A DNA stretch of 64,000 bases, taken from the NCBI GenBank assembly GCA_963580285.1, contig OY757016.1:46205124-46269123 (forward strand), in the 5' to 3' direction. The stretch's first letter is position 1. Every line of letters starts with the position of its first letter. The notes beneath the pieces were generated by a model. It searched no databases. It was not told the origin of the DNA and saw nothing but the letters and a program-made list of their open reading frames with translations. The position numbers and the translations under genes were made by a program. This DNA is from Lucinisca nassula. Taxonomy: Eukaryota > Mollusca > Bivalvia > Lucinida > Lucinidae. Below are positions 1-64,000 of this stretch, one piece after another.

Positions 1-162
1 TCAACGGATTTTAACAGGTTTGGTATAAATGTTTAGGTAAAATGTTTTTCTACGCTGTGATATTTATTTCCAGGTGATTTTCGCATTAGTGCATGAGAAA
101 ACGTTCTACTTGCATTCATATTTGAACAGTCCTCGTATTTATGTGCATCTCATCAAGTTAAC

Positions 163-300
163 AGGTCTGTGTAAAAGAAACCCTTATAAACCCGACTTTA
201 TGTGGAGAAAAGTGGGGTTTACATGGGTATATGGGTATCCCATGATATTTGCTTTAAAACATAAGTTGTGGGTCTCGTTAGAACAGCCTTATTAAGGAAA
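163..300. repeat. M2-type hairpin MITE, diverged fragment
   Basis: Carries the TTGTGGG...CTCGTTAGAAC arm and the 'GTGGGGTTTAC' block seen in clearer M2 copies at 37784, 45903 and 30205. The second hairpin arm is missing. No coding potential. Confidence 0.5.
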
Positions 301-367
301 ATTTTCTGAGTTTGCTTCTGCCAGGTACTTTCCCAAATAAACATTGTCTTAAGATTTGTTTGGAGAT

Positions 368-399
<32 letters not shown>

Positions 400-454
400 G
401 CTGCTGCTGCTGCTGCTGCTGCTGTTACTGTTGCTGCTGCTGGTGGTGGCGGTG
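368..454. repeat. Mixed trinucleotide microsatellite (TTG/TGG/CTG)
   Basis: Runs of TTG, then TGG, then CTG, then interrupted CTG/TGG. The apparent poly-Cys or poly-Ala reading frames across it come from the repeat and are not genes. Confidence 0.95.
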
Positions 455-1396
455 TAAGTTTCATGTGACATTTTCTTCTAGCTACCCCACTGAACGGTGT
501 GTAAGCGCAAACATGTTCTGAAAAACAACTTTGCGTTGAACAGCTACTTAATAGGAGCATCGATTTTACATATAGTAAATTGCCAATTTTAAGACCACCT
601 AAAGTTAAGACTAAATCTGCTTTTAGAAGCTTATTGAGAAGTCTCAGATACTCTTTCTTTGTGTTTTCTACACCCAGTTTCTTCTAATTAGGGACCGCAT
701 TTGGTACAGTTCAAAAGTGGTCTTTAAGACCACTTTTGTGCTGTCACAAAGGCGGTCTTAATATAGGAATTTTCCTGTATACCCCTTATCCCGCTGAGTA
801 GATTTGTTAGCCACATCCATTTCTTACTATAGAACAATAAAATAATTTGACATAATTTATTCATTCAAATCTAAAACCTGAATGACAAGACAAGTTCTGA
901 TTCAGAAGCCATCTGAACTGGATCTACACTGTTGGCAAAGGTTACTTAGGTAGGTGCCGTCGTGTCCAGCGGGTTAAGGGTTAAAAAGCAGATAAATTGA
1001 ACTCTTCAGCAACAAAAAAAAATAAAAACAGTTCCTGAAGAGTGAACCTATATGCAACCGTTGTAGATTCATATGATCCCGTCCTGTTAATTCCTTATGT
1101 ATATGAACAACAACAGGTGTAGCGAAATTAATGACGGTAGAAAGAGCTTCAGAAACACCATGGGAGCGTTCTCCCATCTTTTTGTTCTCTTTGGAAGCGT
1201 TCAAATAGCATTCTGGTCGCATGGGGTGTCCATCTTAAGTGTGCTAGTTTAAGAAGTGTAATTACACTATGCACACCTTCGAAATTACTATTTCCATCCC
1301 TGAGTTTCAGAAAACACCCTAAATGTCAACCTCTGGGGTTTCAGCATACAAGCACAGTGCAAAGAGTCATGGGAACAAATTGCACAAGATATTCAC
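455..1396. other. Unassigned AT-rich sequence
   Basis: No gene or recognised repeat. A 25-bp near-perfect palindrome (AAAAGTGGTCTT/AAGACCACTTTT) sits at 711-735. Confidence 0.6.
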
Positions 1397-1446
1397 ACAA
1401 TAGAAGTGGAGGCAATGATCAGGAATCGATACAATCAACCCAAAGC
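1397..1446 (+). repeat. Family D fragment (start of consensus)
   Basis: Matches the first 50 bp of interspersed family D, starting AATAGAAGTGGAGGCAATG, as at 31208 and 61680. The sequence then changes abruptly. Confidence 0.7.
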
Positions 1447-1983
1447 CTGCCTCGGGGCTTTTACATTTGAACAGTGTCGTCGGAAGATATTGCACAGGAC
1501 CGAGCAAAGTGACGCGCGTCTTCAAAAGGGGAGCATGTGAATATGAGGAAAAACAGTGAAGCAAGCAGATACGTGCTCAGTGCAAACCCAGAGCTTCTTC
1601 GTCAGAAATCTCTTGCTCTATCTGCTCTGCAACTGGCAGGTTAAAACTAAAATTGCTCTATCTGCAACAGGCAGGCTAGAACTAAAATTGGTCACATTCA
1701 CCATCTTAGAACACATAATCAGTAATACTGCACTCATTCGATTTAGGTTATTGGTCATTATCAGTAGTGACAGACGAACAATTAATCGTGTGGCTTTGGT
1801 ACTAACAAGCATACCAAAACGAAGAATGCTCAGCCACCGGTTAACGTGACATACGGTTTGGAAGTAGATGACTCACAAATGGTGAACTGTGTTTTTAACG
1901 ATATAAATGCTTTGAGGAAATTATTTAAAAATCGAAGAACACGCTTGTGAAATAAATCTCAGACAATCCTATTGGTTGTTTGA
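1447..1983. other. Unassigned sequence
   Basis: No gene or recognised repeat. Short reading frames here on both strands have no motif. Confidence 0.5.
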
Positions 1984-2229
1984 TATATGGGCCCCGTCAA
2001 GCGATTTTGGCACTTATCGCCTATGCGAGCAGCGAATGTTCAGGCGAGCCTGCGCATCCGCGCAGTCTCGCCAGAACCTTCGCTGCTCGCTCATACAAGC
2101 AGTGAATCAAGAGGAACCTTCAGACAGAAAGCCATATCCCTGGCCCCTCTGAATGGCTGGGCATGCACAGTTAAAATTTGTCATGACGGAATGCTCGAAG
2201 ACACAAAATCGCTTGGCGGGGCTCATATA
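1984..2229. mobile_element. Small TIR element (MITE) with central hairpin
   Basis: Ends are inverted repeats of about 25 bp: TATATGGGCCCCGTC... at 1984 and the complement of TATATGAGCCCCGCC at 2205-2229, then both AAGCGATTTT. The middle (2025-2090) folds into a GC-rich hairpin with arms GCGAGCAGCGAA/TTCGCTGCTCGC. About 246 bp, non-coding; the TA at each end suggests a TA target. Confidence 0.75.
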
Positions 2230-2424
2230 CTCCACGCGAACGTGTAGGAAAGTATATTGGCTGAATAATTTTTCCCTTTCTGAAGGTGTACCGAAAGCTA
2301 TAGAAAAAACACGCGGATGTCTTTTTTTTTATTCATTATATATGCAGTATTATTATTTGAATTTGCGGTTTGCCAGAAGTTAGCATATCATCATGCAAAC
2401 ATGATAGACACATGTGGTTATTAT

Positions 2425-3930
2425 GAAGCATATCGTCGCCGCTTCGTCCGTGCGTCCGTGAGTCCGTGCGTCCATGCGTCCGTCCCGCTCTTGTCTACGC
2501 GAATTCTCAGAAACTACTGGGCGGATTTCAGTGAAACTTCATGTGAATATTAAGTATCGAAGGTGGATGCGCATATCACCTGCGTGTTTTGGTTCGATGA
2601 TTATTCCAACAGTTATGGCCCTTTGATGAATTCTGCATGAATATATAGGGTACTGTTCGTTTCCACGCGAATTCTCAGCAACTACATGCAGAAATTCAAC
2701 GAAACTTCAATGGAACCTAAAGCAGCAATAGGGGATGCGCATATTATCCGTGCTATCTGGTTAGATGATTCATCACAGAGTTATGGAACTTTGTTTAAAG
2801 CTGCAGTGTATGGTCACTGTTGCTATTTTTAGAAAAAACTTTGTCATCACTCTGGTGCCTACATTTATTGATGGATTTTAATATAACTTCACACAACTGT
2901 TGGGTATGATAATATATTGAGCATGTTCGACTTTCAGGGTCCTGGGCTGAAGGTCAAGGTCACTGTGGCTATTTATAGAAAAACTTTGTTTTCGCTCTAG
3001 TGCCTACATTTATTGATGGATTTTAATATAATTCCACACAAATGTTGAGTATGATAATATCTCGAGCAAGTTCAACTTTCAGGGTCCTGGGCTCAAGGTC
3101 AAGGTCACTGTAGCTATTTTTAGAAAAAAAAAAACAATGTCATCGCTCAAGCGTCGTCATTTGCTGATGGATTTTAATATAACTTCACACAAATGTTGGG
3201 TATAATAATATCTCGAGCAATTTCAACTTTCAGGATTCTGGGGTCAAGGTCAAGTTCACTGTGGATATTTTTAGAAAAAAAAAACGTTGTCATCGCTCTA
3301 GTGCCTACATTTATTGATGGATTTTAATATCATTTCACACAAATGTTGAGTATGATAATATCTCGAGCAAGTTCAACTTTCAGGGTCCTGGGCTCAAGGT
3401 CAAGGTCACTGTGGCTATTTTTAGAAAAAACTTTGTCATCGCTCTAGCGTCGTCATTTGCTGATGGATTTTAATATAACTTCACACAAACGTTGGGTATA
3501 ATATCTCGAGCAAGTTCAACTTTCAGGATCCTGGGGTCAAGGTCAAGGTCACTGTGGTTATTTTTAGAAAAAACTTTGTCATCGCTCTAGTGCCTACATT
3601 TATTGATGGGTTTTAATATAATTTCACACAAATGTTGGGTATGATAATATCTCGAGCAAGTTTGACTTTCAGGGTCCTAGGCTCAAGGTCAAGATCACTG
3701 CGGCTTTTTTTTTTAAAAAAAACTTTGTCATCGCTCTAGCGTCGTCATTTGCTGATGGATTTTAATATAACTTCACACTAATGTTGGGTATGATAATATC
3801 TCAAGCAAGTTTGACTTTCAGGGTCCTGGGCTCAAGGTCAAGATCAATGCGGCTAATTTTAGAAAAACTTTGTCATCGCTCTAGTATCTACATTAGCTGA
3901 TGGATTTTAATATAATTTTCGAACCCGTCT
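2425..3930. repeat. Tandem array E, 145-150 bp units
   Basis: Starts with a (GTCCGTGC)-like simple repeat at 2445-2485 and two diverged leader units containing ACGCGAATTCTCAG (2500 and 2658). Then come eight units; the GATGGATTTTAATAT block recurs at about 2870, 3015, 3166, 3316, 3462, 3605, 3754 and 3899. From the second unit on, units alternate between CCTACATTTATTGATGG and CGTCGTCATTTGCTGATGG versions, giving a higher-order period near 295 bp. Most units carry AAGGTCAAGGTCA. Confidence 0.9.
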
Positions 3931-4640
3931 GATATTTTATATGCATGTAAAGGCACCCAATACGGAACCATACCTGGAGACAGTCCTATGAGGATTGCCT
4001 CTGTGTACGTGAGTAAGTTTTCAATAATTTGTATTAAACAGTTTTACCCAATTAATATAGCTAAACTACCACCCATGATCTTGGGGTATGGTATCGTACC
4101 TGAAGACACTTCCTTTCATTTATTCCGACTTTTGTATTGCTGATGTTTGTATGACAGTGCCATCAGGTAAGCTAATCTGTCCACCGACAGGTTTTGTTAT
4201 ACTCCATTTTTAAGTACAGTGAGTATACACAGTATACTGCTCTTTAACTGGGATAATGTTTCCTGTTCCGACTATTGCACGTTCGGGGAGCATCCATCGG
4301 TTTCAACGATATTCTTGTTTGTGTTATGAACATGCTGATTGTCAATGCAGCATTGTCGAGAAATTATAGACGGAAGCATCGATAATGGTGGGTGGTTACG
4401 CATTCGATCTATATGAATAATAAGAAAACTGACAGCTATCAAACCGAATCCGACGGTTAAGCATTATTTCGTTTGGTAGGCGTTAATAAGATTGAATATG
4501 TTAATAAATCGCGAAATATGGATTACATTGAATACCGTCAAGTTGTTAAATGAAGATAATAAACATTTTTGTCCTTTGTTCATTCGTTCATTCTTTCGTT
4601 CGTTTGTTTGTTTCAAAATGAGTATCAGCTTTACAAACAA
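3931..4640. other. Unassigned sequence
   Basis: No gene or known repeat recognised. It includes the right flank of array E. Confidence 0.5.
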
Positions 4641-4917
4641 GGCAACGCAAGCGAAGCATCCCCTTACAACTGCATTCAACACATCAACATCTAAATCCAA
4701 TCTGATAAAGCGTTATGGATACCTTTGATGCTTCTATGATGATCACGTCGTCTTCTATCCTGTTCATAAGGTTTTTAATATCAAGTCCATTGTGGCATTG
4801 GCATTTGACCATTGACCTTGATAATCAACAGGGTTCATCCCCTCTCCATGTGGAAAATTGTGTAAGGTTTGATGTTTCAATGATGATAGCTTTGTCTTCT
4901 ATCCAGTTCACAAGGCT

Positions 4918-4957
<40 letters not shown>

Positions 4958-5000
4958 ACGCACGCACGCACGCGCGGCAACGTTGATAATAATGTTTACG
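4641..5000 (+). mobile_element. Pearl/HINE-like element, short diverged copy
   Basis: Same layout as 46906-47987. It starts with a GGCAACGCAAGCGAAGCATCC-type leader, has about one and a half diverged 145-bp units (TTTGATGCTTCTATGATGA, AAGTCCATTGTG, TTGACCTTGATAATCAA), then a (CA)n tract at 4918-4952 and CACG-rich tail to 4975. The leader match places both copies in one family. Confidence 0.75.
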
Positions 5001-5399
5001 GAATATTTTCGCTCGCTCTGTTTGATAGCGTAGATAGCGGAGTATATTAAGAAATTACTGTTTTCTATCAATGTGTGTTATTCATATTTTAATTTAATAC
5101 CCATATAAACCTAAATGTGCCCTTGAGTATATGTCCGAAAATTCCAAGCAGTGTGTGGTGGCTCCCATGTCCCCCAGGCGCCAGGTTATCTTAAAAATCA
5201 ACCGTTAGCCAGTCAAAACTGTAAACATTATGGATGCGCCACCAGAACAGCTACGAATTCACGAATACATTTTTCTTAATCAATCATTTCTAGTATTTTT
5301 GCAATTTCGCTCATCTATCAAAAGTGTTCAGTTTAAACAATCGATCAAAATGGCAATTGTTGAAAGCAAGACATACAAATAAAAATAATGCAGTGAAAA
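5001..5399. other. Unassigned sequence
   Basis: Nothing recognised. Confidence 0.4.
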
Positions 5400-5608
5400 A
5401 GCCATGACTCGAATACTAATAGCTTGTTTACCACGGCAGAGTCGAATCCATTCTTGAGTCCAAAGGTGACCCTTCCCGTATATTCAATAAAGAAATATTG
5501 AGAGATAATTTATGGAGATCCTCTTTCTTTTTATCCTGAAAAATGTATGTGATGTGTACTCATTATCCTTAAAATATGTGTTGTGTGTACTCATTAGAAT
5601 CGCCTTTT
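5400..5608 (+). repeat. M3 hairpin MITE, left part
   Basis: Shares ATGACTCGAA, CACGGCAGAGTCGAA and the hairpin arm TGTACTCATTAGAATCGCC with the complete M3 copy at 54537-54886. SINE A begins exactly inside the hairpin. Confidence 0.65.
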
Positions 5609-5902
5609 GTTTGTTTGATTTGAGCTTGAACGTCCCCATCAACACTGTAAAGGTCATTTTGGAGACGTTGCTTCCAATTTTGTGGGACTTTTAGCCGACA
5701 TTGAGATGAAATGACGTCTCAAGCCGCCCATTGAAACCAGTAGGGTTTATAAGCATGGACGGGCCGACCCGCACCGCTTTGCCTGGGCAGGCTTAGATCC
5801 TCTAAGCGGTTTACCAGTACCCGTGTGGGGGTCGGTTTCAGCTCTGCATGGAAGCATCATGCAGCCCATATATTTCTTCAAGCCCCGATGGACGGGTGCG
5901 GC
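5609..5902 (-). mobile_element. SINE A copy
   Basis: Complete-length member of the most abundant SINE here (about 300-330 bp). On the minus strand it runs from a CCCCCGCCCATCGGGGC-type head through TACTGGTAAACCGCTTAGAG and CCTGCCCAGGCAAAG to the tail ACGTTAAACCTCAAATCAAA. No tRNA-like A/B box was found, so head origin is unclear. Confidence 0.85.
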
Positions 5903-5942
5903 AATTCTTATTAACACAAAGCATATTAATATTTCTAGAGGC

Positions 5943-6170
5943 AGTGCACGACAAAACCTACAATAAGATATGTGCGCCCACCGTAGACTCAGATCAGCCT
6001 GCGCATCCATATAGTCTAACCAGAGACTTCTCTTGTTGCGTGAAGAAGCATTGAGCCCTTAGCTATCATTTGAGCGCACAACGAAGACTCTGATCAGACT
6101 GCGCGGATGTGCAGGCTGATCTGAGTCTTCGTTGGGCACACATGTCTTATTGTAGGTTTTGTCATGCGCT
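5943..6170. mobile_element. MITE Q with 28-bp TIRs
   Basis: Ends are inverted copies of AGTGCACGACAAAACCTACA... (5943-5970 and 6143-6170). Interior carries two arms around GACTCAGATCAGCCTGCGC and GCGCAGTCTGATCAGAGTC, so it folds on itself. Partial copies lie at 42880-42980 and 49110-49185. Confidence 0.8.
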
Positions 6171-6223
6171 GGCTCACTTTATAAACCATCTTATCGCATA
6201 TTGAAAAAAATTTGTTGTGTGTT

Positions 6224-6516
6224 TTTGTTTGTGCTTAGGGTTTACGTCCCCGTCAACACTATTTAGGTCATTTTGGAGTCGTTGCTTCCAATTTTGTGCG
6301 ACCTTTACCCGAAATTGATATGAAATGACATCTCAAGCCTTACCACCCAAAGAAATCGCTTGCGTTAAAGGAGAGGGCTGACTCGCACCACTTTTTCAGG
6401 GAAGGCATAACTTTAACTTAAGCTGTTTACCAGTAATCAAGTTCGGTCAATTTCAGCCCTGCTTGGAAGCATCATGCGGCCAAATCTATTTCTCCAAGCC
6501 CCATTGAGACAGGGGC
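6224..6516 (-). mobile_element. SINE A copy, diverged
   Basis: Minus-strand SINE A with tail complement TTTACGTCCCCGTCAACACT at left and a decayed head near 6500. Confidence 0.8.
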
Positions 6517-6523
6517 TAGTTTT

Positions 6524-7000
6524 ATTTGTTTGTTTGATTTGAGGTTTAACGTTTCCATCAATATTATTTAGGTCATATCGGAGACCTTGCTTCTAATTTT
6601 GTGAGACTTTTACCCGACATTGAGATGAAAAGACATCTCAAGCCCTACCGCACAAAGAGTGAGTGAGTGTTTGAGTTTTACGTCCCACCAACAGCTAAGG
6701 TCATACGGAGACGAGACATCGGTTTATAGACTCATCCGAAAGTCTGGAGAAGCCCGGGATCGATCCTGCGACCCCTGGTTTACAAGGCGAGTAGCGTAAC
6801 CACTACACCACGGAGGCTTCTACCGCCAATAGAAATCGCTAGGCTTTTAAGGAGTGGTCCGACTCGCATCACTTTTCCTGGGCAGGTTTGGATCTATGCG
6901 TTTTACCAGTACCCAAGTTCGGTCGGGTTCAGCTATGCGCGAAAGCACCATGCAGCCCAATCTATTTCTAAAAACCCCGAACGGAGGGGGCGCCGGGGGC
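6524..7000 (-). mobile_element. SINE A copy split by SINE C
   Basis: Tail half 6524-6656 and head half 6824-7000 are separated by a SINE C. The split point is in the conserved CCTACCGC block, which is duplicated around the insert. Confidence 0.8.
6657..6823 (-). mobile_element. SINE C nested in SINE A
   Basis: Minus-strand tRNA-headed SINE: B-box complement GGGATCGATCC, A-box region GTAACCACTACACCACGG, then the (ACTC)n tail at left. Approximate duplication CTACCGCACAAAG / CTACCGCCAATAG flanks it. Confidence 0.85.
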
Positions 7001-7120
7001 TAGAAGTCCGACTGCACTCTATGCTCTGAGATTAATCAATTTCTTCTAAGTTTGCTGACATGAAAATTGTACTATTAATAAATATATGTATTCAAATACT
7101 AACAATAATTGACATTTTAT

Positions 7121-7236
7121 ACATGTTTTTTTTATGATTTGCTTGTTTGTATTGGAGTTTAACGGCCCAGAAAACATTATTTTAAACAATTTTTGAGCCG
7201 ATCAGCTTACCTATTGACACTTTTCCTGGGCAGGCT
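7121..7236 (-). mobile_element. SINE B, 3' half, left of T1
   Basis: Tail half of a minus-strand SINE B, from the tail complement TTGGAGTTTAACGGCCCAG to CTTTTCCTGGGCAGGCT. It stops at the T1 terminus. The missing head half begins at 19806 with AGGCT. The SINE's own duplication (ACATGTTTTTTTTATGA at 7121; ACATATTTTTATGA at 20021) is found at the far sides of the two halves. Confidence 0.9.
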
Positions 7237-7740
7237 CACCGTGTAGCATCGACTCCGGAACTTGTTACTGAAAAGTACCAGCGAAATCAATATTTATCGC
7301 AAGCATGGCACGCAGTAAGGTAGGTAAAAAGCTGTTTACAGGTTTCTACAGGATTCTGCCATTTAAAGCAAAATGGATATGTGTCGGAGAGATATCTAGT
7401 TCATGCCTGCTTTCATGATTCTGATAACATCTCACTGGAAATCGCTAAACAAACTGAAATATTGACAGCTGGTACCAAGAACAAATAATCTTTTTCGTGG
7501 AAAGTACTGGTTTTTGCTTTGATTCACGACCACTGGCCTTCTTTTTTCCATGCCGGAACATTCAGAAGGTTAGAAAAGTTGTTGTGTATAAGTTTTAATT
7601 GAAAGGTTCGCTTTATGCTGCAGTTTTCTTTCAGAAAACACAAAACGATGGAGTACGGCAACTTGGATTTTTAAGTACGGCAACTTGGGGAAAATGCTGA
7701 ATTAACAGTACGTCAACTTGTATAACAAAATTGCCACTGA
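7237..7740 (+). repeat. T1 left terminal/subterminal inverted repeat
   Basis: 45-bp terminal block 7237-7281, then poorly conserved sequence, then three iterons at 7651 (GAGTACGGCAACTTGG), 7673 and 7706. These iterons are plausible transposase-binding sites. Confidence 0.8.
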
Positions 7741-8240
7741 AAATTACTGACAGCCTTTTAACATCGTTGTGAACGAACAACCATGATTATTATCATGTTT
7801 GGTTTCATCATTCAGCCAGGGATTGTTTCTAATGCTAGTACTGATCGTAAACCAATCTATTTGTGCATGTAACAGCTGAAATTGTGAAATATACACCAGG
7901 GCCATATTTCCTCTTGAGAATTATTTGTCATTGCTTTTGCTTTCTTTTACTACTGTAAATACTTAGGAAATAATGTAGAAACAAAACAAAGTCTGCCCCC
8001 TTTTAACGGAACTTTACCTTCTTGAAATGAAGTTATTTTTTTTTTCTACGAAATAAAGTGTCTTTTTAATGTGCTCAAATAGTTTCTACGTCGTTCTTGT
8101 GATAGTTATTTTATGTTATTATGTATTTATTCCTTTTGCGAAAGAGACTTTATTCTAACGAATGTCCTGGTGTATGCATGCTATACTCCAGTTATTTTAA
8201 ATCATGACTGCGGCTATTATTTGTTCGCTTGTTTGCATTC
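7741..8240. other. Unassigned T1 interior
   Basis: AT-rich, no recognised gene. Possibly original T1 sequence. Confidence 0.4.
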
Positions 8241-8466
8241 CGAAAACATGCCTATTCAAATATATTGAAAATTTTTCCACCCAAAAAAATTGAAAATTTT
8301 CAGATAAAAAATCTGATATTTTACATATTGCAGTTCAGAACATATAGTGTGGGCACTGCTTTTGGACAGAAATGCGAAAAATAATGTAAACCCCTAAAAA
8401 CCCCAGTTTTAAGTAATCAATAAAATTGGGGTTTATGGCGGTCAAAATTGAATAGGCATGTTTTCA
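8241..8466 (+). mobile_element. M1 MITE, diverged copy
   Basis: Ends CGAAAACATGCCTAT and the complement at 8450-8466. The central hairpin is decayed, but the AACCCCAGTTTTA block and GGTCAAAATT near the right end identify the family. Confidence 0.75.
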
Positions 8467-8518
8467 TGCTGGTCTTCCGTAAGTCTTTTGAAATCGCATT
8501 CTATGTTTTGGATAATGG

Positions 8519-8561
<43 letters not shown>

Positions 8562-8563
8562 TT
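8519..8563. repeat. (TTA)n microsatellite
   Basis: About 15 uninterrupted TTA units. Confidence 0.97.
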
Positions 8564-8665
8564 CGAAATCGACGGGCACGAAAGTGCCTGCATGTTGCAT
8601 TCTTCATCTTGAATATTCTATCTATTTCACATTTGTACAGTTAAGCAACGACACAGACAACAAAA

Positions 8666-8777
8666 TAGAAGTGGAGGCACTGATCATGAATCAATACAAT
8701 TAACCCACAGCCCCCAGCAGTGACAACAAAGGAAAGAAACACAAAAATGAAAAACCAGACTCTGATGGAAACACATA
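8666..8777 (+). repeat. Family D fragment (start of consensus)
   Basis: AATAGAAGTGGAGGCACTG through ACTCTGATGGAAACACA; first 110 bp of D, ending at an M1 hairpin. Confidence 0.75.
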
Positions 8778-8937
8778 GATTGTGGATACTCATTAGAACC
8801 GCCTCGCCGAGGCCGTTCTAACGAGTTACTACAATGTATATTTGTAGCAGAAATATGGAAACTTTCATTTTTTGTCTGAAATTTTCATTTGTGGTGGTAT
8901 ATTTTCCAATATATTTCAATAGGCGTGTTTTGGTAAT
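8778..8937 (-). repeat. M1 MITE, partial
   Basis: Central hairpin TTAGAACCGCCTCGCCGAGG, then the right half to the terminus AATAGGCGTGTTTTGG. Confidence 0.75.
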
Positions 8938-8941
8938 GTAC

Positions 8942-9133
8942 GCGACATTGAGCTGACATCTCAAGCCCTTCTGCCCAATGAACCCAATAGGGTTTATATG
9001 CATGGATGGTCCGACTCGGACAACTTTCCTGAGCTGGCTCAGAACCCTCTTAGCAGTTTACCAATGGTCTCAGTTCTGCGTGGAAGAGTAATGTAGCCAT
9101 ATCTATTTCTTCAAGCCCCGAAGGGCGGTGGCC
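8942..9133 (-). repeat. SINE A fragment lacking its tail
   Basis: Starts at GACATTGAGCTGACATCTC and ends at the head complement CCCGAAGGGCGGTGGCC. The ACGTTAAAC tail is missing, so it was cut after insertion. Confidence 0.75.
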
Positions 9134-9355
9134 AACTAGCCCATGTAATAACACCCATGCGTATGCAAATGCAAATCAAGAAAATAAATGGTGTTTATAA
9201 TATAAATATTAAACTACTGTTCAAAACATCACAACCAGCTCGTCGTGTCCTTGTACCCTTGCAGTCACTGTACAGCACATGCGGTATCGGCGTATGTTGT
9301 TAATATCTCGCCCAGTGAAAATATTTTTGAGATTGTTGCGTTAAAAATACCAGCA

Positions 9356-9604
9356 CGAAAACACGCCTGTATAATTTTGATCCCCTTGAACCCTACTTTT
9401 ATATAGTAAAACTTGGGTTTCTGGTGGTATACCTTATTTTTCTTATTTCTGCTCTAAAATATAGATTGTGGGTACTCGTTATAACCGCCTCGACGGTCTA
9501 TATTTTGAGCAGATAAAAGAAAAGATCACAATTTTTCATCTTAAATTTTTTGTATTTTTTTCGGCGATAAATGTGGCAATGTATTTGTATAGGCATGTTT
9601 GCGA
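9356..9604 (-). mobile_element. M1 MITE, full length
   Basis: TIRs CGAAAACACGCCTGT at 9356 and the complement at the right end. Inverted relative to 48440-48710. One arm of the hairpin is shortened (CGCCTCGACGG). Confidence 0.8.
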
Positions 9605-9699
9605 AATGTAAAACATGCATTTTTATATTATATTCTAACATTTTAAATGTCCTTGTCCGTCATTGTCAGTCCTTGTCAGTCCCAGTAGTGTTTAGTAGG

Positions 9700-9812
9700 A
9701 CCGTATATTTTTGTGCACAAATAATAAAAATAACGTTTACCCCTGTAAACCCCGGTTTTACTGTATAAAAGTGGGGTCCAAAGGGGTCAGAATAATAAAG
9801 ACTTGTTTTCAT
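9700..9812 (+). repeat. M1 MITE, right half
   Basis: TTTACCCCTGTAAACCCC through GGTCAGAATAATA and a decayed terminus CTTGTTTTCATG. Confidence 0.65.
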
Positions 9813-10514
9813 GTTGCCTAGACAGCTGTTACAATAGACAAGTGATTTTAGAACTATGTCAATCATCGCGAAACGTTGAATCTATCAGAACATCTGTCTG
9901 TACAAATTTTCTTTGTAATGGTCCAAATTTCTCTTGCATAGCGATGGACCACAACGTGTATATGGCATGATGTCAATACCCTTCACACGTTCACTTTTTA
10001 TATGCTGCAGCTAAGCGTAGAGTCTTTTTTTCGACTTTTGCAGCTAATGATTGCGTACAGATGCAGCTAATCGTACAGGGGCTAGTATGATAGGACCTGA
10101 ATAAAGCAGTACTTTTTTTGAAGGGAGGCAGACAGAAATAGCAAATGGGTGCTGAGATGTGATGGTTAATGATTGTTTTATGTCTACGCTTATTTAGAAT
10201 AAGTGTAAACTGGCCATAAGGCAGATAAAATGTGAAAAAAAATAATGGTCGCTGCGAGCGATAATGAAAAAAATCACTGATGCAGCACGAGAATCTTTTT
10301 ACTGTGCAGAACAGGGCACCTTATGATTCCAAATCGAAGCAAATTTGAAAAGGGATGACTCTTACCGTCCCAAGCATGTGTCATTTCCGGGTGTTAATAC
10401 CGAATTTTATTGATTTTTAGCGTTTTTAATAAATATCGTGTAAAGCAGCTAACGATTTTTGAGCGTACAGTATCAGCAGCTTCCGATTTCAGATACTGTA
10501 CGATGGTCAACTGT
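9813..10514. other. Unassigned sequence
   Basis: No gene or repeat recognised. Confidence 0.4.
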
Positions 10515-10945
10515 GAATAGGGTTCATTAGCATGGACGGGCCGACTCGCACCGCATTGCCTGGGCAGGCTTAGATCGTCTAAGGGGTTTACCAGTACTCG
10601 TGTGCGGGTCGGTTTCAGCTCCGCGTGGCAGCATCATGCAGCCCATCTATTTCAGCCCATCTATTTCTTCAAGCCCCGATGGGCGGGGGCTATCCACACT
10701 AAACTAACCCTCACACGAGTACTGGTAAACCGCTTAGAGGATCTGAGCCTGCCCAGGCAAAGCGGTGCGAGTCGGCCCGTCCATGCTTATAAACTCTATT
10801 GGTTTCATTGGGCGGCATGGCTTGAGATGTCATTTCATCTCAATGTCGGGTAAAAGTCCCACACAATTGGAAGTAACGTTTCCAAAATGACCTATACAGT
10901 GTTGACGGGGACGTTAAACCTCAAATCAAACAAACAAAACTCTCA
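10515..10945. mobile_element. Two SINE A pieces joined head to head
   Basis: 10515-10690 is minus-strand head and middle (ending GATGGGCGGGGGC). 10712-10945 is plus-strand middle and tail (ending CTCAAATCAAACAAACAAA). About 95 bp of the SINE is present in both orientations, making a long inverted repeat. A twin-priming inversion or fold-back rearrangement would give this. Confidence 0.8.
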
Positions 10946-11064
10946 CACTCTCCTTCTCTCCCCGATCTCCTCCCGCTCTCCCCTGTCTCCCTGTATTTCT
11001 CCCTCTCACCACCTCTCTGCCTCCCTCTCCCACTCACCCTTCTCACTTAACATAGCTGGAACAA

Positions 11065-11497
11065 CCCAGTCAGCAATCAACAACGGACCAACGTCGGACC
11101 GACAGCGATACAACGTTGCAACGTCGCATCGCTATCGGCCCACCGTTTGTTTGTTTGTAGCCTATTGGAGTTTAACGGCCCAGTCAACACTATTTTATGT
11201 CATTTATGAGCCGGTCAGTTGACCTGTCCACAATTTTCCTGGGCAGGCTTGTACGTAAGCATGTTATCCAGTTCAGTGCACATTCTTTCGCCAGAAACTG
11301 ACAACTGCCCTTCTTGAATCAGCAGAAGGGAGAGAATGACCGTAGAAAAGATTTCATGATCAATCTCCACGAAAGAATGTTGCCGAACCCGGCTAGTATC
11401 GAACTTGCGTCCTCCCGATCACCAGTCAAACGCGCATCCGACTGAGCTACAGAGGCGGCTCGGCCCGCCGTTGGCCCGTCATTCATTGCTGACTGGG
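11065..11497. mobile_element. Tiny TIR element interrupted by SINE B
   Basis: Ends CCCAGTCAGCAAT (11065-11077) and its exact complement (11485-11497). Without the SINE it would be about 110 bp, with GACCAACGTCGG / CCGTTGGCCCG inner repeats. Confidence 0.7.
11148..11459 (-). mobile_element. SINE B, full length, with target duplication
   Basis: tRNA-derived head on the minus strand (A box AGCTCAGTCGGATGC region, B box GTTCGATAC at the diverged site), middle with CGGTCATTCTCTCCC and CAGTTGTCAGTTTCTGG, and tail AGTGTTGACTGGGCCGTTAAAC. Flanked by TCGGCCCACCGTT (11135-11147) and TCGGCCCGCCGTT (11460-11472). Confidence 0.92.
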
Positions 11498-11825
11498 AGG
11501 CAAAGCCATATATATACATTGCCAGGGCTTTGAGGGCTTTATCTGCCCTGGACATAGAGGAGACCGGAAATAGTTGGTCCGAAAATTGTATTAATCATTT
11601 TTAGCTTGGCTGTTTTCGAAGAAAAACGACGAGGTATTGTCATAGCTCTGTCGTCGTCTGCGTCTTCGTCGTCGTGCAAAAACTTGGACTTTTTGTAATA
11701 TCTCTGTCATTGCACGACCCGCAGAAAAAGCAACCGACTGAAAAGCAACCGACTAAAGTCGATTTTTTCTAAGAGTGCCCTAAAATCACCGTGTCATTCT
11801 GTCATTCTGTCAGTCTGTCATTCTG
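11498..11825. other. Left flank of array H
   Basis: Contains CGTCGTCGT/CTTCGTCGTCG simple sequence (11640-11680) and a CATTGCACGACCCGC block that resembles the right end of the H element. No gene. Confidence 0.5.
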
Positions 11826-13975
11826 TCTGTCCGTCCGTAACCCGTTTGTGAAAATTGGTGATAGTGACTTAACCGCTTGGAATATTTAAACAATTTTTGG
11901 CATACTGATAGATATCAATGAGATCTAACCAATGAACTTACGAAATATTACATTCCATTTAGTATAGCCTCGCCGAGGCGAAAAATGTGAAAATTTTCTA
12001 ACATTTTTGAACTGCTTCTCCTCGAAAACCGTTGGGCCGATTGAAGTCAAATTTCATATGGAGCCTCTATGGGATGGGGGAAACCAAAATTTGCTCATGG
12101 GGTCAAGGTCACATGACCAAAATGGCCGCCAAGCCATATATGGTTTGTCTGTCTGTCCGTCCGTAACCCGTAAGTTAAAATTGGTGATAGTGACTTAACT
12201 GCTTGGAATATTTAAACAATTTTTGGCATACTGATAGATATCAATGAGATCTAACCAATGAACTTGCGACATATTACATTCCATTGAGTATAGCCTCGCC
12301 GAGGCGAAAAATGTGAAAATTTTCGAACTGCTTCTCCTCGGAAACCGTTGGGCCGATTGAAGTCAAATTTCATATGGAGCCTCTATGGGATAGGGAAACC
12401 AAAATTTGCTCATGGGGTCCAGGTCACATGACCAAAATGGCCGCCAAGCCATATATGGTAAAAACCCTTTAAAAATAGTCTTCTCCAGAACCACTGGGCA
12501 GATTTCCACGAAACTTGATAAATAGCATCTGGGATGTAGGCCTATTATAAATTGCTAAAATGGTGACCCTGGGTTGACCTTGACCTTCTTTGGGTCCGTC
12601 CGTAACCCGTTTGTGAAAATTTGTGATAGTGACTTAACCGCTTGGAATATTTAAACAATTTTTGGCATACTGATAGATATCAATGAGATCTAACCAATGA
12701 ACTTACGAAATATTACATTCCATTTAGTATAGCCTCGCGAGGCGAAAAATGTGAAAATTTTCGAACATTTTTGAACTGCTTCTCCTCGGAAACCGTTGGG
12801 CCGATTGAAGTCAAATTTCATATGGAGCCTCTATGGGATGGGGGAAACCAAAATTTGCTCATGGGGTCAAGGTCACATGACCAAAATGGCCGCCAAGCCA
12901 TATATGGTTTGTCTGTCTGTCCGTCCGTAACCCGTAAGTGAAAATTGGTGATAGTGACTTAACCGCTTGGAATATTTAAACAATTTTTGGCATACTGATA
13001 GATATCAATGAGATCTAACCAATGAACTTGGAAATATTACATTCCATTTAGTATAGCTTCGCCGAGGCGAAAAATGTGAAAATTTTCGAACTGCTTCTCC
13101 TCGGAAACCGTTGGGCCGATTGAAATCAAATTTCATATGGAGCCTCTATGGGATGGGGGAAACCAAAAATTGCTCATGGGGTCCAGGACACATGACCAAA
13201 ATGGCCGCCAAGCCATATATGGTCTGTCTATCTGTCCATCCGTAACCCGTTTGTGAAAATTGGTAATAGTGACTTAACCGCTTGGAATATTTAAACAATT
13301 TTTGGCATACTGATAAATATCAATGAGATCTTATCAATGAACTTGCGAAATATTACATTCCATTTAGTACAGCCTTGCCGAGGCGAAAAATGTGAAAATT
13401 TTCGAACTGCTTCTCCTCGGAAATCGTTGGGCCGATTGAAGTCAAATTTCATATGGAGCCTCTACGGGATGGGGGAAACCAAAATTTCCTCATGGGGTCA
13501 AGGTCACATGACCAAAATGGCCGCCAAGCAATATTTGGTAAAAACCCTTCAAAAATAGTCTTCTCCAGAACCACTGTGCAGATTTCCACGGAACTTGATA
13601 AATAGCATCTGGAACGTAGGCCCATCATAAATTGCTAAAATGGTGACCCTGGGTTGACTTTGACCTTCTTTGTGCCTAGGTCAAACTTTGACACATATGC
13701 TTTTGTGTTGGATTTTATCCTGCAAACGATTCAGAATACAGTACTAAAGTATAAGATATATTTTTGCTCCTTACGATAAGGCGCATTTATTGGGGAACCG
13801 TTTTATGTCCAGGTCACATGACCAAAATGGCCGCCATACCCATATATGGTAACACTTATAAAGCTGAAAGCTCCTTACAATAAGGCGCATTTATTGGGGG
13901 AACCGTTTTATGTCCAGGTCACATGACCAAAATGGCCGCCATACCCATATATGGTAACACTTATAAAGCTGAAAG
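11826..13975 (+). repeat. Tandem array H, about 320-bp units
   Basis: Each unit has CCGTAACCCG, GTGACTTAACCGCTTGG, GATATCAATGAGATCTAACC, GCCTCGCCGAGGCGAAAAA, GGGCCGATTGAAGTCAAATTT and GGTCACATGACCAAAATGG. CCGTAACCCG recurs at about 11834, 12161, 12600, 12925 and 13240; the 439-bp unit has an extra block with GGGTTGACCTTGACC. The array ends with a 104-bp direct duplication (13768-13871, 13872-13975). An inverted counterpart is at 62023-64000. Confidence 0.92.
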
Positions 13976-14580
13976 CATCCGGCGGGTCGTGCACTTCAGC
14001 TGAAGCACTGGTTACTGAACATATTTACTTGACAGTCGGACTAGTTGTTCATTATGAAAAGGGGAACTCATACCAATAGATGAGTTTAGGACGCCACCGG
14101 TCGCTAAGGAAATGCTACCCAAAGATTCCGTATTTTTGCGCATGCGCAGTTTTGTGTGGCAATAAATAACCGTTGTTCAGACTGATCCGATAGCAGTTAT
14201 TAATTTCTTTGAATTTGACAATTTTAAATATAGCGTAAGGTAAAGGTGACGTATGTCTTGCGTCACTGTGGTGTCCAACTGGTATTGGCTGACAATTGGG
14301 TAAGACCTGCTATCCCTACAGCAGGTAAGGGTAGAGGGGAGTGCTCTTATTCCTTTTGTTTCTACACTTCCATTCATTTTCCTCTTTCTCCTCTGTCCTT
14401 TACTTTAACCTACGATCTCTTCTATATTTTTTGTCCATTTCTCTGGGAGAAGAGATAAAATTACCCACATGGGTTGACATGTTGTTAAACCCAACACAAT
14501 TAATAATCGAATAATTAACTGACAATGGTCGCGTCTTTTTGCGCTAATCGCAAGACAACGATGCGACAGTGAAGATGATT
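13976..14580. other. H element right end and unassigned DNA
   Basis: 13976-14016 is the H terminus with the palindrome AGTGCTTCAGCTGAAGCACT (complement read at 62026). TGCGCATGCGCA at 14137 matches an NRF1-type site but stands alone. 14340-14500 is pyrimidine-rich and ends with GGTTGACATGTTGTTAAACC, like a retroposon tail. Confidence 0.45.
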
Positions 14581-14855
14581 GGTTGGTTGGTTGAATTGTG
14601 GTTTAATGTCCCCGTCAACACTTTTTAGGTCATTTTGGAGACGTTGCTTCCAGTTTTATGGGACTTTTACCCGACATTGAGATGAAATGACTTCTCAAGC
14701 CCTGCCGCCTAATGGAACCAAAATGCTTATATGCATTTGATGGTCTTTGCCTGGGCAGTCTTAGTCCTTCTAAGCAGTTTACCAGTAATCATGGACGGTC
14801 AGTTTCAGCTCTGCGTTGAAGCACAATCTATTTCTCCAAGTCCCTCAAGAATTCA
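14581..14855 (-). mobile_element. SINE A copy
   Basis: Minus strand; tail complement TGGTTTAATGTCCCCGTCAAC at left, shortened head at right. Confidence 0.8.
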
Positions 14856-15240
14856 AGGACGCGTCAATTATCCACATATTCAAACGGAAAGGAAATCCTC
14901 AGTTGTGTGGCAATCAACGAGGCATCTCTTATTTTGCCAATTGCTGGGAAGTTTCTTTCAAGAAATTTACTTCACCGACTGAATGAACACACTAAACAGT
15001 CCGAAAGCCAATGTGTGTTCAGAGTGTGTTCAGAAAGGACAGCTCTATGAAAAACTGACATGATCTTCACAGCAAGGTAGCTTCAAGAGCAATGTCAGGT
15101 TTGTTGAACTCACCAAATCATATGACGAAGTCGGCCGTGAGGGTCTTTGGAAAATTATGGCGAAGTTTGGTTGTCCGACAAGAATCAGTATAGCAACTGG
15201 AGGCCGTTTCGCGATGGCATGCTTGCACGGTTTCAAAACG

Positions 15241-15798
15241 TATGGGACGCCCTTTTCCTATTTATTCCCTATTTATAGATATCAATAATTATTTATGGAT
15301 ATCCACAATCCGAATAATGGATATCTATAATTATTTATGGATATCAATAATTATTAATGGATATCCATAATTCGATTTAATTTGTATATCCATAATTCGA
15401 ATTATAATTCTAATTATAATTCGAATTATGGATATTTATAAATCGATCTGAATTATGGACATCAATTAAATTGAATTATGGATATCCATTATTCGATTTA
15501 TGGATATCTGTAATTCAAATTATGGATATCCATAAATCAGTCGAATTATGGATATCCATAATTCAGAATTATGGATATCCATAGATCAGCCGAATAATGG
15601 ATATCCATAATTCGAATTATAGATATCCATAAATCGAATTATGGGTATCTATAAATCAATCTGAATTATGGATGTCAAAAAAATTGAATTATAGATATCC
15701 ATTAATCGATTTAAGGATATCCTTATTTCGAATTATGGATAACCATAAATCGAATTATGGATATCTATATGGGTTAAATAGTAAAACGGCACCGCATA
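15241..15798. mobile_element. TIR element made of palindromic ATGGATATCCAT repeats
   Basis: Ends are imperfect inverted repeats of about 30 bp: TATGGGACGCCCTTTTCC at left, complement of TATGCGGTGCCGTTTTAC at right, followed by CTATTTA. Nearly all the interior is a tandem of about 22 bp built from ATGGATATCCAT and AATTCGAATT, both perfect palindromes, so the region can self-pair in many registers. It splits the LINE X frame after ARFQ-equivalent residues. Confidence 0.85.
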
Positions 15799-15962
15799 AA
15801 AATGATGATGAGTTTTCTGATCCATTTCCTGTGACAATGGAGTCAAGCTGCTCCGCATAATGTTCATCTGGTGAACGCTGATGTCTTCTATGTCGGCTAT
15901 TTTGTTTTAAATGAATTAAGAAGAAAGTTTGCCTACCTTGGAAGCACTTTGTCAAGATCGTG

Positions 15963-16265
15963 TTTTGTTTGATTTGAGGTTCAACGTCCCGGCAAAAATG
16001 TAAAGGTCATTCTGGAGACGTTGCTTCCAATTTTGGGGGACTTCTACCCGACATTGAGATAAAATGACATCTCAAGGCCTGCCGCCCAATGGAACCAACA
16101 GGGTTTATAAGCATGGACAGTCCGATTCGCACTGCTTTGCCTGGGCAGGCTTAGATCCTCTTAGCGGTTTACCAGTAGACCTACTCGTGTGCGGGTCGGT
16201 TTCAGCTCTGCTTGGAAGAATCATGCAGCCCATCTATTTCTTCAAGCCCGGATGGGCGGGGACCT
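15963..16265 (-). mobile_element. SINE A inserted in LINE X
   Basis: Full-length minus-strand SINE A with duplication TCAAGATCGTG (15952-15962) / TCAAGAGTCGTG (16266-16277). The LINE X sequence resumes in the same place after it. Confidence 0.9.
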
Positions 16266-16430
16266 TCAAGAGTCGTGCACATTGATAATGAAGTCAATGC
16301 CAGGATTGCAAATATAACTGAAAGCTAGTGCAGCATCTGGCCGACTACGTGAAAGTGTTTGGAATCGAAGTGGAATACGGCTTGACACAAAGCTGAAAGT
16401 CTACAGAGCTTTTCTTAGTTCAGAGTAATT

Positions 16431-16914
16431 GGCCTTCGACCAACTTGCCCCGCGGACCAACTAGCCCCGGTCTCCCCATCATACTATCTAGAAGAGAAAT
16501 GGGCAATGAATTCTCTAGGACCAGTATCCAGTATCTCGTAAATACCAAGAAACTATTTTGATGACAATAACGAAAAATTCCAAAGGCTCCTTTAATAGAC
16601 CCGCTCCTCCTCATCCCCCACACAGCCCTCCAACAAATAGTAATAAATAAATAAACACGCACGCACGCATGCCACTCTTTCTTAAATGATTTAAAACAAA
16701 TGTTTGTAATTAAACAATGAAATAAGGTACACTCTATTCGAAACCGTGTGTGTTATGGAACTGAGATTTGATAAATAAATAAAAAAATAAACATTCCGCA
16801 CCTGTTGCAAGCACAGAACATAGACACATGACCCACTATGCTCCAAATGCATTAGGACGATCGGGCCTTATAAGCTAACTAGCACCATCATAGCCCATGT
16901 CAACCACCAGGAAA
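16431..16914. other. Unassigned sequence
   Basis: No gene or recognised repeat. Confidence 0.4.
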
Positions 16915-17328
16915 TCATTTGTTTGATGTGAGGTTTAACGTCTCTGTCAACACTACATAGGTCATTTTGGTGACGTTGCTTCCAACTTTGTGGGATTTTT
17001 ATCCGATATTGAGATGATATGACAATCCATGCGGCCGCTTGCAATGAAACCAATAGGACGGTTCGATACGCACCACTTTAGCAGGCATAGATTCTTGAAG
17101 CAGTTTACCAGTAGATTCAGCTCTGCATGAAACCGACCGCACAGGTCAGAGTAGGCTACTGGTAACCGCAAAGTAATGCGAGTCGGACAATCCATGCATA
17201 TTTATAAAACCCTATTCTGAGTATTGGTTTCATTGGGTAAAGTCGCACAAAATTGGAAGCAACGTCTCCAAATTGACCTAAATAGTGTTGACGGGGACGT
17301 TAAACGTCAATTCAAACAAGCAACTTAG
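16915..17328. mobile_element. Second head-to-head SINE A pair
   Basis: 16915-17133 is minus-strand (tail outward left), 17134-17328 plus-strand (tail outward right). Both have lost the extreme head, and they meet near GACCGCACAGGTCAGAG. The result is a roughly 200-bp-armed inverted repeat with SINE tails as its ends. Confidence 0.75.
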
Positions 17329-17919
17329 ATGAATCGGCTACCGATACAGGCTAGGCCTATGCCTAGATTTTACCCGACCATAAGACATGAGTCGGAGTAA
17401 GCTCCCTTGCGTATTTAAATTGATGACGTCATCGATAACTACGTAACACATAAATAATGACAACACAGTGTGCAGGTATGACAGATATTTGTCGGCTTTC
17501 ATTATTTAACTTGGACCTGTCCGTTCCCTCTATGACTTCTTCACAGCGCCGATGGAATGAAACAACTTTGATGCAAACAGGTTTACTAGATTTTTATTTT
17601 TCCCCATTCAAAATGTTTCGTTTTTTGCGCCTTGCAATCGGTCAAAGTAAATCTAAACCAACAAAACATGTGAGTCCTCATGTCTAAAACGTGTTTTTAT
17701 TACAATAAATACCCGCAATCTCAACCTCCGTGCATAAAATATTTATCTTCAGCATTAGAGAGTAGCTACGAATTCTTAGCTACGAAATTCGTAAGTCATT
17801 TAACTTAGGAAGACGTTAGTGAAACGCACCCGTGATTTTCTTAAGAATTTCGTAAGTCGAGTTCTTAAGTCTACGAATTTCGTAAAGTTACGAAGTTTAG
17901 TGAAACGGGCCCCAGGTGT
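17329..17919. other. Unassigned sequence with short palindromic motifs
   Basis: 17757-17916 is dense in TTACGAAATTCG/CGAATTTCGTAA motifs and ends GTGAAACGGGCCCC, typical of the edge of a small DNA element. The other edge was not found. Confidence 0.45.
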
Positions 17920-18180
17920 TTAGGTATAATAACAATAACAAGGTGCCTAGAACTGATCCTTGCGGTACACTTGAAGTAACTGGAACCTCATCTGAGGGCT
18001 CACCTTCAAGTTCAACTGCCTGACCTCTTCCAATCAGAAAAGACTTAACCGACTGGATAGTTAATCCATGTTACTGTTTCGATGTACCTGTAGCTTGCGA
18101 AGGAGCTTCAGGTGATTCACCTAGCCAAAAGCCTTGCTAAACCCAAGATAAGAACTATTTGTTGACCATTTAATCATGAT
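17920..18180 (-). pseudogene. LINE Y reverse transcriptase relic, inverted 5' part
   Basis: On the minus strand the translation gives FSKAFGxVNHLKLLRKLQ, SFLIGRGQAVELEGE and VPQGSVLGTLLLLLYLN, i.e. RT domains 3-4 of a CR1/Jockey-like LINE. Stops and frameshifts are present. Its continuation is in the opposite orientation at 18393. Confidence 0.85.
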
Positions 18181-18392
18181 CTGACAAGGTCATGGGTGTC
18201 ACAAGATCTGCACTCCAAGGCAGTTAAGTATTTCGCGATCATTAGGTATGTCCAAATCAAATCAAATCGAATTTACTTCTCTCCGGTTATACAATATGAT
18301 AACATGAGAACCAAAACGTTGTACAAACATACGGTTTCACGGCGGCACAATGTCACAGAGAAAAGATGTAGGACATAAACTTGAATCCTTCT

Positions 18393-19130
18393 AAACTTTA
18401 ATCCTTCTAAATGCCAGGTCCTTCATGTTACCCGACGTAAGAACCCTATCCCAAATGTGTACCTCTTGCATTGCACCAGAAGTAACTTGGGGTCACCATC
18501 TCTGATGATCTAAACAGCAGCCCCCACATTGACAACAGAACTACGAAAGCAAATCAGACCCTTTGATTCTTGAAAAGAAACATTCGGGTCCATAATAAGG
18601 ACCTGAAATCAGTTGCATATAAGACTCTTGTCAGGCCGCAGCTGGAGTATGCGTTCACTGTATGGTATCCCCACACTGCCACTGACATATACAAAGTGTA
18701 AGCAGTCCAAAGAAGGGCTGCCAGGTGGGCAACACATGACTATAGCTCCTTGCATACAGACAGATTTACACCCTCACAGACTACTACAAGTACACCTTCT
18801 TTCCGTGGACCATTATTCACTGGACTGCTCTACCTGCCTATGTTGTAACGCTTCCTACTCTGGCTCAGTTTAGCAGTGCTGAACTAGCCTGATGGCTCAT
18901 GCTTCTCCTTAAAAGACCCAATTCTGTTTTTTATCTTTTAACTGTACTAACACTCTCTTTTCCCACTGTACAAACCCATTTCACCAACTTTCCTTTCCTT
19001 TTATTTCAGCTAAGACCCTTCAACACTTGGTTCGCCGGAACCCGTCTTATGTCCCACTCTGGGGTTTAGACGTACTGGAAGAAAGAAAGAAAATCGACAA
19101 AAGTCGAAAAAAACTAGAGGACAACAACAG
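18393..19130 (+). pseudogene. LINE Y reverse transcriptase relic, 3' part and tail
   Basis: Plus strand gives FNPSKCQVLHVTRRKNPIP, NLGVTISDDL, HNKDLKSVAYKTLVRPQLE and AVQRRAARWATHDYS, the conserved C-terminal RT region, followed by a 3'UTR-like stretch ending in GAAAGAAAGAAAATC. Opposite orientation to 17920-18180 in the order expected for a twin-primed insertion with 5' inversion. T1 contains it. Confidence 0.87.
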
Positions 19131-19309
19131 GTCAATCTGTTGTCATTACCAATTTCTTATATCCCCAACCCTTCTGTCCCTTTAAAATTACTGATAAAAA
19201 GGAGACCGACAATGAAAGTAACGACGAACCCAACAAAACTTTGTTTATATTAAGATTGACAGTTGTAAAACTATTTAGAACACTTGTCCGCCATAGCACT
19301 TTATGTATA
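19131..19309. other. Unassigned sequence
   Basis: Short gap between LINE Y and the T1 right subterminal region; nothing recognised. Confidence 0.4.
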
Positions 19310-19805
19310 ATTGTTCAAATCAAATCGCCGTACTGTTCCCAGCAAACTGCCGTCCAGTATTTTACCTGGTGACGCAAATTGCCGTACTCTGGCCTTCGCG
19401 CGTTTCGGCTTGTTTATTCAGTCACAATATTCTTTTGGGGGAAAAACAACTAAAACATTACAGGCAGCGAAGGATTCGGCTTCTATTGATGCCCTTTAAT
19501 TGAAGATTGTCAAAGCCGTTTCTGTAATAAATTCACAGATTGTTAAAGCTGTCATGAATTTTCGCGGTACCAGCCATGTACCAGCCGACTCATTTGTGTG
19601 TTTAAATGGCAGCTGACAAAGCTTTCCAAAATTTCTTTTTAAGAATTTCAGAGAAAAATAAGTTGAGTAAATATGGGAAGTGAGTTTAAGTTCTGACACT
19701 ACGTAATAACGCCAACTTAAGCGATTACCTACCGTCGGTATAATCATTTTCCTCATTTATCTGGTACTTTTGAGTAACAAGTTCCGGAGTCGATGCTACA
19801 CGGTG
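19310..19805 (-). repeat. T1 right terminal/subterminal inverted repeat
   Basis: Terminal 45 bp at 19761-19805. Iterons of AGTACGGC type in complement at about 19377-19389, 19345-19359 and 19321-19338. Confidence 0.8.
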
Positions 19806-20034
19806 AGGCTTATACGTAAGCGGTTAACCAGTACAGTGTACATTCTTTCGATAGAAACTGACAACTGCCCTTCTTGAATTAGCGGGAGGGAGAGAATGAC
19901 CGTATAAAAGATTTCATGATCAATCTCTACGAACGAATGTTGCCGACCCCGACAGGTATCGAACCTGCGTCCTCCTGATCACCAGTCAGACGCGCATCCG
20001 ACTGAGCTAGCCAGGCCGGCACATATTTTTATGA
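19806..20034 (-). mobile_element. SINE B, 5' half, right of T1
   Basis: Head half of the SINE B broken by T1, from AGGCTTATACGTAAGCGG to the tRNA-like head (B-box complement GGTATCGAACC; CATCCGACTGAGCTAG), then its duplication ACATATTTTTATGA. Confidence 0.9.
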
Positions 20035-20178
20035 GTGGAGCAACTACTGTTCTCTGTCGGTTTGAACATGAACTAAACTTTCATGTTTTTATGATTTTTT
20101 AGTTTAATATTCAGGAGAATAGTTATGCCACAAATGATTCCTGCCATTTTACAAGTAAGGCAACTCTTTTTATAACCC

Positions 20179-20482
20179 TCGCCCCCGCCCATCGGGGCTT
20201 GAAGAAATAGATGGGCTGCATGATGCTTCCACACAGAGCTGAATCTGACCTCAAACGGGTACTTGTAAACCGCTTAAGGATCTAAGCGTACTCAGGCAAA
20301 GCGGTGCGAGTCGGACCGTCCACTCTTATAAACCCAAATAGCTTCATTGGGTCACAGGGCTTGTGATGTCATTTCATCTCAATGTCTGGTAAAAGTCCCA
20401 CACAATTTGAAGCAACGTCTCCAAAATGACCTATACAGTGTTGACGGGGACGTTAAACCTCAAATCAAACAAACAAACAATT
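20179..20482 (+). mobile_element. SINE A copy, full length
   Basis: Plus strand: head CGCCCCCGCCCATCGGGG to tail CCTCAAATCAAACAAACAAA. Confidence 0.9.
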
Positions 20483-20589
20483 TTTTTATTACCCAACCTA
20501 CTATATCAATCAAAGCACTGAGAGTACTGGTGGGTCGATTGTCTCTGAGTGTAAGTCGGAGAAATAGTCTTTGCCTGTTTAAACTGTTT

Positions 20590-21180
20590 CATTTAACCCT
20601 AAAATTCCGGTTTTTAAGCAAATAGTGTACATCAGACGCCGCGTTCTGTGCCGTCTGGTCTTGTTCTACACTGTTTACCAAACACAATCGTTGATTCTAA
20701 CACAACACTCTGGGCTTACTGCGGCTATTTTCTATAAATAAAAAGTTTTTCCCACAAGTCAGTGATAGTCACGCAGACTTTAGCACTGAAGAGTTTTTCT
20801 GTTAAGGAACTTTGGGTCGATTGACAAACAATCTACCAAAATAGCCGTGTTATTTGTTCCACTCTGATGTCAGATTTGAGGCGAAAGTATTGCACTGTAC
20901 TGGTTAACCGCTTACGTATAAGCCTGCCCAGGAAAAGTGTGGATAGGTAAACTGACCGGCTAAAAAATGACATAAAATAGTGTTGACTGGGCCGTTAAAC
21001 CGTTAAACTCCAAACAAACTGATGTCAGAGTGTTGCGTACTTGAAAGAGAGTTATCTTAAAATCTGGACTGAATCATCTGTTTGGTTTGGCAAACAGTGT
21101 AGACCCAGTTCAGACGCCGCAGATTGCGGTGTCTGTTCAGGGTCTACACTGTTTGCATAAGTTTCAAGAACTTAAGGATA
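20590..21180. repeat. Repeat P, interrupted by SINE B
   Basis: CATCAGACGCCGCGTTCTG, GGGTCGATTGACAAAC and GTCTACACTGTTTGC blocks recur at 48790-48860. Flanks the truncated SINE B at 20875-21018. Family nature unknown. Confidence 0.5.
20864..21029 (+). mobile_element. SINE B, 5'-truncated, with target duplication
   Basis: Only the 3' portion is present (GTACTGGTTAACCGCTTACG, GCCTGCCCAGGAAAAGTG, TAGTGTTGACTGGGCCG, short AAACAAA tail). Exact duplication CTGATGTCAGA at 20864-20874 and 21019-21029. Confidence 0.92.
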
Positions 21181-21580
21181 TACCGAAAAGTCCAAGTTCG
21201 CCGTTCATGACCATTTTCACAGCCTGCACTCAGACAATCGGCCAATCAGTGCCGTCAGTGCTTTGATTTATTTACCCTCTAGTGCACCCTTCCATCATTG
21301 AAGTTGAGCACGTCTGTTCTTCTAAATAGGGCGTCTACCTGAATGGTAAGCAATATATACTGTTCACAAAAAGTAGGGGATATTCGGTTTCCTTCGAGCC
21401 CATCAGCCTATCAAATATCGGGTATACTATGTTAATTGACCATCATGTGTGTATATTCTATTGTTGAGCAGTATGATATTTATGCTCGAGTGGCGTAGCA
21501 CGGGACATAAATTGTACATGGGGTGTCACGCGAATTTTAACACTAGTGACAAACCGGCTTATTAATGCGAGATTTCGATA

Positions 21581-22227
21581 AGGCATCAGGGGACAGTTTC
21601 GCATTTGAGAGAGGACGTTTTTTTAAATATTATAGTAGGAGGGTCAATAATGGCATGGCTGCTCATAGAAATTGTGATATGTGGATATTTTTTGCCAACG
21701 TGGGCTTATTTGCTGAGGATCTGTACTTTTATGAAATGGAATACGACTCTAACATCCTAGCTGTCTGGATGCTGTGCAAGTTCAAGTTGTAGCGGCATAT
21801 CTGAATTCACGAAGGTAGCTTTGGCACTAAAAAGTGGCTGTTTTTCAAAGAGGATTCCTGAAAAAGTTTACTGGTTATGGTATACTTTTCTGTCTATTTC
21901 TTTGCATGTGACTGAGTGTACATGACATTTCAACAGGTGCCAAGTATTGGTGTTTTGGGAGTAAATTCACAGGATCTGTCAAAGTGAGGTGGAGTCATGC
22001 TTTTTGTATGTAAAAAATAGTGGGTGGGGTAAGTGAAATGATGCTGCTGTCAGCCTATGCAAACAGAGAAGTGTTTCTTTGGTATTCTGTTTTGATTTCA
22101 TGCATGTGTGGATCACTTTGAAACCAAAACAGAAGTTATCGCTTTCTCCAGGAGTTGTTGATAACGATTCAAAAACTTGGTGTGGCGCGGACCAAAAAGT
22201 GCTGCGATTAACTGTCCCCTGATGCCT
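21581..22227. mobile_element. N1 TIR element, copy 1
   Basis: About 645 bp bounded by GGCATCAGGGGACAGTT (21582-21598) and its exact complement (22210-22226). TA lies just outside each end. Non-coding. Direct orientation and very high identity with copy 2. Confidence 0.9.
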
Positions 22228-24150
22228 TAAGGGAAAATGCCAAAAAATCAAGTTATCTTTTGGGGTCTTATTCACTGCAATTTGGAAAGTTTATTATTTG
22301 TCGAATGAGTACCCGCAATGTTTTGGTGCATTGCGCAATCCATATTTACGCAGGAAACGATACGCTATAGGTACCGTATGATCGTCCGATTTAAAGCCGA
22401 CAAACAGTATTCTTACACGAGACTGCAGCCTGCGCCCTTAAACATTTAAGTCACATACTGGGGATGGAAATATTGTTAATTTTCAAGGATTTGAATATTT
22501 TTACATCTAAATATGGCCTTAAAGAGTATAATTTAAGCTAGTTTTGCTTTGTTTTTGGTCATTTTTCCCAATTTTGAATGGATTTTCCATTGGCGAAATG
22601 GGCAAAATTTTACTGAAGTCAAAAATTCGGCTCTAGTCCACACCACAGTGGCACAGGCATTCTATCAAGCATTAAAATCTACCAGAAAAGCAATTAACAG
22701 CATTCCAAGACAGTTCAACAGGAATATTTTTAACAAAAACAGTTGTTGAGCTTGGCAAGGGCGCACAGATGATATCGGTTTTGGTGAAAAGCTTGTACGG
22801 CATTGCAATGTGTGCGCTTGACTGAAATTACACCGCATTGATTTTGCACGAGACCATTTAAATATTTATCACAGGAGTACTTGATATGATATTTTGCACA
22901 TTTTTGCCCTAACCATCTCTGTGTAAATGTTATGACCTGTCTCATGAGCCACTTTCTGTGAAAATATTAGGTAATTCAGTAAAAATGATGGCCAGTGCCA
23001 TGAACTCTATAGATGCAAAGGTTGCCTCATAAACAGATCTCAATTTTGTGCTGTGCAAATGTCCCAAAAGCCTCTCCAGTTTCTTAATATTAACAACAGT
23101 GTCCTTTTCAGCACTGTAAGACCTTCTGTGTGTCCAAGAGTGTATTTTGGACACACTATTCTGATAGGATTCTTTCTCTTTTCCAGTCTGTAGCTAGGAA
23201 CCTCAGAATACTCACCAGGTCTAGCTGCTAGTTGCTGATGACAGCACATGTGCAAGTTAAGAAGTTCTTCTTATCCAAGTAAGTGTAGTTTCTTGTAGCC
23301 AGATAGTGCTTTCTTGTGCCCACTCCATTTTATATAGTGGAGAATGACAAAGCTAGTGCAATGTTACACTCCTCCCTGATTCTTTATGGAGATTTTTTTA
23401 GTGTGGGGCTCAGTTCTTACCTTGTAGTATGTCCCAGACTCAGAAAATGGTGCTTTGACTGTAACAAAAACAAGGTAGAACCTTTCTCAAACACATTCAG
23501 AACTGAAATACCTTCTTTTGCAGTTTCTGCTATGCATAGTTGCTGTTTTATCATGATCTGTAGACTCTGTTTTGGCCGAAATTTAGCTTCAGTAGAAATC
23601 TTGTGATTTTGATTGCTTAAGAGCCAGTAAGTATCTTTATCTAAGCCAGTTATCAGATAAGAAATGACACAACTGACTTAATTGGGTTGTTCTCTCCCTT
23701 TTTCTTACCTGCAGAGGGGTCCACTTTAGACTCTGATCAGTAGCAAAGGGGAGATAATGAAAATCTCAACGGCCCAGTCAGTTTAGGAAAATTTGAGGAT
23801 TGGGGGCGGGTTCTTAAGTTTACGGCCCATTTTCACCAATTCAGTCATTTAGGGCCAGTGCTATCAGTTACATGTTTTACATCAAACACCAATGTTTACA
23901 TCCCTATTAACCACATTGCTGTGTATTATCAAATGACATCTCCAGAAAGCATCGTCCACCATGGTAAGTCATTGCAATTCCCTGAATTGCATTTGGCTGC
24001 TCTTCAGTATTTATGAAATTCCAAAAGGGCTATGAAAGCAACAACGTGTATTTTAGTCAACACTTTTTTTATTTGTTTTTATTATAAATAAGCCAAATTA
24101 CCATGTGGGAACACCAATGGCTGAAAATCAAAGAAAACTTCCAAACTTAG
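22228..24150. other. Unassigned 1.9 kb between two N1 copies
   Basis: No recognised family. Short overlapping reading frames on the minus strand (22730-23255) have no motif I can name. Together with the flanking N1 copies it forms a unit with TA at both outer borders. Confidence 0.5.
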
Positions 24151-24792
24151 GGCATCAAGGGACAGTTTCGCATTTGAGAGTGGACGTTTTTTTAAATATT
24201 ATAGTAGGAGGGTCAATAATGGCATGGTTGCTCATAGAAATTGTGATATGTGGGTATTTTTTGCCAACGTGGGCTTATTTGCTGAGGATCTGTACTTTTA
24301 TGAAATGGAATACGACTCTAACATCCTAGCTGTCTGGATGCTGTGCAAGTTCAAGGTGTAGCGGCATATCTGAATTCACGAAGGTAGCTTTGGCACTAAA
24401 AAGTGGCTGTTTTTCAAAGAGGATTCCTGAAAAAAGTTTACTGGTTATGATATACTTTTCTGTGTATTTCTTTGCATGTGACTGAGTGTACATGACATTT
24501 AAACAGGTGCCAAGTATTGGTGTTTTGGGAGTAAATTCACAGGATCTGTCAAAATGAGGTGGAGTCATGCTTTTTTGTATGTAAAAAATAGTGGGTGGGT
24601 GAAATGATGCTGCTGTCAGCCTATGCAAACAGAGAAGTGTTTCTTTGGTATTCTGTTTTGATTTCATGCATGTGTGGATCACTTTGAAACCAAAACAGAA
24701 GTTATCGCTTTCTCCAGGAGTTGTCGATAACGATTCAAAAACTTGGTATGGCGCGGACCAAAAAGTGCTGCGATTAACTGTCCCCTGATGCC
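24151..24792. mobile_element. N1 TIR element, copy 2
   Basis: About 642 bp, left end GGCATCAAGGGACAGTT (one mismatch), right end exact. Same orientation as copy 1 and differing from it by scattered substitutions and short indels. Confidence 0.9.
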
Positions 24793-24818
24793 TAACACTT
24801 TCTGTATCGACTTTTGGA

Positions 24819-25860
24819 ATGTTTTATGAAACGATTTCAAAAAACGAATTCGTTATTAGAACCATGATTCGGCTAGCAGAGGCTCAACGTTGGAGAGCCG
24901 TTGGCATGCTCTCGTCCGGAAGTACGCAATTACAGACGGCAAATGATATGAAAACGTCACAGTCGGTTGTCATTCGACTATGGGCACGCTATCGTAGGAC
25001 AGGAGCAGTGGCGGGTTTGCAGAGAAGTAGACGCCCGAAAAGTACTAACGGGCACGATGACCGCCTTGTTGTCCATCAAGCGTTACACAACCGGGGACTA
25101 AACTCAGCAGATCTTCAGCAATACCTGCGCCGAGTAAGAGGGGTTAATGTCTCTTGACAGACGATCCGAAATCGCCTTCACACGAGTGATCTGAAGGCAC
25201 GGCATCCGCAAGTCGGACTGCCGTTGAAATCGTAGAGCACATTTTGCGTGGTATTCATTAATCAGTGTGCTCACGTTTTGTTCAGTGACGAATCCCGGTT
25301 TAACTTGGACTTTCGTGATGGTCGTAGAAGAGTCTGGCGTCGTACTGGTGACTGTTATACAGACTCGACTAGAGTTGCTCATGACCGATATGGAACAGGG
25401 TCTGTCATGGTATGGGGTGAGATCACCATAACTGGAAAAACAGACTAACATGTGTGCCAAGGCAGAATTACAGGACTGCACTGTCGTGATAACGTGTTGG
25501 CTCCTCACGTGCTACCGTTTGCTCGACGCAATGGTCGTAGATTCATCTTTCAGGACGTTAACGCTAGGGCTCACTGGGCGCGCGTCGTCACTTAGTACCT
25601 TCAACGGTAAACACTAAGTACCTTCAACGGTAAAATATTCGGACAAAATACCATGGCCTGCGATCAGTCCAGACTTATCTCCCATCGATCAAGTATGGGA
25701 CATCCTCGGGAAACGAGTCCGAAGCCGCGATCTTCCTCCAAGAAGAGTGGCTAAGGATCCCTCAGTTCACAATTAATTGGAAGTATGCGACGACGATGCA
25801 TTGCCTGCTGTGACAGTCGAGACGGCCCAACACGTTATTGAGGGTTTGTGAAAAATTACG
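24819..25860 (+). pseudogene. Tc1-like transposase, dead
   Basis: N-terminal helix-turn-helix region (QTANDMKTSQSVVIRLWARY, then GLQRSRRPKSTN) and NRLHTSDLKARHPQ are in one frame with the catalytic region LFSDESRFNL, GTGSVMVWGEI and FQDVNARAHWA. In-frame stops occur at 25155 and near 25230, 25446 and 25593. A 22-bp duplication (TAAGTACCTTCAACGG repeated, 25590-25632) shifts the frame, after which WPAISPDLSPIDQVWDIL is read; here D stands where Tc1 has the third catalytic E. Length, about 340 residues in all, fits the family. Not functional. Confidence 0.9.
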
Positions 25861-26045
25861 CTGGCGCGTAGATGATTGGTCGCCGTGTCGCTACATAATG
25901 ACCTGATCATTGGAATTAATGTGTGGTTCATTTTATGGATATTTGATAGTCCTTCGAATTAAATGCATCTTGGCCAGGTAACGTTTTACTTACCCAATAT
26001 TCAGCATGAAAGTAAAATATCCCCTTCTTTTTTGAACAGTATATA

Positions 26046-26494
26046 TCCCGATAAGATGTCCTCTACTATCTTTTTCTATCTTTTTATCTCCCCTAGTGGG
26101 AGAAGACGAAACCCACAAGGGCTGACGTGACAATCAATCAACAAAATTGACCTATTGCAACGAAGGCAATTCATCGGTTCGGAGAACGCGTAAATGTGGA
26201 ATAACAATCTTTCTGAGACCCCGCATCCAAATGTTAATGCATGAAAAAAACCTAACACGAGGAATCCATGTATTCTATCGATGTTTCAAGTATGTGAGGG
26301 TTCACCAAAAGTTTCCCGGAAGCACTAGTATCCATCAATTACATAAATATAAATATTTAATGCTTTTTCATACATATGGAACATATCTTTTTATCTCCGA
26401 AACCATTATCATTTATTAGCATCCCATCACATGATTTATCACCTCTTTTGAACACATTTACTTCAAATCAGTAACTCATTCCACGCTGTCAAAG
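26046..26494. other. Unassigned sequence
   Basis: 26080-26150 (TCTCCCCTAGTGGGAGAAG...GGGCTGACGTGACAATCAA) resembles a retroposon 3' tail also seen near 14440. The rest has no gene. Confidence 0.45.
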
Positions 26495-27072
26495 TATAAG
26501 TGAAACAAAGATCAGGACTCGATACAATTAACTTACTCCACCCATCAAAGACGCAAAAGGGAAAGAAATACAAACATTAAGCGACCAGACAATAATGGAA
26601 ACCTAAACAAAGGAAGGCCATAAGGACAGTTACTTTCCCACAAAATGGCCATATGGCCATCCAAAATAAAAGACACATGTGATACATACACACAGTAAGT
26701 AACAAACAACAACATAAATAAATCGCCACAGAAAAACCGCCTTGGAACGGTCAGTGGAAAGATTTCCACTGGGGGTGGGGGGGGGGGCTTAAATCGATTT
26801 TACGTGGCCACAATCCTCGCCCTTACTTCCGCCGCGATTTAGACAAATAATTTGTTCAGTCCGCATGAAGGCCTCCTAACTCATCAGCGTAACATCTCCG
26901 TGAACACAAATAATCAAAGAACCACAGAGGTGAGACAACGGTGAGGACTCGACAGCAAGAAACCACTGAAATGCTGGAGCAAAAGAAAACCAACAGTTAC
27001 ACTCCGATGGGCCCGACCAGAGACAGAGCATCAGGCACCAACAAACATTACCTTGAATTAGATCTCTCTAAT
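26495..27072 (+). repeat. Family D, longest copy
   Basis: Runs from GATCAGGACTCGATACAATT through CCGCCTTGGAACGGTCAG, a poly-G tract (26777-26788), AAATCGATTTTACGTGGCC, ACAAATAATTTGTTCAGTCC and on to CCTTGAATTAGATCTCT. It defines about 575 bp of the family. No TIR or poly-A is evident, so its class is unknown. Confidence 0.85.
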
Positions 27073-27172
27073 TCTCAAAGACGTTCACTTCCACCGACAC
27101 TGAAACAAATGTGCCCACACAAAACAGTGCAGGTTGGGAACATTTTTTACATTTGCTTAACATCACGTGAAC

Positions 27173-27420
27173 AAGTCGGTAAAATGAACAGCCCCTTGAA
27201 TCCCACTTTATATAGAGAAAACTAGGATTTACTGTGGCGTACATTATGTTTCTTATTTCTGCTACTGAGGCTGGTTCTAACGAGGACCTTCAACCTATGT
27301 TTGCAGTATAAATAAGAAAAATATCACGGATTTTCATTCGAAAAGAAGCCATTTTGGGGATGTGAGATATGCACTATGGTGCACGGATGCCAAAATAACT
27401 GACCAACCGACGGACGGACG
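27173..27420 (+). repeat. M2 MITE, decayed
   Basis: AAATGAACAGCCCC, TTTATATAGAGAAAAC, part of the hairpin (GGTTCTAACGAGG) and TATGCACTATGGTGCACGG. Confidence 0.7.
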
Positions 27421-27439
27421 GACTGACTCTATAACTAAT

Positions 27440-27640
27440 ACAGTGAAATCGATTGCTTGCACACCAAAGGCTCGTTCAACATAGTTGTTTCTAACTCGTT
27501 ATTGAGTCCCCTAGGAACAGTTTCCCATTATTGCTGGTACTTGTATATTTGAGTTACTTATTTTATCTCGTAAATGTGTGTTATGTGTACTCCATATAAT
27601 CGCCTCGATTGTGCGATTCTAATGAGTCCACACGACATAC
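27440..27640 (+). repeat. M3 MITE, partial
   Basis: TTGAGTCCCCTAGG, then the hairpin TCGCCTCGATTGTGCGATTCTAATGAG. Confidence 0.6.
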
Positions 27641-27985
27641 CTTCATTTATCATATGACGTCGCGTACGCCATGTAATAAATTCGATAATCCACTGGTGGA
27701 TAAAATATGCAAATTAGTTAGATACGTTCCGTAACGTTACAAGAACGACATTCTTAACGACGTTGCGTTTACTGATGGGGAAATATTGACATTTTTGTTA
27801 AACAATCGTGAATAAAATGCGTTTTAAATGGCATATGATAAATAGAATCATGCATTCATGCTCATGTATCCCTGAATTTATTAAACTCGTTGAAAAAAAA
27901 GGATAAAATGCTCGACCCCCGCATTTAATCCCTTTTCCTCATTTCGTTTAATAAATTCAGTCATGCAAGATCCTCTATGTTTAAA
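27641..27985 (-). mobile_element. M4 MITE with long hairpin, decayed
   Basis: Inverted copy of 49497-49870. Contains TTTATCATATGACGTCGCG, ACGACATTCTTAACGACG and a hairpin with arms around GAATTTATTAAAC and GGATAAAATGC. Confidence 0.75.
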
Positions 27986-28231
27986 ACAAATCGAAAAGAT
28001 ATCGCGATTAAGCAGCCTGACCTGGTGCCTTTATTTACACTCAATGACACGAGCTGTCTCTGTGTCGACCAAATTTTTTATGGTCCCAAACGGATTCGAG
28101 CTGTTGAAGTTCGACTGATGTTCGTCTGGCGTTACCGAAAATGACCAAACCTCATCAAATGCGAGAAGTGCTTCTGCTTATGTGTTCTGAGATGGAGGAA
28201 GCTTTAAAAAGCCTGTTGCAGATAAAGCTAA

Positions 28232-28600
28232 AGAGGTTGTTTGAATTGTGTGTTCATGGAGATGTTGCACTGATGAGTAAGGACTGAACAAATTATTTGT
28301 CAACACCCACCCCCCCCCCCCCCCCCCCCCGAGTGGAATTCGTTTCACTAACCGTTCCAATGCGGTTCTTCTGTCGCGGTTTATTTTTGTTATTGCTTGT
28401 CTTTGAGTGTGTGTCGCTTATATTATTTTGTTTTGGATAGCCAATTGGCCATTTTGTGGGAAAGTAACTGTTATTTTGGCCTTCCGCTATTGATGTTTCC
28501 ATTTGGGTCTAGTTAGTTCATGTTTGTGTTTCTTTCCCTTTGGTGTCTCTGATGGGAGCTGTGGGGTAATTGTGACTCCTTCACTTCCATTCTGAGGAAG
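28232..28600 (-). repeat. Family D copy with poly-C tract
   Basis: Minus-strand D. A run of about 22 C at 28309-28330 sits at the position where other copies have shorter G/C runs. Ends at TCACTTCCATTCT, next to LINE X copy 2. Confidence 0.85.
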
Positions 28601-28604
28601 ACAA

Positions 28605-29570
28605 TTCTACTGGCGGTGTCTTAGCTCTGGCTTTGCGCTAATCACGTTTCTGCTCGGCTTCGCTGATACTTTTTGCCTCGGATTCTCCAGCACCCCCTCT
28701 GACGAGGCTTCGCCACTTCTCTTGCTCTTGTGCAATTTGATACAACGACTTTTGTTGGTACGTTGAAGTCCTTGAAGGCGGCTTTGAAGATGTTTTAGTA
28801 TCGTATTCCTACCACTATGTAGTGTGGTCATGTCTTCCCACTTGTAGTTCTTCATAGGGGATTTTTGCTGGCAATCGTAGTCACATGACCCGTCCATCTT
28901 AATTGTAGCAGTTTCAGAAGAGTATGTACGCCCTGCACCCCTTCCCATTATGTACCCCCTGCACCCCTTGCCTTTTCATGACACCTTTGTCTTGAATCCT
29001 GTCTTGCCAGTTAACATTTATAAAAGTTTCTAAGACAGCTTGTTCAGTTCTAGGTCTTGCTGTTTGTAAACTGCCCAAGTTTTATATGCCTACAAATAAT
29101 TTTTGAGAGCACCACAACTCTTTAGACTTTCATTTTTGTATAAAGTCTGAGTCCACTTTGATCCCAACCACTTCAACGTAGCCGGTCAAATGGTGCACTA
29201 GCTTTTGCAATACTGGCGTTGACTTCATCAACATATGCAAAACTTTTGACAGTATGCTTCCAAAGTTTTGAACTTGTCTTACACTTGAATTTCAAACGTG
29301 TCCTTTCGCTGTGGTGGGAGGCTCCTTGAATGGCTTTTCATGTGCTGACGGATACACCGTCTTCGTCATTTTGCTGCTGACTGTGAGATCATAGGTGTCA
29401 CATGAATCAGATACTTAATCTTTTCGCATAGTCTCTCCTGTTGGAGCACATATTCTTATGTCATTTGTCTAGCATGTCTTTCTGCTCCTTGGATTTAGCT
29501 TGCAACCTTCTTTAAGAGCTCCCCATCAGAGCGATACCTATTAACAGGTATGCACCATTGTCAGCATGCT
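28605..29570 (-). pseudogene. LINE X reverse transcriptase relic, copy 2
   Basis: On the minus strand, across frames: RYRSDGELLKEGCKL, YDLTVSSKMTKTVYP, FGSILSK, EVNASIAKASAPFDRLR, LRLYTKMKV, LARQDSRQRC and QEQEKWRSLV, ending SISEAEQKRD. This is the C-terminal third of the same RT type as copy 1, with many stops. It lacks the N-terminal RT motifs. Confidence 0.85.
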
Positions 29571-30090
29571 TCCTGGAAACATTTGTGGGAATGGCAGAAC
29601 ATTTCATACTATACAGCGTTTACTCTAGTAGATAGTCTTGTTAAATTCCATTTGCATATATAAGGTTTCAGCCAAATCATATTTATTCTGATATTCTGAA
29701 TAGCATTTTCCCGAACATGCCCCCATACATGCATTTTTTTCATTTGAAACACAAAATCCGGAATAATCAGAAGATTCAGGCACAGCAAAAATTAAAATTA
29801 AATATGCACGACAATATGAACAGTATTTTCTATTCCCTATCAATCATCTGGTAGGTGTACTATAAATCATTATTACGAACACAATATAAGCTTTTGAATA
29901 AACTTCAAATCAACGCCTAGCACTTTCAGTTATTCTTAACGCACTGTGTAGTTCTGCCTTTTTAATTTGGAAATCTTTTATAGGCCCTATATAAATTTAG
30001 ATTCTCACGAATGTCTCCTAGTGTCATTTCCGTGCCTAAGGCGCCTTGGTTTTACCACAGACAACACTATTTGTAAGATATTCCTTCTTT
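29571..30090. other. Unassigned sequence
   Basis: No gene or repeat recognised. Confidence 0.4.
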
Positions 30091-30094
30091 TCAA

Positions 30095-30170
30095 TTCTAA
30101 CGCAGCACGCCTATATAGGCAATGGAAAGAAACCGTGATTTGTTCTGCAACAAATCACTGTTAAGAACAG
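30095..30170 (-). repeat. M5-end fragment
   Basis: CTAACGCAGCACGCCTATAT, GGCAATGGAAAGAAACC and GATTTGTTCTGCAACAAATC match, inverted, the block at 34752-34807. Confidence 0.6.
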
Positions 30171-30204
30171 CGATACACGAAAAGCCGCCGTTTTATCATG
30201 TTAA

Positions 30205-30650
30205 TAAGTCTGTGTAATGAACATCCCTCTAAATCCGACTTTATATAGAGAACATTTGGGTTTACAGGGGTAACATTATGTTTCTTATTTATGTTCCAAA
30301 TGACATGTAGAAGCCTCTGTGGAATAGTGGTTATGCTACTCGCCTGATAAACCCAGAATTGCAGTATGGATTCCGGGATTCTCTAGACTTTCGGATGAGT
30401 CTTTAAACCGAGGTCCCGTCTCGGTATGACCTTAGCTGGCTGTTGGTGGTACGTAAAACTGAAACATACTCACTCACTCCAAAAGACAGGTTGTGGGTAC
30501 TCGTTAGAACCGCCTCGATGAGGCGGTTCTAACGAGTTCCCACAATCTATATTTTGAGCAGAATTAAGAAAAGTATCATGAATTTTCATAAGAAAAGTAG
30601 CCATTTTGGAGAAACATGTATGAAAAAAATGCACTATGTCGCACGGATGT
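30205..30650 (+). mobile_element. M2 MITE split by SINE C
   Basis: Left half to 30306, SINE C, then a perfect hairpin (GTTAGAACCGCCTCGATG... mirrored) at 30480-30545 and right part to GCACTATGTCGCACGGATG. Confidence 0.8.
30307..30477 (+). mobile_element. SINE C copy, diverged
   Basis: tRNA-like head AGCCTCTGTGGAATAGTGG, middle TTTCGGATGAGTCTTTAAAC, tail TTGGTGGTACGTAAAACTG and (ACTC)n. Imperfect duplication CCAAATGACATG / CCAAAAGACAGG. Confidence 0.85.
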
Positions 30651-30871
30651 GTTATTGTAATGTGTTGTTACCCGTAGATTATTTTGGGTTAGACTCTGTA
30701 ACGTCATTTTCCAGCTTCAAGAATTTCACAAAATGTCTCAAATGCATGTGTTACAGTCAATGGTATTGGCCGGAATTCATCAAGAAAAGACAAAAGTTGG
30801 CAGAATTTTAAGGAAACAACAATATTATTGTCGATTTTAGTGTGTTAAATTGCAGTTTGTCGATCCTATTA
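30651..30871. repeat. M5-like fragment
   Basis: GGAAACAACAATATTATTG and TCGATTTTAG resemble the 63-bp arms of M5 (33879, 34124). The upstream part may belong to M2. Confidence 0.45.
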
Positions 30872-31065
30872 CGAAAACATCCCTATACAAATACATTGTA
30901 ACCTTTATCGCTGAAAATTGTGATATTGTCTTAATTCTGCTCGAGGCGGTTCTAACGAATACCCACAATCTTTTTTTTAGAGCAGAAATAAGAAAAATAA
31001 AAACTTCCGATTTACTATATAAACGTGGGATTCTAGGGGGTCAAAATTATATAGGTGTGTTTTCG
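30872..31065 (+). mobile_element. M1 MITE with one hairpin arm deleted
   Basis: CGAAAACATCCCTATAC at left, complement of CGAAAACACACCTAT at right. The sequence goes from CTTAATTCTGCTC straight to GAGGCGGTTCTAACG, losing the left arm. Confidence 0.8.
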
Positions 31066-31097
31066 TGGGCAAATAAATGGCGCTACGCGCTCGTGAT

Positions 31098-31745
31098 GTC
31101 GCCCCCGCCCATCGGGGCTTGAAGAAATAGATGGGCTACATGATGTTTCCACACAGAGCTGAAACCGACCCGCACACGAGTACTGATAAACCGCTTAGAG
31201 GATCTAAAAATAGAAGTGGAGGCAATGATCAGGAATCGATACAATCAACCCACAGCTCCCAACAGAGACACCAAACATGAAACAACAGACCCTAATGGAA
31301 ACACCAACAGCGGAAAGCCAAAAGGACAGTTACTTTCTCACAAAATGGCCAATAGGTTATCCAAAATAAAATAACATAAGCGACACAAACACCCAAAGAC
31401 AAACCATAACAAAAATAAACCGCGACAGAAGAACCGCCTTGGAACGGTCAGCGGAAACAAATTCCACTGGGGAGCTTAAATCGATTTTACGTGGCCCCAA
31501 TTCTCGCCCTTTCTTCCGTCGCGATTTAGACAAATAATTTGTTCAGTCCGCATGAAGACTTGCCCAGGCAAAGCGGTGCGAGTCGGCCCGTCCATGCTTA
31601 TTAACCCTATTGGATTCAATTGGCGGCAGGGATTGAGATGTCATTTCATCTCAATGTCGGGTAAAAGTCCCACAAAATTGGAAGCAATGTCTCCAAAATG
31701 ACCTTTACAGTGTTGACGGGGACGTTAAACTGCAAATCAAACAAA
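31098..31745 (+). mobile_element. SINE A split by family D
   Basis: Head part 31098-31207 and tail part 31560-31745 rejoin at TAAGCCTGCCCAGG-equivalent positions once the D copy is removed. Confidence 0.85.
31208..31559 (+). repeat. Family D inside SINE A
   Basis: AATAGAAGTGGAGGCAATG to TTCAGTCCGCATGAAG. It defines a 350-bp form of D with precise borders, which helps set the family's left edge and one possible right edge. No clear duplication. Confidence 0.85.
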
Positions 31746-32639
31746 ACGCGCTCGTGATTAAACGTACTTTAACACTTACCACCAAACGGGGTGATTTACT
31801 ACTCATCTGACTGCTAGAGCTGATCTATTTCATCTAAACCAAAGGCGTTGGGTTTGAAGAATTGGGCCCTGGTATTTAGGGTGACGAATTAAGACGGATG
31901 GACGTTGATTCAGTGTTGATTTATTGTATTTTTTAAAAATAAAAATAAATTTATTGAAATCAAGATTAACATGAAACAAAATATTGAGGAAACAATTCTG
32001 ATGTATTTATTTGTCCTCAGACATAAATTGTATACACGTGCCTGCTCTGAGTATTGTCTTAAGTGTAACAAATTTATTTAGAAAATTCTTTTTTATCACT
32101 CTTTTTAACCTTTGAATACATTTTATACAGATTTCCCCCCCAAAAGGTCACAAGTCGTAACAAACTGTACATCAAAAGACAGATGTTATTGATGAAAACT
32201 ATTTAGAATCTTCAGTGCCTCCAATTCATTTAGTGTATTCGCTATGAAGAACGCCGTGCTCTTATAAGCGCACATTAATACTTTTCAAGTAATATATACA
32301 CAAATCGAAATAATTAAGGGACCACGTACAGCATTTTTGTTGCATGTTTTCCCATGGTTGCCTTGGTTGCAAATGCTTATGCTTTGTAAATGTTCAGACA
32401 TTGCAGATTTTGCTTTTATACCTAACAGAAAGGATCACGTGGAACTATGAAAATGGTACGTTCACTCACAAGAAGCCACAGACAGGTAAAACAATGGAAC
32501 TGTGCGTTATGAGCTCTTTGCATATGATACACTCTTATTTTGTCAATTGATTTTAAGTTAATAACAGACCACCAAATTTCATGATGTCCCTTTCCGTTAA
32601 AAACCAAACTGAAATCAATGAAGCCTTTAAAAGGATAAC
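31746..32639. other. Unassigned sequence
   Basis: AT-rich. 31813-31832 carries AGAGCTGATCTATTTC, a piece of M5. Otherwise nothing recognised. Confidence 0.45.
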
Positions 32640-32948
32640 CCTTTTATAGAACATATTTAACTTCACTACAGCTGGTGTGTGGGAATGTGTGGCGGCGGTA
32701 AAACGTCTCCCTGCCCTACATCATAGTGTAGATTATATTTTCTTGTCCTTTGGGATCATTGATTCCATTGTGGAATTTTGAAATTATCTGAGGGTCACTG
32801 ATGAGGCCTAATTGGCCGAAACTAGCTAGTCTGGCCCAGAAAACATGTACACTCCATATTTTCAGTTCTGTGGTGTATTCCTTGCTTCCAAAGGATAACC
32901 CTTTTATAGAACATATTTAGCTCGACTCCTAGATATTTGGATGATTTT
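32640..32948 (+). repeat. Repeat G, one unit
   Basis: Unit of about 260-300 bp with CTGGTGTGTGGGAATGTG, GATCATTGATTCCATTG, GAGGCCTAATTGGCCGAAAC, TAGCTAGTCTGGCCCAG and CTTGCTTCCAAAGG. GATAACCCTTTTATAGAACA precedes and follows it, as in a tandem of slightly over one copy. Confidence 0.85.
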
Positions 32949-32949
32949 T

Positions 32950-33490
32950 AACTATTGACAATGCCTATTTCGATGGTCTGTTCAGTCAAATTTACCCCCA
33001 GAACTTCAGTTAAATAAAGCAAATTCTTGTGATACCGAGTCCCCGTTTTTGAATTTACATCTATCTTTTGTAGATGTATTGTATTGTATTGGGTTTGTTT
33101 CCTGAAAATTTTTTGATAAACGCGATGATGTTGATTTTGAGATTGTAAATTTTCTTTTCTTGGATGGTGATGTTCCTCGTGCAGCATCCTACGGCATTTA
33201 TATTTCGAAATTAATTCGATTTGCCGTCTAGTCATGTAATTGACTTCAACACTCGTAATAAATTGTTAACTGCTAAACTTCTTAATCAGGGTTATCGGTA
33301 TCACGAACTACGCAAAGCCTTTTCTAGTCATTCCGATTTAATTTCAAAATTCAATTATGGACTTAAATCTCTTCTGCATCAAGGTCTATCGGAAACCGAT
33401 TTTTTTGGTGACTTAGTATATGAATTCAGAAAAATATATACTTGCAATGATTTCAGTACCATTTCGTTAAATCTTTTTTCGATATGAAAA
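32950..33490 (+). pseudogene. Reverse transcriptase relic, distinct family
   Basis: Reads AYFDGLFSQIYP, SCDTESPFLNLHLSF, SYGIYISKLIRFAV, SSHVIDFNTRNKLLTAKL, LNQGYRYHELRKAFS, KFNYGLKSLLHQGLSE and FFGDLVYEFRKI, with frameshifts in the first half. This C-terminal RT region, with GIYISKLIRF and LLxQGYRYHxLRKxF, is widespread in marine invertebrates. A second piece from further C-terminal is at 51425-51757. I do not assign it to a named LINE or PLE clade. It is unrelated in motif to LINE X, Y and Z. Confidence 0.8.
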
Positions 33491-33612
33491 GATTGGGCAC
33501 AACATAAATGTTATACGACCGACTGCATGAATGGTAGTTAACTCAATCACGGTTGATAACTTTGCTTCCCTTTTTAATTGCAGGGCGGTGGGCCAGGCAT
33601 CAGATTATATGA

Positions 33613-33716
33613 CGGAAGTAAGGGCGAGGGTTGCGGTCGAGTAAAATCGATTTAAGCCGCAGTGAAATGCTTTTCACTGACCGTCCCAGTGCGGTTCTTC
33701 TGTCGCGGTTTATTTA
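33613..33716 (-). repeat. Family D, left piece of a split copy
   Basis: Ends GGTTCTTCTGTCGCGGTTTATTT. The same copy resumes at 34808 after an insert of about 1.1 kb. Confidence 0.8.
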
Positions 33717-34187
33717 AGAAATAGATCAGCTCTAACTGTGATTTGTTGAGTAATAAATCACAGTTTGTCGGTCGGTTGTAAAGTAGACAAATCACGAGCG
33801 CGTAGCGCCCGTGATTTGTCTACTTACAACTGACCGACAAACTGTGATTTATTATTCGACAAATCACAAACTAGAGCTGATCTATTTCGATTCTAACAGG
33901 CTGAAAATCGGCAATAATGCTGTTGTTTCCTTCAAAATCTCACAACTTTTCGCCATTGCTAGAAGAAATCCCGCTAAAATTATCGATTGAAACACATGCA
34001 TTTATACCTTTTTCTAACGTTACCGATGCGAGAGTATGACGTTACACCGTCTAACATCAAGGAAATCGACTAGTGACGTCATAAATTTGCAGTTTTTAAT
34101 GACGTCACTCCTCATGCTCTTCCGAGATTTTGAAGGAAACAACAGCATTATTGCCGATTTTCAGCCTGTTAGAATCGAAATAGATCT
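33717..34187. mobile_element. M5 compound foldback element
   Basis: Two nested folds. 33718-33898 is a hairpin with about 80-bp arms meeting at GAGCGCGTAGCGCCC. 33879-33941 and 34124-34186 form a perfect 63-bp inverted repeat around 182 bp. Non-coding. 34752-34807 (GATTTGTTGCAGAATAAAAC...GCGCGCTGTGTTAAAAT) may be the element's far end, with a family D copy inserted between. Confidence 0.85.
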
Positions 34188-34192
34188 TCTAG

Positions 34193-34751
34193 AGAGATCT
34201 AATTCAAGGTAATGTTGGTTGGTGCCTGATGCTCTGTCTCTGCTCGGGCCCATCGGAGTCTAACTGTTGGTTTTCTTTGCTCCACCATTTCAGTGGTTTC
34301 TTGCTGTCGAGTCCTCACCGTTGTCTCACCTCTGTGGTTCTTTGATTTTTTGTGTTCACGGAGATGTTGCACTGATGAGTTAGGAGGCCTTCATGCGGAC
34401 TGAACAAATTATTTGTCTAAATCGCGACGGAAGTAAGGGCGAGGATTGTGGCCACGTAAAATCGATTTAAGCCCCCCAGTGGAAATCATTTCACTGACCG
34501 TTCCAAGGCGGTTCCTCTGTGGCGGTTTATTTATGGTGTTGTTTGTTACTTACTGTGTGTATCACTTGTGTCTTTTTATTTTGGATGGCCATATGGCCAT
34601 TTTGTGGGAAAGTAACTGTCCTTATGGCCTTCATTTGTTGAGGTTTCCATTATGGTCTGGTCGCTTAATGTTTGTGTTTCTTTACCTTTGGTGTCTTTGA
34701 TGAGTGGAGTAAGTTAATTGTATCCATTCCTGATCTTTGTTTTACTTCTAC
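34193..34751 (-). repeat. Family D copy nested within the M5 insertion
   Basis: Minus strand from AGATCTAATTCAAGGTAATG to TTACTTCTACTTTG; about 555 bp, same extent as 26495-27072. Confidence 0.85.
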
Positions 34752-34807
34752 TTTGTGATTTGTTGCAGAATAAAACACAGGTATTTTCCATTGCCTAAAT
34801 AGGCGCG

Positions 34808-35006
34808 CTGTGTTAAAATATTATTTTTGTTATAGTTTGTCTTTGAATGTGCGTATCGCTTATATCGTTTTGCTTTGGATGGCCAGTTTGCTATTTTGTT
34901 GATGTTTCTATTAGGGTCTAGTTATTTCATGTTTGTGTTTCTTTCCCTTTGGTGTCTCTGGTGAGAGGTGTGGGTTAATTGCATCGATTTCACTTCTATT
35001 TTACAA
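34808..35006 (-). repeat. Family D, right piece of the split copy
   Basis: Continues from 33716: TTTTGTTATAGTTTGTCTTTG to ATTTCACTTCTATTTTAC. Confidence 0.8.
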
Positions 35007-35440
35007 GGAGCCTACATGACAGTGAAAGGTCAAATAGTTCAAGTGGCAGATAAGTTGACTTACCTTGGAAGCACACTGTCATGAGTTCTGCACATTAGTT
35101 CTGAAGGCGATGACAGGTTTGCCAATGCTAATGCTGCATTTGGACGACTATGAGGAAGTGTTTGGGTCGAAATGGAATCAGACTTGGCAGAATACTGAAA
35201 GTCTGCAGATATTTGATGCAGCGTGGATGCTGCCAACACTAGTTTATGCTTGCAAAATTTAGTTTTTCAACGGCATGTCAAAACGAGTGAACCACTTCCA
35301 TACATGCTAAGAAAACTTTAAGGATTGCGTGGGAACACTTGATTTCAGCCAAAGTTTTGGAAAGGACAGGGATGCAGAGTGTACATATTGTTCTGAAACT
35401 GGAACAGGTAGTTCGTATTGTCCTCTAAGCTATTAGATGG
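35007..35440 (+). pseudogene. LINE X reverse transcriptase relic, copy 3
   Basis: VADKLTYLGSTLS, then ANANAAFGRL, SVW and QRHVKTSEPLPYMLRKL, a broken version of the C-terminal RT region in copies 1 and 2. Stops and frameshifts throughout. It abuts a family D copy at its 5' side, as copy 2 does at its 3' side. Confidence 0.85.
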
Positions 35441-35553
35441 ATTTTAATTGTTAAACGAAACTGTCCACGTCCAAGCTTAAGATAATTGTTTCAGTCTATG
35501 ACTGGCCCGCTAGCATTGCCAGTGCTTTGAATTCAAGTTAGATTCATTCATTT

Positions 35554-35810
35554 CGAAAACACGCCTTTAAAAATATATAGTACATTTTTTCGCCGAAAAC
35601 AATGAAGACTGTAAGTCGAAAAATAGTGATATTTTTCTTATTTCTGCTCAAAACATAGATTGTGGGAACACGTTAGAACAGCCTCGATCTAGTACCGACA
35701 ATCTATATTTTCGAGCAGAAATAAGAATAAAATGTTTACCCCTGTAAACTCCAGTTTTACTATAAAAAAGTGGGGTTCAAGGGGGTCAAAATTATATAGG
35801 CGTGTTTTCG
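35554..35810 (+). mobile_element. M1 MITE, full length
   Basis: TIRs CGAAAACACGCCTTTA and complement of CGAAAACACGCCTAT at 35796-35810. Hairpin partly decayed. Confidence 0.85.
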
Positions 35811-35823
35811 GGATGATAGATTG

Positions 35824-36168
35824 AAATGTTCTAGAAAGGGTTATCCTTTGAAAGCAAGGAATACATCACAGGACTGGAAAATATGGACTGTACATGTCTT
35901 GTTTTCTGGGCCAGACTAGCTAGTTTCGTCCAATTAGGCCTCATCAGTGACCCTCATTTTTTTCAAAATTCCACAATGGTATCAATGATCCCAAAGGACA
36001 AGAAAATAAAAAACTACACTAAGATGTAGGGCAGGGAGACTTTTTACGGCCGCCACACATTCCGAGACACCGGCTGTAGTGACGTTAAATATGTTCTGGA
36101 AGGGTTATCCTTTGGAAGCAAGGAATTAATTACACCACAGAACTAGAAAAATATGGAGTGTACATGTT
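35824..36168 (-). repeat. Repeat G, left of T2
   Basis: One G unit plus the beginning of the next. The second copy stops at GGAGTGTACATGTT and resumes at 42747, after T2. Confidence 0.9.
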
Positions 36169-36662
36169 CACACCGGTTACCGCAGTACAACGAACGCGAC
36201 AGAGTACAACGAACGCTACAGAAATCATGACGTCACAGCAGTATTTTCGGTAAGAAAAAGGTTTATTTTAGACCAGATCCTTATCTTTTTGGGTGGTTGT
36301 TTTGCATAGCTGCGGAGTAATGGTATTACCATTTACTGATACAGTTGCAGAGAATTCTGTTCATTATAAACGAAAACACAAACAATTTTCTTTCGTCTAG
36401 TGTGTTTTCACCAACCCCAGCATACTTCGGTAAATGTTTTTTGACAGTAACACATCTTTTGTGCACATGATTTTGTGATTTATATGTTATTGCGATTTCA
36501 GAGCATCCATTGATGCATTTGCTTGAGCCCCAGTTCATGTCAATACCCACTGAATCCGTGGATGGTTCAATGGTTGATTTTTTGTTAGGGTACACCTTAC
36601 CACGGGTTGTGATACACCATAACGCGGTTAGTCAGCACAATTTGGGTACAACAAACACGGAT
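36169..36662 (+). repeat. T2 left terminal/subterminal inverted repeat
   Basis: The terminal block contains AGTACAACGAACGC twice in direct repeat (36184, 36202). The conserved inner block is 36588-36662. Confidence 0.8.
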
Positions 36663-36683
36663 TATATTCTTCATAAATTGAAA

Positions 36684-36976
36684 TATTTGTTTGAATTGGG
36701 ATTTAACGTCCCCGTAAACACTATTTAGGTCATTTTGGAGACGTTGCTTACAATTCTGTGGGACTTTTAACCGGCATTGAAATGACATCTCAAGCCCTGC
36801 CGCGCAATGAAACCAGAAGGCTTATATACATTGGACGATCTGGCTCACACCGCTTTGCCTAGGCAGGCTTAGTCCTTCTAAGCGGTTTACAAGTACTCGT
36901 TTGTGGTCAGATTCAGCTCTGCGTGGAAGCATCATGCAGCCCAATTTATTTCTCAAGCCCCGATGGGCGGGGGCGA
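36684..36976 (-). mobile_element. SINE A copy
   Basis: Minus strand: tail complement GGGATTTAACGTCCCCGTAA at left, head complement CCCCGATGGGCGGGGGCG at right. Confidence 0.88.
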
Positions 36977-37555
36977 AATAAATTGAAATAAAACTCTTTA
37001 ATCCGCCAGCGAAGGCATGATACATGATGCTGTTTTTACTTCAAAACGATCCATTTTGCTGTTACATACTCTTTAATGCCTGTTTGATTCTCATTATGAT
37101 CTCCGAACATATACACGTGCGAATTTAAAGGGTTGGGTAAAAATCTTGGACAAAGGGGACGGGTGAACACATTTATTCTGGCTTTCCCGAACGTTTTTAC
37201 CACATCCCCCACTAATGAACAAATGAAACCCAACTTATTTAGTTTCGGCATTGTTGGGGAGGGGAGACTCTTGAATTTATAGATTCCATTCTTTGCTACT
37301 GAAAATAGTAAGTTTTTATGCCATCCCCCACCCCCGAGAATCTTTGATCCGGGGGGGGGGGGGAGGGGGGGATATAGTATTTGCCCGTTCTGACCAAGAG
37401 CCATAACTCTGTTTCTTTTTTGGCTGAATTATCTCCCCTTGAAATTTTGCAAAAACTCAGAAAAATTGGCTCCCACGGGGTCATTGGTCACCTATAGTTT
37501 CAGCTCTTGTTGTAAATGATATGGACCCAATATTAGTTAATTGCGAGTATATGGA
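36977..37555. other. Unassigned T2 interior
   Basis: No gene. A G-rich run lies at 37351-37371. Confidence 0.4.
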
Positions 37556-37800
37556 GTGTGTTCCAGTTTTGTCTGGGTCCCGAATGGGACTGTTCTTAGC
37601 CCTCTGTTATACTCCCTGTATATTAATCATATTTCCACCGACATTGACTATGAAATAAGACTGTTCGCAGACGACTGGGTATACTGCCGGGAAATTAGAG
37701 TTACAGAGGACTAACGTAAACTTCGGAACCAAATGGATAGACTAGGATATTGGGCATGAAAATGTGGCATGACATCATGCGAACATGTTCGTGAAATGAA
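37556..37800 (+). pseudogene. LINE reverse transcriptase fragment with FADD motif
   Basis: Reads VLSG, then one frame over PNGTVLSPLLYSLYIN, HISTDIDYEIRLFADDW and VYCREIRVTED, i.e. RT domains 4-5 with the catalytic FADD box. Then LGYW-A-KCGMTSCEHV. One frameshift and several stops. CR1/L2-like by motif spacing; clade uncertain. Confidence 0.8.
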
Positions 37801-38042
37801 CATCCCTTACTTTATATATAGAGAAAACTGTGATTTAAGGGGATATACATACGTTTTTATTATATCTGCTATAAGACATATGTTGTGGGTACACGTTAGA
37901 ACCGCCTCCTTGAGACGATTCTAACGAGCACCCACAACCTATGTTTGCAGTATAAATAAGAAACATATCACGGATTTTCATCAGAGAAGTAGCCATTTAG
38001 GAGATGTGATAAAATACACTATGTCGCACGGGTGTGTTACCG
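37784..38042 (+). mobile_element. M2 MITE
   Basis: ATGTTCGTGAAATGAACATCCC-type start, hairpin GTTAGAACCGCCTCC / ACGATTCTAACGAG, right part to CTATGTCGCACGGGTGTG. Confidence 0.8.
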
Positions 38043-38270
38043 GAGTGAGTTTTCAGGCCGTTTAATGCAATACATTAAGCAGACAACTAGGCAGAGAACC
38101 AATGAAATTGAGGGTTCGTGCATTAGAACTCCTTGAGTATCATTTCACATGATTCTCAGACTCCCAGAAATTCGAGGGCGAATTTCAATGTGGAGGGGGA
38201 GAATGTCATAGCGTATAGGTATTTAGCACACTTGTACTGCCTTTCAGTACAAGCCGGCTTTTACAGCAAC

Positions 38271-38326
38271 GTGGTAGATTTGCTTATCAATCCGGCGACT
38301 CGGGTTCGAAACCCGGCCGGGCCAAA
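38271..38326 (+). repeat. tRNA-like sequence, retroposon head
   Basis: GGCGACTCGGGTTCGAAACC followed by CGGCCGGGCC gives a B box and T-arm. No complete cloverleaf could be drawn. Confidence 0.4.
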
Positions 38327-38349
38327 GGTGTGTAGCATTTTTGTAACCT

Positions 38350-38460
38350 GTTACACAATGTCAGTAAAAATGTCATTAATGTCCACGAAGAACAAAACTG
38401 GACCGAAAACGGCACCTTGTGAGACACCAGACAAAACTTGAGCCCAATCCTAAGTTTCCA
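38350..38460 (-). pseudogene. LINE reverse transcriptase fragment
   Basis: Minus strand gives WAQVLSGVSQGAVFGPVLF and then FVDINDIFTDI, the RT domain 4 block. Only about 35 residues are recognisable; the flanks do not continue it. Confidence 0.75.
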
Positions 38461-38613
38461 TGTTAGGTTCGGCAATAGTATGCATGGTGTTAGGGTCATC
38501 TGGATGACCAGCATCGCTATACTCAAACTCAGCCATAATGTATCTTTCTGAAATAAAGAATATAAGACTCTTACTTGGGTATTCTTACGACATGAATGTC
38601 GTAACAATGGAGA

Positions 38614-38953
38614 GAAGCATGGTTGTATTGTTTGTTTGTTTGTATTGGAGTTTAACGGCCCAGTCAACACTATTTAGGTCATTTTTGAGCCGGTCAGTTT
38701 ACCTATCCACACTTTCCTGGGCAGGCTTATACGTAAGCGGTTAACCAGTACAGTGCACATTCTTTCGCCAGAAACTGACAACTGCCCTTCTTGAATCAGC
38801 GGAAGGGAGAGAATGACCGTAGAAAAGATTTCATGATCAATCTCCACGAAAGAATGTTGCCGACCCCGGCGGGAGTCGAACCCGCGTTCTCCTGATCACC
38901 AGTCAGACGTGCATCCGACTGAGCCAACGAGGCCGGCTCGAAGCATGGTTGTA
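38614..38953 (-). mobile_element. SINE B, full length, exact 14-bp target duplication
   Basis: Body 38628-38939. Head at right: CATCCGACTGAGCCAACGAG complement of the A box, GGGAGTCGAACCC complement of the B box. Tail at left: TGTATTGGAGTTTAACGGCC with (GTTT)n. Duplication GAAGCATGGTTGTA at 38614-38627 and 38940-38953. Confidence 0.96.
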
Positions 38954-38970
38954 AAGAAAGGGGGGGAAAT

Positions 38971-39042
38971 CGCTTATGGTGAGATTTGAACCTGGGACAA
39001 TCGGGTAAAATCAACTGCTCTAAGCACTAAGCCAAAGAGTCA
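38971..39042 (-). repeat. tRNA-like pseudogene or SINE head
   Basis: Minus strand: TGGCTTAGTGCTTAGAGC (A box) and AGGTTCAAATCTC (B box) at tRNA-like spacing. The acceptor stem is poor, so not a functional tRNA. Confidence 0.55.
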
Positions 39043-39570
39043 ACTGTCTTCCTCAGTTGTCTTCCGCATAATCAACCAAGGCAGGTATAATGTAGGTTAG
39101 GTGCTGCGGGTCGTAACACCTCACCCCTTTTCTTCAAGTCCGTATGTTGACGCGAGGTCATTTTTGCGAAGAAAGTCAAATCCCGGGCGAGCCACCATCT
39201 CCCGACATGACAGCCATATGAAGGAATGGAGTATTGCTGAAAAAAAAAATCGACTCTGTGCGAAAGAGTCGTATCCATGACGCAGTTGTCATTGGTTATT
39301 AACCTGTAGGCCAAGGAAGATAATTCAGGATTAGAAGTTGTGGGTCGTAACAGTATCAGGGGCGTAGCTGGAAGAAAATCATTTGTCCGCAAACCAAAGA
39401 AAATACTAAAAATAATAACTCCGTTTACCAAATGGGGACCACTCTAACAGGAAAGAATTTGCTCCCATCAGGGAGCAAATTCTTTCCTGTAAGTGCGGTC
39501 CCCGTGGCAGAGGAGGAAACTATGCTAGCTAATAAATAGTGTTGCATATATCCTAGACAAATACAGTTTT
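39043..39570. other. Unassigned sequence with strong hairpin
   Basis: A perfect 20-bp stem at 39447-39466 / 39471-39490 with the loop ATCA, enclosed by GGGGACC (39434) and GGTCCCC (39497). Otherwise no gene. Confidence 0.7.
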
Positions 39571-39838
39571 TCTTCTTCTTCTTCTTCTTCTTCTTCTTCT
39601 TCTTCTTCTTCTTTTCGTTCTTCTTCTTCTTCATCATTTTCTTCTTTTTCTTCTAACTTCTTCTCTCTACTTCTTTTTTTTCTTCCTCTTCTTCTTTTTT
39701 CTACTTTTTCTTCTTCTTTTTTTTCATCTTTTTCTTCTCCTTCTTGTTCTTCTTCTTTTTCTTCTTATTTTTCTTCTTCTTCTTTTTCCTCTTCTTTTTC
39801 TACTTCTTTTTCTTCTACGTCTATTTTTTACGTTTAGT
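39571..39838. repeat. (TTC)n microsatellite, interrupted
   Basis: Pure TTC to about 39613, then TTC/TTT mixtures. Poly-Lys reading frames across it are artefacts. Confidence 0.95.
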
Positions 39839-39924
39839 TTATACTAATTTATTTTAGTTCGATTGCGATGAAAGCTACAAGCTTATTGAATCGCTCTCGA
39901 ACACTCATTCCGGGTGTTTTCACG

Positions 39925-40103
39925 CGCGCGCGAGAGAGAGGCAGTGGCTTTTACACCACTGCTACCCATTTACACCTGGGTGGAGTGGGGCAGTGTCATT
40001 ACGTGTCTTGCCCAAGAACACACCTCGATACCGGTGGCGGATTCGAACGCACAACCTTTCGATCGTAGGTCGAACGCGCTAACCACTGCGCTATCGAGGC
40101 TGA
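39925..40103 (-). mobile_element. SINE F, tRNA-headed
   Basis: Minus strand: head GCCTCGATAGCGCAGTGG (A box), GCGTTCGAATCC (B box), with the acceptor GCCTCGA able to pair with TCGAGGT. The body has TCTTGGGCAAGACACG and CCCAGGTGTAAATGGG. This body type is widespread in invertebrate SINEs. Confidence 0.8.
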
Positions 40104-40235
40104 CGTTTGTTACGTTTTTTACGTTTGTAATGTGTACGCAAGTGCGTATCTGCGTACAGGTAGCTACGCCCCTGAGTATCATGGACAAACTTTCCTATCT
40201 ATCCCTCACACTGATTTCTTTGGCTGGCTTGTTTC

Positions 40236-40560
40236 TTCGTTTGGTTCGGAGTTTAACAGCCCAGCAAGCACTATTTAGGTCACATCGAGCCAGTTAGTTT
40301 ACCTTGAAGGCTTATAAAACCAGCACAGTGTATATTCTTACGCCAGAATTTGACAACCACCCTTCTTGAGTCAGTGAAAGGAAGAGAATGACCGTGTGTG
40401 TATTTTGAGTTATACGTCTCAGCAACCCGCTGAGGTTATACAGAGAGAGGGCCTCATTTAACGATTCGTCAGAAAGTTTGGAGAAGCCAAAAATCGAACC
40501 CAGGACCCCTGGTTTATGAGGTGAGTAAAACAGAAGGATTACCAAAGAGAACATTTCATG
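40236..40560 (-). mobile_element. SINE B split by SINE C
   Basis: Tail part 40236-40392 (GGAGTTTAACAGCCCAGC through GAGAATGACCGTG), then SINE C, then AACATTTCATGG at 40549, the SINE B block expected next. Confidence 0.75.
40393..40548 (-). mobile_element. SINE C nested in SINE B
   Basis: Diverged minus-strand SINE C: TTGAGTTATACGTCTCAGC at left, TCGAACCCAGGACCCCTGG at right. Confidence 0.75.
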
Positions 40561-40672
40561 GCAGACCCATTTCAGATTCTTTTTCTTGCATTACTTAAAT
40601 CTTAAAACATAGATTTTGAATATGCGGTCACTTCGTCTGCTAACGTCCATTGTGACGTTTAGTGACGTCGCA

Positions 40673-41133
<461 letters not shown>

Positions 41134-41450
41134 TGCACGACTTTCTATACAAATAGCGCACATCAGACACCCTTTGAGTTAAACACCTCAGAATTCTCGA
41201 CTTCAATGCCAGCCCTTCGTAGAAAACCCGGGTAGGATAAAAGTTTCTATCCCAGGGTGAAATTTAGGATTTCCTCGTCTGGTGTGCAAGAACTTGTAAA
41301 ACGGGGCTAGTATTTCGTTGCTCGCAGAATTTGGTCGTTTTCAGCGATCAGACTATGTGCATGCGCAACTTCTGAACTAACAAATTGTTTTGCAGATTAT
41401 TGTGGTTGCACTGTAAGTGTTGTCTCATTGAAGTTGGTTTTGCTCAGTAT
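41134..41450. other. Unassigned T2 interior
   Basis: Nothing recognised. Confidence 0.4.
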
Positions 41451-41643
41451 AGCTCATTGTTGGTCAGAAGCCTCCGTGGTCGAGTGGTTACGCTACTCGC
41501 CTTGTAAACCAGGGGTCGCAGGTTCGATCCCGGGCTTCTCCCGACTTTCGGATGAGTCTTTAAACCGAGGTCCCGTATCCGTATGACCCTAGCTGTTGGT
41601 GGGACGTAAAACTGAAACACTCACTCACTCAGCTCATTGTTGG
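41451..41643 (+). mobile_element. SINE C, intact, exact 13-bp target duplication
   Basis: Head AAGCCTCCGTGGTCGAGTGG, B box GGTTCGATCCC, middle TTTCGGATGAGTCTTTAAAC, tail GTTGGTGGGACGTAAAAC then (ACTC)n. Duplication AGCTCATTGTTGG at 41451-41463 and 41631-41643. About 165 bp; best reference copy of the family. Confidence 0.96.
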
Positions 41644-41707
41644 CTATTTGAACAGTCCTTCTGTAGTTTTATATTGTTTACATGTTTATGTACAAGTTAT
41701 TCTTGGG

Positions 41708-42003
41708 CCCCATCCACCGCTGCTTGTGGAAATAAATGGACTGCATGATACTTCCACACAGAGCTAATCCCGTCGCACAGGACTACTGGTTAACCACTTA
41801 GAAGGTCTAAGTCTTCCCAGGCAAAGTGGTGCGAGTCCGACCGTTCCTTCATATACATGTGAACCGTATTAGTCTCCTTGGGCGGTAGATTTGAGATGTC
41901 GTTAAATCTCAATGACGGATAAAAAGACTTGCAAAATTTGAAACAGTTCGAAAATGACCTTAATAGTGTTGACGGGACGTTAAAGCTCAGTTCAAACAAA
42001 CAA
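41708..42003 (+). mobile_element. SINE A copy, diverged
   Basis: GGGCCCCATCCACCGCTG head; tail GTTGACGGGACGTTAAAGC. Confidence 0.85.
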
Positions 42004-42250
42004 CAGGTTATTTTGTGACATTTTTGATGCATTATAGCAACTGTTTATTGTGCATCTGTTGTAAAAAGTTGTCTCTATGTCATAAACACACCTGCCAACC
42101 AAAAACACTTTTTTGTTTTAGGAATGGCCAAGCGCATACCGTACATATTGTAATTTTTCAACTAAAGGGCAAAAATGTATCGTTCCTCTTGGCTGTTTCT
42201 TGAAAAATGGCGCTCATAATGGGTAAAAACGTCCAGATTCGGTTTTTCAT
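42004..42250. other. Unassigned T2 interior
   Basis: No gene recognised; leads into the right subterminal repeat. Confidence 0.4.
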
Positions 42251-42746
42251 ATCCGTGTTTGTTGTTCCATTTGTTCCGTGTTTAGTGTACTCAGACTCAA
42301 CACATGATCCGTGGTAAGGTGTACCCGTGTTACAAGGTAGTGAGCCAAGAAAAATCGGTACGATTCTTATTCTAAATGTTTTTATAAATTATTAAAAATA
42401 GTATACTTACTTCGATGCCTAGAGGCATGAAAAACCCAAGAATGCTCGTGTATATGTCATTTATTTCTGATTGATAGACCCTTAAAACTTGAAGTTTTGT
42501 TTTTCTACCTATTTTGGCCTAATTTATGGCTTTGATTTCCCTTCTCTGACCGTGTCATAACTTAAAATTTGGACAAAACAACAAAAACACAATCTGTTGT
42601 CATCGCAAAACCAACAGAAAAACCTAAATCGTGATATGTTCGACAAAATAAAGGAAACATTGAACTCACACTTCTCCTGTCAGAAAAAAAGACGGTAGCG
42701 TTTGTTGTACTCAGTCGCGTCACGTTGTACCGCGGTAACCGGTGTG
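42251..42746 (-). repeat. T2 right terminal/subterminal inverted repeat
   Basis: Mirror of 36169-36662; see T2. Confidence 0.8.
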
Positions 42747-42861
42747 ATGTTTTCTGGGCCAGACTAGCTAGTTTCGGCCAAAAAGGCCTCATCAGTGACC
42801 CTTAAAATTTTTCAAAATTCCACAATGGAATCAATGATCCCTAAGGACAAGAAAATAAAGT
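42747..42861 (-). repeat. Repeat G, right of T2
   Basis: Continues the G unit broken at 36168: TTCTGGGCCAGACTAGC to GGACAAGAAAATAAAG. Confidence 0.9.
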
Positions 42862-43762
42862 TATGTATGCTTATAAATGAGCCGACGAAGGACCAAACCT
42901 ACAAAAGTCCTATTCAATCAGCGAAGACAGACCAGCCTGTGCATTTAGCCAGACTGCTCAGATGGCCAGCATCTACGCGGCATTTTGATTTTTTAAATAG
43001 CCGTCAGGATATAATAGGATAGTATGAACAGCTGCACCAGCTGATCTGACTCTCTTTACTAGTCGCTAGGGTGCATGCCTGCTGTAATATATGTTTCAGC
43101 ATTAATTTGACAGATATGACGTTTCGTCAGACATTTTCTACTTAAATGATAAATTGTATTTAAAATATATATTTCAAAAGCGTGAATGTGCATTGTCTTT
43201 TAATTGCTGTTAATTGCCTACAGATGAAAACATTTTATGATTTGACAAACATTCACTTATATTTCAAAGTATGTATTATTGCTTATAATTAATTTATTAC
43301 TTCTTCTGTCAATAAATGTCAATCATTTACATTGACAAACACTGCAACAACTACAAATAGTTTATTCAGGCTCAAGCAACAAAGTGTGTCTCTCACTGCA
43401 ATGACGGTAGGAGAGAAGCATATGACAAAATATCAAGCCATTAATGTCACAAAATTAATTGATTCACTGTCTATTTTGCCTATATAGGCCTCAGCATTCG
43501 ACATTCCAGCTAAACATAGATAGTCAATGATATTATCCGCATTCCTACCCAACACACTTGCCATTTAAATGTGAAGTAGCAGCTTCGGAATCGGGAAGAT
43601 CAACACTACTTGCCAGCGATTTCACACCTGCCTTATGTTCCGACAGAACCAATTTTGCACTAATTGGGCTTTTTTACCCGGTCCTTTGGGCACGACCAAT
43701 TTGAATTTTATATTTTGGGTTGTTGATTTTCAGTTACTTTTTTACATAACTCATACATCATT
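42862..43762. other. MITE Q fragment and unassigned sequence
   Basis: 42880-42980 resembles one arm of Q (GACCAAACCTACAAAAGTCC, CAGCGAAGACAGACCAGCC). The remainder has nothing recognised. Confidence 0.45.
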
Positions 43763-44091
43763 TCACTCTGTTTTGTAAAATAAGGAACAGTTGCTGCTGA
43801 AGCTTATGAGATCACTGTCCTGCCCACCTCCACGGACTCTATTTTGATCTGTGCTGATATTAGGAGAGCCATCGCCTACATATGCTGTACTTTGACTTTC
43901 TGGAATACCGAAACAAAAGCGTATTGTCCCGAAGGCATTTTTCTGTTTTTTTTTTTTTTGTTTTGTTTTTTGTTTTGTTAGATCAGCATTTTCTTTTAAC
44001 AAAGTGTTGATATCTACCTGTAGTATGGTTATGTCACTAGTATTTCTTTTTGTTGTAGAATTTATGTTATCGTATTTGTAACTTATGTGTC
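43763..44091 (-). other. Unidentified open frame, about 110 codons
   Basis: Minus-strand frame with QVDINTLLKENADLTKQ, a lysine run coded by an A-rich tract, and FCFGIPESQSTAYVGDGSP. A related upstream stretch (LARLDDMKRRLFETNKK) lies at 44400-44480 beyond a later SINE A. It may be a transposon ORF1 relic with coiled-coil character; I do not recognise it. The first codons of the longer frame come from the SINE. Confidence 0.35.
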
Positions 44092-44393
44092 TCTGGCTTG
44101 AAGAAATATATGGGCTGCATGATGCTTCCACGCAGAGCTGAATCCGGCCCGCACACTAGTACTGGTAAACCGCTTAGAGGATCTAAGCCTGTCCAGGAAC
44201 CGCGGTGCGAGGCGGACCGTCCATGCTAAAATACCCTATTGGTTTCATTGTTCGATAGGGCTTGAGATGTCATTTCATCTCAATGTCGGGTAAAAGTCCC
44301 ACAAGATTGGAAGCGACGTCTCCAAAATGACCTTTACAGTGCTGACGGGGACGTTAAACCTCAAATCAAACAAACAAACAAAGTGTCTCTGGC
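44087..44393 (+). mobile_element. SINE A, 5'-shortened, exact target duplication
   Basis: Body 44098-44382, starting TTGAAGAAATATATGGG and ending CAAATCAAACAAACAAACAA. Duplication GTGTCTCTGGC at 44087-44097 and 44383-44393. It proves that SINE A moves by target-primed integration. Confidence 0.96.
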
Positions 44394-44626
44394 AGTTTTC
44401 TTTTTCAACCTTTTTTATTAGTTTCAAAAAGTCTTCTTTTCATATCATCAAGTCTTGCCAGGAAAATAATCTGATTCATTTGGGTTTATTACTTAACTAG
44501 GATAAGGTCAAGTTTGTTTCAATTTCATCCAGTCATGGATCTTTTGCTGTCGGCATATATGCCATAGCTTGCTGTCGGCATATATGTCATAGCTCCGAAT
44601 AATGGTGGTTTAGATGCTGGATTTGA

Positions 44627-44890
44627 ACTGACCGTTCCAAGGCGGCTCTTCTGTGGCGATTTATCTATGTTGTTGTTTGTTACTTACTGTGTGTATCACT
44701 TGTGTCTTTTAATTTTGGATGGCCATATGGCCATTTTGTGGGAAAGTAACTGTCCTTATGGCCTTCCTTTGTTTAGGTTTCCATTATGGTCTGGTCGCTT
44801 AATGTTTTTATTTCTTTCCCTTTGGTGTCTTTTATGGGTGGAGTAAGTTAATTGTATCAATTCCTGATCTTTGTTTTACTTCTACTTTGT
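44627..44890 (-). repeat. Family D copy, partial
   Basis: ACTGACCGTTCCAAGGCGGC to TTACTTCTACTTTG. Confidence 0.82.
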
Positions 44891-45223
44891 TACGAAGAAA
44901 TGAATTGAAAGGTATTAGCACAAGTACTAGCAGCTTTTGAAGTTGTTTGAGCGACAGGTGAGTTTTTATTCTACTCCCTTTTCCGTTTTTTTTTTTTTTT
45001 TTTTTCTTTTCTTTGGTTTGCCATCACGTCATCACTCTTGCTTCGAACTTGGGTTTTACTCCTTTTTGTTCATTTTCTGACATGCAGCTTTCTCGCAGAC
45101 ACTGATAACAGCTTCATTTTTACTCATAAACAAGTCCAACATAAGGGAATTTCATGTTCCCAGCTTTAATCTGTTCATCACCACTTTCCAAACGCGCACC
45201 TGTTACATGTATAGTAGTCGCAG
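44891..45223. other. Unassigned sequence with poly-T
   Basis: Poly-T at about 44985-45005. No gene. Confidence 0.4.
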
Positions 45224-45442
45224 ATGAGGTTGACTAGGTGGAGCTATCGTTTGCACCAGCCTTTGCAATATTCTGTTGACAAAAAGATAAACCAAGTCAC
45301 CCAATTGTGTGAATTCAACTTTAACACAAACAAAGCTATGGCGAATATGACCATTTGGTTCGCTTGCGGAAAGCATGCGAAAGGCACTTTACCGACTATT
45401 CTGGTGGACTCGGCGAATACGACATATATTGACAACACCTGA
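45224..45442 (+). pseudogene. Possible LINE reverse transcriptase fragment
   Basis: RLHQPLQYSVDKKINQ, CEFNFNTNKAMANMT and ILVDSANTTYIDNT have the spacing of the region after the FADD box in CR1/I-type LINEs (LQ..ID...W....F.FN..K). No catalytic motif is present, so the call is tentative. Confidence 0.4.
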
Positions 45443-45902
45443 ATAGCTCCGCCTTGCCAATTTTATCTGCTACTACTATACCGCCATTGTGACAACGTCT
45501 AAGCATCAAAATGTACATTTACCCATGCATGACAACGAGAATCATCCCCGCAATACCTTGTTTCACAATCGACCCATCAGTTATGTCAGCGCTTTGAATA
45601 TATTTGAATCTGGGTGTTAACATTTCATTGTCTGCCTGTTTATGATGCGAGACTCGTAGAGTCTTAGGTCAGATGTTGTTCTCTGTGGTTGTACAGTCTA
45701 TTTCAAGAGCATAGAGAGCAATAAAATTATAATGTATCGAGTTAAACTCACATAAAATGAATGCTATTTTCATATATTATAAGGTATGTATCAGTAATTG
45801 AAAGAATTATTCCATTTGTAATTTTATTTTATGTCCCTCTTTGACAAGAGAGCTGAAAACAAAGCTGATTAATATTCGGGCTGCAACACATTGCGATTAC
45901 AC
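45443..45902. other. Unassigned sequence
   Basis: AT-rich, nothing recognised. Confidence 0.4.
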
Positions 45903-46168
45903 ACCCATGCGACATGGTGTATTTTTCAGATCTCCAAAATGGCTTCTTTTCTGATGTAATTCTTTGATATTTTTCTTAATAATGCTCAAAACATAGGTTG
46001 AGGGTGCTCGTTAGAACCGCCTCATTGAGGCGGTTCTAACGAGTACCCACAACCTATGTCTTGGAGTAAAAATAAGAAAAATAATGTATACCCCCGTAAA
46101 CCCCAGTTTTCTCTATATAATGTGGGGTATAGGGGGTCTTCATTTCACGGACTTGTTCACGTGATGAA
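45903..46168 (-). mobile_element. M2 MITE with perfect hairpin
   Basis: CATGCGACATGGTGTATTTT at left; CTCGTTAGAACCGCCTCATT mirrored at 46008-46045; right end TTTCACGGACTTGTTCACG. It abuts an M1 copy. Confidence 0.85.
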
Positions 46169-46169
46169 A

Positions 46170-46412
46170 CGAAAACACGCCTATACAAATACAATATCAA
46201 TTTCACTGCCGAAAATACAAGAAATTTATGCTGAAAATTTTTGATATTTTTCTTATTTCTGCTCAAAATATATTTTGTGGGCGGTTCTAACGATTACCTC
46301 CAATCTACATTTTGAGTAGAAATAAGAAAAATAAGGTTTACCCCTCTAAACCCCAGTTTTACTATGTAAAAGTGAGGTTCAAGGGGGTCAAAATTATATA
46401 GGCGTGTTTTCG
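46170..46412 (+). mobile_element. M1 MITE, full length with shortened hairpin
   Basis: TIRs CGAAAACACGCCTATAC and complement of CGAAAACACGCCTATAT (46396-46412). Confidence 0.88.
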
Positions 46413-46446
46413 TGATGGCAACAAACGAAAGAAGATCTTCGAGCTT

Positions 46447-46766
46447 GTGTGCTCAGCGATCGCCCCCGCCCATCGGGGCTTGAAGAAATATATGGGCTGC
46501 ATGATGCTTCCACGCAGAGTTGAAACCGACCCGCACACGAGTATTAGTAAACCGCTTAGAGGATCTAAGCCTGCCCAGGCAATGCGGTGCGAGTCGGCCA
46601 GTCCATGCTTATAAACCCTATTGGTTTCATTGGCGGCAGGGCTTGAGATGTCATTTCATCTCAATGTCAGGTTAAAGTCCCACAAAATTGGAAGCAACGT
46701 CTCCAAAATGACCTTTACAGTGTTGACGGGGACGTTAAACTTCAAATCAGACAGTGTGCTCAGCGA
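46447..46766 (+). mobile_element. SINE A, full length, exact 13-bp target duplication
   Basis: Body 46460-46753, head CGCCCCCGCCCATCGGGG to tail TTAAACTTCAAATCAGACA. Duplication GTGTGCTCAGCGA at 46447-46459 and 46754-46766. Confidence 0.96.
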
Positions 46767-46799
46767 AGAGAATCAAAGCACTAACGGCACTGATTTGTT

Positions 46800-46905
46800 T
46801 CAATGGGGTCAAGGGAATGTGTGGCGGCCGTAAAAAGTCTCCCTGCCCTTCATCATTGTGTGGTTTATTTTCTAGTTCTTTGGGATCATTGATTCCAGTA
46901 TGGAA
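46800..46905 (+). repeat. Repeat G, left of pearl-like element
   Basis: GTGTGGCGGCCGTAAAAAGTC through GATTCCAGTATGGAAAAT; resumes at 47988. Confidence 0.85.
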
Positions 46906-47987
46906 AATAACAAGGCAACGCAAGCGTAGCATCCCCTCGCAACTGCATACCATTCATTAACATGAAAATCCAATCTGAATATGTTAGACCAGGTTTTCAA
47001 GGTCAAGTCCATTGTGACCTTGACCTTTGACCCCTGACCTTGAAATTCAATAGGGTTCATCCTCTGTACATGGTGAACATTTGTGGAAGGTTTGATGCTT
47101 CTACGATGAATACTGTGTCTTCTATCCTGCTCACAAGGTTTTCAAGGTCAAGTCCATTGTGACCTTGACCTTTGACCCCTGACCTTGAAATTCAATAGGG
47201 TTCATCCTCTGTACATGGTGAACATTTGTGGAAGATTTGATGCTTCTACGATGAATACTGTGTCGTCTATCCTGCTCACAAGGTTTTCAAGGTCAAGTCC
47301 ATTGTGACCTTGACTTTTGACCCCTGACCTTGAAATTCAATATGGTTCATCCTCTGTACATGGTGAACATTTGTGGAAGGTTTGATGCTTCTACGATGAA
47401 TACTGTGTCTTCTATCCTGCTCACAAGGTTTTCAAGGTCAAGTCCATTGTGACCTTGACCTTTGACCCCTGACCTTGAAATTCAATAGGGTTCATCCTCT
47501 GTACATGGTGAACATTTGTGGAAGGTTTGATGCTTCTACGATGAATACTGTGTCGTCTATCCTGCTCACAAGGTTTTCAAGGTCAAGTCCATTGTGACCT
47601 TGACCTTTGACCCCTGACCTTGAAATTCAATAGGGTTCATCCTCTGTACATGGTGAACATTTGTGGAAGGTTTGATGCTTCTATGATGAATACTGTGTCT
47701 TCTATCCTGCTCACAAGGTTTTCAAGGTCAAGTCCATTGTGACCTTGACCTTTGACCCCTGACCTTGAAATTCAATAGGGTTCATCCTCTGTACATGGTG
47801 ATCATTTGTGGAAGGTTTGATGATTCTACGATGAATACTGTGTCTTCTATCCTGCTCACAAGGTTCCGGACAGACACACACACAGAAACACGGACACACG
47901 GACACACAGACACACACACTAACACACGGACGCACGGCACCGATGCTATATCCCCATTCGCAACTTTGTTGCGAGGGGATAAAAATG
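46906..47987 (+). mobile_element. Pearl/HINE-like element with exact 145-bp tandem units (array F)
   Basis: Leader AACAAGGCAACGCAAGCG and CATCCCCTCGCAACTGC, then six near-identical units of exactly 145 bp (AGGTTTTCAAGG starts at 46991, 47136, 47281, 47426, 47571, 47716; next register 47861), then a CA-rich tail (CACACAGAAACACGGACACA) and a terminal hairpin ATCCCC...GAGGGGAT, complementary to the leader. Each unit holds TTCAAGGTCAAG and TGACCTTTGACCCC. It interrupts one G unit. Confidence 0.92.
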
Positions 47988-48109
47988 TCTGAGATTCACT
48001 GATGTGTCCAAATTAGCCGAAACTAGCTAGTCTGACCCAGAAAATAATCGCACAGACTTCACATTTTCAGTTCTGTCTTCCAAAGGAAAATCTTTCACTA
48101 GAACATATT
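47988..48109 (+). repeat. Repeat G, right of pearl-like element
   Basis: CTGAGATTCACTGATG, GCCGAAACTAGCTAGTCTG to CTTCCAAAGGAAAATC. Confidence 0.85.
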
Positions 48110-48390
48110 TTACGTCCCCGTCAACACTATTTAGGTCATTTTGGAGACGTTGCTCCCAATATTATGCGACTTGTACCCGACATTGAGATGAAATTACATA
48201 TCGAGCCCTACCACCAGAAAAAACTGATTGGGCTTATTGAGGGGCGGTTAGACACGCACCACTTGACCTGGACAGACTTAGGCCTTCTGAACTGTTTACC
48301 AGTACTCATGTGTGGTCGGTTTCAGATCGGCGTTGAAGCACCATTCAGCCCAATCTATTTCTCCGGGGCCCGATGGGCGGGGGGTGGGGG
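48110..48390 (-). mobile_element. SINE A copy
   Basis: TACGTCCCCGTCAACACT at left to CCCGATGGGCGGGGGG at right. Confidence 0.85.
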
Positions 48391-48439
48391 GCTGACAGCA
48401 CGGGTGGGTAGATAGCCTCCGAGTATAGGTTAGACAATA

Positions 48440-48710
48440 CGAAAACACGCCTACACAAATACATTGTAACCTTTATCGCCGTAAAAATGAAAATTTTAAG
48501 ATGAAAAATTGTGATGTTGTTCTTATTACTGCTCAAAATATAGATTGTTGGTACTCGTTAGAACCGCCGCATCGAGGCAGTTCTAACAAGTACCCACAAT
48601 CTATATTTTAGAGCAGAATTAAGAAAAATAAGGTTTATCCCTGTATACCCCAGTTTTACTATATAAAAGTGGGGTTCAAGGTTGGTCAAAATTATATAGG
48701 CCTGTTTTCA
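48440..48710 (+). mobile_element. M1 MITE, reference copy
   Basis: About 270 bp. TIRs CGAAAACACGCCTACAC and complement at the right end. Central hairpin with arms of about 55 bp (TCTTATT..CTGCTC..ATAGATTG..TACTCGTTAGAACCGCC and complement). Right part has AAGGTTTATCCCTGTA and AAAGTGGGGTTCAAGG. Confidence 0.9.
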
Positions 48711-49496
48711 TGATGAAAATTATCCTGAACGATGACTTTGCCTGTTAGCATTTCCTTCAACCCTACATTCCTGTTCTGTAATCAAACATTGTAGACCCTG
48801 ATCAGACGCCGCGTTCTGCTTTTTATTGGGTCGATTGACAAACCAATCGACCCAAAAATCGACCTGCTTACCCACATAACCACATTTTAGCCTTCCCTAT
48901 CAGCATGAACATTATGATATAAACTCACCCCTGGGACATAGTGCATTCTTCTATTTCTACAAAATGGCTACTTTGTGATATGTTTTCATTTATTCTGCAC
49001 ACATCGGTTGTGGGTGCACGTTAGAACCGCCTCAAAGTGGGATTTAGAGGGGTGTTCATTTCACGGACTTGTTCACGTGATGAGAAGCATAAAGTCAACA
49101 AAGATCTTGTTAGCACACAGCGAAGATTCTGATCAGCATGCGCAGGTGAATCTGAGTCTTCGATGGACACACATGATTGAATGCCACTTACTTAATTTTA
49201 AGACCTGGTCTTGACAAATTGGTATGCTCAACCCTTTTAGTCCCATTTACCCACAAACCAGATAAAAATAAAGCAGTGTAGACCCGGATGAGATGGCTCA
49301 CAAGGAGCCATTTTATCCAAATCTAAAATGTTTACCAGTCTGTCCTGATGGTTGATTTACATGCCCATATGAAACAGTTGGCGTGTTTATATGCGAGCGT
49401 CGATGGAGGAGTCCACAGAATTCCACCAAAACTCAACTATTTGTATCATAGCTTACTTTATCTGACGTCGACCATTTATGAGCGGGCTTAACATTT
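48711..49496. other. Repeat fragments P, M2 and Q, plus unassigned sequence
   Basis: 48790-48860 matches P (GATCAGACGCCGCGTTCTG, GGGTCGATTGACAAACC). 48925-49083 is an M2 with an internal deletion. 49110-49185 is a Q hairpin (GCGAAGATTC / GAGTCTTCG). The rest is unassigned. Confidence 0.6.
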
Positions 49497-49870
49497 CTAT
49501 ATAGAGGATCTTACATGAGTGCTCATGTATTATTGAATTTATTAAACGAGTTGAGAAAAAGGGATAAAATGCGAGGCTTTGCCGAGCATTTTATCCCTTT
49601 CCCTCAACGAGTTTAATAAATTCAATAATACATGAGCACGAATGCAAGATTCTATTTATCATATGACATTTAAAACGCATTTTATTCTTGATTGTTTACA
49701 AAAATATCAATATTTCGCCATTAGTAAACACGACGTCGTTAAGGACGTCGTACGTATAACGTTACGGGACGTAACTAGCTAATTTGCATATTTAATCCAC
49801 TAGTGGATTATCGAAAATATTACATGGCGTTATAACACTCTCAGACGCGACGTCATGTGATAAATAACTA
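49497..49870 (+). mobile_element. M4 MITE with 54-bp hairpin arms
   Basis: Arms 49519-49572 and 49586-49639 pair with two or three mismatches around the loop GAGGCTTTGCCGA. The flank contains CATATGACATTTAAAACGC, GACGTCGTTAAGGACGTC and GACGTCATGTGATAAATA. Inverted copy at 27641-27985. Confidence 0.85.
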
Positions 49871-50125
49871 TTCAGTATTATATGCGGTATGCTGGTATTG
49901 TAAGTAGGCATGATCGCACGGAAAGCTGGCATGCTGACACAGCAAGCATAGTCACGTGGTAAGCTGACATGGTCACATAGTAAGCCGGTATTTTCGCATG
50001 AATGACAAGCTGGGAGAGTCAACTGGTAATTTGACATGGTCAAAAACTGACAAGTTTATGAAAAAGACTGTCTGAAAAAAAAAAGCCATATTGCGGAGCA
50101 TGGCAACGTAGTCGACGTTTTGTTT

Positions 50126-50127
<2 letters not shown>

Positions 50128-50185
<58 letters not shown>

Positions 50186-50186
50186 T
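50128..50186. repeat. (TTTC)n microsatellite
   Basis: About 15 units of CTTT. Confidence 0.97.
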
Positions 50187-50199
50187 ATACACTGCAACA

Positions 50200-50596
50200 C
50201 CCCCATCACAAGGATTACGTGCAGATGCACAATACATAAACGCCAGGTTTGCTGGATAAAAGTCTGAACACAAACCATGTAATTACGTTTGCACAGAGGA
50301 TGGTTCTCCCTGCAGATGGGTCTCCAGTTAACGTCCCAATCCGACGGACGGTGCACTTTGTGGCACACTCATAATAAAAGTGAAGTCAATGAGCAGGAAT
50401 CGATACAATTAACCCACAGCTCCCATCAGGAACACCAAAGTGAAAAAACCACAAACAGGAAACAACTAGACCCTAAAAGCGGAAAGCTATATCCCTGCAA
50501 ATGATGCCAGTGGAGTATGTTTGGACACCGCGATTTTAATACCGCTGCTGGGAATCGAACCTTGGGCCTCTAGCATGATAGCAAAGCATACTCGTA
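50200..50596 (-). mobile_element. SINE R, tRNA-headed, split by family D
   Basis: Minus strand: head with GTATGCTTTGCTATCATG and B box AAGGTTCGATTCCC (50545-50596), then a gap of family D, then GTGCACCGTCCGTCGGATTG and GGGACGTTAACTGGAGACC. Only one copy seen; borders uncertain. Confidence 0.55.
50377..50490 (+). repeat. Family D fragment
   Basis: AAAGTGAAGTCAATGAGCAGG to CGGAAAGCTATATCC. Confidence 0.75.
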
Positions 50597-50600
50597 AGTT

Positions 50601-50853
50601 TGTTGTTTTTTCTTAGAGTTTAACGGCCCAGTCAACACTACTAAGGTTATTTTTGGGCCAGTCAGTTTACCTATCAATACTTTTCCTAGGCAGGCTTATA
50701 CGTAAGCGGATATTCAGTACAGTGCACATTCCTTCGCCAGAACTCTTGAATCAGCGGAAGGGAAAAAATGACCGTAGAAAATATTTCATGATCAATTTCC
50801 ACGAAAGAATATTGCCGACCTGGCAGGTATTGAACCCGTGTCCTCCTGATCAG
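50601..50853 (-). mobile_element. SINE B, diverged
   Basis: AGAGTTTAACGGCCCAGTC, CTATCAATACTTTTCCTAGG, AAAATGACCGTAGAAAATA and TATTGAACCCGTGTCCTCC (B-box complement). Confidence 0.85.
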
Positions 50854-51424
50854 TGTCAAAGTTTTTGTTTATTGGTTATTACTATCTAATGATGACTTTT
50901 GCTCCGGGAGCATTTAAGAAAAGGTCACGTCTGGTCGAATGATTTCCTGTTGACTGGTCATCGTAGTTATTTTTCACAAATATTAAAACCCGATAATTAA
51001 CGGAACACTGCATGTACATACATGAGTGCTCTCACGCTTGGAAAATAGATACCATGCTGTTGACTTTGCGCTCATAATACAGCGCATCTAGTCTTTTTTT
51101 TTTTTTTTTTTTTTTTTGGTGTTGTTGTTTTCATGTTTTTGTTAGACGGCAATCTGGAAGAAGTTTCTTTTTTTTTTCATAAGGTTGGCCTAGAATGCGA
51201 AATGAAAGGTTAACCGACCATGCGAAAAATGGAAAAGTTGACCTAAAATGCGAAATGAAGGAAACCGTAAAAAGGCATGTATTACAAGTAGATGTAATGG
51301 GTAAGTTTGTTTTTGTCACATTCGACAGAACATTTGGAAATCCTTATTTTTAATCTGTGACTGTTATACACGTGGATATTAACTGACAAATTATTACAAC
51401 ATGCACGTGATAAGTTTTGTCATA
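50854..51424. other. Unassigned sequence with poly-T
   Basis: Poly-T at 51094-51117. Nothing else recognised. Confidence 0.4.
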
Positions 51425-51757
51425 TCACTTTCCAGTGCAGGTACTACACAAATTAGTGTGTGCTGAGCGTAGACTCAAGCTTTTTGTAAAAGCTAATACT
51501 TGTACCGTAAAATATTCTAGTTCAACAACTAAGCACGTTGCCTGTCGTAAAACATCTATGTAATATCTTATCGTTATGTATCTAGCCATGATTTTTCTGA
51601 ACTGTACAGGAAATTTTCTGTTACCTAAGATGCCTTTGAGTTTATTGACCAATTTTCCGAAAACTGCAGGTTCCGGCAGTCGCAGAAGTGCTTTTAAAGG
51701 AATACCATATAAAGGCGAGTAGTGGAACAAACTCGGTGACACGATGCTAGCCAACAC
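51425..51757 (-). pseudogene. Reverse transcriptase C-terminal relic
   Basis: Open minus-strand frame of 110 codons with LLRLPEPAVFGKLVNKLKG, FPVQFRKIMARYITIRY and DVLRQATCLVVELEYFTV. It aligns by pattern to the region just C-terminal of GLSExxFxGDLVYxFRKI in the relic at 32950-33490. Same element family, different copy, opposite strand. The N-terminal part is absent. Confidence 0.7.
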
Positions 51758-52984
51758 TTACAAACTTTAAAAAAGTCCTCATTGCCCGATTTGGTACGAA
51801 ACCGCACTTTTACCGCACTAGAACATTTACCAATAATGATACCTAATTAATATTCAAAACTCATAGTCGAGAACATGCCACGCACTGCCCGTCAGTAATA
51901 TTTTGTCAGGTTATCTGCGATACAACTCTCGCTTAATTCGATTTCTCACCGTTAATAGATCTTTAACTAGTCAACATTTTGGACCCTTGCAAGTGTACTG
52001 ACGTCAGTTACAACTGTCCCACAAAATGCCCATTTGATAAACAGTCATGCCATGTAGATGTGGTTATTGGGTGAGATGGTAAATTTTGACGAAGTGTCCA
52101 CGCAAAGCATCAGCAATGTAGCTGATTACTGAGTTGATGACAACTTGGTAACTGGGTTTATGACAACTTCGAGGACCAACGCGTAACAATGTCGACCCCA
52201 TTGTTTTGAAAATGTCTATTGCTGTACCATATGAGATCCAAATTTTATTTTAGTCACTCATATAAGCAGTGGAAGGTGTTAAAATGAAATTAATGGTTAT
52301 CCAAGTACAGTTATTGGTATATACTAAAATGCTGAGTTGTGTCTCTGAACTGAGTCTATGAGCTGGGTATGTAAGTTTAGCCTTCTGCACATGCCACAGG
52401 CTAAGGCCTTCATGACTTCAGAATCTAAAGAAAATCATCCCATATCCTGTATTTTTTTAATTCTAGACAATAGGTTGACAGATCAGAGAATATGGCCGAT
52501 AAAAAGCTTTTACAATCTTCATTATAATGTTACTGAATTGTTTATTTAGTTCGAAATATGCTTGAAAGATGTTGATTGAAAAACAGCAAGCTTGAAGTTC
52601 TGGTCAATAATAACCTTTTACATTCAGTCATAAGCTACGCAAACAATTTTTTGTCGATATACCAATAAAACCATAAGATTTCTTTTTCAGCATCATTTAC
52701 CACAGGAAACAGTTTTTTTTCTCTGCTTATTGTGTCTTTCACATGTGGGCATTCCGAGAAAAGTTAACATACACCCCCTTTCATGAAACAGTTACTGAGT
52801 CCTGGTAACATGGAGCAGGCTAGTTACGAAACATATGCCATTATTACGGCAATAATGTGTAACTCATGTCAGACATTTATTGTATATGGCCTACATGCCC
52901 TTAGAGTCAGCCAAACTAATAGAAATGTAAAATTGACGCTTTTTAATGAACTCCGATTATCATGCCAAGATTTTATGATATTGT
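51758..52984. other. Longest stretch without recognised repeats
   Basis: About 1.2 kb with no gene, SINE, MITE or array I could recognise, which makes it a candidate for unique host DNA. Confidence 0.4.
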
Positions 52985-53430
52985 GGCTCATCATCTCTGT
53001 GGTTGTTTGATTATTTGTGTTCACGGAGATGTTGCACTGATGAGTTAGGAGGCCTTCTTGCGGACTGAACAAATTATCTGTCAAAATTGCGACCGAAGTA
53101 AGGGCGAGGATTGTGGCCACGTAAGAACGATTTAAGACCCCCCCCCCCCCAGTGGAATTCGTTTCCGCTGACCGTTCCAAGGCGGTTCTTCTGTCGAGGT
53201 TTATTTTTGTTATGGTTTGACTTTGGGTGTTTGTGTCGCTTATATTATTTTATTTTGGATAGCCTATTGGCCATTTTGTGGGAAAGTAACTGTCCTTTTG
53301 ACTTTCCGCTGTTGATGTTTCCATTAGGGGCTGTTGTTTGGTGTCTGTGTTTCTTTCCAGTTGGTGTCTCTGATGGGAGCTTTGGTTTGGTTGTATCGAT
53401 TCCTGATCATTGCCTCAACTTCTATTTCAG
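52985..53430 (-). repeat. Family D copy with poly-C tract
   Basis: TCATCTCTGTGGTTGTTTG to GCCTCAACTTCTATTTC; poly-C at 53139-53150. Confidence 0.85.
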
Positions 53431-54035
53431 CTCATAGACTCAGCTTAAAGACTCAACTCAGCATTTTAGTATATGTCGCAAATATTGCAAATATTCTGTG
53501 AAGAGGTAATTATTGGGAGGCAAGGACTGCAACACAGAACTGAAAACCGTGGATAATAAAAGATTTTCTGTTCCAGATTAAAACGTTTCAGCAAAATACA
53601 CGCTGTCATTCAAATGAATCTTTGTAAAGGAACAAGACAAAGATTAAGAGAAACTTATTGTAACCTCTTTTATGGTCTAGAAACAGAACGCTTCTAGTGT
53701 AAGAAATAAAAAAAAACTGCTTGGGATCTTTGGGTAGGAGTGACAGGAGTAGTTTTTTTAATTTCAAACCTGACTTTGAGGTCAGCTTCCACCGGAGATT
53801 AATGGGGTAGGGTTTGGTATGGTGTAAATTTAAGGGAGGAATGTGGTTGTTTCGGGATTGGGTGTTGCTGGTTTGAGGTGGGCGAGGTTTAGTGGGGTTG
53901 TGCGGGGTAAAGTGTCAATGTATGCTCAGGACAAGGAAGGTTAGGGTTAGGTAGCTACTCAAAGTAAGGATAGGGTAGGGCAAGTTGCCTCGATAGCTGC
54001 TTCATTAGTTTGGATAACTGGTTTGAGATTTTTTA
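53431..54035. other. G-rich stretch with telomere-like repeat
   Basis: 53800-53990 is strongly G-rich on the plus strand and contains TTAGGGTTAGG at 53941. No gene. Confidence 0.55.
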
Positions 54036-54250
54036 CTGACAATTCCAAGGCGGTTCTTCTGTCATGGTTTATTATTGATATCGGTCGTCTTGCTGATTGT
54101 ATCTTTTTATTTTGAATAGGTGTTTGGCCAGTAACTGTCCTTTTGGCTCTCCGCTTGTGGCATTTTCTTTAAAGTGAAGCTTTTTTTTTGTTCGTTCCCT
54201 TTGATTGGAGGTGTGAGGTAAATGATCATTACCTTCACTTCTATTTTGCG
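54036..54250 (-). repeat. Family D copy, diverged
   Basis: CTGACAATTCCAAGGCGG to CCTTCACTTCTATTTTGC. Confidence 0.75.
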
Positions 54251-54536
54251 GTATGAAATAGGATAGTAGAGAAAAAATGGCAGTAGATATGATAAAAAGG
54301 AAAATAGACAAAAACGGAACATTTGGCAAAATAGAACGCTTGACAAAACGGGTCATATCTGGAATTCCATACAAAACATTTTCCTTTGCCTGTGCTCCTA
54401 TTCCACACAGACTACGAATCGCCTAAAATTGATTAATTTTAAGATCCATGAAGGTTCGTGGAATTTTGTAAATTTTCTGGTTCATTTCGTAAAGCTCTTC
54501 GATCCAGTTACGAAACAGGTACGATAGTGTAACGAA

Positions 54537-54886
54537 TAAAGTAGAACTTCGATGGCTCGAACACCGATGGCTCGTTTACCATGGCTGAGTCGAACCCGTT
54601 CTTGAGCCCCTAGGGAAGTTTTCTACATAAGAAATGGTGCTAGATAATTAAGGAGATTTTCGTCTTTTATCTTGCAAATGTATGCTGTGTGTAAGCATTA
54701 GAATCGCCTCGATGAGGCGATTCTAATGAGTACACACAGCATACATTTTCATTACAGAACACCGAAAATATGTCCAAAAGTATCTCGTTATGCCTCCTGG
54801 AAGTAATCTCAGTGGCTCGAACATCCCCTGACTCGAACAAATTTTCATGGTCCCTAAGGGGTTCGAGCCATCGAAGTTCGACTGTA
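54537..54886. mobile_element. M3 MITE, complete, mariner-type ends
   Basis: 350 bp. Ends TAAAGTAGAACTTCGATGG and complement of TACAGTCGAACTTCGATGG. The hairpin at 54675-54748 pairs GCATTAGAATCGCCTCGATG with its complement. TA borders and ACAGT-type ends fit Tc1/mariner/pogo-mobilised MITEs. Confidence 0.88.
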
Positions 54887-55399
54887 TATTCGTAGGATTC
54901 GGCAGGAATCGTACTCGCGAAAGTTGTCGAGAATTCACTACGATTTACAGGAATCTGTAGTGAATTTTGCGTGAACGTTAAGTAACGAATCAGTTAACAA
55001 TACGCATATACCAATCCAAAACGAATAAAATGAATTCGTGACTGTTATTGACAATTCGTGTAATGGTCTCTTAGATGCTTCAGAATCATGCCTAGATTGG
55101 TGGGAGGTGTGAAGGAGTTTAATCGATTCTTGGTCATTACCGTCACTTCCATTTTGTGACAGTTTCGTGGTTGATTCGTGGTCAAGCCAAAAGCTCACGA
55201 ATTCCTTAATACGTTAAGAATACCGACGAATGTTTATGAATCAACGATTCAGTTATAGTAGTAGCAGATAAGCTTATTCAAGTGTTGTCAACATACGCCA
55301 GATGCGCTGGGTCAACGAACGCGTTTCATATTAGAAACAAGGCGATCAAATGTCCATATACACTTTAGCTTGTTTTGTGTTATCGGGTGACTTGTTTTA
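54887..55399. other. Unassigned sequence with family D scrap
   Basis: 55095-55160 resembles the edge of D (GGTGTGAAGGAGTTTAATCG, CGTCACTTCCATTTTG). Otherwise nothing recognised. Confidence 0.45.
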
Positions 55400-57310
55400 C
55401 TGTTTATGCTCGCCTGGATTTACGTTGATGTTTTTAAGAGCTCATAATTTGCAAACCGTAAGATGGATTTGGTTCATGTTTGTTATGGTGATAGATATAG
55501 GTCCAAACTTTTATTCCGCAATACAACCGCCCATGCCTATTGCCCCGAGGACAAGGTGATGGATCTAGAATTTTTATACTAAAATTATTTCGAGATTTTT
55601 ATCTCAAACATTTTAATGACTGCTCATATTTTCCAAACCGTACGATAAATTTAGTTCATACATATTTGGTATGATGATAGCTATATTCAGCAATATCGCC
55701 GCCAATATCCGTGGTCACGGACTTAGAATATTTATGTTAGAGTTTTTCAACGGGTCATATTTTGCAAACCGTACGATGGGTTTGGTATATGGTTGTTATG
55801 ATGATAGATAAAGGTCCAAACTTTTATTCAGCAATACCGTCACCCATGACATCAAAGTCAAGGTCAAGGTCACATACTTTTAATTTTTTTGGTTATAGTT
55901 TTATTGAGCTGATATCTTCCAATTCATACGGGTAGAACTTTTATTCAGCCATTCTCTATCCATGCCGATGACCTCAAGGTCAAGGTCACGGACTTAGAAA
56001 TTTTACGTTAAAAGAATTTTAGAGCGTCGGCGTCGGCGTTTGCGTTGGAGTCGGCGTCCGCATTTGCGTTAAATTTTTAAGAGCTCATAATTTCCAAACC
56101 GAACGGTGGATTTGGTTCATGTTTGGTATGATGATGGACATAGATTCAAAGTTTTATTCAACAATACTGCAAACACTATGCCACAACTGTTACAAGATGT
56201 ACCTGTTGATAATGTTATCTCATTCTTAAAAGCAATCGGACTTTTTCATAAGATTTAATTATTCAGATTTTAAGACACCAGTATGCATATATAAAAACAG
56301 AAGTGAAGGAAATGAACAGGAGTCGATACAATTATTCCACAGCTCCCAGCAGTGACACCAAAGGAAAAGAAACAAAAACATGAGATAACTAGACCCTAAA
56401 GGAAACATCAATAGCGGAAAGCCAAAAGCACAGTTACTTTCCCACAAATGGCCAACTGACCATCCAAAACAAAATAATATAAGCGGAACACACACTCAAA
56501 GACAAACCACAAAAAAAACGCGACAGTAGAACAGCCTTGGAACAGCCAGTGAAACGAATTCCACTGGGGTGGTGGGGTGGGCTTAAATCGATTTTACGCA
56601 GCTGCAGACCTCGACCTTCCTTCCGTCGCGATATAGACAATAATTTGTTCAGTCCGCATGAAGCCCTACTCTCAACATCCTCATAACATTTAACAGCTTT
56701 TGATCATAATAGAAGTGAAGGTAATGATAAATCGATAACTCGTTTGTCGCTTATGACCCACAGAGAGGGTGGCCGCGTCGTCACACACGAAATCGTCATC
56801 ATCACTAATCAGCAATACCAGTACCCATGCCAATGGCCTCAAAGTTAAGGTCATGGACCTAGAAATTTTATATTCTTTTTTTTTATTATTTATTTTTTTA
56901 GGTTAATGTTTTTTACTGCTCGTATTTCAAAGCTGTACGATGAAATTAGTTCATAATTGGTAGATAATATATATAATTCCAAAGTTTTGTTCAATAATAT
57001 CTCCGCCAATAGCCGTACGGTGGCTTTGGTTCATGTTTGGTATGATGAGAGATATAGGTCCAAACTTTGTTTTCAGTAATACCACTATACATGCCCATGG
57101 CCTCAATGTCAAGGTAATGGACCTGAAATTTTATTGTAAGGTTTTTTTCGAAATTTTATGTTAAAATTTAAACTGGTCGTTTTTCCAATCCGTCCGATAA
57201 ATTTAGTTCATATTTGGTAAAAATAATAGATATGGATCCAAAGTTTTATTCAGGAATATCACCACCCATGTCCTTGACCGTGGTATGATGGAGAATCAAG
57301 GCAACATACT
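55400..57310 (+). repeat. Array J, 120-180 bp diverged units, split by family D
   Basis: Units share CATAATTTGCAAACCG, GATGGATTTGGTTCATG, AACTTTTATTCAGCAATA and CCCATGCC; starts near 55441, 55623, 55745, 55911, 56084, then 56921, 57003 and 57176 after the D insertion. TCAAGGTCAAGGTCAC occurs at 55867 and 55977. A GGCGTC-rich stretch (56024-56065) is inside. Confidence 0.8.
56290..56690 (+). repeat. Family D copy inside array J
   Basis: ACAGAAGTGAAGGAAATG to TTCAGTCCGCATGAAGCC, followed by a second start-like AATAGAAGTGAAGGTAATG at 56709. Confidence 0.82.
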
Positions 57311-57342
57311 TAGAAATGTTTTATGGTATAACATACATATGG

Positions 57343-57372
57343 TCAGAATTATTTAGGCGTGTTTTCGTGATA
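57343..57372 (+). repeat. M1 right-terminal fragment
   Basis: GGTCAGAATTATTTAGGCG then TGTTTTCGTG. Confidence 0.6.
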
Positions 57373-57424
57373 CATTAATTTGATTTTATATTTTATTTAT
57401 TTAACGACGAACAACTTCATAATG

Positions 57425-57940
57425 TCCAAAAGCCATCATAGTGCAGGTTATATTTTCTGGTCCTTTGGGATCATTGAGTTCATTTAGAAGCATTTTGAAA
57501 ATAGAGTTCTGCTTAAGCCGGTGCTAGGGGGCGTGGCCGGTGTAGCACATTTCAGTACTGGTCATGAACAGACTCAATAAAACTCATTCTGCTATTTTCG
57601 TTTATTTGGTGTATTCTTTGCTTCCAAAGGATCTTACTATTCAGAACTTATTTATCTTCACTGCAGCTGGTGCTGTGCCGTGTGGCGGCCGTAAAAAGTC
57701 TCCCCATACATCCATCATAGTGCAGATTATATTTTCTGGTCCTTTGGGTTCATTGAGTTCATTTAGAAGCATTTTGAAAATAGAGCTCTGCTTAAGCCGG
57801 TGCTAGGGGCGTGGCCGGTGCAGCACATTTCAGTACCGGTCATGAACAGACTCAATAAAACCGAGTCTGCTATTTTCGTTTATTTGGTGTATTCTTTGCT
57901 TCCAAAGGATCTAACTATTCAGAACTTATTCATCAGGTGT
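57425..57940 (+). repeat. Repeat G, two tandem units
   Basis: Period about 290 bp: TGGTCCTTTGGGATCATTG at 57458 and TGGTCCTTTGGGTTCATTG at 57738; CTTGCTTCCAAAGGATC-type blocks after each. It has the extra block AAGCCGGTGCTAGGGG absent from other G copies. Confidence 0.85.
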
Positions 57941-58739
57941 AATAAACAAGTAGACAGGAAATACCGTCAACGTCACACGAGGAATACCAGCAGCCCAAAG
58001 GCCACATGTAGAAAATGCACAAATAATTTACGATTTAATGGACGATTTAATGCAAGAACAAAGACAACATAGTATGGGCATACATACTGTTTACAATCCG
58101 GTGTCAGTAGAACGAAGGAAACAGATAATTGAGGATCCAAGGAAGATCAGATGCAAAAAAGAGAAATGATAAAGGAGAGGCGTGCCCTATTATAATACCA
58201 TAGAATATAAGTGACTATGTACTATAATGCGATAAGGAGGAAACATTGTGCGCGACGAAGTAATTTTGTAGGTTAAATCGTCTAATTTCGGGAATGTGTT
58301 TGAAAACAGCATCAAATAATAATTCGTTTTCTTCAGATTTAGGTCTGGCAATCCTTCTAACAGAATTCTCCAAAGATGTCGACATCAATAACCAAATTAT
58401 AGTTGAGTCCTGTGAATATTAATTCTGAAACTCTTTGGAGCATGATGTGTCTTTGGTGAAGCTATCTTGGACATGAGAGGAAGAACTGTTCGGAGTGAGA
58501 CGGCCCTGCTCCTTCGAGAAAGAGAACGTCAAAAACAAATATTGTAAACTAATAAGTACGAACCGCATTGGTGCGAATGGTTCATCATCAATATCGATAG
58601 ATCCGCCAGTCCAGCAGTTTTGTCTCCGATATGCATCGAACATATATTGTCCATTAAGAATGTTCATTCCATAGATATTGCAAAAGAATCGGTATTAACA
58701 CTTTACTTGGCTGTGTAAAGTTACATATTCAGCTTTGAC
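57941..58739. other. Unassigned sequence
   Basis: No gene or repeat recognised. Confidence 0.4.
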
Positions 58740-58910
58740 AGCTCGTACATGGAGGCCGCCATCTTTGTGATGACGTGGAAAGCTGAGATTTACCTCCAGC
58801 CAATCAAATTACTGTAATAACGTGACGAAGTTCACCGATTGGCTGAAGGGCTACCTTCGTCACGTTTACTTTGAAAAGTATAAAAGGCGCAATTCGTGAC
58901 GTGCGACCCA
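58740..58910 (+). promoter_or_regulatory. Promoter-like block: CCAAT boxes, CRE-like sites, TATA box
   Basis: AGCCAATCAA (58798) and GATTGGCTG (58838) are opposed CCAAT boxes; GATGACGTGG, CGTGACG and CGTCACG are CRE-like; AGTATAAAAGGCGC at 58877 is a strong TATA box 70-90 bp from the CCAAT boxes. Transcription would start near 58905. It could be a host promoter or the U3 of a solo LTR. Confidence 0.6.
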
Positions 58911-59845
58911 GAATCTGATTCCGAGACCCTAGTGATTCCACGATACTGTGAGAACAGGCGTGGCGAACTGCTCAAATATACGCTGTAGACTATCCTAGTG
59001 CTGTTAAAGCAATTGCTTCAATATGCAAACTAGTGAGTAGCGTTTGGTGAGAGCTAGAAAGCTGAGTCAAGGCCTTGAAACTGCAATCTTTGCTTTTGGA
59101 TCTGTTCGCGTAAGCAAGTGACTGTTATGAACAGTATTTTTGGCCTTAGCTTTTAGTTAAAGTTTCCCCAAAGGCACCGGGAATTGTTCTTTAGGTCGAG
59201 TGGTCGTTTTTGTGAACAGGAGTCGCGCTCCTTATTTATTCATTTTACTGTGGGAAATTATTGAGTTGGACTTGGTGGAGCATATGGTACATTCGTGCTC
59301 CTCGACTGTAGGCCGCGGTCTGCCAGGGTTGACTGGTACTTCTCCAAATCCCGGATTTCCCACCGCTGGCTAGGAAAACTTTAGTTTGATCTAGTATTTA
59401 TTTGGCCAGATACTAGACCCTTTCCGTTGCGTTAAGAGGATTGCAGTTTCAATTGTTTGACTCAGCACAGCACTCCTTCCCCTTCCTGTTTTCGGGAACC
59501 AACTGAAGGCCTGGCGCAGCGACGTACATCTTTTAGCACATATCTTATAGATGCAATGTAGAGCTATTTAAAGTTCGTCACTCGGCTCTTAAGCTGGTGT
59601 GATAGACGTTAATAAGTTTTAACTATTTTAGAAACTTGTATAGATCTAGTAATTTCATGCTAATTACCTCTAGTACTGTCATAGCTGAAATCAGGGTAAA
59701 GTTAAAGCAGCAGTCAGGCTCCTAGTGGTCTTTTATTTCCCATTTACAAGTGAGCGAGAAACGAGGCTTTCCCCAGATATATATATATATACAGTATGAA
59801 AAGAAAAGCCCTATGCATAAATACCCTGTCCGTGTATAACGTGCA
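58911..59845 (+). other. Possible transcript or LTR body downstream of the promoter
   Basis: Unlike the surroundings, about 900 bp with balanced base composition and no repeat seen elsewhere in the window. No long reading frame. Possible splice donors are GC|GTAAGC (59109) and CAA|GTGAGC (59748). TGGCGCAGCGACG at 59512 resembles an LTR primer-binding site. Confidence 0.35.
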
Positions 59846-59849
59846 TCGG

Positions 59850-60066
59850 TTACCAGTGTCCGTTAACAAGTCCAGTGTCCTTTAACAAGTTCAGTGTTCT
59901 TTAATAAGTCCAGTGTCCGCTAGCAAGACCAGTGTCCGTTAACAAGTCCAGTGTCCTTTAACAAGTTCAGTGTTCGTTAACAAGTCCAGTGTTCTTTAAC
60001 AAGTCCAGTGTCCTTTAACAGGTTTAGTGTCCGTATACAAAATCAGTGTCCACTGACCAGTCCAGC
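59850..60066 (+). repeat. 20-bp minisatellite
   Basis: About eleven units of CAGTGTCCTTTAACAAGTC type with small changes (TTCAGTGTTC..., CGTTAAC). Begins just beyond the promoter-linked region. Confidence 0.92.
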
Positions 60067-60299
60067 CATTGCATCCGTCGTGTCGAGCAAATAATAATAG
60101 AGACGGCAAATGTGGAGATTCAGAACACGATCGGGATACTAAGTTATATTAGTAACAGTTGGGGGTTGTTATTTGGTTGTATCGAGAACAATTTGAAACT
60201 GTTGCCATGTTATATAGGTAGACAAGAAGGTTGGTTGTCACAATACAAGAAAGGCTCGGGACGCTACGGGAGGTTTCTGGTATATTTGCACATTTAATA

Positions 60300-61690
60300 A
60301 ATTCACAGTTGAGGGAGTCGATTAGATTATAATTAAAGAGGGGTTTATTTAGATAATTTGATCCAAGTTTGATCCTACAGTAATTTACTTTCGGCCAGCC
60401 GTGCCCGAAAGCAAAAAGTTGATTTGGTTTGTAGGTCACATATAATTCCTTTATTTTTGATTTAAACTTACACAGACTGCCTGTTGCTTTCGTTTTGTTC
60501 GACAGATTAGCCCACTCGCGAATTGTCTTGGGAAAGTAAAATTTTGAGAAAAAAAAAATCTTTTTCCTCACGAATGGCACGAGGAAAGAATTAATTCTCC
60601 TTAAGCGACAAGTATCGGTATCATGAGGAATCAATCGACATGCGTTTTTTAAAATAAGAGGGTGTAAGAGAATTTACAATTTTGTAAAACAGAGTAAGTA
60701 TATCCTTTGCTCTATGATTTTCGTGTTTTGACCATCCCTGTTATTTTAATAATTTCTAGTAGTTAATAATTTTAAATGCTCCCGTTCTAACTGTTTCGGC
60801 TTTTATTTGAAATTTGTCGAGAGATTCTGGTTCTGATTTCAGACAAGAATCATAGATTGTGTCCCAATAGTCAGGGACGGGTCGGATAAGTGTTTTGTAT
60901 AAAGTTTCCCTGCAATGTTTTGGAATTTGATTTTGACATCTCCCTGCCCTTCATCACAGTGTGGATTATATTTCTAGTCTTTTGGTATCATTGATTTCAC
61001 TGCCGAATTAGAAACTATTTTGTGGGTCACTGATGAGTCCTAATTGGTCGAGACTAGCTAGACTGACCCAGAAAAAAAAACTTGCACACTCCAGCTTTTT
61101 CTGTTCTGTTTTGTAGTCCACCTTCCAAAGAGTAACCCTTATTAAATAACATTTCACTTCATCACAGCTGGTGTTAAGGGACCGTATGGCGTCCGTGAAA
61201 AGTCTCCATGCCCTTCATCATAGTGTGGGTTATATTTTCTAGTCCTTTGGGGTTACTGATTTCACTGCGGAATTAGGAACTATTTTAGGGTCACCGATGA
61301 GGCCTTATTGGCCGAAACAAGCTAGTCTGATCCAGAAAAATCTTGCACACTCCATGGCTTTCTGTTCTAATGTGTAGTCCATGCTTCCAAAGGATAACCC
61401 CTATTATAGAAAACTTTGTTTTTGGGATACGACCAAAAATCCGTTTTGGATGCGTTACATTTTACTAATCATTTCACACCGCAATGTTTTAGTCTTAGCA
61501 GATCTCTGTTTACTATATTAAAAAGAACTAGCATCATTTAATCTTTAATGAACCGAGTTGTCGTCCGCGAATTTTTTTTATTTTGCATTCCTTGTTTTCA
61601 GTGATATCATTTAAATAAATAAAAAATAGCAGTGGTCTTAGTATGGATCTTTGTGAAACTCCTGCAGTTACGTGTCCTAAATAGAAGTGG
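60300..61690 (-). pseudogene. LINE Z reverse transcriptase relic
   Basis: Read from right to left: VTAGVSQRSILRPLLFFIY, LNDITENKECKIK, then by frameshift KKFADDNSVH (catalytic FADD), VNRDLLRLKHCGVK and NASKTDFW. After a repeat G insertion it continues LYKTLIRPV, GTQSMI-like sequence, SEPESLDKFQIKAETVRTGA, and finally SKFYFPKTIREWANLSNKT, FKSKIKEL and KVNYCRIKLGSNYLN to about 60310. CR1/Jockey-like, with motifs in correct order, broken by frameshifts, stops and the insert. Confidence 0.87.
60945..61430 (+). repeat. Repeat G, two tandem units inside LINE Z
   Basis: CTCCCTGCCCTTCATCAC (60945) and CTCCATGCCCTTCATCAT (61205), period about 260 bp, each with GAGACTAGCTAGACTG-like blocks. Confidence 0.88.
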
Positions 61691-62022
61691 AGGCAATGAT
61701 CAGGAATCGATACAATTAACCCACAGCTCCCATCAGCGACACCAAAGGGAAAAAACACAAACATGAAACAACATACCCTAATGGAAACACCAATAGCGGA
61801 AAGCCAAAAGGACAGTTACTTTCCCACAGAACGGCCAATAGGCTATCCAAAATAAAATAATATGAGCGACACAAACACCCAAAGACAAACCATAACGAAA
61901 ATTAACCGCGACAGAAGAACCGCCTTTGCAAGGTCAGCGGAAACGAATTCCACTGTGGGGCTTAACTCTATTTTACGAGGCCACAATCCTCGCCCTTACT
62001 TCCGTCGCGATTAAGACAAATA
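61680..62022 (+). repeat. Family D copy
   Basis: AATAGAAGTGGAGGCAATG to CGCGATTAAGACAAATAA, then abrupt change to the H element end. The left edge abuts LINE Z. Confidence 0.87.
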
Positions 62023-64000
62023 ACCAGTGCTTCAGCTGAAGTGCACGACCCGCCGGATGCTTTTAGCTTTATGAGTGTTACCATATATGGGTATGGCGGC
62101 CATTTTGGTCATGTGACCTGTACCTAAAACGGTTCCCCCAATAAATTCGCCTTATCGTAAGGAGCAAAAATATATCTTATACTTTAGTACTGTATTCTGA
62201 ATCGTTTGCAGGATAAAATGCATTCTCACATTTTCCAATACAAAAGCATATGTGTCAAAGTTTGACCTAGGCACAAAGAAGGTCAAGGTCAACCAAGGGT
62301 CACCATTTTAGCAATTTATGATGGGCCTACGTCCCAGATGCCATTTATAAAGTTTCGTGGAAATCTGCCCAGTGGTTCTGGAGAAGACTATTTTTGAAGG
62401 GTTTTTACCATATATGGCTTGAATGCCATTTTGGTCATGTGACCTGGACCCCATTAGCAAATTTTGTTTTCCCCCATCCCATAGAAGCTCCATATGAAAT
62501 TTGACTTCAATCGGCCCAACGGTTTCCGAGGAGAAGCAGTTCGAAAATTTTCACATTTTTCGCCTCGGCGAGGCTATACCAAATGGAATGTAATATTTCG
62601 CAAGTTCATTGGTTAGATCTCATTGATATCTATCAGTATGCCAATTTTTTTTTTAAATATTCCAAGCGGTTAAGTCACTATCACCAATTTTCACAAACAG
62701 GTTACGGACGGACAGACGGACAGACCATATATGGCTTGGCAGCCATTTTGGTCATGTGAGCTGGACCCCATGAGAAAATTTTGGTTAGCCCTATCCCATA
62801 GAGGCTCCATATGAAATTTGACTTCAATCGGCCCAACTGTTTCTGAGGAGACGCAGTTCGAAAATTTTCACATTTTTCGCCTCGGCGAGGCTATACTACA
62901 TTGAACGTAATATTTCGCAAGTTCATTGGTTAGATCTCATTGATATCTATCAGTATGCCAAAAATTGTTTAAATAATCCAAGCGGTTAAGTCACTATCAC
63001 CAATTTTCACTAACGGGTTACGGATTTTTCGCCTCGGTGAGGCTATACTAAACGGAATGTAATATTTCGCAAGTTCATTGGTTAGATCTCATTGATATCT
63101 ATCAGTATGCCAAAAATTGTTTAAATATTCCAAGCGGTTAAGTCACTATCACCAATTTTCACAAACGGGTAACGGACGGACAGACAGACAGACCATATAT
63201 GGCTTGGCGGCCATTTTGGTCATGTGACCTGGACCCCATGAGCGAATTTTGGTTTCCCCCATCCCATAGAGGCTCCATATGAAATTTGACTTCAATCGGC
63301 CCAACGGTTTCCGAGGAGAACCAGTGCGAAAATTTTCACATTTTTCGCCTCGGCGAGTCTATACTAAATGGAATGTAATATTTCGCAAGTTCATTGGTTA
63401 GATCTCATTGATATCTATCAGTATGCCAAAAATTGTTTAAATATTCCAAGTGGTTAAGTCACTATCACCAATTTTCACAAACGGGTTACGGACGGACAGA
63501 CAGACAATATATGGCTTGGCGGCCATTTTGGTCATGTGACCTGCACCCCATGAGCAAAGTTTGGTTTCCCCCATCCCATAGAGGCTCCATATGAAATTTG
63601 ACTTCAATCGGCCAAACGATTTCCGAGGAGAAGCAGTTCGAAAATTTTCACATTTTTCGCCTCGGCGAGGCTATACTAAATGGAATGTAATATTTCTCAA
63701 GTTCATTGGTTAGATCTCATTGATATCTATCAGTATGCCAAAAAATGTTTAAATATTCCAAGCGGTTAAGTCACATAACCAATTTTCACAAACGGGTTAC
63801 GGATTTTTCGCCTCGGCGAGGCTATACTAAATGGAATGTAATATTTCGCAAGTTCATTGGTTAGATCTCATTGATATCTATCAGTATGCCAAAAATTGTT
63901 TAAATATACCAAGCGGTTAAGTCACTATCACCAATTTTCACAAACGGGTTTCGGACGGACAGACAGACAGACCATATATGGCTTCTCGGCCATTGTTGTC
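62023..64000 (-). repeat. Array H, inverted copy, open at window end
   Basis: Begins with the H terminus (ACCAGTGCTTCAGCTGAAG, GCACGACCCGCC), then minus-strand units. The complement of CCGTAACCCG lies at about 62699, 63013, 63168, 63482, 63795 and 63950, so full units of about 314 bp alternate with 155-bp half units that lack the CATATATGGC...TTCGAAAATT module. Continues past 64000. Confidence 0.92.

What the first reader, a model, noticed from the sequence alone, without database searches (positions are those of the whole stretch)
7237..19805. 12.6-kb TIR transposon (T1) proven by a split SINE and two nested target duplications
The 45-bp inverted termini (CACCGTGTAGC..., one mismatch) are flanked by AGGCT. 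Outside them lie two exactly complementary halves of a single SINE B, and outside those lies the SINE's own duplication (ACAT-TTTTTATGA), 12.9 kb apart. Independent signatures agree on one insertion. No known transposase is seen inside.
Basis: partly seen in the sequence, partly recalled or inferred. Interest (0 to 1): 0.9.

Follow-up and report, generated by a model that had tools for sequence, protein, structure and literature searches.

The report
Non-autonomous DNA transposon inside a SINE
This 12.6-kb stretch is one copy of a repeated mobile DNA element that inserted into an older SINE in a likely mollusc genome; no transposase was found in the copies examined, so an enzyme made elsewhere in the genome likely moves it, and apart from being a separate family it is of an ordinary kind.

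Summary
The 45-bp termini (44 of 45 match), the AGGCT duplication and the split SINE are there, and the rejoined SINE aligns without a break to uninterrupted SINEs in the same window. The window's own genome could be searched. The first 33 bp of the terminus occur 248 times (131 + 117; reversed control 0). For an 18-bp terminus (312 places), the first 100 listed give 40 inward-facing pairs and no neighbour in another orientation within 50 kb. Of 24 full copies, 20 have an exact 5-bp target duplication.

T1's 12.6 kb is not its natural size. The family core is about 5.0 kb. T1 lacks 1.46 kb of it and has 9.1 kb of other, largely repetitive DNA there. The core holds a LINE-derived fragment but no transposase that Pfam recognises, so the family looks non-autonomous. 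A 14-bp motif points inward at about 416/471 bp from each end (23 of 24 copies at both ends).

The superfamily is unresolved. The 5-bp duplication fits hAT5 and Transib; target bases and subterminal motifs lean to hAT5, CAC/GTG termini to Transib. No partner transposase was found. It is a new family of a known kind.

The parts
7122..7138 (.). left copy of the SINE's own target duplication (imperfect)
   Evidence: ACATGTTTTTTTTATGA against ACATATTTTTATGA on the right
7139..7236 (-). left half of the interrupted SINE
   Evidence: continuous alignment of the rejoined SINE to intact copies at 38623-38937 and 11146-11449
7232..7236 (.). left target site duplication AGGCT (also the last 5 bases of the left SINE half)
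7237..7281 (+). left terminal inverted repeat, 45 bp
   Evidence: same terminus in 20 other copies
7237..8773 (+). left part of the family core
   Evidence: 95% identical to copy L043 positions 1-1515
7652..7720 (+). three inward-pointing subterminal 14-bp motifs (starts 7652, 7674, 7707; 416, 438 and 471 bp from the left end)
8774..17913 (.). 9.14-kb interior foreign to the family core; its left and right borders are the ends of two other high-copy repeats
17914..19805 (+). right part of the family core
   Evidence: 94-95% identical to L043 positions 2973-4988, apart from one 139-bp segment absent here
17948..18067 (-). reverse-transcriptase-like piece, inverted relative to the next part
   Evidence: tblastn with P0003, E 5e-6
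18395..18880 (+). LINE-derived reverse-transcriptase C-terminal fragment carried by the family
   Evidence: tblastn with P0002 in three stretches; P0002 itself has no Pfam match but is 52% identical over 79 aa to P0003, which matches RVT_1 at E 7.7e-5, below Pfam's cut-off
19321..19388 (-). two inward-pointing subterminal 14-bp motifs (418 and 472 bp from the right end in this copy)
19761..19805 (-). right terminal inverted repeat, 45 bp
19806..19810 (.). right target site duplication AGGCT
19806..20020 (-). right half of the interrupted SINE, ending in its tRNA-Thr-like head (19942-20018)
20021..20034 (.). right copy of the SINE's own target duplication (imperfect)

Best explanation
T1 is one copy of a repeated terminal-inverted-repeat DNA transposon family that inserted into a SINE with a 5-bp target duplication, and it was likely moved by a cut-and-paste DDE transposase, probably of hAT5 type, supplied in trans. 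Shown here: inverted termini; 5-bp duplications in most full copies; an uninterrupted form of the target SINE elsewhere in the window; inward-facing pairs of the terminus in the genome; a core of about 5.0 kb; no Pfam-recognisable transposase; a LINE-derived fragment in 19 of the 20 copies first fetched; mirrored subterminal motifs. Inferred: non-autonomy; that the enzyme excises the element at CACCGTG and joins it to target strands staggered by 5 bp; that the 14-bp motifs about 416 and 471 bp from each end are its binding sites; that the LINE inserted with a 5' inversion into an ancestral element before the family spread; and that the 9.1-kb interior of T1 arose after this copy formed, by other repeats inserting together with loss of 1.46 kb of core. 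The hAT5 assignment is the weakest step (about 0.4 on its own).
For: Termini, TSD and split SINE. Genome: 131 + 117 exact 33-bp termini, reversed control 0; 164 + 148 exact 18-bp termini, control 0. The first 100 listed 18-bp places give 40 convergent pairs and 0 other-orientation neighbours within 50 kb, 24 of 40 being 4.7-6.4 kb long. TSD: 20 of 24 full copies exact 5 bp, 2 more match 4 of 5, 2 share only a 4-bp repeat. Core of about 5.0 kb in L043, L048, L049, L057. No transposase among 125 open pieces of T1, 107 from 20 copies, and 88 from L050 and L057. LINE-derived piece in 19 of 20 copies and in T1. Inward motifs at both ends in 23 of 24 full copies, none within two mismatches in the wrong orientation; the first of the two right-end motifs is better kept than background in two diverged relatives. 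T1's closest relatives differ by 0.022-0.026 (JC) in the terminal 600 bp. For hAT5: 5-bp TSDs exist in hAT5 (PMC12730594, passages); T at TSD position 2 in 14 of 20 and A at position 4 in 10 of 20 resembles the T/A rule of Hermes, which also has subterminal repeats (PMC10368747, passages); hAT follows TcMar among the richest superfamilies in a mollusc survey (PMC10294476, passages).
Against: No partner transposase was found. None of 150 scored hAT dimerisation-domain hits (404 candidates) lies within 50 kb of the 124 terminus places I had. The CAC start departs from the YARNG start that I recall for hAT. Copies were seeded with exact termini and those fetched first were pairs under 10 kb, so mutated and long copies are under-sampled. 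The excess of palindromic pairing over the 7-bp target was weak in the 20 exact-TSD sites (88 of 2000 random draws did as well). L064 keeps only about 22 bp of its left end, has no left motif, and still has an exact TSD, so the left motifs may not be needed, unless they were lost after insertion. The second right-end motif is not better kept than background in the diverged relatives (59% against 62%). T1's rearrangement could have preceded its insertion here; only the failure to find a second copy of its left junction argues otherwise, and 40 of 4270 candidates were scored.
Confidence: 0.8

Rival explanations
1. The family is moved by a Transib/RAG-type (CMCT) transposase rather than a hAT5 enzyme; the anatomy is otherwise the same.
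For: Both Drosophila Transib families in one survey make 5-bp TSDs, with the target motif CCANTGG, a 7-bp palindrome reaching one base beyond the TSD (PMC3276498, passages); here the target reads C-ATWAT-G as a preference on 31 left and 27 right ends, sides being assigned by base 34, which mislabels a few copies. CMCT elements mostly end in CA..TG with 2-5 bp TSDs (PMC12730594, passages). CACCGTG differs by one base from the RSS heptamer CACAGTG (recalled).
Against: Genome searches with the RAG1 family and with a Pinctada RAG1-like protein found one RAG1-like locus plus one chance-level hit, E 0.83; the 10 kb read around its first exon holds no such terminus. Both searches may be too insensitive for Transib. 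Transib was nearly absent from a mollusc survey, one element (PMC10294476, passages). The target is AT-rich, whereas hopper prefers GC-rich sites and GC-rich TSDs worked better for ProtoRAG (PMC8289069, passages).
Confidence: 0.25
2. The family belongs to another, possibly undescribed, superfamily with 5-bp TSDs.
For: No transposase of any kind was tied to these termini; the termini fit neither hAT5 nor Transib completely.
Against: Absence of a partner in a partial search is weak evidence; two known groups already explain a 5-bp TSD.
Confidence: 0.25
3. T1 is a naturally large (12.6-kb) cargo or autonomous element and the 5-kb copies are its deletion products.
For: It has intact ends and a TSD; 6 of 40 listed pairs are 11-43 kb apart, and none of those six was fetched.
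Against: Among the scored candidates the left junction of the interior is full length only in T1, and both borders are ends of other high-copy repeats; about half of the interior resembles repeats elsewhere in the window (4681 of 9140 bases); no transposase was found in it; the 5-kb copies share a central 1.46 kb that T1 lacks.
Confidence: 0.05

Closest known systems
hAT5 group of the hAT superfamily
   Same: 5-bp target duplication; T and A favoured at the second and second-last TSD bases; subterminal repeated motifs (known from hAT elements such as Hermes)
   Different: starts CAC rather than the usual hAT start (recalled); no hAT hit near the known termini; no coding capacity found
Transib (CMCT clade)
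   Same: 5-bp target duplication; CAC...GTG termini; 7-bp target motif with C and G just outside the duplication
   Different: AT-rich instead of GC-rich target; no Transib-like protein found in the genome by the two searches made; no coding capacity found
RAG-like (RAGL/ProtoRAG) transposons
   Same: CAC start, 5-bp target duplication, likely molluscan host
   Different: termini do not fit the protostome RAGL consensus CACTWMCAAACKTYKBB (AAA at positions 8-10 absent); no RAG1L/RAG2L match inside; the 10 kb read around the genome's RAG1-like first exon holds neither this terminus nor that consensus

Membership tests
TIR (cut-and-paste) DNA transposon | inverted terminal repeats shared by dispersed copies in inward-facing pairs | tested here: met
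TIR (cut-and-paste) DNA transposon | target duplication of constant length | tested here: met
   20 of 24 copies exact 5 bp; 2 match 4 of 5; 2 share only a 4-bp repeat
TIR (cut-and-paste) DNA transposon | empty target site | tested here: met
   paralogous uninterrupted SINEs for T1 only; orthologous site not testable
TIR (cut-and-paste) DNA transposon | own transposase (autonomous members only) | tested here: not met
   no transposase by Pfam in open pieces of T1 and of the other copies scanned; one DDE_Tnp_IS1 match at E 0.028 in 88 pieces is at chance level
hAT5 | 5-bp TSD | tested here: met
hAT5 | hAT transposase between the termini | tested here: inconclusive
   no hAT hit within 50 kb of 124 known terminus places, but only 150 of 404 candidates were scored and 312 termini exist
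hAT5 | terminal YARNG (recalled) | tested here: not met
   CACCG: third base C
Transib | CAC termini and 5-bp TSD | tested here: met
Transib | RAG1-core-like transposase | tested here: inconclusive
   only the separate RAG1-like locus found; sensitivity to Transib unproven
RAGL/ProtoRAG | protostome RAGL terminus consensus | tested here: not met
   consensus from PMC7204232 passages compared by eye with the terminus
RAGL/ProtoRAG | RAG1L and RAG2L genes inside | tested here: not met
   no RAG1 or RAG2 family in the Pfam scans

The most novel reading that the evidence does not exclude
The family answers to a transposase superfamily not yet described, one that makes 5-bp duplications at CATWATG-like sites and reads a pair of inward 14-bp sites placed with mirror precision 416-417 and 471 bp inside each end, far deeper than usual terminal recognition.
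Probability: 0.1. Interest if true: 0.6.

Novelty: new member of a known kind. Interest (0 to 1): 0.32.

Why it matters
One raw-sequence reading of nested duplications predicted a real transposon family with hundreds of termini. The family carries a LINE-derived fragment, and its mirrored subterminal sites make a concrete, testable prediction about where the unknown transposase binds. Finding that enzyme would decide between a 5-bp-TSD hAT and a Transib relative in a likely mollusc whose genome also holds a RAG1-like gene.

Tried and rejected
RAG-like transposon: suggested by CAC and the 5-bp TSD; rejected on terminus consensus and gene content. Autonomous partner through hAT hits: none near. 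Partner through odd copies: of six loci taken for odd or unpaired 18-bp termini, four are family copies (L064, L065, L066, L069) and two (L067, L068) are diverged relatives (67-81% over parts of their right ends); no transposase was apparent by eye in the ten open frames of at least 100 aa read from these two, which I did not scan with Pfam; one of them (L071) looks like a LINE reverse transcriptase. The 38 single-end loci L001-L038 match the family core over 453 to 1533 of their inner 1533 bases. Long diverged inverted repeats beyond 45 bp: weak similarity only, about 2 sd above the mean of 200 shuffles, the best shuffle scoring higher. Host naming: among the best 120 COX1 hits the named ones are insects, molluscs and an annelid-like entry at about 67-71%, one unnamed hit is at 93%; the RAG1-like protein points to a mollusc. 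Supplements and Repbase were not consulted.

Sampling: of the 40 convergent pairs, 22 were fetched whole (L039-L058, L064, L065; checked); the other 18 were counted by coordinates only. The first 20 were chosen as pairs under 10 kb with exact 33-bp ends. L061 comes from a part of the list beyond those 100 places. Four copies (L040, L046, L053, L064) were left out of the column-conservation count. In one search L064 was turned the wrong way round by my script; one search shows that its right end has the motifs and its left end does not.
Full report
Observation. The inverted termini at 7237-7281 and 19761-19805 match at 44 of 45 positions and are flanked by AGGCT. Outside them lie two parts of one SINE. 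Rejoined with a single AGGCT, they align without a break across the joint to intact SINEs at 38623-38937, 11146-11449 (which lies inside T1 itself) and 50599-50852, and to part of one at 20882-21000. The SINE's tRNA-Thr-like head is at 19942-20018 on the minus strand. Its own duplication is visible but imperfect.

Genome test. The window lies in an unnamed 2.93-Gb assembly, G000, which could be searched. The first 33 bases of the terminus occur 131 times forward and 117 times reverse, with none for the reversed control pattern; the first 18 occur 164 and 148 times, control 0. Only the first places are listed. Among the 100 listed for the 18-mer there are 40 pairs facing inward within 50 kb and no neighbours in any other orientation within 50 kb; lengths run from 3.6 to 42.9 kb, 24 of 40 between 4.7 and 6.4 kb.

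Target duplication. I fetched 20 pairs under 10 kb from the list and three more copies later (L061, L064, L065). With T1 that is 24: 20 have an exact 5-bp duplication, two match at 4 of 5 bases (L041, L061), and two share only a 4-bp repeat (L043, L046). On 31 left and 27 right ends the target reads C-ATWAT-G as a preference, not a rule; sides were assigned by base 34, which mislabels the few copies that have C on both ends. In the 20 exact sites T is at position 2 in 14 and A at position 4 in 10; a direct test of palindromic pairing was weak (88 of 2000 random draws reached it).

Anatomy of the family. Unexpanded copies are about 5.0 kb (L043 4988, L049 4995, L057 5013, L048 5018). T1 matches L043 at positions 1-1515 and 2973-4988 at 94-95%, apart from a 139-bp segment absent in T1; positions 1516-2972 are missing, and 9140 bp of other DNA (8774-17913) stand there instead. 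Among the 40 candidates scored of 4270, the left junction is full length only in T1; from 8769 inward the sequence is the end of a repeat, 39 of whose 45 other listed matches are 97-100% identical and six 73-75%. The right border is likewise the end of a high-copy repeat (39 other listed matches, 38 at 97-100% and one at 93%; 40 of 986 candidates scored). About half of the interior (4681 of 9140 bases) resembles repeats elsewhere in the window. So T1's length is likely secondary. The TIR mismatch at position 34 is a family feature: G left and C right in 16 of 20 copies. In the terminal 600 bp T1's closest relatives differ by 0.022-0.026 substitutions per site, and the median between copies is 0.046-0.047, so the spread is fairly recent; no calendar date is claimed.

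Coding content. Open pieces of T1 (125 of at least 45 aa), of 20 copies with their short flanks (107 of at least 88 aa) and of L050 and L057 (88 of at least 44 aa) gave no transposase in Pfam. The only strong match was a reverse transcriptase (RVT_1, two of 107 pieces, best E 1.8e-13); other listed matches are at chance level, among them DDE_Tnp_IS1 at E 0.028 in one of 88 pieces. P0002, an open piece typical of the copies, has no Pfam match of its own, but is 52% identical over 79 aa to P0003 from copy L046, which matches RVT_1 at E 7.7e-5, below Pfam's cut-off. The family therefore likely spread as a non-autonomous composite.

Subterminal motif. AGTACGGCAACTTG or a form within two mismatches points inward from both ends. 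In typical copies it lies 416, 438 and 471 bp from the left end and 417 and 471 bp from the right end; shifts in some copies suggest indels nearer the tip. In the 24 full copies none within two mismatches points outward, and 23 of 24 have it at both ends. The exception, L064, keeps only about 22 bp of its left end and has no left motif, yet has an exact 5-bp duplication: either the left sites are dispensable or they were lost after insertion. In two relatives whose right ends are 67-81% identical over parts, the first motif is 91% conserved against 62% for background (averages of the two); the second is not (59%). A transposase-binding role is inferred, not shown.

Mechanism and class. Constant 5-bp duplications, a clean empty site and inverted termini fit cut-and-paste transposition by a DDE enzyme acting in trans. 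Two known groups make 5-bp duplications: hAT5 (PMC12730594, passages read) and Transib (PMC3276498, passages read). hAT5 is favoured by the T/A target bases and subterminal repeats, as in Hermes (PMC10368747, passages read), and by the wealth of hAT and near absence of Transib in a mollusc survey (PMC10294476, passages read). Transib is favoured by CAC/GTG and by a 7-bp target with C and G outside the duplication. Neither partner was found: none of 150 scored hAT hits is within 50 kb of the 124 terminus places I had, and RAG1-type searches found one RAG1-like locus with no such terminus in the 10 kb read around its first exon. I commit to hAT5 at about 0.4 and leave the rest open.

Verdict. 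It is a new family of a known kind. I ran six paper searches, none with the family's own sequence, so I do not claim it is unpublished.

Noticed in passing
G000:C13:93442368-93457030 (loci L059, L060, L062): A RAG1-like gene: an 809-aa open exon with RING finger and RAG1 core (PDB 6B40 amphioxus RAG1L, E 3.6e-124), and a second exon piece with a CxxCxxxGHxxxxC tail (read by eye) like the CTT* motif of PMC7204232; 61% identical to a Pinctada imbricata protein and the only such locus that two genome searches found. RAG2L was not looked for, termini only in the 10 kb of L062.
   Followed up: partly
window 8769 onward and up to about 17916: Ends of two other high-copy interspersed repeats; 39 of 45 and 38 of 39 other listed matches are 97-100% identical, so probably young families.
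   Followed up: partly
window 11674-13694: Tandem array of about 315-bp units inside T1; matching units lie outside T1 at about window 62,000-64,000.
   Followed up: no
window 15268-15777: Minisatellite of a self-complementary unit of about 22 bp (GAATTATGGATATCCATAATTC-like).
   Followed up: no
window 24789-25157 (+): Open frame resembling the N-terminal part of a Tc1/mariner transposase, judged by eye from its translation.
   Followed up: no
G000:C696: Mitochondrial COX1 with 7 in-frame TGA under the standard reading, uninterrupted under the invertebrate mitochondrial code; named relatives at about 67-71% among the best 120 listed, one unnamed at 93%.
   Followed up: partly
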